A stretch of 64,000 nt of DNA from Buttiauxella agrestis (lineage in GTDB: Bacteria; Pseudomonadota; Gammaproteobacteria; Enterobacterales; Enterobacteriaceae). Position numbers and translations under genes: made by a program. The notes below the pieces were generated by a model that was given only the letters and a program-made list of their open reading frames with translations, did not search any database and was not told the origin of the DNA. The stretch spans positions 4,180,763 through 4,244,762 of the forward strand of contig NZ_UIGI01000001.1 of NCBI RefSeq assembly GCF_900446255.1, in the 5' to 3' direction. The number at the start of each line of letters is the position of its first letter. Position 1 is the first letter of the stretch. Positions 1-64,000 of the stretch are shown here, piece after piece.

Positions 1-298
1 CGGGTTGGAAATCGTGATTGCCCGGCAACCAAACACAGGGCGCAAGAATCTCCGCAATGCCTTCAACAAAATGTTGGTAGGCTTCCGCGCTGTGATCCTG
101 GGCTAAATCCCCAGTGGCAACAATAAGATCATAATGACGCTGCTCGGCGAGGATGGCGTCAATTACCGCCTGATAGCTCATCCAGGTATTGATACCAAGC
201 AGCGTTTCGTCCTTTCCAGAGAACAGGTGGGTATCTGTAATTTGTAAGATCCTGATCTGGCCCCCACCGGCCACAGGAAGATTTAACAGGCTTTCCAA
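1..298 (-). CDS. cpdA: 3',5'-cyclic-AMP phosphodiesterase, 5' part only
   Basis: CpdA hydrolyses cAMP to AMP and so lowers CRP signalling. Only about the first 99 codons are inside the window; the gene runs off the left edge. Reading the minus strand from a TTG at 298 gives MESLLNLP-like text, then the metallophosphatase motifs QITDTH near residue 22, ATGDLAQD near residue 62 and PGNHDF near residue 93, which bind the two metal ions. TTG is chosen because it aligns with the E. coli N-terminus and no ATG is near. It follows yqiB by 25 bp in the nudF-yqiB-cpdA order known from E. coli, so it is probably co-transcribed with them. Confidence 0.93.
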   Translation of the reverse strand, partial: MESLLNLPVAGGGQIRILQITDTHLFSGKDETLLGINTWMSYQAVIDAILAEQRHYDLIVATGDLAQDHSAEAYQHFVEGIAEILAPCVWLPGNHDFQP

Positions 299-323
299 AT
301 GGTGTCCTTAGGTTTCACCCTCA

Positions 324-746
324 CTAACAAACCGGAACCGCCATCGCTCCATGCGCTAAACAATACCGCAGCCAATCGGCCAGAAACTGGTTAATTTGAT
401 GCTTTTCGTCGCGTTGATGCAACTTTTTATTAGGATAATCATAACGTGCTTTGAAACGAAAGATCTGCTGACTTGAACACACTTCCGCGACCATAGCGTC
501 ATGATAGAGCCTGACGGACATTGACGGCAGGCTCCAGTAGCTTATCGCCGGGACGGTTTGTTCAATTTGCACAAGCGTTGTGTAACGAGTCGACTCAAGA
601 ATGGTGAGCCGATACTGGGCGCTACTGACCTGATATGTGACCTTTTCTCCCACCTCGTCAAGACGAGGAAGCAGGCGTCGAAGTTGCGCAAAATTGGTTT
701 CGCACAGGCGCATCATTTCAGGGAAGTCAGGTGTGTAGCGCTTCAT
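324..746 (-). CDS. yqiB: YqiB family protein (DUF1249)
   Basis: This 140-residue cytoplasmic protein of unknown function has no signal peptide or membrane segment. I recognise it from the N-terminal [18 protein letters not shown] block and its place between nudF and cpdA, where E. coli has yqiB. The ATG at 746 is preferred over an in-frame start five codons upstream, because that one lies inside the end of nudF and the family begins MKRYTPD. It sits 2 bp after the nudF stop, so the two are probably translationally coupled. Function is not known; the neighbours only suggest co-expression with nucleotide-phosphate turnover enzymes. Confidence 0.92.
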
Positions 747-748
747 GT

Positions 749-1381
749 TTATTTCTTCCACTCTTCTCTTAATTTCTTATGATGCAATTGCAGCCAAAGC
801 AGTGCGATGACTGAAGCTGCGTTGTCGATTTTCCCTTCTTCTACTAACTGATAAGCCTGTTCCCGGCTCACGACATGAACCCGAATATCTTCGTTTTCAT
901 CTGCCAGACCATGTATGCCCGTAGCGGTTGTCGAATCGACTTCCCCAACGAGAATAGATAAACGTTCGCTGGTGCCGCCCGGGCTTGCCAGGTAGTTGAT
1001 CACCGGTTTTGTACGACCGACAAGCAGCCCGGCTTCTTCCACGGCCTCACGGCGCGCAACGTCTTCGACGCTTTCACCTTCTTCAATCATTCCGGCCACC
1101 AGCTCCAGTAACCATGGGCTTTCGCTGGTGTCATACGCTGCAATCCGAATCTGTTCTATCAATACAACTTCGTCTCGCACAGGGTCATAGGGTAGCAGCA
1201 CTGCGGCATGCCCGCGTTCTAAAATTTCGCGTCGGACTTCACCACTCATTTCGCCATTAAACAAGCGATGGCGGAATCGATAAAGATCCAACGAAAAAAA
1301 ACCGCTATAAAGCGTTTCCCGTGCAATAATTTCAACATCGTTTTTCCCTAACGTGACAAGTTGAGGGTTTTGCTCAGTCAT
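749..1381 (-). CDS. nudF: ADP-ribose pyrophosphatase NudF
   Basis: This Nudix hydrolase cleaves ADP-ribose to AMP and ribose 5-phosphate, removing a reactive sugar nucleotide. At 210 residues it matches the E. coli enzyme (209). The Nudix box lies in the middle of the protein and has the expected G-x5-E-x7-REUxEExGU pattern, with the metal-binding glutamates in REAVEEAG. The start at 1381 (MTEQNPQL) replaces a start nine codons upstream that has no family support. It is the first gene of a minus-strand nudF-yqiB-cpdA operon and is divergent from tolC, with about 210 bp between them for both promoters. Confidence 0.95.
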
Positions 1382-1593
1382 AGTAATTTCCTGATTTTTT
1401 ATGGTCACGAGTGCGTAATTTCAAGCCAGTTTGACTGCCGTTTCATTTGCTATGTGGTAGATTGATGAAAATTAAGGGCAGATGGCACATTACGCCAAGC
1501 AGCCCAGCTGGCAGACTCTGCTAGAATCGGCGATCATTTTCGGCTCTTGTCAGCGCTAACAAACAATATTCTGCTTCACAACAAGGAATGCAA

Positions 1594-3087
1594 ATGAAGA
1601 AACTGCTCCCAATTCTTATCGGTCTGAGCCTAACGGGTTTCAGTGCCATGAGCCAGGCAGAAAACCTGATGCAGGTTTATCAGCAGGCACGTGTAAGCAA
1701 CCCGGACCTACGTAAATCCGCTGCTGACCGTGATGCCGCATTCGAAAAAATTAACGAAGCACGCAGCCCATTACTGCCGCAGCTCGGCCTTGGTGCCGAT
1801 TATGAATACACTAATGGTTTCAATGATGCGAACGGCGTCGACTCCAATGTAACCAGCGCTTCTTTGCAATTAACGCAAACCATTTTTGATATGTCGAAAT
1901 GGCGTCAGCTGACCCTGCAAGAAAAATCTGCGGGTATTCAGGACGTGACGTATCAGACCGATCAGCAAACGCTGATTCTGAACACCGCAACAGCCTATTT
2001 TAACGTGCTGAGCGCGATTGACGCCCTCTCCTACACCGAAGCCCAGAAACAGGCAATTTATCGCCAGTTGGATCAAACCACTCAGCGCTTCAACGTAGGC
2101 CTGGTTGCTATTACCGACGTGCAAAACGCCCGCGCGCAATACGACAACGTATTGGCCAACGAAGTGACGGCACGAAACAACCTGGATAACGCGGTAGAAT
2201 CGCTGCGCCAGGTTACCGGTAATTACTACCCTTCTCTGGCCTCGCTGAATGTTGATGGTTTCAAAACAGACAAACCTGATGCCGTTAATAATCTGCTGAA
2301 AGAAGCGGAAAAACGTAACCTGGCATTGCTGCAAGCGCGTCTGTCTCAGGATTTAGCTCGTGAACAAATTCGCTATGCTGAAACCGGGCATATGCCAACC
2401 ATTGGTTTAACTGCTTCCACTGGTGTCTCTAACACCACATACAGCGGTTCTAAGACCACCAGCAGCAGCCAGGCATTTAATGACAGTGACAATGGCCAGA
2501 ATAAAATCGGCCTGAATTTCTCGCTGCCATTGTATAGCGGCGGTTCTGTGACTTCCCAGGTGAAACAAGCGCAATACAACTTTGTTGGCGCGAGCGAGCA
2601 ACTGGAAAGCGCACACCGCAGTGTTGTGCAAACCGTTCGTTCTTCGTTTAACAACGTTAACGCGTCTATCAGTACCATCAACGCTTACAAACAAGCGGTT
2701 GTGTCTGCGCAAAGCTCTTTAGATGCGATGGAAGCAGGCTATTCCGTGGGTACTCGTACCATCGTTGATGTGTTGGATGCGACCACTACGCTGTATAACG
2801 CAAAACAACAGCTCTCCAGCGCTCGTTATAACTACCTGATCAACCAGCTGAATATCAAATCTGCACTGGGTACACTTAACGAACAGGACCTTGTTGCGTT
2901 GAACAGTACATTGGGTAAACCAGTGCCAACGACCGCAGAAAGTGTTGCGCCTGAAACGCCAGACCAGAACGCACGTGCTGATGGTTATTCAGACGACACA
3001 GCCGCAACCACTGCGCCGGCATCACCTGCAAAAGCGACCCCAGCTTCAGCAACAAGCAAAAAATCAGCTAACCCATTCGCTAACTGA
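1594..3087 (+). CDS. tolC: Outer membrane channel TolC
   Basis: TolC is the trimeric outer-membrane and periplasmic duct used by tripartite efflux pumps (AcrAB, EmrAB, MacAB) and by type I secretion. The 497-residue precursor has a signal peptide ending SQA before ENLMQVYQQA. Two copies of the OEP repeat follow, with the long helical stretches expected of the barrel. The C-terminal tail after about residue 445 is low-complexity, rich in Ala, Thr and Pro, and differs from E. coli. The ATG at 1594 is chosen because the AAGGA ribosome site at 1583-1587 is 6 bp away; the ATG at 1588 would touch it. The upstream neighbour nudF is divergent, and ygiB and ygiC follow on the same strand. Confidence 0.97.
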   Translation: MKKLLPILIGLSLTGFSAMSQAENLMQVYQQARVSNPDLRKSAADRDAAFEKINEARSPLLPQLGLGADYEYTNGFNDANGVDSNVTSASLQLTQTIFDMSKWRQLTLQEKSAGIQDVTYQTDQQTLILNTATAYFNVLSAIDALSYTEAQKQAIYRQLDQTTQRFNVGLVAITDVQNARAQYDNVLANEVTARNNLDNAVESLRQVTGNYYPSLASLNVDGFKTDKPDAVNNLLKEAEKRNLALLQARLSQDLAREQIRYAETGHMPTIGLTASTGVSNTTYSGSKTTSSSQAFNDSDNGQNKIGLNFSLPLYSGGSVTSQVKQAQYNFVGASEQLESAHRSVVQTVRSSFNNVNASISTINAYKQAVVSAQSSLDAMEAGYSVGTRTIVDVLDATTTLYNAKQQLSSARYNYLINQLNIKSALGTLNEQDLVALNSTLGKPVPTTAESVAPETPDQNARADGYSDDTAATTAPASPAKATPASATSKKSANPFAN

Positions 3088-3097
3088 TCATAGTTCT

Positions 3098-3121
3098 CGG
3101 GGGCATGACAACATGCCCCCG
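3098..3121 (+). terminator. Hairpin after tolC
   Basis: A 10-bp perfect stem (CGGGGGCATG / CATGCCCCCG) with an ACAA loop begins 10 bp after the tolC stop. There is no good U-run after it, so it may stabilise or attenuate the transcript before ygiB rather than end it fully. Confidence 0.6.
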
Positions 3122-3246
3122 TCACAACTTACGCACTCGAACGTAAGGCAAAGTAAAGATCTCCCTCCAAACGGCCGTCATCGCTTTAATTTCAACCATT
3201 CATCCCCTATTCTAAGCACCATAACCACTGGGCTCAGGACAGAATA

Positions 3247-3921
3247 ATGAAACGGACAAAAATCATAAATCACGCATCGTTCCGCAAAAGCTGGAACGCA
3301 CGCCATTTGACGCCGGTCGCACTGGCAGTTACCGCTGTGTTTATGCTTGCCGGTTGCGAACAAAATGACGAAACAGTCTCCATGTATCAAAACGCGGATG
3401 ACTGCTCACAAGCCAATCCAGGCAAAAGTGCCGAATGTACAACCGCTTTTAATAGCGCGCTGAAAGAAGCAGAACGTACTGCTCCTAAATATGCATCACG
3501 CGAAGAATGTATCGCTGAGTTTGGCGAAGGCCAATGTCAGCAGGCTCCTGCTCAAGCGAGCATGGCGGGTGAGCAAGCTCAGGCACAGCCACAGCAAAGC
3601 GGCAGTTTCTGGATGCCGTTGATGGCAGGTTACATGATGGGTCGCCTTATGGGCGGCGGTGCGGGCTTTGCGCAGCAACCTCTTTTCACCTCCAAAAACC
3701 CGGCAAGCCCGGCTTACGGCAAATATGCTGATGCCAGCGGCAAGAGCTATGGCGCAGCAACGCCAGGCCGCACCGCGACCGTCCCTAAAACAGCGATGGC
3801 ACCAAAACCTGCGACCACCAGCACGGTGACTCGTGGCGGTTTCGGTGACTCCGTAGCGAAACAATCGACGATGCAGCGCAGCAGCAGCGCAACAGGTTCT
3901 TCTCGCTCCATGGGTGGCTAA
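3247..3921 (+). CDS. ygiB: YgiB lipoprotein-like protein (DUF1190)
   Basis: This 224-residue protein of unknown molecular function matches E. coli YgiB (223). The basic N-terminus is followed by a hydrophobic stretch ending MLAGCE, which looks like a lipobox or a membrane anchor near residues 25-38. The middle has Cys-rich DUF1190 text ([29 protein letters not shown]). A glycine/methionine-rich hydrophobic patch ([16 protein letters not shown]) and a Ser/Thr/Ala-rich tail ending RSMGG complete it. It lies 6 bp before ygiC, so the pair is an operon downstream of tolC, as in E. coli. Confidence 0.93.
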
Positions 3922-3927
3922 GAAATT

Positions 3928-5088
3928 ATGGAAAGAATTGCGATTACTGAGCGCCCGGACTGGCGCGAGAAAGCCACAGAATACGGTTTCAACTTCCACA
4001 CCATGTATGGCGAGCCGTACTGGTGTGAAGACGCTTATTACCAGTTGACGCTTCCACAGGTTGAACGCCTGGAAGAAGTGACTGCTGAACTGCATCAAAT
4101 GTGCCTGAAGGTTGTCGAAAAAGTCGTGAGTAGTGATGAGCTGCTGGCTAAATTCCGCATCCCTAAACACACCTGGGAGTTTGTGCGCCAGTCGTGGCGT
4201 ACCCAGCAACCATCACTCTACTCGCGTCTTGATATCGCGTGGGATGGCGTGGGTGAGCCTAAACTTCTGGAAAATAACGCCGATACGCCAACCTCTTTGT
4301 ATGAAGCGGCATTCTTCCAGTGGATCTGGCTTGAAGATCAGGTTCAGGCTGGGAATCTCCCCGCGGGAAGCGATCAATTCAACAGCCTGCAAGAAAAGCT
4401 GATCGAGCGTTTTGCTGAATTAAAACAGCAGCACGGCTTTAATCTGGTGCATTTTGCCTGCTGCCAGGACACCGTAGAAGATCGCGGTACCGTCCAGTAT
4501 TTGCAGGATTGTGCAGCCGAAGCAGAAGTGGCAAGCGAATTTGTCTACATGGAAGACATCGGTTTAGGCGAGAAAGGCCAGTTCACCGATTTGCAGGACC
4601 AGGTCATCAGCAACCTGTTCAAGCTCTATCCATGGGAATTTATGCTGCGTGAGATGTTCTCCACCAAGCTTGAAGATGCTGGCGTGCGCTGGCTGGAACC
4701 TGCCTGGAAGAGCATTATCTCCAACAAAGCATTGCTGCCGATGCTGTGGGAAATGTTCCCGGATCATCCCAACTTGCTGCCTGCTTATTTCGCCGAAGAT
4801 AACTATCCGCAGATGGATAAGTATGTCGTGAAGCCTATCTTCTCTCGCGAAGGGGCAAACGTGAAGATCATCGAAAATGGCGAAGAAATTGCCCGTGTCG
4901 ATGGACCCTACGGCGAAGAAGGCATGATCGTCCAGCAGTTCTATCAGTTGCCTAAATTTGGCGATAGTTATGTGCTGATCGGAAGCTGGCTCATCAACGA
5001 TCAACCGGCGGGGATCGGCATTCGTGAAGATCGCGAATTAATCACTCAGGATCTTTCGCGTTTCTATCCGCATGTGTTTGTAGAGTAA
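3928..5088 (+). CDS. ygiC: YgiC, ATP-grasp protein of the glutathionylspermidine synthase family
   Basis: This 386-residue protein matches the C-terminal ligase domain of glutathionylspermidine synthase, an ATP-grasp enzyme that makes amide bonds. Visible ATP-grasp elements are [15 protein letters not shown] near residue 113, [13 protein letters not shown] near residue 306, and a C-terminal [20 protein letters not shown] block. The true substrate in enterobacteria is not established; E. coli YgiC lacks the amidase half found in Gsp. It begins 6 bp after ygiB and ends at a bidirectional terminator shared with ygiD. Confidence 0.93.
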
Positions 5089-5094
5089 TAAATT

Positions 5095-5117
5095 AAAGGC
5101 GCGAGATTCGCGCCTTT
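5095..5117. terminator. Bidirectional terminator between ygiC and ygiD
   Basis: A 9-bp perfect stem (AAAGGCGCG / CGCGCCTTT) with loop AGATT lies exactly between the two convergent stop codons. The A and T ends give a U-run on either strand. Confidence 0.85.
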
Positions 5118-5119
5118 AG

Positions 5120-5908
5120 CTAACCGATCTGAACTGAAAGCATACTTAACGATCCCATCTCAATACCGTCTGTCGGCAGCGTAATCGGCTCTTTGCCATC
5201 CCACGCCCCCAGGACATACAACAACGGCAAGTAGTGATCGGCTGTTGGGTTTGATAACGAACCACCTTCATGCTGGAGATAGTTCACCAACGGGTGTTCA
5301 GCGACTGGCCCAAGCCATGTGAGATTATCTTTCACGTACTGGTTAAACGACTCAGCCCATGGGTACGGCGTGTTTTCACCGTGCCAGCGTGCAGTGCGCA
5401 GGTTATGAACCACGTTGCCACTGGCAATCAGCATGATGCCCTGATCGCGCAGCGTCGCCAGCTTGCGGCCTATTTCGAAATGCCATGCTGCCGGTTTCGT
5501 GCTGTCGATACTGAGCTGCACCATGGGAATATCAGCATTCGGGTACATCTTAATAAGCACGCCCCAGGAGCCATGGTCAAAACCCCAGGCTTCTTTATCC
5601 TGCATGACCGGAACAGGGGCCAGTAAGTCGACTAACTGCTGGGCAAGCTCAGGCGAACCCGGTGCTGGATAATGAGTATCGTAGAGCGCCTGTGGGAAAC
5701 CCCCAAAATCATGGATGGTTTTTGGCGTTTCCATTGCCGTCACACCCGTGCCTTTAGTGAACCAGTGCGCAGATACCACCACAATTGCTTTCGGGCGCGG
5801 TAAGGTCTCTCCCAAATGGCGCCATGCCTGGGTATATTGGTTATCTTCCAGCACGTTCATTGGGCTACCGTGTCCGAGGAACAGCGCAGGCATTCGTTGA
5901 GTTGTCAT
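5120..5908 (-). CDS. ygiD: 4,5-DOPA dioxygenase extradiol (LigB family) YgiD
   Basis: This 262-residue member of the LigB class III ring-cleaving dioxygenase family corresponds to E. coli YgiD, for which 4,5-DOPA extradiol activity has been reported. Candidate metal-binding histidines are in FLGHGSP near residue 14, SAHW near residue 48 and FDHGSWG near residue 110, and ASGNVVHNL is also conserved. It is transcribed toward ygiC and is divergent from zupT. The Fur-like site at 6075-6093 lies in the shared upstream region, so it could in principle act on either gene. Confidence 0.93.
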   Translation of the reverse strand: MTTQRMPALFLGHGSPMNVLEDNQYTQAWRHLGETLPRPKAIVVVSAHWFTKGTGVTAMETPKTIHDFGGFPQALYDTHYPAPGSPELAQQLVDLLAPVPVMQDKEAWGFDHGSWGVLIKMYPNADIPMVQLSIDSTKPAAWHFEIGRKLATLRDQGIMLIASGNVVHNLRTARWHGENTPYPWAESFNQYVKDNLTWLGPVAEHPLVNYLQHEGGSLSNPTADHYLPLLYVLGAWDGKEPITLPTDGIEMGSLSMLSVQIG

Positions 5909-6074
5909 GGTGGTGTCCTTTAATCAGGTCATTCAGTTTATGAAAACTACAGTACGCGTTTTTGCGGTATGAAGAACTCAGATAAGCATGATGAAGATCT
6001 TCAGGAAATTTGAATGTAAGCGATGTGTAAAGCTTCTCAACTGGCTCTCGATTTTTATCACATCGCCCATTAAT

Positions 6075-6093
6075 ATGAATGAGAATCATTATC
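6075..6093. promoter_or_regulatory. Fur-box-like palindrome upstream of zupT
   Basis: The 19-mer ATGAATGAGAATCATTATC matches the 19-bp Fur consensus (GATAATGATAATCATTATC) at 15 positions. It contains the palindrome AATGA-GAA-TCATT. It ends 14 bp before the zupT start codon, where bound repressor would block transcription or early elongation. The identity of the regulator is inferred from sequence similarity only. Confidence 0.5.
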
Positions 6094-6107
6094 AAAAGGA
6101 GTGATAA

Positions 6108-6875
6108 ATGTCAGTACCCTTGATCCTGACCCTATTAGCCGGGGGAGCCACTTTCATTGGCGCTTTTCTTGGCGTGCTTGGCCAGAAGCCATCAAACCGT
6201 GTGCTGGCATTTTCCCTCGGTTTTGCAGCAGGCATTATGCTGCTTATCTCGTTGATGGAAATGCTGCCTGCCGCGCTGCATACCGAAGGAATGTCACCCG
6301 TGTTGGGCTACGGTATGTTTATGGTGGGTCTGTTGGGCTATTTCGCCCTTGACCGCGCCCTGCCCCATGCGCATCCGCAAGATTTAATGGACAGCAAACC
6401 GCAGCCTCGCAATTTGCGTCGCACGGCGCTGTTGCTGACACTCGGCATTAGTTTGCATAACTTCCCGGAAGGTGTTGCGACCTTTGTGACGGCCAGCAGC
6501 AATCTGGAATTAGGAATGGGGATAGCACTTGCGGTAGCGTTGCATAACATTCCTGAAGGTTTAGCCGTTGCAGGCCCGGTTTACGCGGCTACCGGCTCGA
6601 AGCGTAAAGCCATTTTCTGGGCGGGGATTTCAGGACTTGCCGAAATCCTGGGTGGTGTGCTGGCCTGGTTGATTTTAGGCCCGATGGTTTCGCCGGTTCT
6701 TATGGCTGCCATTATGGCCGCCGTGGCAGGGATTATGGTTGCGCTATCGGTGGATGAACTGATGCCGCTTGCCAAAGAAATAGACCCGCACAACAACCCG
6801 AGTTATGGCGTGCTTTGCGGTATGGCAGTGATGGGGTTTAGCCTGACGTTATTGCAAACCAATGGGATTGGTTGA
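6108..6875 (+). CDS. zupT: Zinc (divalent metal) transporter ZupT, ZIP family
   Basis: ZupT is an inner-membrane importer of Zn2+ with broad metal range. This copy is 255 residues against 257 in E. coli, with eight predicted membrane segments. The two metal-binding signatures of the family are present: HNFPEG near residue 117 and HNIPEG near residue 148. A histidine/aspartate-bearing loop follows segment three. The start has a strong AAGGAG ribosome site. A Fur-like palindrome sits just ahead of it, which would link expression to iron status. It ends at a bidirectional hairpin facing ribB. Confidence 0.96.
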
Positions 6876-6876
6876 A

Positions 6877-6906
6877 AAAAATCCCGGTGTAAAAACCGGG
6901 ATTTTT
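6877..6906. terminator. Bidirectional terminator between zupT and ribB
   Basis: Stem ATCCCGG / CCGGGAT, extended by A:T pairs on both sides, with an A-run before and a T-run after. It serves zupT on the plus strand and ribB on the minus strand. Confidence 0.85.
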
Positions 6907-6924
6907 GCTTTTTAGCTTAGATAG

Positions 6925-7578
6925 TTAGCTGGCTTTGCGTTCATGAGCCTGACGGTATTCCACCAGGTCTTCAATCGTCACCACAGCCATGTTGTGCTCG
7001 CGGGCAAAGGTGATGCACTCAGGTGCACGCGCCATAGTACCGTCGTCATTGGTCAGTTCACACAGCACACCGGCAGGTTTGAAGCCAGCAAGCGTCACTA
7101 AATCGATAGTCGCTTCAGTGTGGCCACCGCGAGTTAACACGCCACCAGGCTGAGCACGCAGCGGGAATACGTGTCCCGGGCGGTTCAGGTCGCTTGGTTT
7201 TGCGCCATCAGCAATGGCGGCACGAACAGTGGTAATACGGTCTGCGGCAGAAACACCGGTAGTCACGCCGGTTGCAGCTTCGATAGTCACAGTAAACCCG
7301 GTGCCATAGGCACTGGTGTTGTTCTCAACCATCATTGGCAATTCGAGTTGTTTACGGCGTTCTTCAGTCAGGCACAGGCAAACAATACCGCTACCGTGGC
7401 GAATGGTCAGAGCCATTTGCTCAACGGTCATGGTTTCCGCTGGGAAAATCATGTCGCCTTCGTTCTCGCGATCTTCATCGTCAAGAACCATTACCCCACG
7501 ACCTTCACGCAGTGCTTCAAGAGCAAGTTCTACGCGCTGTGCAGGAGTGCCAAATGCAGAAAGGAGCGTCTGATTCAT
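6925..7578 (-). CDS. ribB: 3,4-dihydroxy-2-butanone 4-phosphate synthase
   Basis: RibB converts ribulose 5-phosphate to the four-carbon precursor of riboflavin plus formate. The 217-residue protein has the acidic metal/substrate motif [11 protein letters not shown] near residue 33, RHGSG near residue 79, and [10 protein letters not shown] near residue 152. It is a single-domain protein, as in E. coli, without the fused GTP cyclohydrolase II domain found in many other bacteria. An FMN riboswitch precedes it at about 100-240 bp upstream, so FMN should shut its expression down. Confidence 0.97.
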
Positions 7579-7680
7579 GGTAAAAAAACCTCATTAAAAT
7601 TATGGTTACCAGAATCAGGGCAGTCTTAGGAGCTATAAAAATAACGTGAGCAGGCTTAAAAGCTTGAGCTTAGTCGTTAC

Positions 7681-7815
7681 TCTCTCCCATCCGGACTATA
7701 ACCGTCGGCTCCGGAATTACACCGGATCTGCTGACCTCCAGATTGCTCTGGAGCGCTCGCGGGCTTTCAGCGTTCGCTGATTTACCGCCGGTGGGGAGTT
7801 GCACCCCGCCCTGAG
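7681..7815 (-). promoter_or_regulatory. FMN riboswitch (RFN element) upstream of ribB
   Basis: On the minus strand the leader contains the conserved RFN blocks in order: AGGGCGGGG near 7813, CCCCACCGGCGGTAA near 7795-7781, AGCCCGCGAGC near 7765, GGTCAGCAGATCCGG near 7737, and GGAGCCGACGGTTATAGTCC near 7700. These form the six-helix junction that binds FMN. The gap to the ribB start is about 100 bp, leaving room for an expression platform. Confidence 0.95.
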
Positions 7816-7957
7816 AATAAGCAGACTTACTATAACGCCGATGATTTTCTCTGGCAACGCCAAACCTTAGAACATTTTCGGGTTTCTAAGGAGGCTCGCA
7901 GGCATTACAATTAATGCTAATACCGTAAGACAATCCCGTAAGATTATGGAAGCCGCT

Positions 7958-8242
7958 ATGATTGACCCGAAAAAAATTGAACAGATAGCTCGCCAGGTCC
8001 ACGAGTCAATGCCGAAAGGGATTCGTGAATTCGGGGATGATGTCGAGAAGAAAGTTCGCCAGGTTTTACAGTCACAGTTAACACGTCTGGATCTGGTTAG
8101 CCGTGAAGAATTTGATGTGCAGACGCAAGTGCTGCTGCGCACTCGCGAAAAACTGGCATTACTGGAACAGCGTTTGAGCGAGCTGGAAAGCCGTAGCGTT
8201 CAGACTCCGGATGTCACATCGCCAACAGAACCGCAGATGTAA
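7958..8242 (+). CDS. ubiK: Ubiquinone biosynthesis accessory factor UbiK
   Basis: UbiK (YqiC) is a small accessory factor that helps assemble the soluble Ubi complex with UbiJ and supports aerobic ubiquinone synthesis. The 94-residue protein begins [19 protein letters not shown] and has an amphipathic N-terminal helix. A C-terminal coiled coil ([19 protein letters not shown]) mediates trimerisation in this family. The ATG at 7958 is used because family members start MIDPKK; an in-frame ATG four codons upstream has no such support. The last 15 residues differ from E. coli. Confidence 0.93.
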
Positions 8243-8266
8243 AAAACGCCCCGGCTGGGGCGTTTT
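8243..8266. terminator. Bidirectional terminator between ubiK and hldE
   Basis: A perfect 10-bp stem (AAAACGCCCC / GGGGCGTTTT) with a GGCT loop follows the ubiK stop immediately. It has A/T runs on both sides and serves the convergent hldE as well. Confidence 0.88.
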
Positions 8267-8297
8267 ACTTTGTTTTGCAGAGACTCAATTTCGTGGC

Positions 8298-9728
8298 TTA
8301 CGCTTCGTGGCTCTGGATCTTTTTAATGATGTTGGTGGTTGAACAACCATCTTCAAAGTTAAGCACCATCACCTCACCACCGTTAGCCCAGACTTCTTTA
8401 CTCCCGGCGATATCATCCGGTTTGTAATCACCACCTTTGACCAACAAATCAGGCAATACTTCGCCGATTAAACGCTGTGGCGTGTCTTCTTCAAACAATA
8501 CCACCCAATCCACGGCTTCCAGCGCACCTAACACGATCATACGTTGATCCTGCGGGTTCACCGGGCGGGTTTCGCCTTTCAGGCGTCGGGTAGAAGCATC
8601 GCTGTTGACCGCAACAATCAGGCGGTCACCAAGCTTGCGAGCATTTGCCAGATAAGAAACGTGACCCGCGTGAAGAATGTCAAACACGCCGTTGGTCATT
8701 ACGACTTTCTCACCGCGTTTACGTGCATTCGCCACAGCGACTTTCAGCTCGGCTTCAGTCATCACACCAAAACCTGAATCGGCACGCCCGCGCACTGCGT
8801 TTTCCAGCTCAATCGGGGAAACCGTAGAAGTCCCCAGTTTGCCAACGACTACGCCCGCGGCCGCATTTGCAAAGAAACACGCTTCTTCTAGCGAATTACC
8901 TGCGGCAAGCGTTGCCGCCAACACGCCAATCACGGTATCACCCGCACCGGTCACATCGTAAACTTCTTGTGCCTGAGTCGGCAGATGGAACGGCTTGATA
9001 CCCGGCTGCAATAACGTCATACCGTGTTCAGAACGCGTGATCAGCAGAGCAGAAAGATCGTACTCAGCAATCAGCTTCATACCCCGTTCCACCAGCTCTT
9101 CGTCGCTCTTACACTTACCGACGACCGCTTCAAATTCAGAGAGGTTTGGCGTCAGCAGCGTTGCGCCGCGATAACGATTGAAATCAGTCCCTTTCGGGTC
9201 AATCAGCACAGGAACGTTTGCCGCACGCGCAAGGCAAATCATCTGCTGCACGCTGGCTAAAGCGCCTTTAGCGTAGTCAGAAAGCACCAGCGCGCCAATG
9301 TGCGGCAACGCCTGGCTGATACGTTCGTGCAGTGGCTCCGGGTCAACGCCCTCAAAGCCTTCTTCGAAGTCGAGGCGAATCAGCTGCTGGTTGCGGGAAA
9401 GTACACGCAGTTTGGTGATTGTCGGATGAGTCGGCACAGAGACGAAATCGCACTTAACGTTGACACCCGCCAGCGTTTGGCTGAGCGCACGTGCTGCATC
9501 GTCGATGCCCGTCAGACCCACCAGGCGCGAATTCGCCCCCAATGAAGCAATGTTCATTGCCACGTTGGCTGCACCACCAGGACGTTCTTCAATGGTATCG
9601 ACTTTCACGACCGGTACCGGCGCTTCCGGGGAAATGCGGCTTGTAGGGCCATACCAGTAGCGATCCAGCATCACATCACCAACTACCATGACGCCTGCAC
9701 GGCTGTATTCGGGCAGCGTTACTTTCAT
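8298..9728 (-). CDS. hldE: Bifunctional heptose 7-phosphate kinase / heptose 1-phosphate adenylyltransferase
   Basis: HldE carries out two steps toward ADP-L-glycero-D-manno-heptose for the LPS inner core. The 476-residue protein has an N-terminal PfkB-type kinase domain (about residues 1-318; [14 protein letters not shown], and the ATP/anion motif [11 protein letters not shown]). A C-terminal nucleotidyltransferase domain (about 345-476) has the HxGH motif in [16 protein letters not shown]. The ATG at 9728 (MKVTLPEYS) is preferred to a start 26 codons upstream, which has no family support. glnE lies 55 bp upstream on the same strand, matching the E. coli ygiF-glnE-hldE order. Confidence 0.97.
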
Positions 9729-9783
9729 TCCTGACTCTCCAGAGAGGGATAAAATTTTGTCGCGGATAATATCACAATTAATC

Positions 9784-12636
9784 TTATGCGCGTGTTTGCG
9801 GCTCACTGAGCCACGTGTGCCAGCTTCTCAGAACCTGTTCGCGTTCCTGAGTGAAAGTCTCCATGGCCACGTTTCCTGGTAGCTCCTGCAACGCAAGGTG
9901 GTGAAGCTCATCGCGTAGCGTGACATAAGCATGCGTCAGCGCTTTCGCTTCGTCATCACTCATGATGTCGTTTTGCGCCATTAATTCCAGAATGCGCACA
10001 TTATCAGACCAGCGTGTCAGTTTTGGGGCCTGCGCCGCATAACGTAACACCAGATACTGGGTGATAAATTCGATATCAGTAATTCCGCCTTCATCGGCTT
10101 TAATATCAAAGCGTTCACGGGTTTTCCCGCCCAGATGCGCACGCATTTTTTCGCGCATTTCCCGCACTTCGGTCTGGAGTTTTTCACCTTCGCGTGGAAC
10201 ACATAAAATCTTGCGACGAATGGCATCAAATTCCTGTTTCAGTTGCGGATCGCCATACACGATACGCGCCCGCACCAGAGCCTGATGCTCCCAGGTCCAG
10301 GCTTCATTTTGTTGGTAATCAGCGAACGCTTCAGCGGTAGTCACCAGCATGCCCGCCGCTCCGGACGGGCGTAAACGTGCATCCACTTCATACAAAATCC
10401 CTGATGATGTACGGGTGCTGAACAGATGCATCACGCGTTGCGCAAGACGCAAATAGAACTGACGGCCGTCAATTTCGCGTTCGCCATCCGTCATCACATC
10501 TGACGGGCAATCATGCAGGAATACTAAATCCAGATCGGAGCTGTAACCCAGCTCCCAGCCGCCAAGTTTACCGTAACCGACGACAGCAAAACCGCGCCCT
10601 TCACGGTTCTGTAGATGTTTTGGCTGGCCGTAACGCCCAACCATCTGCACCCACGCTTGTTGCACAACGGCATCAATCATGGCTTCAGCAAGCCAGGTCA
10701 AATGATCGCTGACTTTCATCACTGGCAAGGTGCCGGTGATATCGGCGGCAGCGACGCGCAGCAACTGCGCCTGCTTGAACTGGCGCAAGGCTTCGAGCTG
10801 CTGTTCTTCGTCGTCATCAGGCACGCGCAGCAAATACTGGCGCAGCTCGTCGCGATAGGCATCGGTGGCAGTAGGTTGGTACAGCGTGTTCGGGTCGAGC
10901 AGTTCGTCGAGCAGCAACGGGTAACGCGCGAGTTGACTGGCAATCATCGGTGAGGCTGCACACAGCGTAATCAGGTGTTTCAGCGCCCCAGGGTATTCCG
11001 TCAGCAGTTCAAGATAAGTGGTTCGCGTCACAATGCCGAGCAGCAGCGGCGTTAGGCGTGATAACGGCAATGGAGCATCGCTGCGCGAACAGGCTTCGCA
11101 GAGCAGACGCGGCATCAGTTGATCCAGAACCTGGCGGCCACGCGGGCCAATGGTGCGCTTATCGGTATCCTGGCGGAAATCACTCACCAGGCGTAACACT
11201 TCGGCACGCGCATCTGGCGTTAAATGCTCAAGCACGGGCGTACTGGCATCTGCATCCAGCGCGTCCTGCCACAGTTCGCGCCACGCTTCGGCGAGTTTAT
11301 CCTCGCCCGGTTCCGGCTCATCGTCGCCAATCAAGTCGTTAAATACCTGACGCACCGCACTCATGTGGCGTTGCAGTGTTTCTTGCAATTCATCCCAGGT
11401 CTGCGCGTTCATGCCCCACGCCAGTCGTGCACGGTTCAGCTCATCGCCCGGCAATGTTTGAGTCTGTTCGTCATTGATGCTTTGCAGTAAGTTCTCGAGG
11501 CGACGCAGATACAAATACGCCTCTTTCATTTTGGCCGCATCGCCTTCCGGCAACAGGTGCAAGTGTTGGATCGCTTCAAGCGTGGGTAGCAAAGAGCGAG
11601 ACTGTAACGACGGTTCTCGCCCACCGCGAATCAACTGGAATACCTGGACAATAAACTCGGTTTCGCGAATGCCGCCCGCGCCGAGTTTGATGTTGTCGGT
11701 CAGCCCTCTGCGACGGACTTCGCGGGCAATCATCCCTTTCATATTTCGCAGCGACTGAATGACGCTGAAATCAATGTAGCGACGGAAAACAAAAGGCCGC
11801 AGCATGTTGCGCAGCTCCTGACTCCAGACATCGTCGTTATCGCCCATAATCCGGGCTTTAACCATCGCGTAGCGTTCCCAGTCGCGGCCTTGCTCCTGAT
11901 AATAATCTTCCAGTGCGGCATAGCTCACCACCAACGGGCCACTGTCACCGAACGGACGCAGGCGCATGTCAACGCGATAGACGAAGCCGTCTTGCGTGGG
12001 TTGGTCGAGAACTTTAATCAGCCGTTGGCCGAGGCGGGTAAAGAACTGCGCGTTATCGAGTTCACGCCGCCCGCCTTGTGTGGAGCCGTTTTCAGGCCAG
12101 GAAAAAATCAGGTCAATATCAGAGGAGAAGTTCAGCTCGCCGCCGCCCAGCTTGCCCATCCCGAGGATCATGAGTGGTTGCGCCACCCCAGCCTGGTTAC
12201 AAGGCGTGCCAAACTCGCGGCAGCATGCGGCATACAGCCAGTCACGAGCAGCAATAATCAGCGTTTCCGCTAACACACTCAGTTGCTTCAGCGAGCTTTC
12301 TGTCGGGAGTTGTTGCAGAGCCTGCGCCCAGGCAATTCTCACCATCATGCGGCGACGGAACAGGCGCAGTGCAGCCATTAACGCGGGTTCGCTATCGACG
12401 CCCTGTAACTCTTGTTGCAACCAGGCCGCATAGTTCTGCCATTCGTCGGCCAGCGGAGGTGATTGCTCAAGCTCCGCTATCCATGCGGGGTGAGCCGCCA
12501 TGCTGTCACAAACAAAATCACTAAACGCCAGCACAGCCTGAGCTTCCGGGCTGAGTGTCTGGCGGTCAATCTCGTGTGGCAGACGCGCCAGCGCCGCCTG
12601 CAAATGCTGCTGTAATAGTGGCGCTTGCGACATCAT
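9784..12636 (-). CDS. glnE: Glutamine synthetase adenylyltransferase / adenylyl-removing enzyme
   Basis: GlnE adds and removes AMP on glutamine synthetase in response to PII and glutamine, tuning nitrogen assimilation. The 950-residue protein has both expected nucleotidyltransferase modules. The first, with [18 protein letters not shown] near residue 165, is the deadenylylase half. The second, with [18 protein letters not shown] near residue 690, is the adenylylase half. A helical linker lies between them. The N-terminus is diverged from E. coli, and MMSQ versus MSQ as the start cannot be settled from the sequence. It follows ygiF by 27 bp. Confidence 0.97.
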
Positions 12637-12663
12637 GGTCGTATCCCTAAGAAACGATGGTGA

Positions 12664-13962
12664 CTATTTACCGCTGTGCAGCCAGAACGGAGCCTGCGAA
12701 ATAGCTTCATTGCGGTAGTGTTCGATTTCAACTTGTTGGCGAGTGGCAATGGCGTGACGCAGCCCTTGCCAGTTATCCAGCCACGGTTGAGTTTTCGCGT
12801 CGTCATAGACGCCCGCCAGCAAGCGGATAGAGCCGGTTTCACGCGCCAGGCGTGGTAACTGATCGGCGTAGCTATCGCCCAATGGACGCTGGAAAGTTTC
12901 TTTCAGTTCTGCGGCGTGGCGCGAAAGGTGAGTATCCGCAAAACGCTTAAACGAACCCGCCAGTTTAACGTTGGCTTTTTCGTCAGTAAATTTCTGCCAT
13001 TGGCGTCCAATCAGCCACTCAGTCAGAGCCTGTTTGGCCTGGCTACTTTCGGCGCTGAATGCCAGTTCAGGCGCTTTGAGATCGGTCGCCAGCATCGTTT
13101 CGTAAGTGGCCGCCAGCTCACGCAATTGTGTGCTTGCCTTGCGCGGGATAACGCCGCCAAACAATGCCAGGGCATGGCGCACAAGGCCAACCGCTTCCAG
13201 AACCTGAGCTTTCGCTTTACCGTTGCCGCGCAACCACAACTCTTCGTGATATTGCCAGTGAGAAAGAACCAGTTCGAGCGAGCCTTCCAGCCCTTGTTCT
13301 ACCGTCGCTTTTGGTGCAACGCGCAGGACGGTTAACGGTTTGATTTCACGCTCCGCATTACCGTGTACCAGGTGATAACCACGAGCAGCTTTGCTCAGGC
13401 TACCCTGGCGCAGGCCCGGCTGTGCAACCAGTTGTTTAGCAAAATCCAGAACATCCGCGGTTTCACCTTCCAGCAGCTCAAGCTCCAGTTCACATAAAGG
13501 CTCAACCTGTTCGCCCGCTTTCACTTCACCTAAATCCAGTGCCAGTTCGATACGGCTTTTACCGTGCCTAACGACCCATTTTTCACGGGCAAAATCTGTG
13601 CTGAATAAAGGATTAAGCTGCGACTGTATTTCGTCCGGGGAAATACCTTCCGGCCAGACTTCTCCCGGGAACTGCGCGAGTGCCAGTTCCGGTGAGGTCA
13701 GCTCAACATTGTATTCCGGGCGTTGATGCAGCCCGCCAATGACACGGCCTGCGATTTTCATCGTCATTTCATAGCGGCCATTATCACCACGAATGCGCAG
13801 CCCCATATCATGACGACGCAGCAGATTGTCCGCCGTTTCATAATAGATGTTGAGCAACTGGCGGGGTTCGCTGTGCTGGCTTTCGAGTGCGTTTAAGGTG
13901 TTACGAAGAGAATCCAGGGCAACGGGATTCACAATAAATTTGAGTTCGATTTCTTGGGTCAT
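12664..13962 (-). CDS. ygiF: Inorganic triphosphatase YgiF (CYTH-CHAD)
   Basis: YgiF hydrolyses inorganic tripolyphosphate. The 432-residue protein opens with the CYTH signature EIELKF at residues 4-9, and the basic and acidic residues of the tunnel fold continue to about residue 200. A C-terminal CHAD helical domain occupies about 220-430, a fold associated with polyphosphate. It is the first gene of the minus-strand ygiF-glnE-hldE cluster and is divergent from ygiM across 243 bp. I see nothing else in that gap beyond AT-rich promoter-like sequence. Confidence 0.94.
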   Translation of the reverse strand: MTQEIELKFIVNPVALDSLRNTLNALESQHSEPRQLLNIYYETADNLLRRHDMGLRIRGDNGRYEMTMKIAGRVIGGLHQRPEYNVELTSPELALAQFPGEVWPEGISPDEIQSQLNPLFSTDFAREKWVVRHGKSRIELALDLGEVKAGEQVEPLCELELELLEGETADVLDFAKQLVAQPGLRQGSLSKAARGYHLVHGNAEREIKPLTVLRVAPKATVEQGLEGSLELVLSHWQYHEELWLRGNGKAKAQVLEAVGLVRHALALFGGVIPRKASTQLRELAATYETMLATDLKAPELAFSAESSQAKQALTEWLIGRQWQKFTDEKANVKLAGSFKRFADTHLSRHAAELKETFQRPLGDSYADQLPRLARETGSIRLLAGVYDDAKTQPWLDNWQGLRHAIATRQQVEIEHYRNEAISQAPFWLHSGK

Positions 13963-14205
13963 CGTCTTTTTACTTTTAGTTGGGTCACATCGGGCGAAAG
14001 CCCGGAGAACTTAATCGTATGATGGTTGTCAGTAGATAATATTTTTCGCCAAATTACCATGAGTGGCGCGTATTTTGACGGGCCATTTGCCGCGAGTAGT
14101 TGGTCAAATTCACACCAGGATGATTCCCATTCAGGTTTACGGATTGCACCGTCAGACTGATGCCACTACTATCGTTCCACTATTTATGACAATAACGACG
14201 AAATC

Positions 14206-14826
14206 ATGCACAAATTCCGCCTAATTTGCCTTACTTTGCTCTCTCTTAGCGTTTCTGTTGTGGCTCATGCCGATGAAAAACGTTACGTATCTGATGAATT
14301 GAATACCTGGGTGCGTAGTGGTCCTGGGGATAATTATCGCTTGCTTGGCACCGTCAATGCGGGCGAAGAAGTGACTCTGCTCTCGAGCAATGAAGAAACC
14401 AAATACGGCCAGGTTCGCGATGCGAATGGCCGCACTTCCTGGATCCCGCTAGCACAGCTGAGCACCACACCAAGCCTGCGCACCCGTGTGCCTGACCTTG
14501 AAAACCAGGTCAAAACGCTGACTGACAAACTCACGAATATCGATACCACCTGGAATCAGCGTACTGCGGATATGCAGCAAAAAGTGGCACAAAGCGACAG
14601 CGTGATTGCTGGTCTGAAAGAAGAAAACCAACAGCTTAAAAATCAGTTGATCGTGGCGAAGAAAAAAGTGGATGCCGCCAACGTGCAGCTCGATGACAAA
14701 CAACGCGCCATTATTATGCAATGGTTCATGTACGGCGGCGGTGTCGCTGGTTTCGGTCTACTGCTCGGCCTGTTGTTGCCACACATGATCCCAAGCCGTA
14801 AGAAGAAAGACCGCTGGATGAACTAA
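14206..14826 (+). CDS. ygiM: YgiM, exported SH3-domain protein with a C-terminal membrane anchor
   Basis: This 206-residue TIGR04211-type protein starts with a signal peptide (residues 1-22, ending AHA). A bacterial SH3 domain (about 25-92; WVRSGPGDNYRLLGT) is followed by a coiled coil (about 95-165; repeated Lys/Gln/Asp heptads). One C-terminal membrane segment (about 168-190) precedes a basic RKKKDRW tail. This predicts a periplasmic SH3 and coiled coil anchored in the inner membrane. It lies 60 bp upstream of cca, as in E. coli. Its exact role is not known; E. coli YgiM is an essential-like envelope protein in some reports. Confidence 0.92.
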   Translation: MHKFRLICLTLLSLSVSVVAHADEKRYVSDELNTWVRSGPGDNYRLLGTVNAGEEVTLLSSNEETKYGQVRDANGRTSWIPLAQLSTTPSLRTRVPDLENQVKTLTDKLTNIDTTWNQRTADMQQKVAQSDSVIAGLKEENQQLKNQLIVAKKKVDAANVQLDDKQRAIIMQWFMYGGGVAGFGLLLGLLLPHMIPSRKKKDRWMN

Positions 14827-14886
14827 TCTGCAACCCTGTATCCTACACTTAGATATTATCGTAATTGGATGCAGGGGCATTAAAGC

Positions 14887-16134
14887 GTGAAGATTTATCT
14901 GGTCGGTGGTGCAGTGCGTGATGGGTTGTTGAACATACCGGTCAAAGATAAAGATTGGGTCGTAGTTGGTGCAACACCGCAAGAGATGCTGGATGCAGGC
15001 TTCCAGCAGGTTGGGAAAGACTTCCCGGTGTTTCTGCACCCTCAATCGCGTGAAGAATATGCGTTAGCGCGTACCGAGCGTAAATCAGGCCAGGGATACA
15101 CAGGTTTTACCTGTTATGCCGCGCCTGATGTCACGCTTGAGCAAGACTTGCTGCGCCGAGATTTGACCATTAACGCGATTGCCCAGGATGAACACGGCGA
15201 GTATATCGACCCGTACAACGGACGGGCAGATATCGAAAAACGCCTGCTGCGTCATGTGTCACCTGCTTTCAATGAAGATCCGCTGCGCGTGTTACGCGTC
15301 GCGCGATTTGCTGCGCGTTACGCCCATCTTAATTTCCAGATTGCCCCGGAAACCCAGGCACTGATGTCCTCAATGGCCGCCAATGGCGAACTTGAGCACC
15401 TCACCCCTGAACGCGTCTGGAAAGAGACGGAAAATGCGCTCACCAGCCGTAACCCTCAGGTTTATTTCGATGTGCTGCGCAAATGTGGCGCACTGAAAGT
15501 GTTGTTCCCGGAAATTGACGCGCTGTTTGGCGTCCCTGCGCCAGAAAAATGGCACCCGGAAATAGACACGGGCATTCACGTATTGATGACGCTGTCGATT
15601 GCCGCACAACTCAGCCCGGAAGTTGACGTGCGCTTTGCCACGTTATGCCATGACCTCGGTAAAGGTTTAACGCCCAAAGAGTTCTGGCCGCGCCATCACG
15701 GGCATGGCCCCGCGGGTGTGAAACTTGTCGAGCAATTGTGCCAGCGTATGCGTGTGCCCAATGAAATCCGCGACCTTGCCAAACTGGTTGCCGAGTATCA
15801 CGACCTCATCCACACGATTTCCATTTTGCAGCCGAAAACTATCGTCAAATTGTTCGATGCTATCGACGCATGGCGTAAACCCCATCGCGTTGAGCAAGTC
15901 GCATTAACCAGCGAAGCTGATGCGCGTGGGCGCACCGGTTTTGAAGCCAGCGATTACCCTCAGGGCAGATTGCTGCGAGCAGCATGGGTTGCGGCGAAAA
16001 GTGTGACCAATAAAGAAGTGCTCGATGATGGGTTCAGCGGCCCGGCGATTCGCACTGAGCTTAATCGCCGCCGTATAGCCGCTGTTGAAGCATGGAAAAA
16101 AGAAGCAGGGCTGACAACCCCTACGGCTAGCTGA
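14887..16134 (+). CDS. cca: CCA-adding enzyme (tRNA nucleotidyltransferase) with HD domain
   Basis: Cca builds or repairs the 3' CCA end of tRNAs and carries extra phosphohydrolase activity. The GTG start gives a 415-residue protein. Class II nucleotidyltransferase motifs are at the N-terminus: LVGGAVRD at residues 5-12 and the metal-binding D21-x-D23 in KDKDW, followed by [10 protein letters not shown]-terminal HD domain has CHDLGKG and HHGHGPAG. The 3' end overlaps the convergent permease gene by 8 bp. In E. coli the next gene is uppP; here an 8-kb sugar operon lies between them. Confidence 0.96.
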
Positions 16135-17350
16135 TTGCCGGTGGTTGGCGCATTTTCAGGCCAACCCCCATCAACACTAAATACCCAGCGCAAGGCAGTA
16201 AAAAACTTAACCGTAAGCCGATGACGTCTACCATCCAGCCTTGCAGGAACGGCAATATTGCGCCGCCAATTCCTGCCATAATCAGAAAAGCAGAAGCGAG
16301 GCTGGTTTTATCGCCCAGATTGCGCACGCTCTGGGCGAAAATCACCGGGTACATCAGCGAATTCATTAGGCCCACCAGCAGTAAACACACGCCTCCCCAC
16401 AGATTTGCGAACCCTATGGCAGCGATCACCAGGATGCCTGCCATGACGGTCGCAATACGAAACGCGCAGATAGCATTCACGCGATGCGCAACCAGGCCGT
16501 ACAACATTCTCCCGGCAAGCGAACCGCCCCAGTAAATTGCAATCAGCGAAGTCGCCTGTTGCAAGTCGAGGCTCGCGAGCGACTTGTCGCTGAGATAACT
16601 CAGGGCGGTCGTCCCAATCGCCACCTCCACGCCAACATAGGTGCCAATCGCCAGCAAGCCCATCACAAAGTGAGATTCACGGAATAACGCTCTGGTGCGT
16701 TGGCTCAATCGCTGCATCTGTAGCTGGCGAAAATCAGGCAGATGGCGGGTATATAACAAGACAATTAATCCACATGTCAGAGCGGCAAGTCCCAGGAAAA
16801 GCCAGCGTACTGGCTCCTGATGCGCGCCCACACTCACCGGGAAGATGACCAACAGGCTTGCCACCAGCAGTGGCGCAACCGTGGTTCCTGTGGAGTTAAT
16901 CGCCGAGGCCAGACTCAACCGCCCTGCCGCCGTTTCTTGCGGCCCTAACCGCGTGACGTAGGGATTCGCCACCACCTGCATTGCTGCGACCCCCATCGCC
17001 AGGATGAATATCGCCACCAGTACCAGCGAAAACGTCACCCTCCACATCGCCAGCGCCATCAGCAAACAGCCCAGAGCGGCAAACCCCACGGCCAGTATCA
17101 ACGTCATTTTGTAACCCAGACGCGCCATGAGTGCCGAGCAAGGCAAACACGCCACGAAGGGAGCCAGATAAAACGCCACGTTGACCAGCATCGCGTCGCG
17201 GTAGGTCAGCGAAAAGTAGTGATAGAAAAACGGGATCAATACACTGTTGATACTGGTCAGGCAGCCCCAAAGGAAAAAGGCGCACGCCAGAACGGTCAAC
17301 GGCTGGCGGTGGCTTTGTGATGCATCCGGGAAGGGAGTGGTTAGGGTCAT
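16127..17350 (-). CDS. Sugar permease, MFS, FHS (FucP-like) family
   Basis: This 407-residue protein has about 12 membrane segments and sequence typical of the fucose/glucose:H+ symporter (FHS) family: [18 protein letters not shown] in segment 1, [18 protein letters not shown] in segment 4 and an [13 protein letters not shown] block in segment 5. The likely role is proton-coupled sugar import or release of a sugar product in the inner membrane. It is the last gene of the PTS/alpha-mannosidase operon, 29 bp after the PTS fusion gene. The substrate is not known; the operon context suggests a hexose or a mannoside breakdown product. Confidence 0.85.
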
Positions 17351-17379
17351 TTCAACATCGTCCGTTAAAAAACAGTCCG

Positions 17380-19860
17380 TTAAAGTGCCAGTTCAGCCGA
17401 TAAAAGTTCGGTGATCGCAGAGGCGTCTGACAGCATTTGCAACTGTTCACGGAAGTCGCTGTGCATCAGTTTCCGGGCCAGGCGCGAGAAAATCTTCATG
17501 TGATTATCCTGCTCCTGATCATTCACCGTCAGCATGATAACCAGTTGCACATCAACACCTTCGCCCCAACTCAGCGGCGATTTTACGCGCAAAAGAGAAA
17601 TACTACTGTGCAAAACATGTGGCGATTTACAGTGCGGAATTGCCACGGAAAAACCGAGAGCCGTGGAGAATACGGCCTCACGTTCCCAGATGGCCCGTTC
17701 AGCCAACGCGCCCGAAACGACCCGCTGCTGCACTTCCAGGTTATCGGTCAGCAATTTGATGGCTTCTTCTTTGCTGCTAACTGTTTTATCCAGCAACAGC
17801 AACTCCTTCGCCAATACGGGCTTGCGCGACTGTGCTCGCAAGAAATGCGCGACGCATTCTGTGACCTCCTCGCAGGTGTCACAGCCTATCGCCGTTTCAA
17901 GCAACTGCCGACATTGCTGCACATCCAGCACTTTGAGCGCTTCTTTACATGGCGTGATGGCGCTGGCCGCCATGCTCAATTGCGTCAACCCCATACCGAC
18001 TAACAGCGGTAACATTTGTTTATCTGCTGCCATTTCACCACACAGACTTATCGCCAATCCTGCTGCCTGCGCACGGTGCGTGATATCTCGCATCAACGCT
18101 AAAAATGTGGGATTACGATAGTCATACAGATGCCGGACGTAAGGGTTTCCACGATCGCAAGCGAGAAAATACTGCGCCAGGTCATTGCTGCCGATAGAAA
18201 CAAAATCAAGATAGTTAGCGGCTTTTTCCAGAAGATAGAGTGTGGAAGGCACTTCAACCATAATACCGAGGTGCCATTCACCAATCGGAATATCTTCCTG
18301 CTGCAAGGTTTGCGCAACATGAGCAAACTGACTGTGCAGCCATTGGATTTCAGCAAGTGTCGCTACCATCGGCACCATAATATTCACTGGCCCGACAGCG
18401 CTCGCTCGAAGTAATGCGCGTGCCTGAGTGGTGAAAATCTCGTGGAATTGCGGGTACATGCGCACGGCGCGATAGCCCAAAAACGGGTTTTCCTCTTTCG
18501 GTAAATCAAGGAAATTACAGGGTTTATCGCCGCCAATATCCAGCGTGCGAATGGTAATTTTCTTACCCTCAGCACTTTTCAATACTTCGCTATACGCTTG
18601 ATATTGTTCTTCTTCATCGGGTGGTAGGCTGCGTTCACAGAACAACATTTCCGTGCGGAACAGTCCCACACCATCGGCACCGTGGGCAAAGACGCTTTGT
18701 GCTTCAATGGCCAGCGCAATATTCGCCAGCACGCTAAAGGTTGTCCCATCTGAAGTCACGACTCGCTGCTCACGCAGCGGTGCGCTCCGCTGCGCAATCG
18801 CCTGCTGTTTTTGCGTTTCCAGCCGATACCAGTTTTCCATCGTCGCATCCGGGTTTGCCACCAGCACACCGTAGCGACTATCGAGGAGCAGCATGCTGGC
18901 AGTGCGCGTCAGTTCTTCACTCTGGGCCACTCCACACAGCAAGGGAATACCGAAGGAACGCGCCAGAATCACGGTGTGCGAGGTTTCCCCGCCGTCTCCC
19001 ATCACGATGCCTTTAAGATGCGGGTTACGCAGCCGCAGGAATTGGCCGGGCGTCAGCGTACCGTTGCAGATAACAATGCTGTCTTGTGTCAGCGTCATTT
19101 GCGCTTCCAGCGGTCTGCCCAACAGATTAGCGGCAATTCCCTGACAGAGATCGCGAATGTCGATAACCCTTTCGCGCAGATACTGGCTGCTGCTGTTGAG
19201 CAACGGCTGGCTCAACTCTTGTGCCGTGAGCGCAATCGCTTGTAATGCGTTACGTGCGCTGGCGTGCGAGAGCAGGCATGATTTGAATGCCGGATCGCTG
19301 AGCAATTTAAGCTGAGCCGCCAAAACCTGTGCGGCTCCGGGATCAGCGCTATTCAGTTTTTTTTGCGTTAACACCCAGGCCTCAAGCAATTGTTGCTGCT
19401 GGCGGAGAATGTCTGTTTCAGGCTCATGGCGCGAGAGTTCATGAAGATCCACGGAATCAATATGCAACGGGACACCACGTCCAATCCCTTTGCTGACGCC
19501 ATTGCCACGGAGGTAAACCGGTTGTGCGTGCTCAATAAATACCGGTAGCGGCTGGTTATGCGTTTCCGGTGAGAGTGCCAGCGGTTCGTCGCAATCAGCA
19601 AACTCATTTCGCATAAACGCTTCCAGGCACTCAAATGCGGCCTGCTGATCGTCTCCTTCAATCAGAAACTGGCACGAGTCGCCCTGCGTGATATCCGCAC
19701 CAATCATCCCCAGTACGCTTTTCGCATCGACCTGAGTCTTTTTACTCCGGTTAATCAGCGTAATGGAGGCATTGAATCGTTGCGTACGTTGTTCAATTTC
19801 ACTGGCAGGACGCGCATGAATACCGTTGGGTAACGCGCAAATAAAGTCGAGGGTTAGCAT
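17380..19860 (-). CDS. Multiphosphoryl transfer protein (HPr-EI-EIIA fusion, fructose-family PTS)
   Basis: This single 826-residue protein carries the whole soluble phosphorelay from PEP to a dedicated EIIB. An N-terminal HPr domain has H15 in LPNGIHARPAS. An Enzyme I domain has the active-site H295 in GGETSHTVILA, with PEP-binding motifs GVGLFRTEMLF and the IGSNDLAQYFLACDR block further on. A C-terminal fructose-type EIIA domain has H743 in AIPHCKSP. The layout and length resemble FryA and PtsA of E. coli. It overlaps the GH38 gene start-to-stop by 7 bp, so the two are translationally coupled. The operon can therefore phosphorylate its sugar without the general EI and HPr. Confidence 0.93.
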   Translation of the reverse strand: MLTLDFICALPNGIHARPASEIEQRTQRFNASITLINRSKKTQVDAKSVLGMIGADITQGDSCQFLIEGDDQQAAFECLEAFMRNEFADCDEPLALSPETHNQPLPVFIEHAQPVYLRGNGVSKGIGRGVPLHIDSVDLHELSRHEPETDILRQQQQLLEAWVLTQKKLNSADPGAAQVLAAQLKLLSDPAFKSCLLSHASARNALQAIALTAQELSQPLLNSSSQYLRERVIDIRDLCQGIAANLLGRPLEAQMTLTQDSIVICNGTLTPGQFLRLRNPHLKGIVMGDGGETSHTVILARSFGIPLLCGVAQSEELTRTASMLLLDSRYGVLVANPDATMENWYRLETQKQQAIAQRSAPLREQRVVTSDGTTFSVLANIALAIEAQSVFAHGADGVGLFRTEMLFCERSLPPDEEEQYQAYSEVLKSAEGKKITIRTLDIGGDKPCNFLDLPKEENPFLGYRAVRMYPQFHEIFTTQARALLRASAVGPVNIMVPMVATLAEIQWLHSQFAHVAQTLQQEDIPIGEWHLGIMVEVPSTLYLLEKAANYLDFVSIGSNDLAQYFLACDRGNPYVRHLYDYRNPTFLALMRDITHRAQAAGLAISLCGEMAADKQMLPLLVGMGLTQLSMAASAITPCKEALKVLDVQQCRQLLETAIGCDTCEEVTECVAHFLRAQSRKPVLAKELLLLDKTVSSKEEAIKLLTDNLEVQQRVVSGALAERAIWEREAVFSTALGFSVAIPHCKSPHVLHSSISLLRVKSPLSWGEGVDVQLVIMLTVNDQEQDNHMKIFSRLARKLMHSDFREQLQMLSDASAITELLSAELAL

Positions 19861-22460
19861 GTTTTCACCCCTTCAAAATCGATGATGAAAGTGGCTGGCG
19901 CACAGCCTGACACCTTGTCCTGCGGGGTTTTCAGCGGCGTTTCTGCAAGCGTTGTGGATGTGACTTCGCCATTTGCGCTGATAACTCCACACGCTTGAGT
20001 TTGTGTCGATGGGTTCCAGCCTCGCACCACCAGCGCATCACTTTGTTGTGCCTTTTTCAGAGTGCTGAAATGCAGCTCGGTATCCCAGCTTAAGACGCTG
20101 TAATGCGACGGGAAAACGCGACCGTGAGGATTAGTACGAAAACGTGACCAGCCGGTAGCAATCCACGCGTGAAGATTGCCGCGGGCGCGTTCAACGTCAC
20201 GCCAAAAAACGCTATCTGCGCCGTTATTCATAGCCAGTATGCTGAGTTTGAAATGGTGCATGCCCTGGATTTGCGAATCAGGCGACGGCAAAACCATGCC
20301 GGACGCGCGACCTGGACGATAAGGCATATTCGCCTGTCCGAGCCAGCCAACGCTGCGCAGCAACGTCACCGCGATAACATCCTGGCGGTCCTCAGGAATT
20401 TGGTATTCACGCAACCCTTTAGTCACCGTACATATTCCGCGCTGCGCGTCGTGCATCATCACCTGACTTTGCATCGGATAGATCGCAACCGGTGCTTCGG
20501 TCCACTGCTCATCCTGCCATACCGCCATTTCTGGCGGCAGGTTTGGACGCTCAATCAGACCAAATGGCTGATCGGCAAAGTGCACGTGCTGGGCAACGCC
20601 TGTTGGGAGCAATACTTGCACCCGGTGATCGCAAACGGTGTTATTGACGCTGACCTGCACATCCAGCCAGGCATTGCTGTGTGCCAGCGTGACGATCATC
20701 GTGATGTCGAGTTCAGCATTGGCACAGCGTTCTTGACGAGCGGCTAAATTCTGCGGCACCGCCATCTGCCAGTTGAGCGTCAGGCTGCTTTGCAACGGCC
20801 CTTGTACACCATGGAGCGACGTCAGGAATTCATCGCTGTTGATGAGCCAGTCTTCAAACGGCGGCGAATAGTTGTAGTTATCGCCCGCGTCGCCGCCATC
20901 AACCAGTTGCAAAATGTGAGGATAAATCTGCTGGCTGCGTTTGTCGGTAAGCGTCAGGATCCCTTTTTTATCCGCTTCCAGCCGCAGCCATTCATTTTCC
21001 AGTTTCACCACTGGTTGAGTCTGCTGGAGGAAGCCCGCGCGAACGCCCTCTTGCAGATAAAACGTCTGATAGCCGCACGCTGGAATATCGGTCACTTCGA
21101 GCAGCAACAGGCATTTGCGATACCAGGTGGTTTCAGTGCTGTTCGACAGCTCCTGAACAATGATCGACATATCCTGGCGGCTTTCTTCGATGATTTGCCA
21201 ACGGCACTCTTTGCCTTCGCTATCGACCACGCGGAAATCTTGCTCGGGTGTGAAAATCGTCAATTCAACCAGGCCATGACTCCTTTGCGGACGCGCGTTA
21301 AAGATGATGATTTTCTTGCCGTCCTGCTGCGCTGTAATCCCTTCAGCCAGCATTTTCATATTCAGGTCAATAAGTTGGTTAGCCATTTCCAGGCCGGACT
21401 CAAGACGGTTTTTGACCATCGCATTCACGCGGTCTGAGTTGCAGCCTCCGATACTGTCGTGAGCATGGGATTTCATCGCTTCGCGCCAGATACTATCGAC
21501 CGCATGCTGGGGATACGGCAGGCCAAGCCGCCAGTTAACGGCCAGCAATGGCTCGAGATGCAGGCTGAGTGTCTGTTCGAGTTGCGCATTCAGCTGTTTG
21601 ATATCCACGCGGGTCGAGAAAATACCGCGGTGAATACGCATATATTTCGGGCTGATAAGCTCGCCCTGATACAGCGGCAGCGGGACGTTAGTCTTTTCCA
21701 GCGCCTGGAAAAACTGGCTGAAGCTACTGCCTACAAAGCGATATTCATCCTGCTGTTGATTGAGCTGGTCCAGCATCGCTGGCACGCAGTATTCAAACGG
21801 CGACTGATCATTGCCATTGGGCAACAAAACGTGGTCGGTCAGTGAAAAACGAATCTGTTTTGCCAGAACAGGTTCCAGCGCTTTCCACCCGGCGACAGGC
21901 TCTTCCGGCAGCCATTTCGCACAACCATAGCCCCACGGAAGCACTGCGGTAGTGACTTTGCTGCCATCAGCTGCCTGCCAGCTGAACTCACTGTGCGGCA
22001 CATTAAATTCGCTCCAGCCGCGCCAGATGACCGCGTAGTCGATAGCGAACTGCTGTAAAAACATCGGTAACTGCGCACTTTGACCAAAAGAATCAGGCAC
22101 ATAACCAATTGGCATCTTGCCCCCAAAGCGCTGGCAATCGGCCTGCCCCAGCAGTAAATTGCGGGTAATTGATTCAGCCCCCACCACCAGAAAATCGCTC
22201 TGCGTATACCACGGGCCTGTCACGATTCGACCCTGTTCGATTAATTTCCGCAACCGGGTTTCCTGATGAGGCGCGACACTTAAATAGTCTTCAATGACGA
22301 CGGTTTGCCCATCCAGAACAAATGGCCCTAACGTTATATCTTCTTCAAGGCGCTGTAATAAATCGCCCATAAAATAATAAAGCACGGCTTTTGAATCATT
22401 CTCAGTAAAATACCACTCACGGTCCCAGTGAGTATGTTGCACCAGATGAACAGTTTTCAT
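19854..22460 (-). CDS. Alpha-mannosidase, glycoside hydrolase family 38 (MngB-like)
   Basis: This 868-residue enzyme resembles E. coli MngB (877), which splits 2-O-(6-phospho-alpha-mannosyl)-glycerate after PTS uptake. The GH38 metal site is visible in HTHWDREW (H10, D12), and the nucleophile region follows in GYVPDSFGQSAQLP and VIWRGWSE. A C-terminal beta-sandwich half completes the family architecture. No signal peptide is present, so it works in the cytoplasm, presumably on a 6-phosphorylated mannoside. It lies between EIIC and the PTS fusion. The assignment to mannosylglycerate rather than another alpha-mannoside is inference from the family. Confidence 0.88.
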   Translation of the reverse strand: MKTVHLVQHTHWDREWYFTENDSKAVLYYFMGDLLQRLEEDITLGPFVLDGQTVVIEDYLSVAPHQETRLRKLIEQGRIVTGPWYTQSDFLVVGAESITRNLLLGQADCQRFGGKMPIGYVPDSFGQSAQLPMFLQQFAIDYAVIWRGWSEFNVPHSEFSWQAADGSKVTTAVLPWGYGCAKWLPEEPVAGWKALEPVLAKQIRFSLTDHVLLPNGNDQSPFEYCVPAMLDQLNQQQDEYRFVGSSFSQFFQALEKTNVPLPLYQGELISPKYMRIHRGIFSTRVDIKQLNAQLEQTLSLHLEPLLAVNWRLGLPYPQHAVDSIWREAMKSHAHDSIGGCNSDRVNAMVKNRLESGLEMANQLIDLNMKMLAEGITAQQDGKKIIIFNARPQRSHGLVELTIFTPEQDFRVVDSEGKECRWQIIEESRQDMSIIVQELSNSTETTWYRKCLLLLEVTDIPACGYQTFYLQEGVRAGFLQQTQPVVKLENEWLRLEADKKGILTLTDKRSQQIYPHILQLVDGGDAGDNYNYSPPFEDWLINSDEFLTSLHGVQGPLQSSLTLNWQMAVPQNLAARQERCANAELDITMIVTLAHSNAWLDVQVSVNNTVCDHRVQVLLPTGVAQHVHFADQPFGLIERPNLPPEMAVWQDEQWTEAPVAIYPMQSQVMMHDAQRGICTVTKGLREYQIPEDRQDVIAVTLLRSVGWLGQANMPYRPGRASGMVLPSPDSQIQGMHHFKLSILAMNNGADSVFWRDVERARGNLHAWIATGWSRFRTNPHGRVFPSHYSVLSWDTELHFSTLKKAQQSDALVVRGWNPSTQTQACGVISANGEVTSTTLAETPLKTPQDKVSGCAPATFIIDFEGVKTC

Positions 22461-22585
22461 ATATCGACCTTAACGAGATACTGGAAATAATATTTTCCGC
22501 AGCATCACATCTTTATTTTAAATGTAGAAACTCCTGAGACTCAGCGGCCCCATTTATATTCACTCACACACCATTCAATAAGCCG

Positions 22586-23713
22586 TTAGCGGCTAACTTT
22601 AAATTTCGGTGCGGGAGCTACAGCTTTTTCTTCTTTGGTATTAGTAATATTGGACTGATGAAACACCAACAAAGAACCTAGCGCCACTATCGCGGAACCC
22701 ACGGCTATCGACAGGATATAAATCGGCCAGCCATCGACCGCCAGCCAACCATAAAAACCAGAGATTGGCGCGTGGTTTACCGCCCCTAAACCGACCGCCA
22801 TTGCCGCGCCCGTCGCGGTGCCGACCACATTGATAACAATGATTTTCGGATTCGCCAGCGCAAAAGGAATCGCCCCTTCTGAGACACCAATCAAGCCCAT
22901 CAGCGTTGAGGCTTTACCCGCTTCCTGCAATGATTCCGGGAAGCGCTGTTTCCAGATGAGTGAAGCCACACCAAGGCCAATGGGCGGAATGATGATCGCC
23001 ACCTGAGCCGCCGTGTTCGGGTCGTAAATACCGGATGCCAGCAGTGCCATGGCGGTCGTCACCGCCGCTTTGTTGACCGGGCCGCCGAGGTCGAAACCAA
23101 CCATGCCACCGACCACCGCCGCGAGAATAATTTTGTTAGTGCCGGACATCGCCAGTAGCCACGCCTCCATGCCACGGTTCAGCGCTGCCAGCGGCGTGCC
23201 AATCACAAAAGCCATGATGATACAGGTCAGCAACGTGCCGCCCACGGGCAGAATAAAAATCGGCCCTGCCGAGGCCAGCGAGCGTGGGAGCTTCACTTTT
23301 GCCGTCAACAATCGCACCACATAACCTGCCACAAAACCGGCCGCCAACGCGCCAAGGAAGCCGGTTCCAAGATCACTTGCCAGCAGGCCACCCACCATAC
23401 CCGGAGCAATGCCGGGTTTATTAGCAATCGCAAAGCTGATGTAACCCGCGACAATCGGCAGCATCAAGGACAGTGCTAAACCGCCAAAGCCGTCGAACTT
23501 ATGCAGCATCTGTACGACAAGGCTCGCAGCCTGTTCATGGCTGGCATCCCATATGTTATCAATGCCATACATCGAAGCCCCGATGCGGGCGATGCCCATG
23601 ATTACCGCACCAGCAATGACGAACGGCAGCATGTACGACACGCCCGTCATGATGGCGTTTTTCACTTCCGTTCCCGTGGAGGATTTCGCTCCGCCACCCT
23701 GAAATTTAGCCAT
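22586..23713 (-). CDS. PTS EIIC component, fructose family
   Basis: This 375-residue integral membrane permease has the fructose-type EIIC pattern: GVSYMLPFVIAGAVIMGIA near residue 25, several Gly-rich segments, and the family motif GVSEGAIPFAL near residue 295. The tail is short and hydrophilic. It transports and, with EIIB, phosphorylates its sugar. The gene overlaps the EIIB stop by 8 bp. Unlike MngA of E. coli, where A, B and C domains are fused, the EIIB and EIIC parts here are separate and EIIA is on the multiphosphoryl protein. A 125-bp gap to the mannosidase gene may hold an internal processing site. Confidence 0.92.
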   Translation of the reverse strand: MAKFQGGGAKSSTGTEVKNAIMTGVSYMLPFVIAGAVIMGIARIGASMYGIDNIWDASHEQAASLVVQMLHKFDGFGGLALSLMLPIVAGYISFAIANKPGIAPGMVGGLLASDLGTGFLGALAAGFVAGYVVRLLTAKVKLPRSLASAGPIFILPVGGTLLTCIIMAFVIGTPLAALNRGMEAWLLAMSGTNKIILAAVVGGMVGFDLGGPVNKAAVTTAMALLASGIYDPNTAAQVAIIIPPIGLGVASLIWKQRFPESLQEAGKASTLMGLIGVSEGAIPFALANPKIIVINVVGTATGAAMAVGLGAVNHAPISGFYGWLAVDGWPIYILSIAVGSAIVALGSLLVFHQSNITNTKEEKAVAPAPKFKVSR

Positions 23714-24020
23714 GATTTATCTCCTGCTCGATGGCTTCAAAGACGGCCTCACCAAATTTGATCGGGTCTGCCACGCTGCATTCCAGTTTTAACATGCCAT
23801 CAAAGCGCTCTTTGTTGTTGATGGCGACATCTGCGGCGATGATCACGCCATCGGCACGCGCCAGGTCGTCTGCGGTAATTTCGTTTTCTGCTCCCATACT
23901 GCCCTGGGTTTCGACTTTGATTTCATGTCCGCGGCTTTTGCCGGTGATTTCCAACGCTTCAGCGGCCATGAAGGTATGGGCGACGCCCGTTGGGCATGCA
24001 GCTACACAAACGATATACAT
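23706..24020 (-). CDS. PTS EIIB component, fructose family
   Basis: This 104-residue cytoplasmic phosphocarrier takes phosphate from EIIA and passes it to the sugar in EIIC. The P-loop and active cysteine C9 are in VAACPTGVAHT, followed by the FMAAEALE helix; the family signature ETQGSMG is near residue 38. The start at 24020 (MYIVCVAAC) is chosen over one 26 codons upstream, because that one lies inside a terminator hairpin and the family begins here. The first well-defined gene of the operon, it comes just after the hairpin at 24053-24092. Confidence 0.93.
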   Translation of the reverse strand: MYIVCVAACPTGVAHTFMAAEALEITGKSRGHEIKVETQGSMGAENEITADDLARADGVIIAADVAINNKERFDGMLKLECSVADPIKFGEAVFEAIEQEINHG

Positions 24021-24502
24021 AATGGTTTCTCTCTCGGGTCGGATTTGGACAATAAAAAAAGCACAATGGCGGTGAGGCGCATTGTGCTTTTTAAGCAATA
24101 AAGCAATGGGTTATGAGAATCTGAATTGGCATCTGACTCGCCACTCAAACGATGGCAAACCAGCAATTGATGCACACTGCGGGTGGTGAAGCTGAACGCT
24201 AATTCATGGCGAAGTTGTGCAACCAGACGAGCCTGAATAGTGGTATTTACGGTGTTGGAAGCATTCGGGATCGGCAGACGTTGAGCGGAGGCAAAAAGAC
24301 TCTCACTAGCACAATCCCACAAACGAGACCAGCCGCCGGAAAACTCATCTTCGGTATTTTCCTGAGAAGATTCGTCAGCAACACTCAATGACTGAACAGA
24401 GTTGAAACAGCAAAATCCGCTCAGCAACGACTTCACGCTGCTGAATTTCCCCAGCAGACAGAAGAAGCAATAACTGATAAATCGGCGGACTATGGCTGAC
24501 AT
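24002..24502 (-). CDS. Unrecognised ORF at the head of the PTS operon, possibly decayed or a leader
   Basis: A 166-codon ORF starts with ATG at 24502, behind a strong GGAGGA ribosome site (24506-24511) and a well-placed promoter with a CRP-like site. I do not recognise the protein. It has a Cys/Phe-rich start, an acidic middle (ESSQENTEDEF) and a Leu/Arg-rich part (QARLVAQLRHEL). It reads through the terminator at 24053-24092 and overlaps EIIB. Another frame in the first third also looks protein-like (LLLLLSAGEIQQREVVAER), so a frameshifted regulator gene is possible. The site signals suggest translation begins here; whether a functional protein results is unclear. Confidence 0.35.
   Translation of the reverse strand: MSAIVRRFISYCFFCLLGKFSSVKSLLSGFCCFNSVQSLSVADESSQENTEDEFSGGWSRLWDCASESLFASAQRLPIPNASNTVNTTIQARLVAQLRHELAFSFTTRSVHQLLVCHRLSGESDANSDSHNPLLYCLKSTMRLTAIVLFLLSKSDPREKPLCISFV
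24053..24092 (-). terminator. Hairpin between the leader ORF and the EIIB gene
   Basis: A stem of AAGCACAAT / ATTGTGCTT with a 13-nt GC-rich loop is followed on the minus strand by seven Ts. It lies inside the sugar operon, after the promoter and ahead of EIIB, so transcription must read through it. This fits attenuation, but I see no clear competing antiterminator hairpin. Confidence 0.65.
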
Positions 24503-24519
24503 ATTTCCTCCAGGATAGA

Positions 24520-24569
24520 GCGTGTGATAATAGTCAGTAAACGGGTAACGTAATGTGATTGCTCGCACA
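24520..24569 (-). promoter_or_regulatory. Promoter with class II CRP-like site for the PTS/mannosidase operon
   Basis: The site TGTGATTGCTCGCACA (24554-24569) matches the CRP consensus TGTGA-N6-TCACA at 9 of 10 positions. On the minus strand a TATTAT -10 box follows at 24532-24527. A start near 24520 puts the CRP-site centre at about -41.5, the class II position. A ribosome site and ATG follow within 20 bp. Cyclic-AMP control is usual for PTS sugar operons, but binding here is inferred. Confidence 0.65.
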
Positions 24570-24605
24570 ATTTTTTACATTACAATGCCTATGCAGAGGA
24601 AATAA

Positions 24606-24633
24606 AAAAGCCACTCTAAGTGAGTGGCTTTTA
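24606..24633. terminator. Terminator after uppP
   Basis: A perfect stem AAGCCACTC / GAGTGGCTT with a 5-nt loop has an A-run before it and a T-rich run after it. It lies downstream of uppP on the minus strand and upstream of the sugar operon promoter. Confidence 0.85.
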
Positions 24634-24649
24634 TTATTAATGGTTAACG

Positions 24650-25468
24650 TTAAAAGAATACGAAATAAACCACCGCGGCGACAACGAAACGATAAATCGC
24701 AAACGGAATAAAAGAAATACGTTTGATAAGTTGCAAGAAAGTTTTAATTGCAATCAGCGCCACAATAAAGGCGGTAATAAAACCAACGGCAAACATAGGC
24801 AAATCGGCCATGCTTAAAAAACCGATGCTCTTATAAACATCCAGAACCGTCGCGCCCATCATCATCGGCACGGCCAGCAGGAACGAGAACTCTGACGCGG
24901 CATAACGGCTAATACCCATTAACATACCGCCGGAAATTGTCGCACCTGAGCGTGAAAAACCCGGCCACAGCGCTAAGCACTGGAAGCAACCAATCATAAA
25001 TGCCTGGCGATAGGTGATGTCATCAACGCCAACCGCGCGCGGCTCTTTCGGTTTCAAAAGTTCAGCCGCAATCAGCAACACCCCGCCAACGACTAACGCG
25101 TACATCACATTTACAGGATTAAAGAGCGACTTGATGGTATCGTGGAAAATCAGCCCCAGAACCACAGCAGGCACCATACCCAGCAAAATATGGATTAGCG
25201 TTAAACGGCCTTTGCCTTCACCTTCGTGCGGTGGACGACCAAAGTGAATACCGATAAGCCCAAACAGGCGACGCCAGAACATCACGACAACCGCAAGGAT
25301 AGAACCTAACTGGATAACCACTTCAAAAGTTTTTGCTTTGTCACCCTCAAACCCCAACAGATGACCGACGATGATCATATGGCCGGTGGATGAGACAGGT
25401 AAAAACTCCGTTAGCCCTTCAACAACACCAAGAATCGCTGCAATAGCTAGCGAGTGCAGATCGCTCAT
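24650..25468 (-). CDS. uppP: Undecaprenyl-diphosphatase
   Basis: UppP (BacA) removes a phosphate from undecaprenyl diphosphate to recycle the lipid carrier for peptidoglycan and O-antigen synthesis. The 272-residue inner-membrane protein has the two family motifs: [10 protein letters not shown] near residue 21 and the [13 protein letters not shown] block near residue 170. Eight or so hydrophobic segments are visible. It lies after folB on the minus strand but is separated from it by a hairpin at 25506-25521. Confidence 0.96.
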
Positions 25469-25505
25469 TAATAAATCCTCTAACCCCTAAAACAAACATA
25501 AAAAA

Positions 25506-25521
25506 TGCGGCAGCTGCCGCA
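25506..25521 (-). terminator. Palindromic terminator between folB and uppP
   Basis: The perfect 16-bp palindrome TGCGGCAGCTGCCGCA is flanked by A-runs and followed by a T-run on the minus strand. It would end or attenuate folB transcription before uppP. Confidence 0.7.
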
Positions 25522-25559
25522 AAAAGATGACAGTTATGACCAGCCTACGCATATTTGGT

Positions 25560-25943
25560 TTAACAAATATGACTGGACTCATCGGCTTTCAGATTACTGC
25601 CACGCTCAATCACAACTCCAACGTTTGCCGCCTGTGCAACAGCGCCTGGCTTGCTGACTTTTAAACGCACCCACGGTGAGTTAAAGCGGGTTAGCAGCAG
25701 TTGAGCCACTTCTTCGGCGACGCGCTCCACAAGTGCAAAACGGCCCCCTGACACATGATTGATAACCGCTTCGCTGACATCAGCGTAGCTCAGGCAATCA
25801 TTTACATCATCGCTGCTGGCCGCCTGTCGGTTGTCCCACGCCATTTCGATATCGAAGACTAGCTTCTGAGTAATGGTTTGTTCCCAGTCATAAACACCAA
25901 TGGTGGTGATTACAGTCAGTTGCTCTATAAATACAATGTCCAT
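25560..25943 (-). CDS. folB: Dihydroneopterin aldolase
   Basis: FolB converts dihydroneopterin to 6-hydroxymethyl-dihydropterin and glycolaldehyde in folate synthesis. The 127-residue protein matches the E. coli enzyme closely at [22 protein letters not shown] and [16 protein letters not shown], with the conserved substrate-binding E near residue 74 and the catalytic K in KVSKPGA. It is about five residues longer at the C-terminus than E. coli FolB (SSHIC extension). It is divergent from plsY across about 100 bp, which must hold both promoters. Confidence 0.95.
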
Positions 25944-26050
25944 CACGCCCTGCCCGGTTTTTAGTCACGCCAGATACCACTTCCGGCGAAATATGCGTAT
26001 TATCCACAGATGCAGAGAATACAACGACACTTTCAAAATGGAACAGCGTT

Positions 26051-26668
26051 ATGAGTGCAATCGCGCCCGTCATGATCCTGCTTGCGTATCTTTGCGGCTC
26101 CATTTCTAGCGCCATTCTGGTCTGCCGAGTTGCCGGTTTGCCCGATCCCCGGCTTAACGGTTCCGGCAATCCAGGTGCGACCAATGTCTTGAGACTAGGT
26201 GGTAAAGGTGCAGCCGTAGCGGTACTGATTTTTGATGTTCTCAAAGGAATGTTACCCGTCTGGGCAGCTTATGAACTTGGCGTGACCCCGTTCTGGCTAG
26301 GCCTGATTGCTATCGCCGCATGTATTGGTCATATCTGGCCGGTATTCTTCAACTTTCATGGCGGTAAAGGTGTGGCGACGGCTTTTGGTGCCATCGCGCC
26401 CATCGGTTGGGATTTAACCGGCGTGATGGCGGGAACCTGGCTGTTGAGCGTGCTACTGAGCGGCTATTCATCCCTTGGTGCTATTATCAGTGCGCTGATT
26501 GCCCCGTTTTATGTCTGGTGGTTCAGACCAGAATTCACGTTCCCGGTCGCGATGCTTTCCTGCCTGATTCTGATGCGTCACCATGACAACATTCAGCGTT
26601 TATGGCGCGGCCAGGAAACTAAAATCTGGAAGAAGCTGCGCAAAAATAAAGACAAAAAAAAGGAGTGA
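26051..26668 (+). CDS. plsY: Acyl-phosphate glycerol-3-phosphate acyltransferase PlsY
   Basis: PlsY moves an acyl group from acyl-phosphate to glycerol 3-phosphate, the first step of phospholipid synthesis, in the inner membrane. The 205-residue protein has five hydrophobic segments and the three family motifs: GSGNPGATN near residue 37, the [20 protein letters not shown] block near residue 96, and the third loop around the [11 protein letters not shown] end. The C-terminus is a short run of lysines. Its stop codon is inside the stem of the tsaD terminator. Confidence 0.95.
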
Positions 26669-26681
26669 TTTCTCACTCCTT
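26653..26681 (-). terminator. tsaD terminator overlapping the plsY 3' end
   Basis: Stem AGGAGTGA / TCACTCCT with a four-base loop; on the minus strand it is followed by seven Ts that encode part of the lysine-rich plsY tail. It serves tsaD and may also act on the plus strand. Confidence 0.8.
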
Positions 26682-26703
26682 CTCGACTGACTCTACAAAG
26701 TTA

Positions 26704-27717
26704 TTACGCTGCGGGTAACTCTGCCAGCGGCCAACGTGGACGCACCGTCACACTCAGCTCCCCTGCCGTTCCTGCTTTAAGGCGTATCATGCCCGCATAG
26801 GCAATCATCGCGCCATTGTCGGTGCAGAACTCAGGACGCGCGTAGAACACTTCACCCCGGCGCTTTGTCATCATTTCTTCCATGCGCACACGCAGAGTGC
26901 GGTTAGCACTTACGCCACCCGCCATCACCAGACGCTTAAAACCGGTTTGATCGAGGGCGCGTTTGCACTTGATCATCAGCGTATCAACGACCGCGTCTTC
27001 AAATGCGCGAGCGATATCGGCTCGGGTTTGCGGGTCGGCATCATTGCCACGAATAGTGTTCGCGGCAAAAGTTTTCAGGCCAGAGAAACTGAAATCAAGA
27101 CCAGGACGGTCTGTCATTGGACGAGGGAAAACAAAACGACCCGCTGTACCCTGAGCCGCCATTTTTGACAGCATTGGCCCACCAGGATAATCCAGCCCCA
27201 ACAGTTTGGCTGTCTTATCAAAGGCTTCACCGGCAGCGTCATCAATTGATTCGCCCAGCAGTTCATACTGGCCGATACCGGTGACGCTAATCAGCTGTGT
27301 GTGCCCGCCGGAGACCAGCAGCGCCACAAACGGGAACTCAGGTGGATTGTCTTCCAGCATCGGCGCTAATAAATGCCCTTCCATATGATGAACCGGCACG
27401 GCAGGAACATCCCAGGCAAACGCCAGCGAGCGGCCAATTGTTGCGCCCACTAATAACGCTCCGACCAAACCAGGCCCTGCGGTATAGGCGACACCGTCAA
27501 TATCTTTGGCGGTTAATCCGGCTTCTTTAAGAGCCGCCTGAATCAATGGCACGGTTTTACGTACATGGTCACGGGAGGCAAGCTCCGGCACCACGCCGCC
27601 GTAGTCAGCGTGTAATTTCACCTGACTATACAATTGATTAGCTAATAACCCATTTTCATCGTCATAAATGGCGATGCCGGTTTCATCACAGGATGTCTCT
27701 ATACCCAATACGCGCAT
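26704..27717 (-). CDS. tsaD: tRNA threonylcarbamoyladenosine biosynthesis protein TsaD
   Basis: TsaD, with TsaB and TsaE, transfers threonylcarbamoyl to A37 of tRNAs that read ANN codons. The 337-residue protein has the ASKHA fold motifs: [15 protein letters not shown] at the start, the metal-binding HMEGH at residues 111-115, and the nucleotide-binding LVSGGHTQL and [12 protein letters not shown]. It is divergent from rpsU, whose promoter region lies in the 247-bp gap, as in E. coli. Confidence 0.97.
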
Positions 27718-27866
27718 GGCTTTCTCTACCTCAAAGTCTTGCGGCGAAGTTTATGCTTACGGGCTGTCAATGTAAAACTTTGCTCACCTATTGGCCGCAG
27801 GTGGTGTATAATCCGCACCCCTGGAAGATTCCGGCCTTAAAAGCCAGGTTTCTGGTTGTCCGGTGC

Positions 27867-27896
27867 TTTACAAAGCAGCAGTAGTTGCAGTAAAAT
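27867..27896 (+). promoter_or_regulatory. Sigma-70-like promoter ahead of rpsU
   Basis: A TTTACA -35 box (27867-27872) and TAAAAT -10 box (27891-27896) are 18 bp apart and lie 69 bp before rpsU. A second TATAAT at 27807-27812 lacks a clear -35 box and may be another start. E. coli has several promoters here; these are sequence matches only. Confidence 0.5.
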
Positions 27897-27958
27897 TCCG
27901 CACCATTTTGAAATAGCTGACGCCTAAGTCAGCGGCAAACCGAATTTATCAAAGGTGA

Positions 27959-28180
<222 letters not shown>

Positions 28181-28227
28181 TATCCTGGAGGTTCGCACCT
28201 CCGGAACAGACCAGTAGTAGTTGTAAA

Positions 28228-28263
28228 GGCCGTGCTTCCGAAAGGAATGCGCGGCTTATTTTC
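28228..28263 (+). terminator. Attenuator between rpsU and dnaG
   Basis: An imperfect long stem (GGCCGTGCTTCC / GGAATGCGCGGC, GAAA loop) followed by TTATTTT lies 48-83 bp after rpsU. It corresponds in place to terminator T1 of the E. coli operon, which only part of the transcripts read through. Confidence 0.75.
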
Positions 28264-28346
28264 GTTCATGAACTGACATACTTCCTGCTCTTTCAATTTG
28301 CAGCTTTATCGCAAAACAGAAAGAAAGCGAGTACCAAACGGGGCCT

Positions 28347-30092
28347 ATGGCTGGACGAATTCCACGTGTATTCATCAATGACTTGCTGGCTCGCACCGAC
28401 ATCATCGATCTCATCGATGCGCGTGTTAAGCTCAAAAAGCAGGGCAAGAACTATCATGCGTGCTGTCCGTTCCATAACGAAAAAACCCCCTCTTTCACCG
28501 TAAACGGTGAAAAACAGTTTTACCATTGCTTCGGCTGTGGGGCACACGGCAACGCCATCGATTTTTTAATGAACTATGACAAGCTTGAGTTTGTCGAAAG
28601 CGTTGAAGAATTGTCAGCAATGCACAATCTCGAAGTGCCTTACGAAGCGGGTAACGGACCGAGCCAGATTGAGCGTCATCAGCGGCAAAGTCTTTATCAA
28701 TTGATGGATGGCCTGAACGCCTTTTATCAACAATCCCTGGCTCAACAATCAGCTGAACCTGCTCGCCAATATCTGGCACAGCGCGGTTTAAGTGCTGAGG
28801 TTATTCAACACTTCGCCATCGGCTATGCCCCTCCCGGTTGGGACAACGTTTTAAAGCGTTTTGGCGGCAATAGCGAAAACCGTCAGGCTTTGACGGATGC
28901 GGGGATGTTAATTACTAACGATCAGGGGCGCAGTTACGACCGCTTCCGCGAAAGGGTGATGTTCCCCATCCGCGACAAGCGTGGCCGGGTAATTGGTTTT
29001 GGTGGTCGCGTGCTGGGCGATGCCTTGCCGAAATACCTGAACTCCCCGGAAACCGATATTTTCCATAAAGGCCGCCAGCTTTATGGCCTGTATGAAGCTC
29101 AACAGAGTCAGCCAGAACCGGCACGTTTGCTGGTTGTGGAAGGCTATATGGATGTGGTGGCGCTGGCGCAATACGGCATTTCTTACGCCGTGGCCTCGTT
29201 AGGCACCTCGACGACGGCCGACCATATTCAGTTGCTGTTCCGTGTTACCGATACCGTTGTCTGTTGTTATGACGGGGATCGCGCAGGTCGAGACGCCGCA
29301 TGGCGCGCGCTGGAAACTGCGCTACCTTATATGACGGACGGGCGTCAGTTGCGCTTTATGTTTCTGCCTGACGGTGAAGACCCTGACACGCTGGTACGTA
29401 AAGAAGGGAAAGAAGCATTTGAAGCGCGTATGGAACATGCCCAGCCGCTTTCTACGTTTCTTTTTAACAGCCTGATGCCACAGGTTGACTTAAGTTCTCC
29501 CGATGGCCGTGCTCGTCTGAGCACCCTTGCATTACCCCTGATAACTCAGGTACCTGGTGAAACACTACGCATTTATCTGCGTCAGGAACTGGGTAACAAA
29601 CTGGGTATTCTGGACGATAGCCAGCTTGAAAAGCTGATGCCAAAGCTTGCTGAAAACAGTACGCCGCGCCCGGCTCCACAGCTAAAACGCACAACCATGC
29701 GTATACTGATAGGATTGCTGGTCCAAAATCCAGAACTGGCACCCAATGTGCCACCGCTTGGCGGTCTGGAAGAAGCGAAATTGCCAGGATTGAAACTCTT
29801 TATCGACCTGGTGAATACCTGTCTGGCGCAACCGGGTTTAACCACCGGGCAGCTTTTAGAGCTATATCGCGGCACAAATGAAGCCGCCACCCTTGAAAAA
29901 CTCTCTTCGTGGGACGATATAGCAGATAAGGACATCGCAGAAAAAACGTTCAATGATGCACTTGAACATATGTTTGATTCGGTGCTGGAGTTGAGATTTG
30001 AAGAATTGATGGCACGTTCCAGAACGTCAGGGCTAACGCCTGCGGAACGTGAGGAAGTCCGTGTGATAACACAATCACGCGCGAAAAAGTAA
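28347..30092 (+). CDS. dnaG: DNA primase
   Basis: DnaG makes RNA primers at the replication fork. The 581-residue protein has the N-terminal CHC2 zinc ribbon (CCPFHNEKTPSF...FYHCFGCG, residues about 39-64). The TOPRIM catalytic core contains LLVVEGYMDVVAL near residue 260 and the metal-binding CYDGDRAGRDA near 309. A C-terminal helical domain binds DnaB. The same length as in E. coli. It is in the middle of the rpsU-dnaG-rpoD operon; the roughly 150 bp before rpoD hold several short stems, where E. coli has an RNase E site that lowers primase output. Confidence 0.98.
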   Translation: MAGRIPRVFINDLLARTDIIDLIDARVKLKKQGKNYHACCPFHNEKTPSFTVNGEKQFYHCFGCGAHGNAIDFLMNYDKLEFVESVEELSAMHNLEVPYEAGNGPSQIERHQRQSLYQLMDGLNAFYQQSLAQQSAEPARQYLAQRGLSAEVIQHFAIGYAPPGWDNVLKRFGGNSENRQALTDAGMLITNDQGRSYDRFRERVMFPIRDKRGRVIGFGGRVLGDALPKYLNSPETDIFHKGRQLYGLYEAQQSQPEPARLLVVEGYMDVVALAQYGISYAVASLGTSTTADHIQLLFRVTDTVVCCYDGDRAGRDAAWRALETALPYMTDGRQLRFMFLPDGEDPDTLVRKEGKEAFEARMEHAQPLSTFLFNSLMPQVDLSSPDGRARLSTLALPLITQVPGETLRIYLRQELGNKLGILDDSQLEKLMPKLAENSTPRPAPQLKRTTMRILIGLLVQNPELAPNVPPLGGLEEAKLPGLKLFIDLVNTCLAQPGLTTGQLLELYRGTNEAATLEKLSSWDDIADKDIAEKTFNDALEHMFDSVLELRFEELMARSRTSGLTPAEREEVRVITQSRAKK

Positions 30093-30245
30093 ATACCATC
30101 GGCTTAACTGCCGAACATTCGTCGGGTAAACCCGAACGCCGCAAGGATGGGCAGCGGCAATAAAATAAGTCAGCCCTCGTTACGTTATTGTTGGCGGTTT
30201 CGCCGACCGACACCAACCCTAATACTGAAGTGTGGATACCGTCTT

Positions 30246-32084
30246 ATGGAGCAAAACCCGCAGTCACAGCTTAAACTTCTTGTTACCAAGGGCAAGGAGC
30301 AAGGCTATCTGACCTATGCCGAGGTCAATGACCATCTGCCGGAAGATATCGTCGACTCCGATCAGATCGAAGACATCATCCAAATGATCAATGACATGGG
30401 CATTCAGGTGATGGAAGAAGCACCTGACGCCGATGACCTGTTGCTTGCTGAAAACTCAAACAACACAGACGAAGATGCGGAAGAAGCTGCCGCACAGGTT
30501 CTGTCCAGCGTAGAATCCGAAATCGGGCGTACCACTGACCCGGTTCGCATGTATATGCGTGAAATGGGTACCGTTGAGCTGTTAACCCGTGAGGGTGAAA
30601 TCGATATCGCTAAGCGTATCGAAGACGGTATCAACCAGGTACAGTGCTCCGTTGCCGAATATCCGGAAGCGATCACTTATCTGCTTGAGCAGTACGACCG
30701 CGTTGAAGCAGAAGAAGCACGTCTGTCTGACTTGATCACCGGATTCGTTGATCCGAATGCAGAAGAAGATCTGGCCCCTACCGCCACTCACATTGGTTCT
30801 GAGTTAACTACAGAAGAAAATAGTGATACTGACGAAGAGGAAGATGACGACGACGACGCGGACGATGACAACAGCATCGACCCTGAACTCGCTCGTGAGA
30901 AATTCGGCGAACTGCGCACGCAGTACGAACGCACTCGCGACACCATCAAAGCGAAAGGCCGTGCTCATGCTGATGCTGCCGCTGAGATTCAGCAACTGTC
31001 TGAAGTCTTCAAACAGTTCCGCCTGGTACCGAAGCAATTCGATTACCTGGTAAACAGCATGCGCGTCATGATGGATCGTGTTCGTACGCAAGAACGCCTC
31101 ATCATGAGATTGTGTGTTGAACAGTGCAAAATGCCGAAGAAAAACTTCATCACACTGTTCACCGGCAACGAAACCAGCGAAACCTGGTTCAACGCTGCTA
31201 TCGCAATGAACAAGCCGTGGTCTGAAAAACTGCATGACGTTGCTGACGACGTGCATCGCAGCTTGCAGAAACTGCAACAGATTGAAGAAGAAACCGGCCT
31301 GACCATCGAACAGGTTAAAGATATCAACCGTCGTATGTCCATCGGTGAAGCGAAAGCTCGTCGTGCGAAGAAAGAGATGGTTGAAGCAAACTTACGTCTG
31401 GTAATTTCTATCGCTAAGAAATACACCAACCGTGGTCTGCAATTCCTCGACCTGATTCAGGAAGGTAACATCGGCCTGATGAAAGCGGTTGATAAGTTTG
31501 AATACCGCCGCGGTTATAAGTTCTCAACTTATGCAACGTGGTGGATTCGTCAGGCTATCACTCGCTCTATCGCCGACCAGGCGCGTACCATCCGTATTCC
31601 GGTGCATATGATTGAGACTATCAACAAACTCAACCGTATTTCGCGCCAGATGCTGCAAGAGATGGGCCGTGAGCCGACACCGGAAGAGCTGGCTGAACGT
31701 ATGCTGATGCCGGAAGACAAAATCCGCAAAGTGCTGAAAATTGCTAAAGAGCCAATCTCCATGGAAACGCCAATCGGCGACGATGAAGATTCGCATCTGG
31801 GTGATTTCATCGAGGATACTACCCTCGAGCTGCCGCTGGATTCTGCAACATCTGAAAGCCTGCGTAATGCAACGCACGACGTTCTGGCTGGCCTGACTGC
31901 GCGTGAAGCGAAAGTCCTGCGCATGCGTTTCGGTATCGATATGAATACCGACCATACGCTGGAAGAAGTGGGTAAACAGTTTGACGTAACCCGCGAACGT
32001 ATCCGTCAGATTGAAGCGAAGGCACTGCGCAAACTGCGCCACCCAAGCCGCTCTGAAGTTCTGCGTAGCTTCCTGGACGACTAA
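30246..32084 (+). CDS. rpoD: RNA polymerase sigma-70 factor RpoD
   Basis: RpoD is the housekeeping sigma factor. The 612-residue protein starts [10 protein letters not shown] at 30246; the upstream in-frame ATG has no family support. Region 1.1 is at the N-terminus, followed by the acidic non-conserved stretch ([13 protein letters not shown] near residues 196-208). Core regions 2.1-2.4 include [17 protein letters not shown] near residue 420. Region 4.2 has the -35-reading helix [20 protein letters not shown] near the end. The acidic insert differs in detail from E. coli, as is normal for the genus level. A clear terminator follows. Confidence 0.99.
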
Positions 32085-32100
32085 TCACATCGCCCTTCTA

Positions 32101-32126
32101 AAAGCCCTCCTCACGAGGGCTTTTTT
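32101..32126 (+). terminator. Terminator after rpoD
   Basis: Stem AAAGCCCTC / GAGGGCTTT with a CTCAC loop, followed by TTT, located 17 bp after the rpoD stop. It ends the macromolecular synthesis operon. Confidence 0.9.
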
Positions 32127-32145
32127 ATATCTGCAACTCTGCAGA

Positions 32146-32652
32146 CTACCTACCTCTGGCCTTAAGCGAAAGATCCAACGCTCGATAAGACTCGGCGAGA
32201 TCATCAAGAGTGGCTCGGTTCAAACCGCTGGGATTAGGTAAAATCCACACTTCAGTATCACCAATGCTAATATCCTGTCGCCCCCATTTCGCCCCACGCT
32301 GGCTAAAGGCTTGCTCAAACGCCTGCTTACCCAACACGGCAAGAGCCATCGGCTGATAATCCTGCATTTTAGTCACCAGCTCACGCGCACCAGAGCGAAG
32401 CTCTTGCAGCTTAACTTCGCTTGCCTGAACCGTCGGTCGTTCGACTAACATCGTGATACCACAGCGCGTATCAAGCAAATGCTGCTCTTCTTCAGGTTTG
32501 AGTTGTCGCTCGGTAAAACCAGCAAGATGTATCACCTTCCAGAAGCGATTTCCGGGATGCGCAAAGTGGAATCCCGTGTGCGCTGATGACCTACCTGGAT
32601 TAATGCCGCAAAACACAACCCTCAATCCGGGTTGCAGGATATCGCTAATCAT
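32146..32652 (-). CDS. mug: G/U mismatch-specific DNA glycosylase Mug
   Basis: Mug removes uracil and 3,N4-ethenocytosine opposite guanine. The 168-residue protein has the family active-site block [27 protein letters not shown] near the N-terminus, with the asparagine of GINPG at the catalytic position, and the wedge loop NPSGLNRA near residue 140. Location between rpoD and tRNA-Ile2 matches E. coli. The start at 32652 gives MISDILQPG, consistent with the family. Confidence 0.96.
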
Positions 32653-32778
32653 GACATTTCCTATAGTGATAGATTAAGAAGCAAACATAAGAGATTGATT
32701 CATCATTGTTTATAAAAACAGCAGATGTCACGCAATGACTGGATTGAAGCCCAAAGTTACATTATAATCCTGCGCCAC

Positions 32779-32854
32779 GGCCCCTTAGCTCAGTGGTTAG
32801 AGCAGGCGACTCATAATCGCTTGGTCACTGGTTCAAGTCCAGTAGGGGCCACCA
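32779..32854 (+). tRNA. ileX: tRNA-Ile2 (CAU anticodon), hybrid gene with a phage-supplied 3' part
   Basis: A 76-nt tRNA with CCA encoded. The acceptor stem is GGCCCCU / AGGGGCC, the anticodon loop CUCAUAA has CAU at its centre, and the T loop is GTTCAAGTC. CAU here is read as the AUA-decoding isoleucine tRNA whose C34 becomes lysidine. The location after mug matches ileX. The prophage attL begins at 32809, so the anticodon stem onward comes from the phage. The T-stem outer pair is A:U here, whereas the displaced host copy at attR has G:C; pairing is kept. Confidence 0.96.
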
Positions 32855-32857
32855 AAT
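32809..32857. repeat. attL of the P2/186-type prophage
   Basis: This 49-bp repeat is shared with 60357-60405 with 47 identities. It begins in the anticodon stem of tRNA-Ile2 and runs 3 bp past the CCA. The longest exact block is 18 bp (ACTCATAATCGCTTGGTC), followed by matches of 15 and 14 bp separated by single differences. The crossover most likely occurred in the 18-bp block, since both differences lie to its right. Confidence 0.95.
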
Positions 32858-32881
32858 TTTAGCTTTAAAATCATATAATTA

Positions 32882-32908
32882 AGCCACTTCAAACGAAGTG
32901 GCTTTTTT
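32882..32908 (+). terminator. Terminator supplied downstream of the hybrid tRNA gene
   Basis: Stem AGCCACTTC / GAAGTGGCT with an AAAC loop and a six-T run lies 28 bp after the tRNA, inside the prophage edge. It replaces the host terminator that now sits beyond attR. Confidence 0.88.
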
Positions 32909-32921
32909 GTTTCTGATTTTC

Positions 32922-32958
32922 GATGGCGATAGAATGGCGGTAGATTTTTATCGCCATC
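32922..32958. repeat. TGGCG repeats and inverted repeat near attL (candidate Int arm sites)
   Basis: Direct TGGCG motifs occur at 32924 and 32935, 11 bp apart, with the inverse CGCCA at 32952. The outer arms GATGGCGATA (32922-32931) and TATCGCCATC (32949-32958) form a perfect 10-bp inverted repeat. A closely similar stretch lies near attR at 60242-60270. Its symmetrical place on both prophage ends suggests arm-type integrase sites; this is inference. Confidence 0.45.
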
Positions 32959-32959
32959 A

Positions 32960-32987
32960 TAAAAAAACCCGCTCCAGGCGGGTTCTA
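32960..32987 (-). terminator. Terminator after ogr
   Basis: On the minus strand the stem AACCCGC / GCGGGTT with a five-base loop is followed by seven Ts, starting right after the ogr stop codon. It ends late transcription at the prophage edge. Confidence 0.85.
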
Positions 32988-33206
32988 TTACATCCACAGC
33001 TGACGCTGACCGGTTGGTAATGGATGTGGTGGCGCAGGATTTACCTTGCCCGGAGTGACGATAAATCGCTCTACGGACTCCATTGTTACAAAAGTGCAAC
33101 TGCAATTTATGTTAGTGCATTGGTGATAACGCTCTTTAGTATTCTCACTAAGATAGCGGCTTGTACGCGCATGTGCTGCGTGCTGACACTGTGGACAATG
33201 AAACAT
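32988..33206 (-). CDS. ogr: Late-gene activator Ogr/Delta (zinc finger)
   Basis: Ogr switches on the late promoters of P2-type phages by contacting the alpha subunit of RNA polymerase. The 72-residue protein has the C-x2-C...C-x4-C zinc site (C4, C7, C30, C35) in MFHCPQCQHAAHARTS and QCTNINCSC, with the family text ARTSRYLSENTKERYHQC. The start at 33206 is used because the extra upstream codons of the longer open frame match nothing in the family. It is the gene nearest attL, as in P2, and its own terminator follows. An Ogr-type recognition site is seen at 42276-42295. Confidence 0.95.
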   Translation of the reverse strand: MFHCPQCQHAAHARTSRYLSENTKERYHQCTNINCSCTFVTMESVERFIVTPGKVNPAPPHPLPTGQRQLWM

Positions 33207-33297
33207 AATCACCCCAAAACTCCCAATAAGTGAATAAATAGTACACCTTAATTCATTAATTGTGAATTTTGATATTTTCTCAAGATAAGGACGTTTT

Positions 33298-33711
33298 ATG
33301 TCACCGATTAAACTTACCCTTCTGGGTTCAATGTTAGTCATCTCCTCCTCTGCCCTAGCCCAGAACGTAAACACTAAAGTCCTGAACAAATACCTCGCCC
33401 CATGGCAACCTGTCGAAATTACAGCTGAGAAAGAAGGTGTTTTAGTCGCCCTCCCGAGTCGCAGCATTACCCCTGAGATTTACGATTTAGTTATAAAAAC
33501 TGGCGTCTGTAATTCAATATGGACTAAAGATGCTCCGTCTTCATATCTGGTCGGAGTAAAAAACCTGCATATCACTAATCAATTTAAAGCGACTGGCTAC
33601 TCTCTTGAGACCCCACTTAATACATGTAAGGAAATGGGGGATCTATCACCAACTGATGCAAAAACACTGATGCTTTCAAAAACCCATTTGTTTACAGGCA
33701 GCCTCAAGTAA
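33298..33711 (+). CDS. Exported protein of unknown function (prophage moron)
   Basis: I do not recognise this 137-residue protein. It has a clear signal peptide (residues 1-21, cut after SALA) and a mature part of about 116 residues with two cysteines (in KTGVCNSI and NTCKEMG) that could form one disulfide. No membrane segment follows, so the product is periplasmic or secreted. It is on the plus strand, opposite to the flanking ogr and gene D remnant. It has its own AAGGA ribosome site, an AT-rich upstream region and a terminator, all signs of a moron expressed in the lysogen. A lysogenic-conversion role is inference. Confidence 0.7.
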   Translation: MSPIKLTLLGSMLVISSSALAQNVNTKVLNKYLAPWQPVEITAEKEGVLVALPSRSITPEIYDLVIKTGVCNSIWTKDAPSSYLVGVKNLHITNQFKATGYSLETPLNTCKEMGDLSPTDAKTLMLSKTHLFTGSLK

Positions 33712-33725
33712 CTACCACAAAACTG

Positions 33726-33755
33726 ACAACCTGCTGCAAAAGCGGGTTGTTTTAG
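33726..33755 (+). terminator. Terminator after the exported moron
   Basis: Stem ACAACCTGC / GCGGGTTGT (one G:U pair) with a 7-base loop is followed by TTTTAG, 15 bp after the moron stop. It lies between two convergent genes. Confidence 0.7.
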
Positions 33756-33897
33756 TTAATCTTCATTATCTGCTTCGTAATCAACATCTTTTAACCTCAC
33801 CTCAAGCTCTAAGGTTGTCGTGAAGCCGCTATTACTGAGTGAGTGCATCACCTTAGTGATCGTCCATGCCTGCTCGTCGATGACGCGCTTGTCGGCA
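33756..33897 (-). pseudogene. Gene D (late control/tail hub) remnant: last 46-47 codons only
   Basis: Reading the minus strand to the TAA at 33756 gives PADKRVIDEQAWTITKV, followed by HSLSNSGFTTTLELEVRL and an acidic tail. This is the conserved C-terminal end of P2 gpD (VgrG-like hub protein that also takes part in late control). Everything upstream, normally about 340 residues, is missing, and the sequence passes directly into the start of gene H in another frame. No protein can be made from this piece. Confidence 0.85.
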
Positions 33898-34018
33898 GGG
33901 TTCCGCCCCCGTCACCCACCGCAAGCTGTGTCAGGTTTAGCTTTGTCCCCAGCGCTGTCGCGTTAGCCAGCCGCGCAGCGCCCTGATTCGTCAGAATGGC
34001 AAAGAATTTCGCGGTCAT
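33848..34018 (-). pseudogene. Gene H (tail fibre) remnant: first about 40 codons, then out of frame
   Basis: An ATG at 34018 overlaps the gene I stop by four bases (ATGA), the normal I-H junction in P2 relatives. The reading frame gives MTAKFFAILTNQGAARLANA and continues to VGDGGGTLPT, the N-terminal attachment domain of P2-type tail fibres. At about codon 40 it enters gene D sequence in the wrong frame and stops at codon 57. The receptor-binding part is gone. The first 40 residues could still be made as a 56-residue peptide, but with no expected function. Confidence 0.88.
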
Positions 34019-34626
34019 GCGTTCACTCTCAGGTTATCAATTAAATGGATGGCCGAAGCCGGGTAATAGGTGCCACCGACGGTGATTTCTTCCGGGGTGT
34101 ACGGGTAAACGGTTAAGGCGTCGCCGTCATAACAACCAGAGCCGATAAAACCTTTACCGTCAGTGCTCAGGCTGATGGCAAGCCCGGTCAGATGACGACT
34201 TGCAGGTTTGGCATCCGCAATCAGGCGCTCCAGCTCCTGATACATTTCATCGGTGATGCCGGTATCGAGCACCCCGACGACCAGCCGGAAAGTGCCGGGC
34301 GTTTCATTAAGCTGCCACCATTCCCGCACCTCAATCAGATAGCCGAGCGGCTCCACGACGCGACGCAGCGCACTGATGGTGCCTTTATGGCGATGAACAA
34401 AATGCGCAGCCGCCACAACGTTGCGTTTGGTGGCTTCCGGCCAGCGCTCATCCCATCGGTCGACGGACAATGCCCAGGCCAGATAAGGCAGCAGACGAAC
34501 CGGGCAGGTACGCCAGTTCCAGAGCGTACGCAGCGGCACCGGGACACGGTTCAGCTCCGCCAGCGCCTGTGCGGCAGCGACCTCCAGCGTGGAGGAGCCG
34601 ACGGGTAACAACCTGACGCTACTCAT
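34015..34626 (-). CDS. I: Baseplate protein gpI
   Basis: gpI is a wedge component of the P2-type contractile tail baseplate. The 203-residue protein starts MSSVRLLPVGSSTLEVAAAQALAE, as the family does. The ATG at 34626 is used rather than one five codons upstream; it makes an 8-bp overlap with the gene J stop. WNWRTCPVRLLPYLAWALSVDRWD in the first third is a typical gpI block. The gene looks intact, though the tail tube and sheath genes it needs are deleted. Confidence 0.93.
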   Translation of the reverse strand: MSSVRLLPVGSSTLEVAAAQALAELNRVPVPLRTLWNWRTCPVRLLPYLAWALSVDRWDERWPEATKRNVVAAAHFVHRHKGTISALRRVVEPLGYLIEVREWWQLNETPGTFRLVVGVLDTGITDEMYQELERLIADAKPASRHLTGLAISLSTDGKGFIGSGCYDGDALTVYPYTPEEITVGGTYYPASAIHLIDNLRVNA

Positions 34627-35527
34627 CCGACGCCCCGACACTCAGGGTGTAACCGGTGCAGCTCGCCGCCTGATGCGGGTCGATCACAAGGTCGACGACC
34701 GGGCTTGCCAGCGCCACGCGCTGCACCCCTTCCACATGCAGCGCGGCATAGATTGCAGACAGACGAATATCCCTCCCGAGGCGGTGCTGCGTGGCGATAT
34801 AGGTCTGTAATTTTTGCTCTGCTGCCTGGCGGATGGGTTCCGCTTCCGGCCCCGGATACAGGTGCAGCACCGCCGTGATCTGATAAGAAATAATGTCGGC
34901 ACTTTGTACCGTCACCCGGTCAGCCACCGGGCGTACATCCTCGGCATTCAGTGCTTTGTCGACGATACGAATTAATTCCTCGCTGGCGGTGCCATCACCC
35001 TCTCGTGAGAGCACGGAAATCGTCACGCACGCAGGCGACGGACTTTCGACCGCAATATCAGCGACCCGCCCGTCAGCACTGCGGCCATGGAACTGATACG
35101 CCCCGACCGGACCCGCCACGCTTAACCCTTCAAACGACTGCTGTATACGCAGACGGAAATCACTGTCGGATTCCATCACCGCAGCCACCGGCGGGATGGC
35201 GGTGTCATCGGCGGGGGTGATCACCAGACGTGTGACGTTATTGTTTGCGCCGAGCACATCGAGGTCGTTTGCCCTGGAAAACGCCAGCATCACCGCCAGC
35301 GCCGACTCGTTTACCCGCTGGCGTAACAACAGCTCGCGATATGCGTTTTCCTCCAGCAGCTTGACGATGGGGTCGGATTCCAGCGCCAGCACCCGCGCGA
35401 CGGCTTCCTGCTCCTCTTCGGGATAAAGGGAAATCAGCGTCGCTTTGCGCTCAGCGAGCAGGGTTTCATAGTCCAGTACCTCGACCACATCCGGGGGCGG
35501 TAACTGGCTCAGGTCAATGGTTGCCAT
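34619..35527 (-). CDS. J: Baseplate assembly protein gpJ
   Basis: gpJ forms the wedge ring around the baseplate hub. The 302-residue protein begins MATIDLSQLPPPDVVEVLDYE and contains the family core VAGPVGAYQFHGRSADGRV near residue 145. It sits between W (4 bp upstream) and I (8-bp overlap) in the V-W-J-I operon order of P2. No frameshift is seen. Confidence 0.95.
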   Translation of the reverse strand: MATIDLSQLPPPDVVEVLDYETLLAERKATLISLYPEEEQEAVARVLALESDPIVKLLEENAYRELLLRQRVNESALAVMLAFSRANDLDVLGANNNVTRLVITPADDTAIPPVAAVMESDSDFRLRIQQSFEGLSVAGPVGAYQFHGRSADGRVADIAVESPSPACVTISVLSREGDGTASEELIRIVDKALNAEDVRPVADRVTVQSADIISYQITAVLHLYPGPEAEPIRQAAEQKLQTYIATQHRLGRDIRLSAIYAALHVEGVQRVALASPVVDLVIDPHQAASCTGYTLSVGASDE

Positions 35528-35531
35528 AATC

Positions 35532-35882
35532 TCAGCTCAGGGGAATGGTTAAGGAAAAAGGCGCGCCGCCGGTGCCGGTACGCGTGCCGGTGATGTCGAC
35601 GAATAACTCGCCTGCGGTTGTGCTTTCAAAAGTGATGGCCGTCAGCCTGACGCGGGGTTCCCATTTGAGAATTGCCATGTAACAGGCCGACATAATTTGC
35701 AGGCGCAGCGCCGGGTTATCGGGCTGGTCAATCAGTGCCGACAGCAGAGAGCCATAATCGCGGCGCATCACGCGTGAACCGATAGGGGTGATCAGAATGT
35801 CGCGCACGCTCTGACTGATATGTCCGGAATCGGACAAACTCAGACCGGTGGCACGGTTCATGCCGAGATAACGAACGGTCAT
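35532..35882 (-). CDS. W: Baseplate protein gpW (gp25-like)
   Basis: This 116-residue member of the GPW/gp25 family starts baseplate wedge assembly. Family text is SVRDILITPIGSRVMRRDYGSLL near residue 25, including the RDYGS motif, and IALKWEPRV-like residues at the centre. The start overlaps the gene V stop by 4 bp, so V and W are coupled. Confidence 0.95.
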   Translation of the reverse strand: MTVRYLGMNRATGLSLSDSGHISQSVRDILITPIGSRVMRRDYGSLLSALIDQPDNPALRLQIMSACYMAILKWEPRVRLTAITFESTTAGELFVDITGTRTGTGGAPFSLTIPLS

Positions 35883-36520
35883 TTTGTTCCCTCCGTCCAG
35901 CTCCCGCCGCGCTCGACGCCGCCGTGGTCATGGTCATCGACCTGCACGCCATTAGATTTGAAGGTGCCGCCGCTGTGCTCGATGTTGCCGCTCATCTTGC
36001 CGCCTTTTTTGACCTCAAGCGTGCCGGTGGTCAGCTTGTTTGTGCAGACCACTTCCGGTGTATCAAGGGTGATGCGGGTTGAGGCTTTGACCAGCACAAC
36101 CGGCACCGTGGCGGTGATGGACTTTGACGCGGTGACATCAGCGGTTTTAATACCGCTCACGGTCAGTGCGCCGGTCTGCGGTTCGTACTCAATCACGGCA
36201 CCATCAGGGAAAGAAATGTGCAGCGCATCGGCAGAGCCTGACGGTGCGGGATTGTCATCGGAATAAATGCCAGGCAGCACGAAAGCGGTATCCAGTTCAC
36301 CGCCAATTGCCAGCACTAACACCTGCTCACCGACAGACGGTGCCCACCATGTGCGCGAACGACCCGCGCGGGACGTCAGCCAGTGAAGCCAGTCGGTTGT
36401 GATACCGCCGGTTTCCACACGACATAACGCCTTATCGGTGTCGACTTTCGTCACGACACCGATGCGGATAAGGTTTCGCAGTTGACGCGCAAGTTCCTGG
36501 ATAGATGAGAGAGTATTCAT
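35879..36520 (-). CDS. V: Baseplate spike protein gpV
   Basis: gpV is the membrane-piercing central spike of the P2 baseplate. The 213-residue protein has an N-terminal OB-fold (GVVTKVDTDKALCRVETGG), a middle beta-helix, and a C-terminal tip with the metal-binding HxH motif in DDHDHGGVERGG. It is the first gene of the V-W-J-I late operon. A GTTGT half of an Ogr-type site is found about 60 bp upstream (36582-36586), matching the fuller site between O and P only in part. Confidence 0.94.
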   Translation of the reverse strand: MNTLSSIQELARQLRNLIRIGVVTKVDTDKALCRVETGGITTDWLHWLTSRAGRSRTWWAPSVGEQVLVLAIGGELDTAFVLPGIYSDDNPAPSGSADALHISFPDGAVIEYEPQTGALTVSGIKTADVTASKSITATVPVVLVKASTRITLDTPEVVCTNKLTTGTLEVKKGGKMSGNIEHSGGTFKSNGVQVDDHDHGGVERGGSWTEGTK

Positions 36521-36589
36521 GGGGAAAGGATGCCGCCCGGAGACTCAGGCGGCAACGCAGTAGCGTTTTATGGGGGGCGACACAACAGA

Positions 36590-37039
36590 CTATTGCGAAA
36601 GGTGGCTGACTACGATCTCCTCAACGAGTTTTTCTTCTTCCAGGTTGAACCCCAACAACGGGCGCGCCTCATACTGCACGACCTCGCTGTAGCGGTTTGG
36701 CTTATCCCGCAATCCATCCTGGTGCACACGCGCCATGCGCTGGACTTTACCGGCAAACTCCACCACCGCAGCGTCATTCGTACCTTTCGCTTTCATATAC
36801 CGGTTAGTGCGCAATTTGGTAAACATCGCCCGTTTAACCCGGCCTTTTTTGCCTTTCACCGGCTGGCGTTTACGGGCGGCATACGGTGTGCCGTCCGGTG
36901 CCTGCTGATTTTTAATGCGCTTTTGCTGCGAGGCTCGCAGGCGCTTTGCCATGTCTGAAGCCATCCGACGGCGCGCTGCCGGTGACAGGCTGGCAATCAG
37001 CCCGGCGAGCCTGTCCTCAAAGGGTTTGAACTCACTCAT
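36590..37039 (-). CDS. S: Tail completion/virion morphogenesis protein gpS
   Basis: gpS takes part in completing the tail in P2-type phages. The 149-residue protein is rich in Arg and Lys. Family landmarks are SLSPAARRRMASDMAKRLR near the start and QAPDGTPYAARKRQPVKGKKGR near residue 45. It overlaps gene R by 8 bp and lies between R and V, as in P2. Confidence 0.93.
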   Translation of the reverse strand: MSEFKPFEDRLAGLIASLSPAARRRMASDMAKRLRASQQKRIKNQQAPDGTPYAARKRQPVKGKKGRVKRAMFTKLRTNRYMKAKGTNDAAVVEFAGKVQRMARVHQDGLRDKPNRYSEVVQYEARPLLGFNLEEEKLVEEIVVSHLSQ

Positions 37040-37499
37040 GCCACTGACTCACCAGCTCGCCATGCACATAAAGCTCCATCGGGCGGGTGACATTCTCCGG
37101 TAATGGTGGCTCAGGGACGTGCTTCACGTGCAGCGCTTCACCTTCCTGCCTGACCAGCGTGCGCTCGGTCAGCATCAGGCTGATACTCACATCGACACTT
37201 TCGTCGTCGTTAATATCGGCAATATACGTGAAGCCTCTTTTTTCCCCCTCATCGGTGGTCATGATGTCGGGCTGATTTTCCCGCAGCCAGGCGTTGACCG
37301 GGACGATGAGGTAATCCAGGTCGCCGTGATAATCGGTGACCACGACATTCAGCGTGTACTGATTTTCAAACGACAGCGAGGCCGCAAGTGTGGAGGCGAT
37401 TTTCCCGCTGTCGATAAAAATGCGCAGCATGTCGGGATTATTGCGCAGCACCGGTGCCGCGTCACAGAGGGCTTTGCGTAAACTGGCGGGCTTGAGCAT
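37032..37499 (-). CDS. R: Tail completion protein gpR
   Basis: gpR is a tail completion protein that acts before head joining. The 155-residue protein starts MLKPASLRKALCDAAPVLR at 37499; the longer open frame upstream belongs to the overlapping lysC. VVVTDYHGDLDYLIVPVNAWLRE near residue 50 is typical of the family. Its first 38 bp overlap the end of lysC, and its last 8 bp overlap S. Confidence 0.93.
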   Translation of the reverse strand: MLKPASLRKALCDAAPVLRNNPDMLRIFIDSGKIASTLAASLSFENQYTLNVVVTDYHGDLDYLIVPVNAWLRENQPDIMTTDEGEKRGFTYIADINDDESVDVSISLMLTERTLVRQEGEALHVKHVPEPPLPENVTRPMELYVHGELVSQWHE

Positions 37500-37752
37500 C
37501 GAGTTTGTCCTGGCAATGTTTTGTGGTTTCAGTCTGGGCGGCACAGCTGACCAGTGCCGCCTCAAGCTGGCGAATGTCCGCGCTTAAATCACCGTTAGTG
37601 TGCGGGCTGCTTGCCGGTATCGGACACCGCGCCACTTTCGGACAGCCACTGTAAATAATCAGCGGTGGTGGTGAAGGCGGGGCGGGTGTGCAGCCGGATA
37701 ATGTCATCAGGCAAATCAGACTCATACCAGTCACGCAGTGCTTTATTTTCAT
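37462..37752 (-). CDS. lysC: Outer-membrane spanin lipoprotein LysC (Rz1-like)
   Basis: This small proline-rich lipoprotein pairs with the inner-membrane LysB to fuse the two membranes at the last stage of lysis. The signal ends with a lipobox (LMTLSGC), with C21 as the lipidated residue, followed by a PAPPSPPP stretch and more cysteines. The gene starts inside lysB in another frame and runs on into R, the nested Rz/Rz1 arrangement. A start nine codons further in (MSLICLM) is also possible. Confidence 0.88.
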   Translation of the reverse strand: MKIKHCVTGMSLICLMTLSGCTPAPPSPPPLIIYSGCPKVARCPIPASSPHTNGDLSADIRQLEAALVSCAAQTETTKHCQDKLDAQARQFTQSPL

Positions 37753-38020
37753 TAAGTAACCTCGTCACGGTGTTGCCACGGTTCGCCGCAAGCCGGTTTG
37801 CGGTGGCGAGCTGGTTGCGTAAATCGACCTGCGCCTGTTCATTCCGCTGCCTGAGTTTTGCAGCAACATCGAGCTGATTGCGCAGCATGGTTATCTGGGT
37901 TTTCTGCTCACCGGCGACACGGTTTGCCTTTTCAAACGAGCAGGTCAGCGTGTTGTTTTCGCGCTTCATCCACATCAGACCGGCGACGGCCAGCAACAGC
38001 AAAATCATCAGTGTTTTCAT
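37595..38020 (-). CDS. lysB: Inner-membrane spanin LysB (Rz-like)
   Basis: The 141-residue protein has one N-terminal membrane segment (MILLLLAVAGLMWM) and then a long coiled-coil periplasmic part (residues about 25-95; repeated Leu/Ala with Gln, Asn and Arg). It is the inner-membrane partner of LysC. It overlaps the endolysin stop by 4 bp. LysB proteins of P2 also affect lysis timing. Confidence 0.9.
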   Translation of the reverse strand: MKTLMILLLLAVAGLMWMKRENNTLTCSFEKANRVAGEQKTQITMLRNQLDVAAKLRQRNEQAQVDLRNQLATANRLAANRGNTVTRLLNENKALRDWYESDLPDDIIRLHTRPAFTTTADYLQWLSESGAVSDTGKQPAH

Positions 38021-38541
38021 TCCATCCCCCTGAGACAGTAAGCCCGCTCACGTGCGCGGCGGTTTTCCAGTCCGGTATTTTTCTTCCCGTTGACATACAC
38101 CCAGCGCGGGAACTGGTTGCACGCCTGCGCCCATTGCTGGCGTTTGATAAACGAAACCAGCGTCGAGCGGCAGGCCGCGCCGGTGCCGATGTTAAAAGCA
38201 AAACTCACCACTGCGTCATACACCGGCTGCGGCATATCGACAGGCACACAGACGGCGAGGCGGCGCTCGACATTCAGCACGTCGCTGACCAGGTTCTGCG
38301 CGGCCTGTCGCTCGGTAATATCGCCTTTTGGCGTAACGCCTGCGGTGTGACCGATGCCTGACGTCCAGACACCGGCGCTGCACTGGTACGGCTTCAGGCG
38401 ACACCCTTCGAGGTCGGCAATCAGTGCCAGCCCGTCGGGTGAGGTTTTCAGTAAAGAGAAATCCGGCAGCAGAATGGCAAGCGCCAGCACAGCCGCGACA
38501 CTGCAACGTTTAACGATTGATGCCACGCACCACCTCCTCAT
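38017..38541 (-). CDS. K: Endolysin gpK-like, GH24 family with SAR-type N-terminus
   Basis: This is a 174-residue muramidase that degrades peptidoglycan at lysis. The catalytic pattern Glu-8-Cys-5-Thr is present as E45, C54 and T60, in EGCRLKPYQCSAGVWT; Cys replaces the Asp of T4 lysozyme, which is known in phage enzymes of this family. Residues 14-30 form an uncharged, Ala/Leu-rich segment, which suggests a signal-arrest-release anchor rather than cleavage. Several further cysteines (C5, C13, C47) could control activation. This differs from the true P2 gpK, so the name reflects place and role. It overlaps the holin gene by 32 bp. Confidence 0.88.
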   Translation of the reverse strand: MRRWCVASIVKRCSVAAVLALAILLPDFSLLKTSPDGLALIADLEGCRLKPYQCSAGVWTSGIGHTAGVTPKGDITERQAAQNLVSDVLNVERRLAVCVPVDMPQPVYDAVVSFAFNIGTGAACRSTLVSFIKRQQWAQACNQFPRWVYVNGKKNTGLENRRARERAYCLRGME

Positions 38542-38731
38542 TCAGCCCCATTGCGCGCAGATAGCGGAAGGTCTGGCGGCGATACCAGAAATTCACCAGC
38601 GCGGTGAAAATCGCGCAGCCTCCGCCGACATACAGCGCCAGTTTTTCCGGCGTCTGCGTACCGAAATACGCCAGTGCCACCGACAGCCAGTAAGTGACAA
38701 ACGTGGTGATTTTTTCCATAGTCAGTCCCAT
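38510..38731 (-). CDS. Y: Holin gpY-like
   Basis: This 73-residue protein has two hydrophobic segments (VTYWLSVALAYFG near residues 12-24 and LALYVGGGCAIFTALVNFWY near 31-50) and a basic C-terminus, as in small class II holins. It would open the inner membrane and time lysis. It lies between X (10-bp overlap) and the endolysin. MEKITTF, four codons in, is an alternative start. Confidence 0.85.
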   Translation of the reverse strand: MGLTMEKITTFVTYWLSVALAYFGTQTPEKLALYVGGGCAIFTALVNFWYRRQTFRYLRAMGLNEEVVRGINR

Positions 38732-38925
38732 AAATTCAGGGTCTCCGTGACCGGTGAGGAATCGACATCCGGCAGTTCAACGGCGGTGCCGTGTGGCAGC
38801 TCCTCACCGAGTTCTGCAAGACCGGGATTTGCCAGCAACACCGCTTCGACCACACCCTCGGTGCGCCGGTAATGGCGCGCACACAGTGCGTCGAGCGTGT
38901 CACCCTGTAGAGCCGTCACCCGCAT
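38722..38925 (-). CDS. X: Tail protein gpX (LysM-like)
   Basis: This 67-residue protein has the LysM-like text GDTLDALCARHYRRTEGVVEAVL and ends with PHGTAVELPDV, as in P2 gpX, a tail component needed for stable tails. The start overlaps the gene L stop by one base. Confidence 0.94.
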   Translation of the reverse strand: MRVTALQGDTLDALCARHYRRTEGVVEAVLLANPGLAELGEELPHGTAVELPDVDSSPVTETLNLWD

Positions 38926-39425
38926 CAGATTTGCCCGATGATGCAGCGGGATTTATCCTGGAGGCGCGACACCGCCCAGCGCATATCCCGCCACATCTCA
39001 TCAATGGTGCTCTCGATGCTGTCGGCTTTTTTATCCCCTTTAGCACTCGCATCCACACCGCGATAGTTCTCATACAGCTTGGCGGTGGTCATCGCGGTCA
39101 CGGCTTGCAGATAGTAAAAACACCGCACACTTTCACCATCAATCGCGTCAGCCGGTATGGCAGCCAGGCTGTCATACCCGAGTGCCATCTGATCACGGCG
39201 GTAGTCGCGTAACTCGGCGTTGGTTTCCGCCATCCCGTCAATAATCGCCGCACGCAGCCGCACCGGTGTGATGGTGTGCTCAAGGCGCAGCAGCTCGCGG
39301 ATGCGCAGCGGCTCAACGTCGGGGAAAAAATCCGTATTTCTAATGGCCGCTTCCGCGACCGGGCGCGGGGGAATAACCACCCCAGCCTGCTGGGTTTCAG
39401 GCTTGCTGATAATCACTGTCGTCAT
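38925..39425 (-). CDS. L: Head completion/stabilisation protein gpL
   Basis: gpL closes the filled head and connects to the tail. The 166-residue protein has IRELLRLEHTITPVRLRAAIIDGMAETNAEL near residue 42 and YLQAVTAMTTAKLYENYRGVDA near residue 105, both typical of the family. It lies 92 bp downstream of M, with no other gene in the gap. Confidence 0.95.
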   Translation of the reverse strand: MTTVIISKPETQQAGVVIPPRPVAEAAIRNTDFFPDVEPLRIRELLRLEHTITPVRLRAAIIDGMAETNAELRDYRRDQMALGYDSLAAIPADAIDGESVRCFYYLQAVTAMTTAKLYENYRGVDASAKGDKKADSIESTIDEMWRDMRWAVSRLQDKSRCIIGQI

Positions 39426-39516
39426 GACAACCTCAAAATAGGTGGACGGTGGACGCGGTATCGATGAGGAATAAATCCAGTCTCAACCGACGTGCCGTCC
39501 GGCGCGGGGCGCATTC

Positions 39517-40269
39517 TTAAGCGGTGGTGTTAGCCACTTTGCGGGGGCGACCGCGTTTGCCTGGTGTGGTCGCAGGTTTACGCGCTCGCGGTTTTGTCTT
39601 TGGTTTTTTCACGGTGACGGGCTTTGGTTTCAGCGCGCTTTCGAGGCGCTCAATGTCCTTTTTCACCCCCGCCTGTGCATCGAGCTGCATCGCCCTTCTG
39701 AGATGGGTGATCGCCTCCACCTGCTGACCGAGGTCACGCTGTACCAGCCCGGTGATTTTGTGCAGCCTGCCGCGCACCTTGTCGGGCATATCGGCGGCGC
39801 TGGTCAGCGTCTGGGTTGCCAGCAGCAGACCGACATCCACCGGCTCACCGGCGGCGTGCGCACGCATGGCCGCCAGTGCCACATCCTCGGCGAGCACATA
39901 CGGTGTGGTGCGTTTGTGCTGGGCTGGCATGGTCAACCCGTACTGCATCGCATAGCGGCCAATCTCCAGCGCACCGGCAATATCACCGGCATCGAGCTTC
40001 CATAGCATGACAGTCATCACGATGTCATCCTGCGCGCCTTTGCCTTCGGCCAGTACACCGGCGACCCACGGCGCATAGGACGGCAACAGCGCGCGCTTTT
40101 TGTCGGCCTTGCGCTCGATGGAATGAATGGTTTTTAACGTGCGCTGGTCTGCGGCCAGTTTGACCAGCATCTGCTCATAAGCATTTGCATGGCGCAGCGG
40201 GTTATCGTCCCGCTGCGCGGTCACAATGGCCGAGACCCGCATCATGTGACGTGCGGCGGGACTCGTCAT
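39517..40269 (-). CDS. M: Terminase small subunit gpM (endonuclease)
   Basis: gpM is the small terminase subunit that recognises and cuts cos with gpP. The 250-residue protein starts MTSPAARHMMRVSAIVTAQR and ends in a strongly basic tail (KPKTKPRARKPATTPGKRGRPRK) suited for DNA binding; the GRPRK part is AT-hook-like. It lies 3 bp downstream of N. Confidence 0.94.
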   Translation of the reverse strand: MTSPAARHMMRVSAIVTAQRDDNPLRHANAYEQMLVKLAADQRTLKTIHSIERKADKKRALLPSYAPWVAGVLAEGKGAQDDIVMTVMLWKLDAGDIAGALEIGRYAMQYGLTMPAQHKRTTPYVLAEDVALAAMRAHAAGEPVDVGLLLATQTLTSAADMPDKVRGRLHKITGLVQRDLGQQVEAITHLRRAMQLDAQAGVKKDIERLESALKPKPVTVKKPKTKPRARKPATTPGKRGRPRKVANTTA

Positions 40270-40272
40270 GGT

Positions 40273-41343
40273 TTATGCCTCCGTTGCCGGTTCATCTTTC
40301 GGCGGCGCAGGGAACTCACCGAGCTGGATGTTTTCAACCAGGCAACCGGCGGCGTAATCCTCGATCACGTAATCAATGTTCATGGATTCGTAGTTTTCGA
40401 TACGGTCGAGCTTGCCGTTCTCATCAATGATGCGGCGATGACTGTCATCCATGTAGTAAATCGACAGGTTCTCGAGGGTGGTCACCATCAGACCATTCGC
40501 CGGGAAGAACGGCACGCGTACGGCTGGCAGGTTGCCGATACGTTTCTGGCTGACAATCACGTCCGCCGCCATCGCTTCGGTGTTGGCCTGCTCCTGGTTC
40601 ACAATCGGGAAATATTTGTCGGCCAGTAACTGACGGCCACAGATGACCACCAAATCCGGGTCTTCCTGATACCACGGCGCAATCATGGTATTGGTGGCAT
40701 CCATCACCAGCGCATCGAGGTTGGCGTAATCGCCGTGTTTACCCACGCGGATCACATCCGAAACTGTGCCATCTTCAGCGGTATGTTTGTTCATCACGCG
40801 CGCTGGCGCTTCGTTGCGGTATTTCTGCAACCAGCCGACCGCCACGTCCTGCAACAGCGGATTTTTGCTGCGGTCAGACGTCGGCGCACGCTTAATGCCG
40901 TTGAAACCGGCCATCATTAAATCAAGCGACTGACGTTTGATAATGGCGTTACGAATACGCAACTGGAAGTCCTGGAAACGCGCCCATAAATCGAGGGTAC
41001 GAAAACGAATATGGAAATCGAAATTGACCTGATCACATTCGTATTTATTGGACTCCAGCGCGGTGAAATCTTCGGTTTTGCGTTCATCACCACTGGCGGT
41101 ATCGGCGGTGCTGGCAATCGAGCCGGAGACACCGACACCGATTTTTTCACCCTTCATTTCCGCGACCGGCACCATGTTGATGCGGGTCAAAAAGTCGGAT
41201 GACTCCTGCATGGTGTTCATCAGCGTTTGCGTGACGGACGGGTCAACGCTGAATTTTTTGGTCATGTCGCCGGTGTCGACGTTGTTGAGCTTCGCCACCT
41301 GGGTGAGATAGGCGTTAAATTTAAAGCGGGTTTGTGGGCGCAT
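40273..41343 (-). CDS. N: Major capsid protein gpN
   Basis: This 356-residue capsid protein of the HK97 fold builds the T=7 head of P2 and can be redirected to a small head by satellite P4. The N-terminus MRPQTRFKFNAYLTQVAKLN is nearly canonical and is normally trimmed by gpO. FSVDPSVTQTLMNTMQESSDFLTRINMVPV near residue 30 is the family block. Intact, with no frameshift. Confidence 0.96.
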   Translation of the reverse strand: MRPQTRFKFNAYLTQVAKLNNVDTGDMTKKFSVDPSVTQTLMNTMQESSDFLTRINMVPVAEMKGEKIGVGVSGSIASTADTASGDERKTEDFTALESNKYECDQVNFDFHIRFRTLDLWARFQDFQLRIRNAIIKRQSLDLMMAGFNGIKRAPTSDRSKNPLLQDVAVGWLQKYRNEAPARVMNKHTAEDGTVSDVIRVGKHGDYANLDALVMDATNTMIAPWYQEDPDLVVICGRQLLADKYFPIVNQEQANTEAMAADVIVSQKRIGNLPAVRVPFFPANGLMVTTLENLSIYYMDDSHRRIIDENGKLDRIENYESMNIDYVIEDYAAGCLVENIQLGEFPAPPKDEPATEA

Positions 41344-41374
41344 TGTTTTTCCTGATTAATGAGGTTGTTCGGGG

Positions 41375-42196
41375 TTAACAGTTGGTCAACACAGAGTCGC
41401 CATTGCCGCCGCTTGCCGGTTCGCGACGACGTTGCGTAAAGCTCTCGGTGTTATCGAGTGAGGTTTCCAGCGTGGAGAGTTCGCCTTTCAGGGTGTTGAA
41501 TGACAGCTCCATCGCATTCAGGCGTTGCTCAGTGGCGTCGTGGTTGGCCTGCACCTGCTCAGTAACTACCGTCACCGCTTCGTGCACATCGTTAAAACGC
41601 GCATCGTCATCAGCCTGTTTACGGCTGAAAATGCCTTTCACGGTGTCGGTCAGTTTGGTGAACAGGGTGTCGGGCTGGTCTTCAAATTCCAGCTCGGCCA
41701 GTGTGGCAACCGAGAACAAATCCTCCGGACGTTCCTTGCGACCAGAAAGCGGATTGGTTTTGGCACGCGAGCAGAATTCCAGATATTCAGTGCCGAGGCT
41801 TGCCGGGTCGTCGGTGACAGCCAGGCCAATCAGATAGCACTTGCCGGAGTTGGAGAAATTCGGGCGGATCTCCATCGAGGTGTAAACCTTCTGGCCTTTG
41901 CCGACCATTTCCACCAGATTCGCCAGCGGGGTGATGCGGGCGAACAGCGCGAGCTTGCCGTTGAGCGCGGAATCATCGTCGATGGTCTCGGCTTTCAGCT
42001 CGGTGACATCGCCGTAACGGCAAAACGGGCTGTCAGGTAACACACTGGTGATGTGCTCGAGATTGATGCGTGCGCCGTAGACACGCGGGTCGAATGAATC
42101 GGCCATTTCCTGAATATCGGTGCCGCTGATCACGCGACCGTCGCAGGTGTCACCTTCGACGCCGATGCGGAACCATTTAGAAACTTTCTTTGCCAT
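41375..42196 (-). CDS. O: Capsid scaffolding protease gpO
   Basis: gpO is an internal scaffold that also matures the capsid by proteolysis. In this 273-residue protein the serine-protease triad positions known for P2 gpO are all kept: D19 in TCDGR, H48 in NLEHIT and S107 in VYTSMEI. The C-terminal half is helical, for scaffolding. The start at 42196 (MAKKVSKWFRIGVEG) replaces an upstream start lying over the promoter region. It is divergent from P, with an Ogr-type site between them. Confidence 0.95.
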   Translation of the reverse strand: MAKKVSKWFRIGVEGDTCDGRVISGTDIQEMADSFDPRVYGARINLEHITSVLPDSPFCRYGDVTELKAETIDDDSALNGKLALFARITPLANLVEMVGKGQKVYTSMEIRPNFSNSGKCYLIGLAVTDDPASLGTEYLEFCSRAKTNPLSGRKERPEDLFSVATLAELEFEDQPDTLFTKLTDTVKGIFSRKQADDDARFNDVHEAVTVVTEQVQANHDATEQRLNAMELSFNTLKGELSTLETSLDNTESFTQRRREPASGGNGDSVLTNC

Positions 42197-42275
42197 GTTC
42201 AGGAGTCCTGAGTGTGGGGTGATTGGGTCAGGCTTAGTTTCCTGACTCTGCACCCGGCCTGCCATTCATCCCGGA

Positions 42276-42295
42276 TGGCTTACCCCTGACACAAC
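42276..42295 (-). promoter_or_regulatory. Ogr/Delta recognition element between O and P
   Basis: On the minus strand GTTGT-N8-TAAGCCA agrees fully with the consensus GTTGT-N8-TNANCCA reported for P2 and P4 late promoters at about -55. It lies 80 bp upstream of O and 67 bp upstream of P, so one site could serve both divergent late operons. I recall the consensus from the literature on P2 late promoters. Confidence 0.7.
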
Positions 42296-42361
42296 AGCAC
42301 CTTAGCGCGCATCGCACCCCGCTTCAGTAGCCTTGCCTCTGTCGAATAACGCGAGGCAAAC

Positions 42362-44134
42362 ATGACCATCACCACCGATACCTCCATTCTTAAAGATCCA
42401 CGACGACAGGCGTCACTGCTCTACTGGCAGGGGTTTTCCGTGCCACAGATTGCCGAAATGCTCGGACAGAAACGCCCGACAGTGCAGAGCTGGAAACAGC
42501 GCGACGGCTGGGACGGCATCGCGCCGATCACCCGAGTCGAAAACAGCCTCGAAGCACGATTAATTCAGCTGATTACCAAGCCGAAAAAAGACGGCGGCGA
42601 CTTCAAAGAAATCGACCTGTTAGGCCGACAGATTGAGCGGCTGGCGCGGGTGAATCGCTATAACCAGACCGGCAGTGAGGCCGATTTAAATCCCAACGTG
42701 GCGAACCGCAATAAGGGCGAGCGTAAGAAGCCGAAAAAGAACTACTTCAGCGACGAGGCTATCGAAAAGCTTGAGGAGATTTTCTTTGCCGAATCCTTTG
42801 AATATCAGCTCGGCTGGCATCAGGCGGGGCTGCAACACCGTATCCGCAATATCCTTAAATCCCGCCAGATTGGCGCGACGTTTTATTTCTCACGTGAGTC
42901 ACTGCTGCGCGCGCTGAAAACCGGCCATAACCAGATTTTCCTCTCAGCATCCAAGACGCAGGCGTATGTGTTCCGCGAGTACATCATCCAGTTTGCGCGC
43001 CTGGTCGATGTCGACCTGACCGGTGACCCGATTGTCATTGGCAACAACGGGGCAAAACTGATTTTCCTCGGCACCAATTCCAACACCGCACAGAGCCATA
43101 ACGGTGACCTGCTGGTCGATGAGATTTTCTGGATACCCAACTTTCAGAAGCTGCGCAAAGTGGCATCGGGAATGGCATCACAACAGCACCTGCGCTCGAC
43201 CTATTTCTCGACCCCGTCGACGCTGGCGCATGGTGCGTACCCGTTCTGGTCAGGCGAGCTGTTTAACAAAGGCCGGTCGGATAAAAGCGAGTGTGTTGAC
43301 CTTGATATCAGCCACACGGCGTTAAAAAACGGCATGGCCTGCGCCGATGGTCAGTGGCGGCAGATTGTCACCATCGAGGATGCGCTCGACGGTGGCTGCG
43401 ACCTGTTTAACCTCGACACGCTGAAGCGCGAAAACAGCGCCGAGGATTTCCGCAATTTGTTCATGTGTGAATTTGTCGACGACAAAGCGTCGGTGTTTCC
43501 GTTCGAGGAGCTGCAACGCTGCATGGTCGACAGCATGGAAGCCTGGGCGGATGACTGGCAGCCGTTCGCCACGCGTCCGTTTGGTTATCGCCCGGTGTGG
43601 ATTGGTTACGATCCTTCACACACCGGCGACAGTGCCGGATGTGTGGTGCTGGCTCCGCCAGTGGTTGCCGGTGGCAAATTCAGGATTCTGGAGCGCCACC
43701 AGTGGAAGGGGATGGACTTTGCCACCCAGGCCGAATCCATCAAAAAGCTGACAGAAAAATACCACGTCGAATATATCGGCATCGATGCGACCGGCATCGG
43801 TCAGGGTGTTTACCAGCTCGTCAGAGCCTTCTACCCGGCAGCGCGTGAAATCCGCTACAGCCCCGAGGTGAAAACCGCGATGGTGCTCAAAGCCAAAGAC
43901 ACGATTGCGCGCGGATGCCTGGAGTACGACGTGAGTTACACCGATATCACCGCCTCGTTTATGGCTATCCGTAAAACCATGACCAGCAGCGGGCGCAGTG
44001 CCACCTATGACGCCAGCCGCAGTGAAGAAGCCAGCCACGCCGATGTCGCGTGGGCAACCATGCACGCGCTGTTAAATGAGCCACTCACCGCCGGTAGTGG
44101 CCACGCATCCACCTCAATTCTGGAGTTCAACTGA
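42362..44134 (+). CDS. P: Terminase large subunit gpP (ATPase)
   Basis: gpP drives DNA into the prohead. The 590-residue protein has an N-terminal helix-turn-helix (SVPQIAEMLGQKRPTVQSW, near residue 28) and then the ATPase domain, with a Walker-A-like region around LKSRQIGATFYF near residue 166 and Walker B LLVDEIFW near residue 250. A C-terminal nuclease-like region follows (GYDPSHTGDSAGCVVL, near residue 416, and IGIDATGIGQG). Its stop overlaps the Q start by one base. Confidence 0.96.
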   Translation: MTITTDTSILKDPRRQASLLYWQGFSVPQIAEMLGQKRPTVQSWKQRDGWDGIAPITRVENSLEARLIQLITKPKKDGGDFKEIDLLGRQIERLARVNRYNQTGSEADLNPNVANRNKGERKKPKKNYFSDEAIEKLEEIFFAESFEYQLGWHQAGLQHRIRNILKSRQIGATFYFSRESLLRALKTGHNQIFLSASKTQAYVFREYIIQFARLVDVDLTGDPIVIGNNGAKLIFLGTNSNTAQSHNGDLLVDEIFWIPNFQKLRKVASGMASQQHLRSTYFSTPSTLAHGAYPFWSGELFNKGRSDKSECVDLDISHTALKNGMACADGQWRQIVTIEDALDGGCDLFNLDTLKRENSAEDFRNLFMCEFVDDKASVFPFEELQRCMVDSMEAWADDWQPFATRPFGYRPVWIGYDPSHTGDSAGCVVLAPPVVAGGKFRILERHQWKGMDFATQAESIKKLTEKYHVEYIGIDATGIGQGVYQLVRAFYPAAREIRYSPEVKTAMVLKAKDTIARGCLEYDVSYTDITASFMAIRKTMTSSGRSATYDASRSEEASHADVAWATMHALLNEPLTAGSGHASTSILEFN

Positions 44135-45168
44135 TGGCGAAGAAACGCAAACATCACGCAGCAAAAAATACCATCACACCACCGGCTGCTGCACCGAAAA
44201 AAATGGAAGCCTTTACCTTTGGTGAGCCGTCGCCGGTGCTCGATCGCCGTGACATTCTGGATTACACCGAGTGCGTCGGTAACGGGAAATGGTTTGAGCC
44301 ACCGGTGAGTTTTACCGGTCTTGCCAAAACGCTGCGCGCTGCCGTTCACCACAGCTCGCCGATTTACGTAAAGCGCAATATTCTGGCCTCAACCTTTATC
44401 CCGCACCCGCTGTTATCACAGCAGGATTTCAGCCGCTTTGCGCTGGATTTTCTGGTGTTCGGCAATGCGTTTCTGGAAAAGCGCATGAGTGTTACCGGCA
44501 AGCTGTTACGGCTGGAAACCTCACCGGCCAAATATACCCGCAAGGGTACCGGCGAGGATGCGTACTGGTTTGTGCAGTCGTTTGTCACCCCGCATGAGTT
44601 CGCGCCTAGCTCCGTGTTCCACCTGCTGGAGCCGGATATCAACCAGGAGCTTTACGGCCTGCCGGAATACCTCAGCGCACTTAACTCGGCCTGGCTGAAT
44701 GAATCGGCAACGCTTTTCCGTCGCAAGTATTACCAGAACGGCGCGCACGCCGGTTACATCATGTATGTGACGGACGCCGCGCAGAGCAGCACGGATGTGG
44801 AATCCCTGCGCGAAGCGATGCGCAGCTCAAAAGGATTAGGCAATTTTAAAAACCTGTTTTTCTACGCACCCAACGGCAAACCGGACGGGATTAAAATCGT
44901 GCCGCTCAGTGAAGTGGCGACCAAAGACGATTTCTTTAACATCAAGAAAGCCAGTGCCGAGGACTTAATGAGCGCACACCGCGTACCGCCACAGATGATG
45001 GGTGTCATCCCCAACAATACCGGTGGTTTCGGTGACGTAGTGAAGGCCGCACAGGTGTTTGTGCGTAACGAGCTGACGCCGCTGCAGGAGAGAATTAAAG
45101 AGGTAAACGAATGGATTGGTGCCGAGGTGATCCGCTTTAAACCTTACGAGCTGACACCCGCCGAATAA
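44134..45168 (+). CDS. Q: Portal protein gpQ
   Basis: gpQ is the dodecameric portal through which DNA enters the head. The 344-residue protein has a basic N-terminus, the family block SFTGLAKTLRAAVHHSSPIYVKRNIL near residue 56, and SAHRVPPQMMGVIPNNTGGFG near residue 280. It is the last gene before cos, as in P2, and a terminator follows it by 12 bp. Confidence 0.96.
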   Translation: MAKKRKHHAAKNTITPPAAAPKKMEAFTFGEPSPVLDRRDILDYTECVGNGKWFEPPVSFTGLAKTLRAAVHHSSPIYVKRNILASTFIPHPLLSQQDFSRFALDFLVFGNAFLEKRMSVTGKLLRLETSPAKYTRKGTGEDAYWFVQSFVTPHEFAPSSVFHLLEPDINQELYGLPEYLSALNSAWLNESATLFRRKYYQNGAHAGYIMYVTDAAQSSTDVESLREAMRSSKGLGNFKNLFFYAPNGKPDGIKIVPLSEVATKDDFFNIKKASAEDLMSAHRVPPQMMGVIPNNTGGFGDVVKAAQVFVRNELTPLQERIKEVNEWIGAEVIRFKPYELTPAE

Positions 45169-45179
45169 CTTCCGATTGC

Positions 45180-45204
45180 AGCCGCTGATATAGCGGCTCT
45201 TTTG
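45180..45204 (+). terminator. Terminator after gene Q
   Basis: Stem AGCCGCT / AGCGGCT with a GATAT loop is followed by CTTTT, 12 bp after the Q stop. Confidence 0.8.
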
Positions 45205-45343
45205 CACCCTCGCCTCACGCCCTCAGACGCGCTACACGGTGCGTACACCGCCAACCACACCCAAGCGAAACGGCACACCCAAAAACGCCATCACGATGTG
45301 CTCAGGCGCAAATTAAATAAAATAAATACCACGCCAGCGCGCA

Positions 45344-45362
45344 ATGCTATCCCCGCCACGCC
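45344..45362. other. Putative cos site (phage DNA end)
   Basis: ATGCTATCCCCGCCACGCC differs at one base from the reverse complement of the 19-base cohesive end of phage 186 as I remember it (GGCGTGGCGGGGAAAGCAT), and at three from that of P2. Its place, just beyond Q, is where P2-type genomes have cos. It splits the prophage into its late side (left) and early side (right). Confidence 0.75.
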
Positions 45363-45713
45363 TGCCCGCTTAATGTGTCGATTTTAATGCAGGTGCATGA
45401 CCACTCGACATCCACGCCAGCTCTGGCGGCGCGCGGCCAGAACAGGCAAACATGACGCATGCAAAACCATGCATCTGATGCATGCACAGCTAAAAAACGG
45501 GGAAATCGAAGAAAGTTGGTATAAAAAACGGGGTCTATTCGCAAACAAATTTAAAAGTCAGCTCTGAGCGAACAACGGACGTTAGGCTCACACGGACATA
45601 ATCAGTTTGTCGGAAGAACTCTAAATGTGAATAGTTCAGTTTGGCAGAATGCTTACTGTTTCACTTGAGGTCTGCTATTTTTAATTCCTTTAAACAACAG
45701 TCAGGTATGAGAA

Positions 45714-46025
45714 ATGATCGTCAGAACATGGCATGGTTGTGTTCCGCTAAAACACGCAGAGGGTTTTGCTAAGCATCTTGAGAACACAGGTGTGGAGCAT
45801 TCAAGAAGTGTAGAGGGAAACAAAGGCGCATTCGTGAGAAGGGAAACACAGGGCGGTTGGGAGCATTTTTTCCTTGCCACCTACTGGCAGGATCTGGGGG
45901 CGGTAAAGGCCTTCGCGGGTGAAAATTATCATGTGGCAGTGACATACCATGATGACGAGGAGTTTGAATTGCTTTCCGATCCCTACGTTTTCCAACATGA
46001 GGTAGAAACTACTTCACCGCTCTAG
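45714..46025 (+). CDS. Small ABM-like (antibiotic biosynthesis monooxygenase superfamily) protein
   Basis: This 103-residue protein resembles stand-alone ABM/dimeric alpha-beta barrel proteins: MIVRTWHGCVP start, a Gly-Asn turn (EGNKGAFVRRE), a HFFLATYWQD strand and a KAFAGENYHVAVTYHDDEEF helix-strand. Such proteins bind small aromatic or oxidised molecules or act as simple oxygenases; no substrate can be named. No signal peptide, so cytoplasmic. The ribosome site is weak. It is the first gene right of cos and part of the prophage cargo. Confidence 0.65.
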   Translation: MIVRTWHGCVPLKHAEGFAKHLENTGVEHSRSVEGNKGAFVRRETQGGWEHFFLATYWQDLGAVKAFAGENYHVAVTYHDDEEFELLSDPYVFQHEVETTSPL

Positions 46026-46098
46026 CTGTTTCTTCGGGTGACGCTGCCTGTCACCGGATTGCACATCACATTCCTTCTGCTCACCTTCGGATAAACTA

Positions 46099-46136
46099 CT
46101 GGATGTCATGTCCGCCTCACGTCCTGAGACATCCAG
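46099..46136. repeat. Inverted repeat after the ABM-like gene
   Basis: Perfect 9-bp arms CTGGATGTC (46099-46107) and GACATCCAG (46128-46136) with a 20-base spacer. It lies between the ABM-like gene and the convergent outer-membrane remnant. It could be a weak bidirectional terminator or a mark of rearrangement; there is no U-run. Confidence 0.4.
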
Positions 46137-46184
46137 CAACCGCGCCTTCGGACTGCATAGAGCGAGAAGCGGACTTAGCCGCTA

Positions 46185-46373
46185 TCAAGAAGCCCATAGC
46201 CGTGTCATCCCTGCCGGGTTGGTCACTATTGTGGAAGCGTCCTGAGCACGCGCGGCCTGCCCCGCTCCCGCCAGAGCCGTATCTTCGGTACCTATCTCGT
46301 AAAAATAGAGCGCGCTCGCATGAGTTGTCTGCGAGAAAAACAGACCGAGACACATCAGCATCGGTTTTTTCAT
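46185..46373 (-). pseudogene. N-terminal remnant of a FadL/OMPP1-type outer-membrane transporter
   Basis: A 62-residue frame starts at the ATG at 46373 behind an AGGTGG ribosome site. It has a signal peptide (MKKPMLMCLGLFFSQTTHA) followed by SALYFYEIGTEDTALAGAGQ and DASTIVTNPAGMTRL. That is the start of the FadL family of hydrophobic-compound channels (around 400 residues). After MTRL the similarity ends and a stop follows, so about 85% of the gene is missing. It is a broken relic, on the opposite strand to the cassette beside it. Confidence 0.7.
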
Positions 46374-46678
46374 TTGCCACCTGATTATTATTGTCATTAT
46401 TGAAATAGTTAATGCTAATAACAGCGTAGATTACGCCATTCAAATATCCACAGTTACGATGTTCAGCCCTGCAATATCGATTACATAGCTGAAGCGATCA
46501 AATAACCACTAGCCCTGTTTCCCGCTCGTTAGCGAAGAGGCATTCATCGCCAGGCAAACCGCATATTTACATCCAGCTTTAACGTGTTATTTCACTCTTT
46601 GCGGAAATATCAAATGTAAAATCTCAAATCTAAACTACTATTTTCAATAACATTCCCAGCCCCGGAGGTTGCAATTTT
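46374..46678. promoter_or_regulatory. Upstream region of the DUF1254 cassette
   Basis: About 300 bp with no gene, AT-rich toward its right end. It must hold the promoters of the FadL remnant (minus) and of the cassette (plus). I see no operator or strong -35/-10 pair that I would defend. A GGAGGT ribosome site sits 9 bp before the first cassette gene. Confidence 0.5.
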
Positions 46679-47761
46679 ATGAAAAAGGTACTTTGCCTGA
46701 GTATGCTGGCTTTGTGTGTCAGTAATGCATGGGCTGCGGACGCTATCAGTCTTGATAAGGTCCGCGAACTCGAAACGACGCTTGTCGGGAAAAAGGATGT
46801 CAGTGTCACCCCTGAAAACTATGCTTTTGCCGAACTCGACGTGGCGATGAACGAAGAAGTGAAACATGGTGCAACGAATAAGTTTTATCACCACCGTATG
46901 CCAATGGAGATAGATAAGCAGCCTGCGGTATTAATGAACCGCGATACTCTCTATTCTTTTGCCATTATTGATGCTTCTCATGGTGCGACAGTTCACGTTC
47001 CCGAAGGGGATGGTCGTTATATTTCTCTGCACGTGATGGATCATGATCACACCACTGAACATGTGTATTACGGCGCAGGTGATTACAAAATTGACCCTGA
47101 CAAAGCGACTCATTTCCTGGTTCTGAATATTCGCACTCAGGTGAATCCAAACGATCCGGCTGACATCCAGAAAGCACATGTCATTCAGGATGAATATAAG
47201 GTCACCTTCCCGGACGGCTACACGCCAAAAGCGTTCAAGATGATTGACTGGAACACAGATGAGCTGAAAAAACTTCAGGCCCATTATCGCCAGCTCGCAG
47301 ATAAACGTGGCGTCAGTAAAACGTCCGGCCCACGTGGTGATTATCCGCAAGAGGATGTGAATATCGGTGCGGCAGTGGCCACGGGATTACTGCCTGACAA
47401 AGATGCCTGGTACTCATTTAATACCTATAAGGTGGATAAAAATACCTGCTATACCGCGACCTATCAGGTTCCGGGAATGGCAAAACCCGATCTCGGTTTT
47501 TATTCCCTGACGATTTACGGTGATGACCTGTACCTGCATAACGAAAAAGGGTCCAGTCTTTCTAACAAAGAACTGAAACTCGACTCGGGCGGAAAAACGT
47601 TCACCATGCATTATGGTACTGAGCAAACCTGCGGAAAAGACGCGCAAAATTTGCTTATTGCGCCAACGGATAACTGGACACTGGCTTTACGTGTTTATTT
47701 CCCAACCCAGGATATTCAGGACAATAAATATAAACTTCCTGAACCAAAGCCGGTGAAGTAA
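46679..47761 (+). CDS. Exported DUF1254/DUF1214 protein, cassette gene 1
   Basis: This 360-residue protein has a signal peptide (residues 1-19, AWA) and then a DUF1254 domain with NRDTLYSF at residues 87-94 and RTQVNPNDPADIQ near 150. A DUF1214 domain follows, with YSLTIYGDDLYLHNE near residue 274 and the terminal NWTLALRVYFP. The function of these paired domains is unknown; they occur in many bacteria and in some giant viruses. Two cysteines in the C-terminal half could form a disulfide. It is nearest to cassette gene 4. A strong GGAGGT site suggests good expression. Product: periplasmic or secreted. Confidence 0.85.
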   Translation: MKKVLCLSMLALCVSNAWAADAISLDKVRELETTLVGKKDVSVTPENYAFAELDVAMNEEVKHGATNKFYHHRMPMEIDKQPAVLMNRDTLYSFAIIDASHGATVHVPEGDGRYISLHVMDHDHTTEHVYYGAGDYKIDPDKATHFLVLNIRTQVNPNDPADIQKAHVIQDEYKVTFPDGYTPKAFKMIDWNTDELKKLQAHYRQLADKRGVSKTSGPRGDYPQEDVNIGAAVATGLLPDKDAWYSFNTYKVDKNTCYTATYQVPGMAKPDLGFYSLTIYGDDLYLHNEKGSSLSNKELKLDSGGKTFTMHYGTEQTCGKDAQNLLIAPTDNWTLALRVYFPTQDIQDNKYKLPEPKPVK

Positions 47762-47820
47762 TTCATTCCCAGGAGGAAGGCTGAGCATTCAGTCTTCCCC
47801 GTACCCTGAAGAAGATATCT

Positions 47821-48927
47821 ATGAAAACAACATTACGCGCTTTAGCAATCGCTGTCGCCATGCTAACCAGTTCTGCAGTACTTGCCGTCGATACTGGTGT
47901 ACAGGCTGACGGACAAGTCACGGCCCAGAACCCTTCGTTCGCCGCGACCAACGGTGTCAAGGTCACTATGGATAATCTTATCCGAGCCGAAACAGCCAAA
48001 TATTTCGCCGCAGAGACATTAACGTCAGGGGGAAATAAATTCCGCCATGAACGTAAGGGTATTGATCTAAAAAATCAGACGGTTATCCGCTCAAATTTCG
48101 ATTTGATTTATTCGTACGGTGTTTTCGATACCAAAGATGGATTAACAGTTTCAGTTCCTGCTTACGATCTTTATCAGAGTGTACATATTTTCGATGAGGA
48201 TCATTTCACTATCGCCGTGGTTTATCCGGGGCAAACCGTCACCGTTAAACAGTCGGACTTAACACACGGTCGTTTTGTTTATCTCTTCATGCGCACTCAG
48301 CCCAGGAGTCTGGACGAAAAAGGAATAGCAGAACTGAATAACCGACAGGATATGGTGAAAGTAAGTTTTGGGGGCACGCCTGAACCCTATAAAAGTGACG
48401 TGAAATACGATGTTGATTCCTTCAACAAACTGCGTGCTGAAATTGTTCGCCGTGGTCCGAAAGAAGCGGTGATTTATAAAGGTTTTGTCTCTAAAGGGGA
48501 TAAAATTATCACTCCACAATACCAGTTAGTGAATATTGGCGGTTGGGGTGGGCTACCGGCAAAACACGCTTTTTACTGGGTAGTGGCTCCGGCTGATGAA
48601 GACGCGAAGAATGCACAATGTAGCTCGACCACCATACGTCCTCTTCCCGTTCAGTATGACAAAAATGGTTACTGGTCCTTGACGGTTTACAATGCTGAAG
48701 GCTGGGTTAAATCTGACCCATTTGTGATTAATTCACATCATGCCAAAGCGAATAAAGATGGCAGCTACACGCTTCATTTCAACTGTGGCGACAAGGCGAT
48801 TAACAATTTCCAGACTACGAAGAACTGGAACGCATTAATGCGTGCCTACTTGCCAAATTCTGTTGACGATATTCTTAAATTCTCCAAAGACATGCAGGAG
48901 AATCATCCTGTCATTAGTCAGAAATAA
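47821..48927 (+). CDS. Exported DUF1254/DUF1214-type protein, cassette gene 2 (divergent)
   Basis: This 368-residue protein has a signal peptide (residues 1-22, VLA). It keeps the overall plan of the neighbouring paralogues: NKFRHERKGIDLKNQ, MRTQPRS, and a C-terminal GYWSLTVYNAEGW plus NWNALMRAYLP. The NRDTLYS motif has become SNFDLIYS, and the DUF1214 part has extra text. If the motif is catalytic or ligand-binding, this copy may have another substrate or only a structural role. It lies 59 bp after gene 1 on the same strand, with no terminator seen between. Confidence 0.8.
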   Translation: MKTTLRALAIAVAMLTSSAVLAVDTGVQADGQVTAQNPSFAATNGVKVTMDNLIRAETAKYFAAETLTSGGNKFRHERKGIDLKNQTVIRSNFDLIYSYGVFDTKDGLTVSVPAYDLYQSVHIFDEDHFTIAVVYPGQTVTVKQSDLTHGRFVYLFMRTQPRSLDEKGIAELNNRQDMVKVSFGGTPEPYKSDVKYDVDSFNKLRAEIVRRGPKEAVIYKGFVSKGDKIITPQYQLVNIGGWGGLPAKHAFYWVVAPADEDAKNAQCSSTTIRPLPVQYDKNGYWSLTVYNAEGWVKSDPFVINSHHAKANKDGSYTLHFNCGDKAINNFQTTKNWNALMRAYLPNSVDDILKFSKDMQENHPVISQK

Positions 48928-49022
48928 CCTGCTATTAAGAGAAGTATCGTCAGGTCGACGGTATTTCTCTCCCTCAGGTTAGACCGCCGATAATTATTTA
49001 TTACCGTGGTGAGGCATAGTCC

Positions 49023-49802
49023 GTGAATCTAACAAAACTACTTTTTGCACTTTCTCTGCCATTGGTCGCACATGCTGCTGAAGAACACGCACCGGATGCC
49101 GCACAGGCAAATAACCCTCTGGCAAATATGACTGCATTCAATATGCAGAACTACTATATCGGCGATATCAGCGGGACGGACAAAGATGCCAACCAGTTCT
49201 GGTTTCGTTACGCACAGCCTTTTTCTCTGGGAGAAAGCAACTGGTTGTTACGTGCTTCTCTTCCCGTTAACACCTATCCTTCTCCGCCTGACGGAGGGCA
49301 TCAGACCGGGCTGGGTGATCTGAACCTTTTCACGGCGTATCTGATTGATACAGGCAATCCGGCCATCAGTTTTGGCTTCGGGCCTCAGCTTACTGCACCA
49401 ACCGCGACGGAAAATTCTCTCGGCAGCGAAAAATGGTCAGCTGGGCTGGTTAACGTACTCTTCGATGCCAGTTCACCCAAAATTCAGTACGGTTATCTGG
49501 CGTCATGGCAGCACAGCTTTGCCGGGGAAGGGGATCGCAGTGACGTAAACCTGGGCGCATTCCAGCCCTTTGTCTTCTATCAACTGGGCGGCGGTACCTA
49601 TCTGAGATCTGCACCTATCTGGAACTATAACTTCCAGAATGACAGTTACGGCATCCCTCTGGGGCTGGGCGTGGGGCAGGTCATAAAACAGGGCAAGACG
49701 GTTTATAACTTCTTCATTGAGCCACAAGGCTCCGTTGCCGATCGCGGACCCGGGCAACCACGCTGGCAAGTTTTTGCCGGTCTGAACCTTCAGTTCAATT
49801 GA
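49023..49802 (+). CDS. Small outer-membrane beta-barrel protein, cassette gene 3
   Basis: This 259-residue protein has a signal peptide (about residues 1-18, AHA). Alternating hydrophobic/polar strands follow ([31 protein letters not shown]), with [12 protein letters not shown], and it ends in an aromatic-capped strand [10 protein letters not shown] with a terminal-region Phe, typical of outer-membrane barrels. It resembles putative transporter barrels of the phenol-degradation/MetA type, but I cannot name a substrate. GTG start. Placed between DUF1254 genes 2 and 4, it could be the outlet or entry route for whatever those proteins handle. Confidence 0.75.
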
Positions 49803-49839
49803 CACGAAAGCGTATTACTCACTTATACCAGAGGTCATA

Positions 49840-50850
49840 ATGATAAAAGTAAATGCCATACTGATGACGACATTGATAATGGGCTCTTCAGCATACGCTG
49901 CTCAAACAGTTACCCCAGAAAACTATGCCCGTGCCGAAGTTGACCTTTCTTATCAAAACGTGGTTAACGACGTTGGCAGCAATAAATTCCGTCATGATCG
50001 CACACTGATGCCGCTGGATAAGCAACCTGCAGTGACCATGAACCGCGACACAATTTACTCCTTTGGCGTCTACTATGTTCCGAATGGCACGACGGTAACG
50101 TTGCCAAAATCAAAAGATGGCCGCTACCAGTCGGCAATGATCATGCAGAATGATGACTTCACCGATCAGGTCTTTTATGGCCCGGGTACTTTTGAGATAA
50201 AATCAAAAACCGAGTTTGCGGCAATCGTGGTGCGCACTCAGGTGAATCCAGGCGATCCGCAGGATATTGACTATGTCCATAAGTTACAGGATGAAATAAC
50301 CGTTAAATGGCCTGCAGGTACCAAAGTTAAGTCTTATACGCCTGTAGACTGGGATAAAGACAGCCTGATGACGTTGCGTAAACAGTACCAGGCTGAGGCT
50401 GCGAAATTACCTAACTTCAATGACACCGCAGGTGCACGGGGTAAAATTGACCCGAAAATGCTGCGTCTTAGCGCCTCTGTCGCGCTCGGTTTGCTTCCCG
50501 CAGAAGACGCAGTTTACCTCTATCGTGATTTTGGTCTGAGCGGGGATAAATGCTACAAAGCTACCTACAGCAAACCAGATTTCAATGAAGGTGGTTTCTT
50601 CTCCTTCACGATGTATGGTGCGGATAAATACCTGCACGATGAGAATTCTATTCTGAATAACCGCACCATTAAATTCGATCCGGATGGCAAATTCACTATT
50701 TACTATGGTCCTAAAAAGGTCTGCGGTACGCAGAAAAACTGGCTACCCACTCCTGGAGATAACTGGTATCTGGGAATGCGTATTTATCGCCCTGGGGAGT
50801 CTGTCATTAATGGTTCTTATACCGTACCGACACCTGTCGAAGTGAAATAA
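49840..50850 (+). CDS. Exported DUF1254/DUF1214 protein, cassette gene 4
   Basis: This 336-residue protein has a signal peptide (residues 1-20, AYA) followed at once by VTPENYARAEVDLS, the same opening as gene 1. DKQPAVTMNRDTIYSFGV, RTQVNPGDPQDI and HKLQDEITVKWPAG are all shared with gene 1, as are FFSFTMYGADKYLHDEN and NWYLGMRIYRPG at the C-terminus. Gene 1 and gene 4 are thus a duplicated pair flanking a divergent copy and a barrel. It lies 37 bp after gene 3 and ends at a hairpin. Confidence 0.85.
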   Translation: MIKVNAILMTTLIMGSSAYAAQTVTPENYARAEVDLSYQNVVNDVGSNKFRHDRTLMPLDKQPAVTMNRDTIYSFGVYYVPNGTTVTLPKSKDGRYQSAMIMQNDDFTDQVFYGPGTFEIKSKTEFAAIVVRTQVNPGDPQDIDYVHKLQDEITVKWPAGTKVKSYTPVDWDKDSLMTLRKQYQAEAAKLPNFNDTAGARGKIDPKMLRLSASVALGLLPAEDAVYLYRDFGLSGDKCYKATYSKPDFNEGGFFSFTMYGADKYLHDENSILNNRTIKFDPDGKFTIYYGPKKVCGTQKNWLPTPGDNWYLGMRIYRPGESVINGSYTVPTPVEVK

Positions 50851-50863
50851 GATTGTGAACGCG

Positions 50864-50885
50864 GGCCAGGTAAAACTGGCCTTTG
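50864..50885 (+). terminator. Hairpin at the end of the DUF1254 cassette
   Basis: Stem GGCCAG / CTGGCC with a GTAAAA loop followed by TTTG, 13 bp after the last cassette gene. The U-run is short, so termination may be partial. Confidence 0.6.
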
Positions 50886-51097
50886 TGTATTCCCGATGTC
50901 TTTGCATCAGGTGTTTCTGTCGGAGTGACTCTTAACACTAAGCGCTCTTTCGGCGGCTGTGAGCGAAAAGCGGACACGCCAAGTATTAACACGAGCAGTA
51001 ATACTCTTCAGTTGTCATATCGCTACGGCATGAAATCCCACAATTCATGGCCCAGTGTGTTTTAATACTGTTGGATTTCATCGTTCTAGGACAAGTT

Positions 51098-51598
51098 ATG
51101 CTAATCATCTTCAGTGGTTTGCCTGGAAGCGGGAAAAGCACTATCGCTCAGGCTTTGACAAAGCAGTTAAATGCTCTTTACTTGCGAATCGACACGATTG
51201 AGCAGGCCATACTTAAAGCCGAAGAAGATGGCCGTGAAATGGGGCCTACTGGTTATTTTGTCGCTTACTCACTCGCCAGAGAAAACCTGCTATTAGGAGC
51301 AACAGTAATCACTGACTCAGTTAACCCACTGGCGTTAACCCGTGATGCCTATCGAGAAATAGCTTTATCGGCAAGAACCGATTTTTTAGAAATTGAGATC
51401 GTATGTTCCGATATGATTGAGCATCGTAAACGAGTGGAAACAAGGGTGTCACAAGTCGAGGGGTTAACCCTGCCAGATTGGAAATATGTTACCGATTTGA
51501 CTTATGAACCATGGAACAGAGAACACCTCATTTTAGACTCGTACAGTTTATCCAGCGATGAATGTGTATCAAGGATCATCAAACTTCTTTCGCGATGA
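51098..51598 (+). CDS. Small P-loop kinase-like protein
   Basis: This 166-residue protein has the Walker A motif GLPGSGKST at residues 7-15, directly after MLIIFS. DTIEQAIL and VITDSVNPL follow as likely substrate and Walker-B-like parts, and an RVETRVSQVEG lid region with arginines near residue 115. The pattern is that of small nucleotide or antibiotic kinases of the AAA_33/zeta-like group. No antitoxin-like partner is adjacent. The ATG at 51098 is preceded by AGGA and is used rather than a start 17 codons upstream. It lies between the DUF1254 cassette and tum. The substrate is unknown. Confidence 0.7.
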   Translation: MLIIFSGLPGSGKSTIAQALTKQLNALYLRIDTIEQAILKAEEDGREMGPTGYFVAYSLARENLLLGATVITDSVNPLALTRDAYREIALSARTDFLEIEIVCSDMIEHRKRVETRVSQVEGLTLPDWKYVTDLTYEPWNREHLILDSYSLSSDECVSRIIKLLSR

Positions 51599-51780
51599 CT
51601 TGGTCTTGAGAGGCTCCCCAACAATTATTATGGTGGGTAGTTAGCAATGTCCGCTCCTGGCACAAAGCTGCCTGTCAGATTAGGTTAAGCTCGTAGGCCG
51701 TAACAGAGTCAGACAAAATCTGAGCTAATACATATTACGGTACCCATGATTTTCCTATGTATGTAATCCCCATACAAACA

Positions 51781-51804
51781 ATCCCATGCTATCAAACATG
51801 GGAT
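51781..51804 (-). terminator. Terminator after tum
   Basis: Perfect 8-bp stem ATCCCATG / CATGGGAT with an 8-base loop, followed on the minus strand by TGTTTGT. It lies 25 bp after the tum stop. The 180 bp to its left (from 51599) hold no gene. Confidence 0.65.
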
Positions 51805-51828
51805 CAAGGTTTGTACCATTTTCAGTAA

Positions 51829-52269
51829 CTAACGCCAGCTCTCATCTTCCCAAACTTCCTGAAGTATATTATCCAGCGCTTCACGGTCAGAATCCTTATC
51901 AAACCCCACCAACTCTACGCCTGTCGTCGAACCTTTTTTGACTACGACATGCGTTGATGGGAAAACAGACTGTATTCGCCTGGTCAACTCGCCTTGGAAA
52001 GCATCTACAATCTGCTGGCCAATTTGTTGGTCTTTATCCAACGTGATGTTTACTCTTACCTCCCCCACTCGTTTTAATCTTTCTTCAAAGGGCGTAGGAG
52101 CAAAAACCACTGAAAAAGAGTCACTTTTTAATAAGTTCCCCCTCGCAATTTCAGCAATTAAATTCAAGGCAATTTCACGGTCTCTTTCCTGACAAGCGCC
52201 TTCAGCCGTTAAACGCGCAATCATTTCGACCCGCTCAATCATAACGTGCTCATTCAACTCTCTATCCAC
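51829..52269 (-). CDS. tum: Tum-like antirepressor with DinI-type C-terminal domain
   Basis: In phage 186, Tum is made only when LexA is removed, and it frees the prophage by blocking CI. This 146-residue protein has the same context and a C-terminal DinI-like domain (VRVNITLDKDQQIGQQIVDAF, VVVKKGSTTGVELVG, WEDESWR end). The longer ATG frame would start at 52311, upstream of the LexA site, and cannot be right. A GTG at 52269 has a GGAGG site four to five bases ahead and is chosen; the ATG at 52242 is an alternative. A LexA box lies 21 bp upstream, so SOS induction is expected. Confidence 0.85.
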   Translation of the reverse strand: MDRELNEHVMIERVEMIARLTAEGACQERDREIALNLIAEIARGNLLKSDSFSVVFAPTPFEERLKRVGEVRVNITLDKDQQIGQQIVDAFQGELTRRIQSVFPSTHVVVKKGSTTGVELVGFDKDSDREALDNILQEVWEDESWR

Positions 52270-52289
52270 ACATCCTCCATCGCGAGATA

Positions 52290-52305
52290 CTGTATATAAA
52301 CACAG
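52290..52305 (-). promoter_or_regulatory. LexA box upstream of tum
   Basis: CTGTATATAAACACAG has perfect CTGT and ACAG ends with eight AT-rich bases between, flanked by TA on both sides. It is very close to the strong LexA consensus TACTGTATATAAAAACAGTA. It lies just upstream of the tum ribosome site. Confidence 0.92.
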
Positions 52306-52378
52306 TAACATAAATTAACTGAATGTGCGAAATGAAATCATCAAGAAATACATTGTATGTGCATGATAAAGATGAATA

Positions 52379-54637
52379 TTAATGGCACTTTTTCATGGCT
52401 GACTCTGCTAAATACGTTACACGGCTTACGATTTCCTGAGCTTTAGCATGATATTTCCTGGCCTTTGCATGTTGGGATGGAGCAGCGGAAAAGATTTCTC
52501 CAGCGGCCGAACCTTTCAGCCATTTACCATCAAAGCTACTGCGACCACCGGCAATCAGGTGCAACGCTTCGCCCCGGCTAATGGTAACGCCAGTGGTCAA
52601 ATGTATCTCGCTGACCGTTTTTTCTATCACACCGTTCTGCTCATCCAGTCCGTGAATAAATTTTCTTCCGGTAGGCGATTTGGGCTTCCTTATTCGGTTC
52701 GTCAACTCTCGTTTTTCACGCCGACTAAGTGGATTTAATAAATCCAACTCCGGTAGGTCGCTTTCGCTTCCCGTACAGTTATTGACAGAACTCCGAGAGG
52801 GCGAAGGTTCGCCCTTAACGTCAACGGCCAAATCAACAGCACGTTTCGGGACAATCTTCCACTGCGTGAGTCGGGTTAAAATCGGAGCATCAGAACCTAT
52901 GGCGGCATCATAGACACCACGAATCAAGACGGTTTCCTCTCCGTACTGGTTCAGGTCGTCGCGTGCCTCATAAAGTGTACGCACCTGTAAATCGTCGCGG
53001 CGCACAAACGGGCCGCCCTGCGCATTAACATAGCCAGCCCAATCACCGGCGTCAGCTGCATCATGCACGGCAGCAAATTCAACGCTCAAGCCATGAGCCG
53101 CATTGGTATCAGCCATGCGGCGTAATTCACGATAAACCGTAACCGGCGCACCGCCGAGAAATTGAAATTGACGGATATGCCAGCGCGCCGCCCAGGCCGA
53201 AACGGCGGGAGCTGTTTCTTTCAGCAACTCGCCGCTTTCGTCATCTTTTTCATTGTCGAGTGCATAGCCATCAATGTTTTTAGAAATGTATTTAGCGATA
53301 TAGCCTGTAGCGCTACCTTTCTCCGGATCTATTGCCTCGGCATGGAAACGCGCCTTTCTGGCCTTTTCACTTTTCAGCTCGGTAAAGTCTTCTTTCCAGG
53401 CATAATCACGAATAATACAGCGAACGCGCTCCACATCTTCCGGCAGCATGAACATGAGCATATGCCAGTGCGGTGTCGCATCGTGGTGAGGTTCGGCGAC
53501 ACGTATCCCGAAGATACGAATTTCTTCGCGGTGTAGTTTGGCGCGGATACGCGCCCACAAATCGGTTAAATAACACTGAGTGTCAGCAGGGCTGGCACCC
53601 CTCCATTTAGCGTTACGGTAGCCAGCTTTTGTTGTGGCGTGATATTTTGATGGTGCTGTGATTGTGTAGAACTCGCCGACGTAGCCAAGCTCATTGCAGA
53701 TATTTTCAAACCCTCGGATGCGGGTCATCAGTTCACAACGACGGATGGCGGGGTTAGCAACAGAACCATCATATTTTTCAATCAGGCTGATGCGATTGCC
53801 GTCCTCGTCCTCAAGCTCTAGCCCTTTAAGAAACTCGCGCGTGCGACGCTTTTGCTCTCGCCAGTCTGTGACACAGTTTTTACTTGCGTAAACCTGCTTA
53901 ATCTTGCTCACAGTCCCAACCGCAATTTGCAGGTGCTCACGCCATGATGAAGCGACACGACGAAGGCGGCTACGCCACCACGTCTCTGTAAACATGCGGA
54001 TAACCGCCGGGGCAATATCATCCTGATCCACATACTTCTTTGCTACTCGCTCCCAATGCGGAGGGGTGACATTGAACTGCAATGCAATTAAGCCTGCCTG
54101 GTTATACCAGGTATAAAGAGTTTTTAGCTCACCAAAACCCGAGTCATTAATATTTGCCAGCTCAGAGCGGGTAAAGTTCGCGATATCAGCGGCCAATAAA
54201 TCAATGTCAGCTCGGGACATGTCCGGCAGGCAATTATATCGGCCAATCATATTGATTAGCCGTAAATCCATATATTCATGTATTTCGGTATCAATGCGGC
54301 AGCCAGCAATCCCGGTGTTAACACCAGCACTAACACCAGCAACATGATATTTGCTTGTAACAAGCTCAATGCGCGACAATACCTTTTTGCAAAAGCTAAT
54401 TAAAAAAGCATTGGCTCGCCGATTCCCCTGCTCCCGCTCAATCATTTCCACAGTGCGATAAACATCGAAACGAATACTTTTAGGAAGACGAGAAATAGCT
54501 TTTCTTGCATGCAGCAAAGCTGCGAACATACGGTCGCGGCGGTGTTGTTGCTCATATGTTAGGTATGGGCTGGCTATTGCTGACCGTGGAGCATTCCAAG
54601 GATAAGCATAATTTACCGTGGTGCTAGGCGTCAGCAT
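52379..54637 (-). CDS. A: Replication initiation protein gpA (HUH endonuclease)
   Basis: gpA nicks the phage origin and starts rolling-circle replication. The 752-residue protein has the metal-binding HUH motif in ATPHWHML (H390, H392) and the two catalytic tyrosines Y446 and Y450 in GYIAKYISKN, matching the paired tyrosines of P2 gpA. In P2 the origin lies inside this gene, so it likely does here too. It overlaps the upstream small gene by 14 bp. No break is seen. Confidence 0.95.
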   Translation of the reverse strand: MLTPSTTVNYAYPWNAPRSAIASPYLTYEQQHRRDRMFAALLHARKAISRLPKSIRFDVYRTVEMIEREQGNRRANAFLISFCKKVLSRIELVTSKYHVAGVSAGVNTGIAGCRIDTEIHEYMDLRLINMIGRYNCLPDMSRADIDLLAADIANFTRSELANINDSGFGELKTLYTWYNQAGLIALQFNVTPPHWERVAKKYVDQDDIAPAVIRMFTETWWRSRLRRVASSWREHLQIAVGTVSKIKQVYASKNCVTDWREQKRRTREFLKGLELEDEDGNRISLIEKYDGSVANPAIRRCELMTRIRGFENICNELGYVGEFYTITAPSKYHATTKAGYRNAKWRGASPADTQCYLTDLWARIRAKLHREEIRIFGIRVAEPHHDATPHWHMLMFMLPEDVERVRCIIRDYAWKEDFTELKSEKARKARFHAEAIDPEKGSATGYIAKYISKNIDGYALDNEKDDESGELLKETAPAVSAWAARWHIRQFQFLGGAPVTVYRELRRMADTNAAHGLSVEFAAVHDAADAGDWAGYVNAQGGPFVRRDDLQVRTLYEARDDLNQYGEETVLIRGVYDAAIGSDAPILTRLTQWKIVPKRAVDLAVDVKGEPSPSRSSVNNCTGSESDLPELDLLNPLSRREKRELTNRIRKPKSPTGRKFIHGLDEQNGVIEKTVSEIHLTTGVTISRGEALHLIAGGRSSFDGKWLKGSAAGEIFSAAPSQHAKARKYHAKAQEIVSRVTYLAESAMKKCH

Positions 54638-54905
54638 AATTGCCTTTTATGGCCTCGCTACATAAGCGCCCTACACGCTCAATCTCTGCCGCCATAACAT
54701 GAAGAGAAGAGATATCAGAACCTTGAATATGATGATGAACCAGACCAGAAATGAGCTGGTTCAGCTTCGGGTAATAACCGATAGTATCGAGCCATTCCTC
54801 ACCGGCTTTTTTTCCTGACTTTACGACCTTCTTCTCATTCAGAATGAATTGATATTGGTCGCTGGTAATCACCCATTTGTCGCCAATTTCGATACGAATG
54901 CTCAT
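54624..54905 (-). CDS. Small early protein of P2/186 phages (DUF5405-like)
   Basis: This 93-residue protein begins MSIRIEIGDKWVITSDQYQFILNEKK and has a His-rich centre (GLVHHHIQGSD). From memory it fits the DUF5405 family that sits directly before gene A in P2-type prophages. Its function is unknown. It ends inside the start of A, so the two are co-translated. Confidence 0.75.
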   Translation of the reverse strand: MSIRIEIGDKWVITSDQYQFILNEKKVVKSGKKAGEEWLDTIGYYPKLNQLISGLVHHHIQGSDISSLHVMAAEIERVGRLCSEAIKGNYADA

Positions 54906-55127
54906 TTAAACACCTCTGTAATGCTTTGATTTGAGTTCTACAATTTGTTGGCATGTCACGCATAAGCCCACGCCCGGAATTGCAATGCGGCGAGCTTCTG
55001 GGATTGGTGCGTCACATTCTTCGCAGAGGAAACGAGAAGGCAAAGCGATACGGCTACATGCATTTTTGATATGTCGATCGCGGTCTTCTTGCTCACGTTG
55101 TTGCGCTAAATCCATTGAGTCGGCCAT
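54906..55127 (-). CDS. TraR/DksA-type zinc finger protein
   Basis: This 73-residue protein has a C4 zinc site: C35 and C38 in FLCEECDAPIPEARR, and C56 and C59 in GLCVTCQQIVE. This is the DksA/TraR finger, usually with an N-terminal helical hairpin that enters the RNA polymerase secondary channel. P2 has such a gene (orf82) in the same place. It may bias transcription to phage early genes; this is inference from TraR. It touches the next gene at a one-base overlap. Confidence 0.88.
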   Translation of the reverse strand: MADSMDLAQQREQEDRDRHIKNACSRIALPSRFLCEECDAPIPEARRIAIPGVGLCVTCQQIVELKSKHYRGV

Positions 55128-55357
55128 TAGTACAGCTCCATTGCTTGATGGCGATATGTCTCGCTTTCCTGAAAAAGCAAATCCAGCACTTCATTTATCT
55201 CAAGCTTATTGGCTCTAATGTGGTTCGCTAAATTCAGAATTCGAGAGGCCATTACCTCAGCTCTGGCGCGTCGCTCCTCACTTTTTGCGTCTGCGAGTAG
55301 CTGCTTAAGCTTGGATACTTCATTTTTTCTTGCGTTACTGCTTTCGGTATTACGCAT
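55127..55357 (-). CDS. Small early protein (DUF2732-like)
   Basis: This 76-residue helical protein (KLKQLLADAKSEERRARAEVMASRILNLANHIRANKLE) matches the DUF2732 type seen in P2/186 early operons. No function is known. It precedes the zinc finger gene with a one-base overlap and follows the next gene by about 70 bp without another reading frame. Confidence 0.75.
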   Translation of the reverse strand: MRNTESSNARKNEVSKLKQLLADAKSEERRARAEVMASRILNLANHIRANKLEINEVLDLLFQESETYRHQAMELY

Positions 55358-55427
55358 ATCTCTTTCTCCTAAATTGGGGCATAAGAATGCCCGGCGGGTT
55401 TACGCCTAATGTTCTGGAATGGATTAA

Positions 55428-55811
55428 TTACTCAGCTAAATAGCAGTCGTGTTTTGAAAATCTTGCCGGGAGTAAACTTCCCCAGCGGGTAATTTCATTC
55501 ATTGAACGGATAATCAACAAACGTCGCGCTTGGTCGAAAAACTCAAACGGCTTGCCGATTTCATCAGGTTTGAATGAGGACGGCTCCAGGCGGTTAGCCA
55601 GGGTCAGAACAACAAATTTAAAGTTGTTATCGAGCTTATTAAAATTGCGCAGCGCCGTGTTGTTGGTCGCTTTTAATTGCAGACGAAAACGCGCGAGACA
55701 TTCATCACCGCTCATTTTTAACGGAGCATCAATCCGCGCATGTATCAGATACACATTGTTAAACGCCGTTTGCGGTGCCTTTACGGATTCAGCCAGAGCA
55801 GCACTTTTCAT
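55428..55811 (-). CDS. Early phage protein of unknown function (DUF5347-like)
   Basis: The 127-residue protein starts MKSAALAESVKAPQTAFNNVYLIHARIDAP and has FKFVVLTLANRLEPSSF in the middle. It fits, from memory, the DUF5347 group of P2-type prophages. It overlaps the fil-like gene by 4 bp, so the two are coupled. No motif or membrane segment is visible. Confidence 0.6.
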   Translation of the reverse strand: MKSAALAESVKAPQTAFNNVYLIHARIDAPLKMSGDECLARFRLQLKATNNTALRNFNKLDNNFKFVVLTLANRLEPSSFKPDEIGKPFEFFDQARRLLIIRSMNEITRWGSLLPARFSKHDCYLAE

Positions 55812-55996
55812 TGAGTCCTCCAGCGCTTAATTAGTCTGGTAACGAGTGATGGCTTGCGAGTACGCAGCCCATTTAACAATGCAGACTGGTCGCGGCTCGG
55901 GTGCCAGCGGTGGTTGTTCTCACCCATAATCCAGCCGTGGCCATAACTCATGGACGGGCTTTGGCGTTTCAGTAATGAAGCGAATGACGGTTCCAT
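55808..55996 (-). CDS. Fil-family protein (186 filamentation protein-like)
   Basis: This 62-residue protein, MEPSFASLLKRQSPSMSYGH, continues with GENNHRWHPSRDQSALL. It resembles phage 186 Fil, which delays host cell division when made during early lytic growth. The ATG at 55996 lies nine bases after a GAGG site; two starts just upstream (56002 and a GTG at 56005) are too close to it. Confidence 0.78.
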   Translation of the reverse strand: MEPSFASLLKRQSPSMSYGHGWIMGENNHRWHPSRDQSALLNGLRTRKPSLVTRLIKRWRTQ

Positions 55997-56006
55997 ATGC
56001 ATCACC

Positions 56007-56516
56007 TCAAATCAGGCCAAACGATGCGCCGATACCGCTCATGGTATCGACCACGCTCGACATTGCGGGGTTGGCCTGGAGTCGTGCCTGTAATGCCAAC
56101 GCAGAGAGTGACAACATCCGAATACCAGCGTTAACACTCTCAATCATGTTGTACTTATGCTCGGGAGTAAGGCGTTCAGTGGATGCTGCACCATTCGCCA
56201 GTTCCCCTAATTCACTCATGGCTCGCATGACATAGTGCTGTAATTTATCTTTCGCTAACTCGTTAACTGGCACACATGGCAGGCAGTGAATTTGAGCCAG
56301 GAACCCATCAACAAGAATTGAGTCTTCCGTCAGGTCGGTAAGCAGCCATAACTCAGGCGGGGTAAATTGGTGAGGTTGATCCGGGTTTAGCTTGTTGCGT
56401 AACGTCTGCACATTCATGCCAGCTCGCTCTGCCAGTTTCGCCATATTGTGACGCAGAGCGAAAGCCCGGCACGCTTCGTCATAATGTGGATGTTTGGAAA
56501 CCTGAAAATCAAACAT
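56007..56516 (-). CDS. CII-family establishment regulator
   Basis: This 169-residue protein has a helix-turn-helix-like N-terminal part (HNMAKLAERAGMNVQTLRNKLNPDQPHQF, residues 24-52) and a helical C-terminal half. It matches the phage 186 CII family, which activates cI transcription when lysogeny is established. It is in the early operon right after the Apl/Cox gene, as in 186. Confidence 0.88.
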   Translation of the reverse strand: MFDFQVSKHPHYDEACRAFALRHNMAKLAERAGMNVQTLRNKLNPDQPHQFTPPELWLLTDLTEDSILVDGFLAQIHCLPCVPVNELAKDKLQHYVMRAMSELGELANGAASTERLTPEHKYNMIESVNAGIRMLSLSALALQARLQANPAMSSVVDTMSGIGASFGLI

Positions 56517-56546
56517 GTCTCATCCTTATAATTCACATAAAGTGAA

Positions 56547-56810
56547 TTAAGCGCCTATGACGAGTTGAAAACGAGAATGACCTAACGCTTTACGCAACTG
56601 ATCTTCTTTCCAGCGAGCGTAATAGATGCGAATTGGGCCACCAGCTTTCTTGCAGCCCTTGCGGATTGTGCGTGGTTCGATTGGTACTTGTGGGTTATCG
56701 CCGGTAGTCCAACGATAAGCAGTACGTTCAGAAACACCTTCCAACTCTGCAAACTGTTGCAGGCTGACGATAGGTGCAGGCACTTTGATGATTGCGATTT
56801 CAGAAGCCAT
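56547..56810 (-). CDS. Apl/Cox-type excisionase and early repressor
   Basis: This 87-residue DNA-binding protein has a helix-turn-helix (LQQFAELEGVSERTAYRW) and a basic C-terminal half (RTIRKGCKKAGGPIRIYYARWKEDQL). The type corresponds to 186 Apl and P2 Cox, which direct Int to excision and damp early promoters. The start at 56810 (MASEIAIIKV) is used rather than one 11 codons upstream in the operator region. It is the first gene leftward from the genetic switch, divergent from cI. Confidence 0.87.
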   Translation of the reverse strand: MASEIAIIKVPAPIVSLQQFAELEGVSERTAYRWTTGDNPQVPIEPRTIRKGCKKAGGPIRIYYARWKEDQLRKALGHSRFQLVIGA

Positions 56811-56839
56811 GTTGCATGATTCCCTATTTGCCAAAGATT

Positions 56840-56920
56840 GCAATTGATACGCCTGTTTTTGCCAACGTTCGCCATCAATTGCGTGGGTTTAGCCAAAATA
56901 TATCTCCCAATTGAGAGATA
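56840..56920. promoter_or_regulatory. Genetic switch region with two inverted repeats
   Basis: Between apl and cI, GCAATTGAT (56840-56848) and ATCAATTGC (56874-56882) form a perfect 9-bp inverted repeat, and TATCTCCCAATTGAGAGATA (56901-56920) is a near-perfect 20-bp palindrome. These are candidate sites for CI or Apl at the face-to-face or divergent promoters. The second ends 20 bp before the cI start. Which protein binds which site cannot be told from the sequence. Confidence 0.6.
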
Positions 56921-56939
56921 GTAAATAGGTTTTATCGAA

Positions 56940-57518
56940 ATGAGAATAGATTCTTTAGGATGGAGCAACGTAGAGGTCTTGGATCGAGTCTGCAAGGCGT
57001 ATGGGTTTTCTCAGAAAACACAGTTAGCTAACCACTTTGATATAGCATCCAGTTCGCTATCGAATAGGTACACTCGAGGAGCCATCTCTTACGATTTCGC
57101 AGCACATTGTGCACTCGAAACCGGAGCTAATCTTCGCTGGTTATTGACTGGAGAAGGGCAGCAATTTGATGAATCAACTTCACCAAAAGAGAGTCAAAAA
57201 CTTGACGTATTCACATTAAGTGAAGAAACACTTAAAAATGATGGAACTCTAAGTATTGACGGCCAGTTTTTCTCAAAACCCTTATCAAATGGAATAGCTG
57301 TTCGATTTGATGGAGAACTTCACTTTATCGACAAGTCAGCCTCGTTATCCGATGGTTTATGGTTGGTTGACATAGAAGGGGCAATCAGCGTCCGTGAGCT
57401 AACAAAGCTGCCAGGAAGAAAGCTGCACGTTGCTGGTGGTAAAGTTCCCTTCGAATGTGGACTTGATGATATACAAACATTAGGTCGTGTAGTGGGTGTA
57501 TACAGCGAGGTTAATTAA
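56940..57518 (+). CDS. cI: CI repressor of the 186 type
   Basis: This 192-residue repressor keeps the prophage silent. The N-terminal helix-turn-helix domain (about residues 1-75; KTQLANHFDIASSSLSNRYTRG) is of the 186 CI type, followed by a linker and a beta-rich C-terminal domain (SLSDGLWLVDIEGAISVREL) for oligomerisation. It lacks the LexA-type Ala-Gly cleavage site with Ser/Lys dyad, in keeping with induction by Tum instead of RecA-driven cleavage. The stop overlaps the int start by one base, so cI and int are co-transcribed in the lysogen. Confidence 0.9.
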   Translation: MRIDSLGWSNVEVLDRVCKAYGFSQKTQLANHFDIASSSLSNRYTRGAISYDFAAHCALETGANLRWLLTGEGQQFDESTSPKESQKLDVFTLSEETLKNDGTLSIDGQFFSKPLSNGIAVRFDGELHFIDKSASLSDGLWLVDIEGAISVRELTKLPGRKLHVAGGKVPFECGLDDIQTLGRVVGVYSEVN

Positions 57519-58516
57519 TGACTGTCCGTAAAAATCCCGCTGGAGGCTGGATTTGTGAACTCTATCCAAACGGAGCGAAAGGAAAACGCATAAGAAAGAA
57601 ATTTGCCACCAAAGGCGAGGCGTTGGCCTTTGAACAATACACTGTACAAAACCCGTGGCAGGAAGAAAAAGAAGACAGACGCACGTTAAAAGATCTGGTT
57701 GATGCATGGTATAGCGCTCACGGCATTACTCTGAAAGACGGCCTTAAACGTCAGTTAGCAATGCACCACGCCTTTGAGTGTATGGGTGAACCGCTGGCAC
57801 GCGATTTTGATGCGCAGATGTTTTCCCGCTACCGGGAAAAGCGGTTAAAAGGTGAGTATGCCCGTTCAAATAGAGTGAAAGAAGTATCGCCTCGCACTCT
57901 TAATCTTGAACTGGCCTACTTCCGGGCGGTATTCAATGAGTTAAATCGCCTCGGTGAATGGAAGGGTGAAAATCCGCTGAAAAACATGCGCCCTTTCCGC
58001 ACAGAAGAAATGGAAATGGCCTGGCTAACTCACGATCAGATTGCACTACTGCTCGGGGAGTGCAAACGGCATGACCACCCTGATTTAGAAACAGTGGTCA
58101 AAATCTGTCTCGCCACTGGTGCTCGGTGGTCTGAGGCCGAGAGTCTCAGAAAAAGCCAGTTCGCGAAATACAAAATTACCTACACCAACACAAAGGGCAG
58201 AAAAAACCGAACCGTTCCTATTAGCAATGAGCTTTATGAATCATTACCTAATGATAGATCTGGTCGGCTCTTTAGTGATTGTTATGGCGCGTTCCGGTCA
58301 GCGCTGGAGAGAACAAACATCGAATTACCAGCCGGACAACTTACGCACGTTTTACGCCACACGTTTGCCAGCCACTTTATGATTAATGGCGGTAATATTC
58401 TTGTGCTTCAGAGAATATTAGGCCATACCGATATAAAAATGACAATGCGATACTCTCACTTCGCTCCAAATCATTTAGAAGATGCAGTAAAACTGAATCC
58501 TATTCATAACTATTAA
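57518..58516 (+). CDS. int: Tyrosine-family integrase
   Basis: This 332-residue phage integrase has an N-terminal arm-binding domain, a core-binding SAM-like domain (about 60-150) and a catalytic domain. The catalytic residues are in ATGARWSEA (Arg), HVLRHTFASHF (His-x-x-Arg) and LGHTDIKMTMRYSHF (His and the Tyr nucleophile). It is next to cI as in 186, and its attachment site is the tRNA-Ile2 gene. The arm sites may be the TGGCG repeats on both prophage ends. Confidence 0.95.
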   Translation: MTVRKNPAGGWICELYPNGAKGKRIRKKFATKGEALAFEQYTVQNPWQEEKEDRRTLKDLVDAWYSAHGITLKDGLKRQLAMHHAFECMGEPLARDFDAQMFSRYREKRLKGEYARSNRVKEVSPRTLNLELAYFRAVFNELNRLGEWKGENPLKNMRPFRTEEMEMAWLTHDQIALLLGECKRHDHPDLETVVKICLATGARWSEAESLRKSQFAKYKITYTNTKGRKNRTVPISNELYESLPNDRSGRLFSDCYGAFRSALERTNIELPAGQLTHVLRHTFASHFMINGGNILVLQRILGHTDIKMTMRYSHFAPNHLEDAVKLNPIHNY

Positions 58517-58527
58517 AGGAGATTCCC

Positions 58528-60282
58528 GTGACACAAGCAGCTAAAGTTTACATTTCAGAAATATTATTCTCAAGCGGGCAAAAAATTTCATTTGAAGAAG
58601 ATGAAAAAATAATAATTGTTGGCCCCAATAATAGTGGGAAATCACAAACCCTAAGAGAAATCATTGAAATAAGCTCTTCTGCGACAGTAAAAACTGGGCA
58701 GGTAATTAAAAAAATAAGCATGCACAAACAAGGTTCAATACAAGACTTGGAAAACCTACTAAAAAAGGGAGGTGCATTCATAAATAACAATTACATATAT
58801 GGTGGTCAATCGATATATTACGGATGGCTATCCTCATGGGAGGATAAAGATCGGCTAACTAATATCTGTCCAATATTCATAAAGAATGTCACTGCAAATG
58901 ATCGGTTAAGCATTTGTAATCAACAAAACAGTATTGCACCTGACGCACCTAAATCTCGGCCGCAACATTACCTCTATGAAAATAGTACATTAATGTCGCA
59001 CATTAGCATGCTGTTCAAAAAAGCATTCAACAAAGACATCATGTTTAATTATCGAGGTGGCAGCGTTTTACCGATTCACGTAGGTAAGCTTCCCACTATT
59101 GATGGACTGGTAGATCGAGTCAGCGATGAATATGTAAATTTAGTAAGGCAAAATCCACTTCTTGATATGCAAGGCGATGGCGTAAAAAGTTATGCAGGGA
59201 TTTTGTTTGAATGTGTAGTACAGAAACTCGATGTAACAATGATTGATGAGCCAGAAGCATTTCTTCATCCGCCTCAGATGAGAATGCTTGGAGACACATT
59301 ATCCTCAGAAGTAGAAAAACAACTTTTTGTAGCCACTCATAGCAGCGATATATTAAGAGGTTTTTTAGAAGGTACAAAAGGGAACGTTAAAATCTTACGA
59401 ATTCAACGTGAAGACGATACAAATGTTGTGCATATAATTGATAAAAAATCAGTTGAGCAATTATGGTCAAAACCAGTTCTTAGATATTCGAATGCATTGG
59501 ATTCATTATTCCATGAGCAAGTGATAATATGCGAGGATGACAGTGACTGCCGGTTATTTAACTTCGTCGCAGATTATTTAGAGAAAAATAGTGACAATGT
59601 TTACCCTGACACCTGTTATATCCCAACAGGTGGAAAGCATGCTGTTGCTGGAATAGTTGAGGCATTACGCCCCTCTGGAGTACCTGTAAAAGCAATTTTT
59701 GACTTTGACCTAATATCAGAACGAAACACTTTAACCAGAACGTTAAATGCATTCGGTTCTGAGGGTGTTCAAAAAGATGAAATCATAAAACTATGGGAAA
59801 GAATTAATTCAGCAGTTACACAGTCCCACAAGCCACTAACACCAGATGAGTTTAAAACACAACTCTTAGATTGTATTAGTGAGATGCCTGCAGATAAAAT
59901 ATCAAAAGGCAAAGTTGAAGAATTGTTCAAACAGAGAAAACCATGGCATGACGTCAAGGTCAATGGATTCAATGGATTACCAAAAGGAGAAATACGTAAA
60001 ACTTATAAAGAGTTAGAAGAAAAATTAAAATTCTTGGGTATATTTTTAATACCTGTCGGCGAGATTGAGAACTTTAGTGCCGAAACAGGTTTACATGGCC
60101 CATCCTTTGTAGAAAAGTTCTTATCATCTCGAGATGTCGAAGACTCAGAGTTGGCTCCGTTGAGAGATTTTGTTCATTGCGTCTATAGCACAAAGATTAG
60201 CTCGTTCAAACCAACTGGTATTAGTGATGAAACCCATTCTAATGGCGATAAAGTGGCGACAGAAATGGCGGACGCTGGCTAA
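58528..60282 (+). CDS. OLD-family ATP-dependent nuclease (solitary)
   Basis: This 584-residue protein has an ABC-type ATPase domain: Walker A GPNNSGKS near residue 32, Walker B TMIDEPEAFLHPPQ near residue 240, and an ATHSSDIL switch near 270. A C-terminal TOPRIM nuclease domain follows, with VIICEDDSDCRLF near residue 333 and the metal-binding DFD near 394. This is the OLD layout, as in P2 Old and GajA. There is no UvrD-like helicase next to it, so a class 1 OLD, not a complete Gabija pair, is the best reading. GTG start 11 bp after int with an AAGGAG site. AT-rich and late-acquired in appearance. Phage defence is the likely role, by inference. Confidence 0.85.
   Translation: MTQAAKVYISEILFSSGQKISFEEDEKIIIVGPNNSGKSQTLREIIEISSSATVKTGQVIKKISMHKQGSIQDLENLLKKGGAFINNNYIYGGQSIYYGWLSSWEDKDRLTNICPIFIKNVTANDRLSICNQQNSIAPDAPKSRPQHYLYENSTLMSHISMLFKKAFNKDIMFNYRGGSVLPIHVGKLPTIDGLVDRVSDEYVNLVRQNPLLDMQGDGVKSYAGILFECVVQKLDVTMIDEPEAFLHPPQMRMLGDTLSSEVEKQLFVATHSSDILRGFLEGTKGNVKILRIQREDDTNVVHIIDKKSVEQLWSKPVLRYSNALDSLFHEQVIICEDDSDCRLFNFVADYLEKNSDNVYPDTCYIPTGGKHAVAGIVEALRPSGVPVKAIFDFDLISERNTLTRTLNAFGSEGVQKDEIIKLWERINSAVTQSHKPLTPDEFKTQLLDCISEMPADKISKGKVEELFKQRKPWHDVKVNGFNGLPKGEIRKTYKELEEKLKFLGIFLIPVGEIENFSAETGLHGPSFVEKFLSSRDVEDSELAPLRDFVHCVYSTKISSFKPTGISDETHSNGDKVATEMADAG
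60242..60270. repeat. TGGCG repeats near attR (candidate Int arm sites)
   Basis: TGGCG occurs at 60243, 60254 and 60266, about one helical turn apart, with looser TGGCA copies after. The first 20 bases match the block near attL at 32923 except for purine or pyrimidine swaps. The repeats overlap the last codons of the OLD gene. Confidence 0.45.
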
Positions 60283-60356
60283 TTAATGGCAAATGATGGC
60301 AGTCTATGTCAATGAAAGATAAAGTAAATCATTGATTTTCGGTTGTTCTACTAGGA

Positions 60357-60405
60357 ACTCATAATCGCTTGGTCGCTGGTTCAAGTCCAGCAGGGGCCAC
60401 CAAAT
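60357..60405. repeat. attR of the prophage, with the displaced 3' part of tRNA-Ile2
   Basis: This is the right-hand 49-bp repeat. It carries the original host 3' part of the tRNA gene, from the anticodon stem through CCA, with a G:C pair where the hybrid gene at attL has A:U. The 5' half of the tRNA is absent, so no tRNA is made from here. Confidence 0.95.
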
Positions 60406-60409
60406 AAAA

Positions 60410-60442
60410 CAAGGGCTTACGTGAAAACGTAGGCCCTTTTGC
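60410..60442 (+). terminator. Former host terminator of tRNA-Ile2
   Basis: A stem GGGCTTACGT / ACGTAGGCCC (one G:U pair) with a GAAA loop is followed by TTTTGCTTTT. It begins just after attR and would have ended the original tRNA transcript. Confidence 0.8.
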
Positions 60443-60558
60443 TTTTCTGGGTATCTATAGAATATTTTCAGGAAGTCAGCATCGAGACCAATGGTTAATG
60501 AACAACCACACATCTCGGTTAAAACCGCCCGCGATGTTCTTTGCAAAAGCAAAATGGT

Positions 60559-61368
60559 TCAGAGTGTGCGGAATACCTCTGAAAGATGGAATTTTTTGTA
60601 ATTCACTCGGTTTATGCTCCCGGAGGAAATCCTTTCATTCATTTCTTTTACAAAGTAATCGATATCATCGCATCTGTTATTATCAGGTAGATCCGTATAA
60701 TGATAATCCCACCATTTTAATTTTAATAATTGGTTGATGACATCTGCTTCGAATCTATATTTCATTACTCTTGCTGGAACCCCAGCGACTACCGCATAAG
60801 GTGGTACATCTTTCGTCACAACTGAATTAGCAGCGATAATCGCACCATCCCCGATAATTATTCCACCTTTAAGAACAACATCATTTCCAATCCATACATC
60901 ATGGCCTATGACAGGATTTTTTGGAACGGTATTAAAGGGCTTCAATACCCATTCACTATCAAACTCTGCTTTCGCAAACTTATCAAAATTACCATTATAT
61001 GTGAGCATGTGCGTTGTGAATCTGTTCATGGGGTGGTTTCCTCCCATAATCTTCACATTGTTTGCAATGCTACAAAACCTGCCGATGTTTACGTTACCAG
61101 TAAAATGACAAGTTGGAAAAGAGAAAGCCCCAACGCTCGAAAAATTTTTATAGGGCATCGTCGAATATTGTTCAGCAACAACATTTTCTTCAATTGTAAC
61201 TTTCTCACCTTTACTGAAAGTTAGAACATTCCTTTCTTTATATATTTTCTTACCTCTGTGATTCAGGAAAATATCATTATCCAGGCAATACTCGTAATGC
61301 CTTTTAGTCCATCTGAACGTGTACCCTTTTTTGTTATTTTCTATAAAATTAAAAAGTTTTATTTTCAT
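60559..61368 (-). CDS. Hexapeptide-repeat acetyltransferase (CatB/xenobiotic type)
   Basis: This 269-residue protein has left-handed beta-helix hexad text (VNIGRFCSIANNVKIMGGNH, NPVIGHDVWIGNDVVLKGGIIIGDGAIIAANSVVTKDVPPYAVVAG) typical of CatB-like O-acetyltransferases that use acetyl-CoA. The catalytic histidine is likely in GGNHPMNRF. An N-terminal extension of about 60 residues is unusual for short antibiotic-modifying members and points to sugar or polysaccharide acetylation. AT content is higher than that of the flanking core genes. It stands alone next to the phage integration site, where strain-specific genes are common. Confidence 0.82.
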   Translation of the reverse strand: MKIKLFNFIENNKKGYTFRWTKRHYEYCLDNDIFLNHRGKKIYKERNVLTFSKGEKVTIEENVVAEQYSTMPYKNFSSVGAFSFPTCHFTGNVNIGRFCSIANNVKIMGGNHPMNRFTTHMLTYNGNFDKFAKAEFDSEWVLKPFNTVPKNPVIGHDVWIGNDVVLKGGIIIGDGAIIAANSVVTKDVPPYAVVAGVPARVMKYRFEADVINQLLKLKWWDYHYTDLPDNNRCDDIDYFVKEMNERISSGSINRVNYKKFHLSEVFRTL

Positions 61369-61565
61369 ATGATTTAATGTTTTTTATATTCAACAGCAGG
61401 TAAGCGATTATAATACTTACGTTTAATATCCTGATGAAAGCGACAATAACATGCGTCTGGTCTCAGCTTCAAGCCCAGAAGTATTGATAATCCTCTTTGC
61501 TTTTTTCTCATTAAGATCAATGCTAACGGTTGCTGATCAACTGGATCAATAAGGGTTTATCGAGA

Positions 61566-62270
61566 ATGACGACTCAAGCATCTCCCTCTACAAGTACGAC
61601 GTTCACCGCAGCCAGCATGCAATTCCTGAACAAGCTCGCACAAAATAACTCTCGCGAGTGGTTTAAAGAGCATCAGGATGAATACGAACATGTTGTCAGA
61701 ACCCCTGCTTTGCGGTTTATCGAGCAAATGCAGCCAGGCATTCTTGCCATTTCAACAAAGCTCACTGCGGTGCCAAAAAAAGTAGGTGGCAGTCTTATGC
61801 GCCCGCAGCGAGACAGCCGTTTTAGCAAGGACAAAACACCCTACAAAACTAATGTTGGCATCCAGTTTCGTCATTTCCAGGGGAAGGATGTCCATGCCCC
61901 AGGATTTTATCTGCATATTGCTGAGGAGGGCTGTTTTGTTGCCGCTGGTATCTGGCATCCGGAGTCAAAAGCTTTAAATGCAATTCGAGCCTGTATTGAT
62001 GAAAATCCCAACGCGTATCAAAAGGCGTTAAAAACACTGCAAGACCAGGGGTTTATCATGGATGGGGACAGCTTAACTCGCCCGCCAAAAGGCTATGACA
62101 AAACGCATCCCCTTTTAACTGAATTGAAACGTAAAGACTTTATCGCCGTCAAAAATATCGATTTTGCAGAGCTATGCAAACCAGGTGCTATCAATTTTTG
62201 CACTGAGCAGTTTCAGTATTGTGCGCCGCTGATGGCATATCTGTGTTTTGCCCTGGAGCTGGATTTTTAG
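61566..62270 (+). CDS. DUF2461 family protein
   Basis: This 234-residue protein of the TIGR02453/DUF2461 family has the typical blocks [21 protein letters not shown] near the start, [18 protein letters not shown] near residue 78, and [21 protein letters not shown] near residue 112. Its function is unknown; it is soluble and probably cytoplasmic. The ATG at 61566 is used; an in-frame start 12 codons upstream is not supported by the family. About 190 bp to its left hold nothing I can identify. Confidence 0.87.
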
Positions 62271-62361
62271 ATTACTGCGAAAAAGTTGCCAAAACGTTAA
62301 ATACGTCACACTTACGGTGCTACACTACGCGGCTAAATTGAAAATCGTGCCGGGTGGAAAA

Positions 62362-63546
62362 ATGAGTGAGCATATAGATGGGATAAACGAACCGAGGGCC
62401 GTCACGCGGCCTAATTGGTCAGCGGTATTTGCCGTAGCATTTTGCGTGGCATGTTTGATTACCGTGGAGTTTTTGCCTGTCAGTTTGCTAACGCCAATGG
62501 CACAAGAACTGGGAATATCCGAAGGTGTTGCCGGGCAGTCCGTTACGGTCACCGCTTTTGTCGCGATGTTTGCCAGTCTCTTTGTCACAAGCGTTATTCG
62601 TTCTACCGACCGCCGCTTTGTGGTGTTTCTGTTCGCCATCCTGCTCACCCTCTCCTGCCTGTTGGTTTCGTTTGCTGAAAACTTCACGATGCTGTTGATT
62701 GGCCGCGCCTGCCTGGGGGTTGCGCTAGGTGGTTTTTGGGCAATGTCTGCCTCCTTAACTATGCGCCTGGTTCCAGCGCGCACGGTGCCAAAGGCACTGT
62801 CGGTTATCTTTGGCGCGGTATCCATCGCGCTGGTGATCGCCGCACCGTTAGGTAGTTTCCTGGGGGGAATTATCGGCTGGCGTAATGTATTTAACGGCGC
62901 TGCGTTGATGGGTGTGGCCTGCATTATTTGGGTGTGGAAAGCGCTACCGTCGCTGCCTGGAGAGACGACGCAACAGAAGCAAAATATGTTTGGCCTGCTT
63001 AAACGCCCCGGCGTGCTGGCAGGTATGGCCGCTATTTTTACGGCTTTCGCGGGTCAGTTTGCCTTCTTTACTTATATTCGCCCTGTCTATATGACACTGG
63101 CCGGATTCGACGTCGACGGTCTGACGCTAGTGCTGTTGAGTTTTGGTATTGCCAGTTTTGTCGGCACTTCGCTTTCAGCAGTATTTCTCAAACGTTCGCT
63201 GAAAACGGCTCTGGCTATCGCACCGCTGATTCTGGCATTGAGCGCAATCACGCTGGTCTTGTGGGGTTCGGATAAAATTGTCGCTTCCGCTATCGCCATT
63301 ATCTGGGGCTTCGCCTTTGCTCTGATTCCAGTTGGATGGTCAACATGGATCACCCGCTCACTTTCGGATCAGGCAGAAAAAGCAGGGTCGATTCAGGTCG
63401 CTGTCATTCAACTGGCAAATACCTGTGGCGCCGCGATTGGCGGCCTGGCGTTGGATAATCTCGGCCTGCTTTCGCCGTTGGTATTGTCAGGCAGTTTAAT
63501 GTTGTTAACAGCATTGTTAGTCGCCACGAAAGTGCGCGTGAAGTAA
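62362..63546 (+). CDS. nepI: Purine ribonucleoside efflux pump NepI (MFS)
   Basis: NepI exports inosine, guanosine and related purine nucleosides by proton antiport. The 394-residue protein matches E. coli NepI along most of its length, including [41 protein letters not shown], and the motif [20 protein letters not shown]; 12 membrane segments are evident. The start at 62362 (MSEHIDGIN) lies 38 codons into a longer open frame and agrees with the family. It follows the DUF2461 gene by 91 bp. Confidence 0.95.
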
Positions 63547-63553
63547 GTGTTTC

Positions 63554-63572
63554 GGGTGGCGCATTGCCACCC
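63554..63572. terminator. Hairpin between nepI and tauD
   Basis: Stem GGGTGGC / GCCACCC with a GCATT loop, between the two convergent genes. The T-run is weak on the plus strand. Confidence 0.6.
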
Positions 63573-63583
63573 TGAAAATCGCA

Positions 63584-64000
63584 TTATCCCCGCCAGAAAG
63601 GTTTGTCCCCTAAAATCGTCGCACGATGCATAATGCGGCGAGCCGGAAGATAATCGGCGTTCGCGTAATGCTGCGTGACGCGGTTATCCCAGATGGCAAT
63701 ATCATTTTCCTGCCAGCGCCAGCGCACCTGGAACTCGGGTTTTGTAATATGCGCGAACAGGAATGAGAGCAACGCGTCACTCTCTTTTTGTGAGAGATCG
63801 ACAATCCGCGTTGTGAATCCTTCATTCACAAACAACGCCTGCTTGCCGCTTACCGGATGTGTTCGAATCACCGGATGCAGTAGCGGAGGATTTTTGACCA
63901 CGGCTTCGCGCCAGCGCTGGTGTTCTTCTTCACTGCTCAGATACTTATATTCCTGGAACGATTTCCTGAAATCATGCTCTGCTCGCAGCCCGGACAATAA
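63584..64000 (-). CDS. tauD: Taurine dioxygenase, 3' part only
   Basis: TauD is an alpha-ketoglutarate-dependent iron enzyme that releases sulfite from taurine for use as a sulfur source. Only the C-terminal half is in the window (about 138 codons), and the gene continues past the right edge. The visible part matches the E. coli protein: [38 protein letters not shown], and [17 protein letters not shown]. The last of these holds the distal iron-binding histidine and RRIMHRATI the ketoglutarate-binding arginine. Confidence 0.95.

Follow-up and report, generated by a model that had tools for sequence, protein, structure and literature searches.

Outer-membrane channels of the COG4313 family include Pput2725 (4rl8) as well as SphA and TcpY (PMC4493636). 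Proteins with DUF1254 and DUF1214 domains are represented structurally by VPA0106 and VPA0735 of Vibrio parahaemolyticus (3u07, 3vb9, 2p3y), which are titled uncharacterised and are longer than the proteins described below. The accessible portions of the literature searched for DUF1254, DUF1214 and VPA0735 report neither a tested activity nor a prophage link for this family. Two labels found there are at odds with our reading: a Caulobacter iron-response table lists a 'phosphatidylserine decarboxylase (DUF1254)' (from the available part of PMC3751524), and Argonaute operons are described as including putative nucleases that carry DUF252 and DUF1254 domains (likewise from part of PMC6299218). 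Alkyl sulfatases occur in an organic-sulfate operon of a Psychrobacter plasmid, the available text of which names no outer-membrane gene (PMC3346939), and nothing relevant was returned when a literature that included few subscription papers was queried for alkyl sulfatase together with prophage, for sulfatases carried as prophage cargo and for sulfatase together with Gifsy. As for genomic position, the interval between gpA and gpQ of E. coli P2-like phages is described, in the portion of the source available, as a cargo hotspot with old, tin and many anti-phage systems (PMC9122126).

Here, we analysed a window of 64,000 nucleotides from Buttiauxella agrestis, in which a four-gene unit occupies the Q-A interval of a P2-type prophage. 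The host groups with Buttiauxella by its rpoD, which shows 99% identity to that of B. agrestis ATCC 33320 and 95% to those of four further Buttiauxella genomes. It shares position and phage type with the hotspot, and differs from it in that the cargo consists of exported proteins and a predicted outer-membrane channel, none of the four genes matching a PADLOC family. The new element is a partner-swapping association around the family of the barrel encoded by gene 3.

The four-gene unit and its products

A preliminary description of this DNA had proposed an operon of four plus-strand genes with gaps of 59, 95 and 37 bp, and the coordinates of the open reading frames bear this out:

46679-47761, plus strand: gene 1, exported DUF1254/DUF1214 protein of 360 aa (ORF list, Pfam)
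47821-48927, plus strand: gene 2, exported protein of 368 aa from a separate DUF1254/DUF1214 subfamily (ORF list, Pfam)
49023-49802, plus strand: gene 3, predicted outer-membrane barrel of 259 aa with a GTG start and a COG4313/FapF-like fold (structure model)
49840-50850, plus strand: gene 4, exported DUF1254/DUF1214 protein of 336 aa (ORF list, Pfam)
50863-50882, plus strand: terminator-like hairpin 3' of gene 4

Terminator-like sites number eight in the region, against 5.0 +/- 2.3 in shuffles. All four products carry N-termini typical of signal peptides, as judged by inspection, and the assignment of genes 1, 2 and 4 to DUF1254/DUF1214 was likewise correct: each exceeds both Pfam cut-offs (22.2 and 25 bits), gene 2 doing so narrowly on whole-protein scores. 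Gene 1 is 44% identical to gene 4 and 31% identical to gene 2. The motif MNRDT-[LI]-YSF, put forward as the mark of genes 1 and 4, is present in both but belongs to a wider signature, N-x-D-x-x-Y, which includes gene 2's type; over the loci up to L094, with one duplicate locus excluded, this signature is found in 12/12 short proteins, 6/6 of gene 2's type and 19/34 long DUF1254 proteins. The VPA0106/VPA0735 fold is predicted for the DUF1254/DUF1214 protein that was modelled, that of gene 4.

Gene 3, described earlier as a barrel, is indeed modelled as a beta-barrel, with 15 strand stretches, which we take to represent 12 strands of which three are interrupted, and a helix at residues 23-29 ahead of strand 1. 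The model superposes on the COG4313 channel 4rl8 over 226 residues with a Z of 20.3 and 16% identity, and it superposes on FapF as well. The predicted likeness to the COG4313 channels extends to barrel size, superposition, a segment before strand 1 and the company of enzyme genes, and the differences lie in a conserved N-terminal stretch of its own, its own partners and the low identity of the structural alignment. Since gene 3 matches no Pfam family at E 0.001 and no NCBIfam family, we do not assign it to the COG4313 channels despite the shared predicted fold.

Prophage setting and relatives of the module

The P2-type setting is confirmed by phage-family matches to portal, terminase, scaffold, capsid, baseplate/tail, gpA-type replication, CII-like and integrase genes. 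The features of the prophage and its cargo slot are as follows:

32809-60374, no strand: P2-type prophage, apparently tail-poor, between two copies of an 18-bp core
44134-45168, plus strand: portal gene of P2 Q type, flanking the cargo slot on the left (PHROG 68, E 7e-170)
52379-54637, minus strand: replication protein gene of P2 A type, flanking the cargo slot on the right (PHROG 91, E 2e-271)
51047-51598, plus strand: small kinase/ATPase of AAA_33 type, cargo distinct from the four-gene unit (Pfam applied to 51095-51595)
46153-50975, no strand: module common to Buttiauxella izardii (46197-50975 at 98.5%, with a further 46 bp at 46153-46198)
46185-46397, minus strand: remnant of a FadL-family outer-membrane transporter, 70 aa, absent from the preliminary description; the homologue is intact in B. 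izardii
46160-46174, plus strand: 15-bp repeat at the left edge of the module, exact match to GAGCGARAAGCGGAC
50961-50975, plus strand: 15-bp repeat at the right edge of the module

The 18-bp core is found once within a tRNA gene (anticodon cat) at 32809 and again at 60357, and the two copies probably bound the prophage. The Ogr gene adjoins the tRNA. Between gpI (34015) and the tRNA, only two open reading frames of at least 100 aa are found, Ogr and one without a Pfam match, and the prophage is therefore probably tail-defective, most tail genes past gpI being apparently absent when set against the P2 tail gene list. A cos-like site at 45345-45362 (minus strand) follows a pattern that we take to be that of P2 and that was fitted to the window, so that it lends no independent support.

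The slot was compared with those of four P2-like prophages from three other Buttiauxella genomes. One consists of about 680 bp without any open reading frame over 80 aa, a second (L102) holds a PADLOC candidate gene and several others, a third contains three open reading frames, two of which were run against PADLOC and gave no match, and the fourth (L104) holds Septu.

Beyond this prophage, the module recurs in bacterial genomes. The order in B. izardii is FadL (395 aa, minus strand) followed by genes 1-4; the Rahnella woolbedingensis module is 92% identical, with two transposase-like open reading frames separating FadL from gene 1; and a third Buttiauxella genome harbors a copy that has undergone internal deletions. 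Within the sequences searched, the complete set of four is rare, being intact in two other places and decayed in one more, so that co-occurrence holds for the barrel with DUF1254/DUF1214 and sulfatase genes and largely fails for the fixed set. In the window, FadL has an internal deletion that fuses its start to 46 bp lying past its end (46153-46198); against Pfam Toluene_X, the remnant scores 28.6 bits, just below the cut-off of 29.7, and the B. izardii protein 200 bits. The divergent region 5' of gene 1 was carried along with the module.

The idea of a phage-born system finds no support in these copies, which lack this phage's Q-P alongside: the B. izardii genome has no match to it, and the Rahnella matches (74-78%) are all on contigs other than that of the cassette. 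Because the other copies keep FadL whole or nearly so, capture by the prophage is favoured, and we infer from the sequences that a host-type module was acquired, the opposite direction being less likely. Sequences like the 15-bp edge repeats also occur in other intergenic DNA, and recombination at these repeats is for this reason only a guess. Between the window and B. izardii, genes 1-4 differ by 37 synonymous and 8 non-synonymous changes; their dN/dS ranges from 0.043 to 0.095 in this comparison, which involves few changes, and from 0.035 to 0.082 against Rahnella. Purifying selection acts on the four genes.

Partners of the barrel family

A search of genome contigs with the barrel alignment retrieved 173 relatives, of which the best 80 were used. 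They provided 85 adjacent genes on the same strand, with 50 opposite-strand neighbors excluded and seven of the 80 loci contributing none, the ORF filter having removed the barrel itself; 84 of these genes entered the Pfam analysis, one of 2331 aa being excluded. The families found were DUF1254 (19), DUF1214 (18), alkyl sulfatase (12), Sulfatase (8), HAD (5) and the FadL family (2). In a control of 84 genes from a random 100 of the 233 lying four or five places off, Sulfatase occurred twice and the other families were not among the 25 listed of 129.

Distance gave the same picture when the loci were scanned with HMMs derived from the window and from a small number of plasmid and viral loci. 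Within 3.5 kb of the barrel versus farther out (520 versus 577 kb of sequence), the counts were 36 versus 1 for DUF1254-type genes, 19 versus 1 for alkyl sulfatase, 17 versus 4 for aryl sulfatase and 6 versus 1 for FadL. At least one enzyme is found near the barrel in 50 of the 80 loci, or 35 of 58 groups; the 30 loci with none imply either that further partners exist or that contigs end too early. The concern that the barrel might be a chance insertion is thus answered by the clustering of DUF1254/DUF1214, alkyl-sulfatase and aryl-sulfatase genes beside it in the 80 related loci. Two Alcanivorax genomes and one gammaproteobacterial MAG (L050, L068 and L086) also have relatives of the gene 2 subfamily next to a barrel of this family. 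The tie is weaker seen from the other side: among 147 host relatives, eight have a match to gene 2 and 14 to the barrel, with both present in three and side by side in two.

In a tree of 94 barrels (one record included twice), at least 13 partner changes were counted over the 60 rows with a single kind of partner, this count coming from a quick method with 38 of 90 forks weak and without a shuffled control for partner switching. The starred clade that contains the window barrel has 25 members, 12 of which are accompanied by an alkyl sulfatase, six by DUF1254 (two being the same record), one by both and six by neither.

The nearest cassettes combine a barrel with an alkyl sulfatase of the SdsA/YjcS type in Pantoea, Citrobacter, Buttiauxella and viral contigs. 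The barrels of the enterobacterial examples show about 76-95% identity, FadL is sometimes adjacent, and the cassettes are carried on plasmids and viral contigs. The window differs in having three DUF1254/DUF1214 proteins instead, and HMMs detected no alkyl sulfatase gene anywhere in it. Among the phages, a P2-like viral contig (L001) carries an alkyl sulfatase and a barrel 84% identical, adjoining Q; on a contig with tail-fibre-like genes (L002), the end of an alkyl sulfatase lies immediately 5' of the barrel; and the Salmonella phage OK490361 of GenBank has a gene annotated as alkyl/aryl-sulfatase together with a broken barrel. A scan with the L001 sulfatase yielded 37 viral contigs in 14 clusters: 21, all from a single cluster, have a broken barrel of the OK490361 type, two (L001 and L002) an intact barrel, five FadL and the rest neither. 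Contig L163, which belongs to this set of 37, shares 94% identity with positions 40666-45213 of the window and encodes residues 1-386 of the sulfatase, 0.3 kb past Q and up to the contig end, so that the stretch following Q is filled by the sulfatase in one close phage relative and by the DUF1254 trio in another. No DUF1254 relatives were found in the viral contigs and phage records searched.

Proposed function and its alternatives

Small-molecule handling, already suggested in the preliminary description, is the best reading of the barrel neighbors, the COG4313-like superposition and the sulfatase-carrying viral contigs; the chemistry, substrate and benefit of the cassette we infer. Its companion suggestion, an undescribed system, survives as a recurring partner-swapping cassette, neither phage-born nor a fixed set of four genes. 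We see an even chance that the unit is a bacterial cassette, lodged in a P2-type cargo slot, by which hydrophobic or amphiphilic molecules cross the outer membrane through a channel and are bound or converted by proteins in the periplasm.

Another account, which we consider unlikely, would make the module a passenger, swept in via recombination at dispersed intergenic repeats and of no particular gain to phage or lysogen. The 15-bp repeats on both flanks and their counterparts in other intergenic DNA fit it, as do the FadL already deleted in the prophage, the decayed copy in another Buttiauxella genome and a prophage apparently without most tail genes; against it stand four intact open reading frames, the excess of synonymous changes relative to B. 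izardii and the uptake of related cassettes by unlike phages. Position speaks instead for anti-phage activity or superinfection exclusion, in which exported proteins and a barrel would alter adsorption or DNA entry of rival phages, since the gpA-gpQ hotspot is rich in E. coli anti-phage systems in the part of PMC9122126 available and sibling slots hold Septu in one case and the PADLOC candidate in another. We nevertheless regard this as improbable: genes 1-4 have no match among the systems that PADLOC lists, the module is also found at sites that lack this phage's Q-P, the neighbors of the barrel family are sulfatases and DUF1254 proteins, and a sister phage has an alkyl sulfatase in the same slot. 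To export, whereby the barrel would secrete or display the DUF1254/DUF1214 proteins or another polypeptide in the manner of FapF amyloid export, we give very little credence, given that the Z values for FapF and the COG4313 channel are within 1 of each other, a tie, and that no amyloid family is among the 25 listed of 64 neighbor families.

Under the channel-and-periplasmic-protein reading, the cargo slot of a Buttiauxella P2-type prophage would have gained a host cassette. Gene 3 may form an outer-membrane passage for a hydrophobic or amphiphilic molecule of the surfactant, sulfated lipid or fatty acid type, and genes 1, 2 and 4, which would occupy the place held by the alkyl sulfatase in sister cassettes, may bind or convert that molecule in the periplasm. 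As related channels often lie beside sulfatase genes, the cassette may handle greasy or detergent-like molecules. FadL, a second channel for such molecules, originally belonged to the module and is broken in the window, and the lysogen might gain a nutrient or tolerance of a harmful amphiphile. More tentatively, and with somewhat less than even prospects, DUF1254/DUF1214 proteins could be an unrecognised class of periplasmic amphiphile-processing proteins, forming with the channel family, and in exchange with alkyl sulfatase, aryl sulfatase and FadL, a modular cassette repeatedly taken up by diverse temperate phages for surfactant defence or feeding of lysogens. For this widespread family, the link to sulfatases and a channel for hydrophobic compounds provides a first testable substrate class. 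If true, envelope and catabolic cargo could join the anti-phage systems for which the P2 cargo slot is known, and surfactant-type functions would be moved among enterobacteria by phages. At the right side of the slot, the gene at 51829-52311, previously termed tum, matches a DinI-like family.

Tail region and other cargo of the prophage

Between positions 32854 and 34015 of the window, the tail genes expected past gpI seem to be mostly absent from the P2-type prophage; the Ogr gene lies within this interval, as does a small exported-looking ORF. Beyond the DUF1254/DUF1214 and barrel cassette, further cargo was found in the slot between portal gene Q and replication gene A, and an OLD-like ATPase gene lies near the right tRNA core. 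Two sibling Buttiauxella P2-like prophages (L102 and L104) carry defence or candidate defence genes in the same slot.

Features of the window prophage and its siblings
Window 32854-34015: interval containing the Ogr gene
Window 33298-33711: small exported-looking ORF without Pfam match
Window 51047-51598: small AAA_33/APS-kinase-like protein, additional slot cargo; VakA match weak only
Window 58528-60282: gene for an OLD-like ATPase (match to PADLOC Old at E 2e-21), flanked by the integrase gene and the right tRNA core
L104, 7971-9921: Septu (PtuA/PtuB), in the slot
L102, 9017-11233: slot holding PDC-S06, a candidate for defence

The PDC-S06 gene of L102 is accompanied in the slot by isochorismatase-like, MBL-fold-like and transporter-like genes, these three being named by eye.

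Alkyl sulfatase on viral contigs

Viral contigs commonly carry an alkyl sulfatase of the SdsA/YjcS type as cargo (L130-L166; 37 contigs in 14 clusters), and in one cluster of 21 it is followed downstream by the same broken barrel as in Salmonella phage OK490361. On three P2-like contigs (L131, L132 and L136), the alkyl sulfatase occupies a different position, adjoining a putative gpV-type baseplate gene named by eye.

Other barrel and DUF1254 genes

An enterobacterial-type barrel (86% identical) is present on a contig labelled Chryseobacterium (L025), an assembly that is perhaps mixed or mislabelled. A Pseudomonas putida plasmid (L126) provides a further case of DUF1254 paired with an outer-membrane gene, since after its small DUF1254 gene come an outer-membrane gene of the MipA/OmpV family and one for a PAP2 phosphatase.
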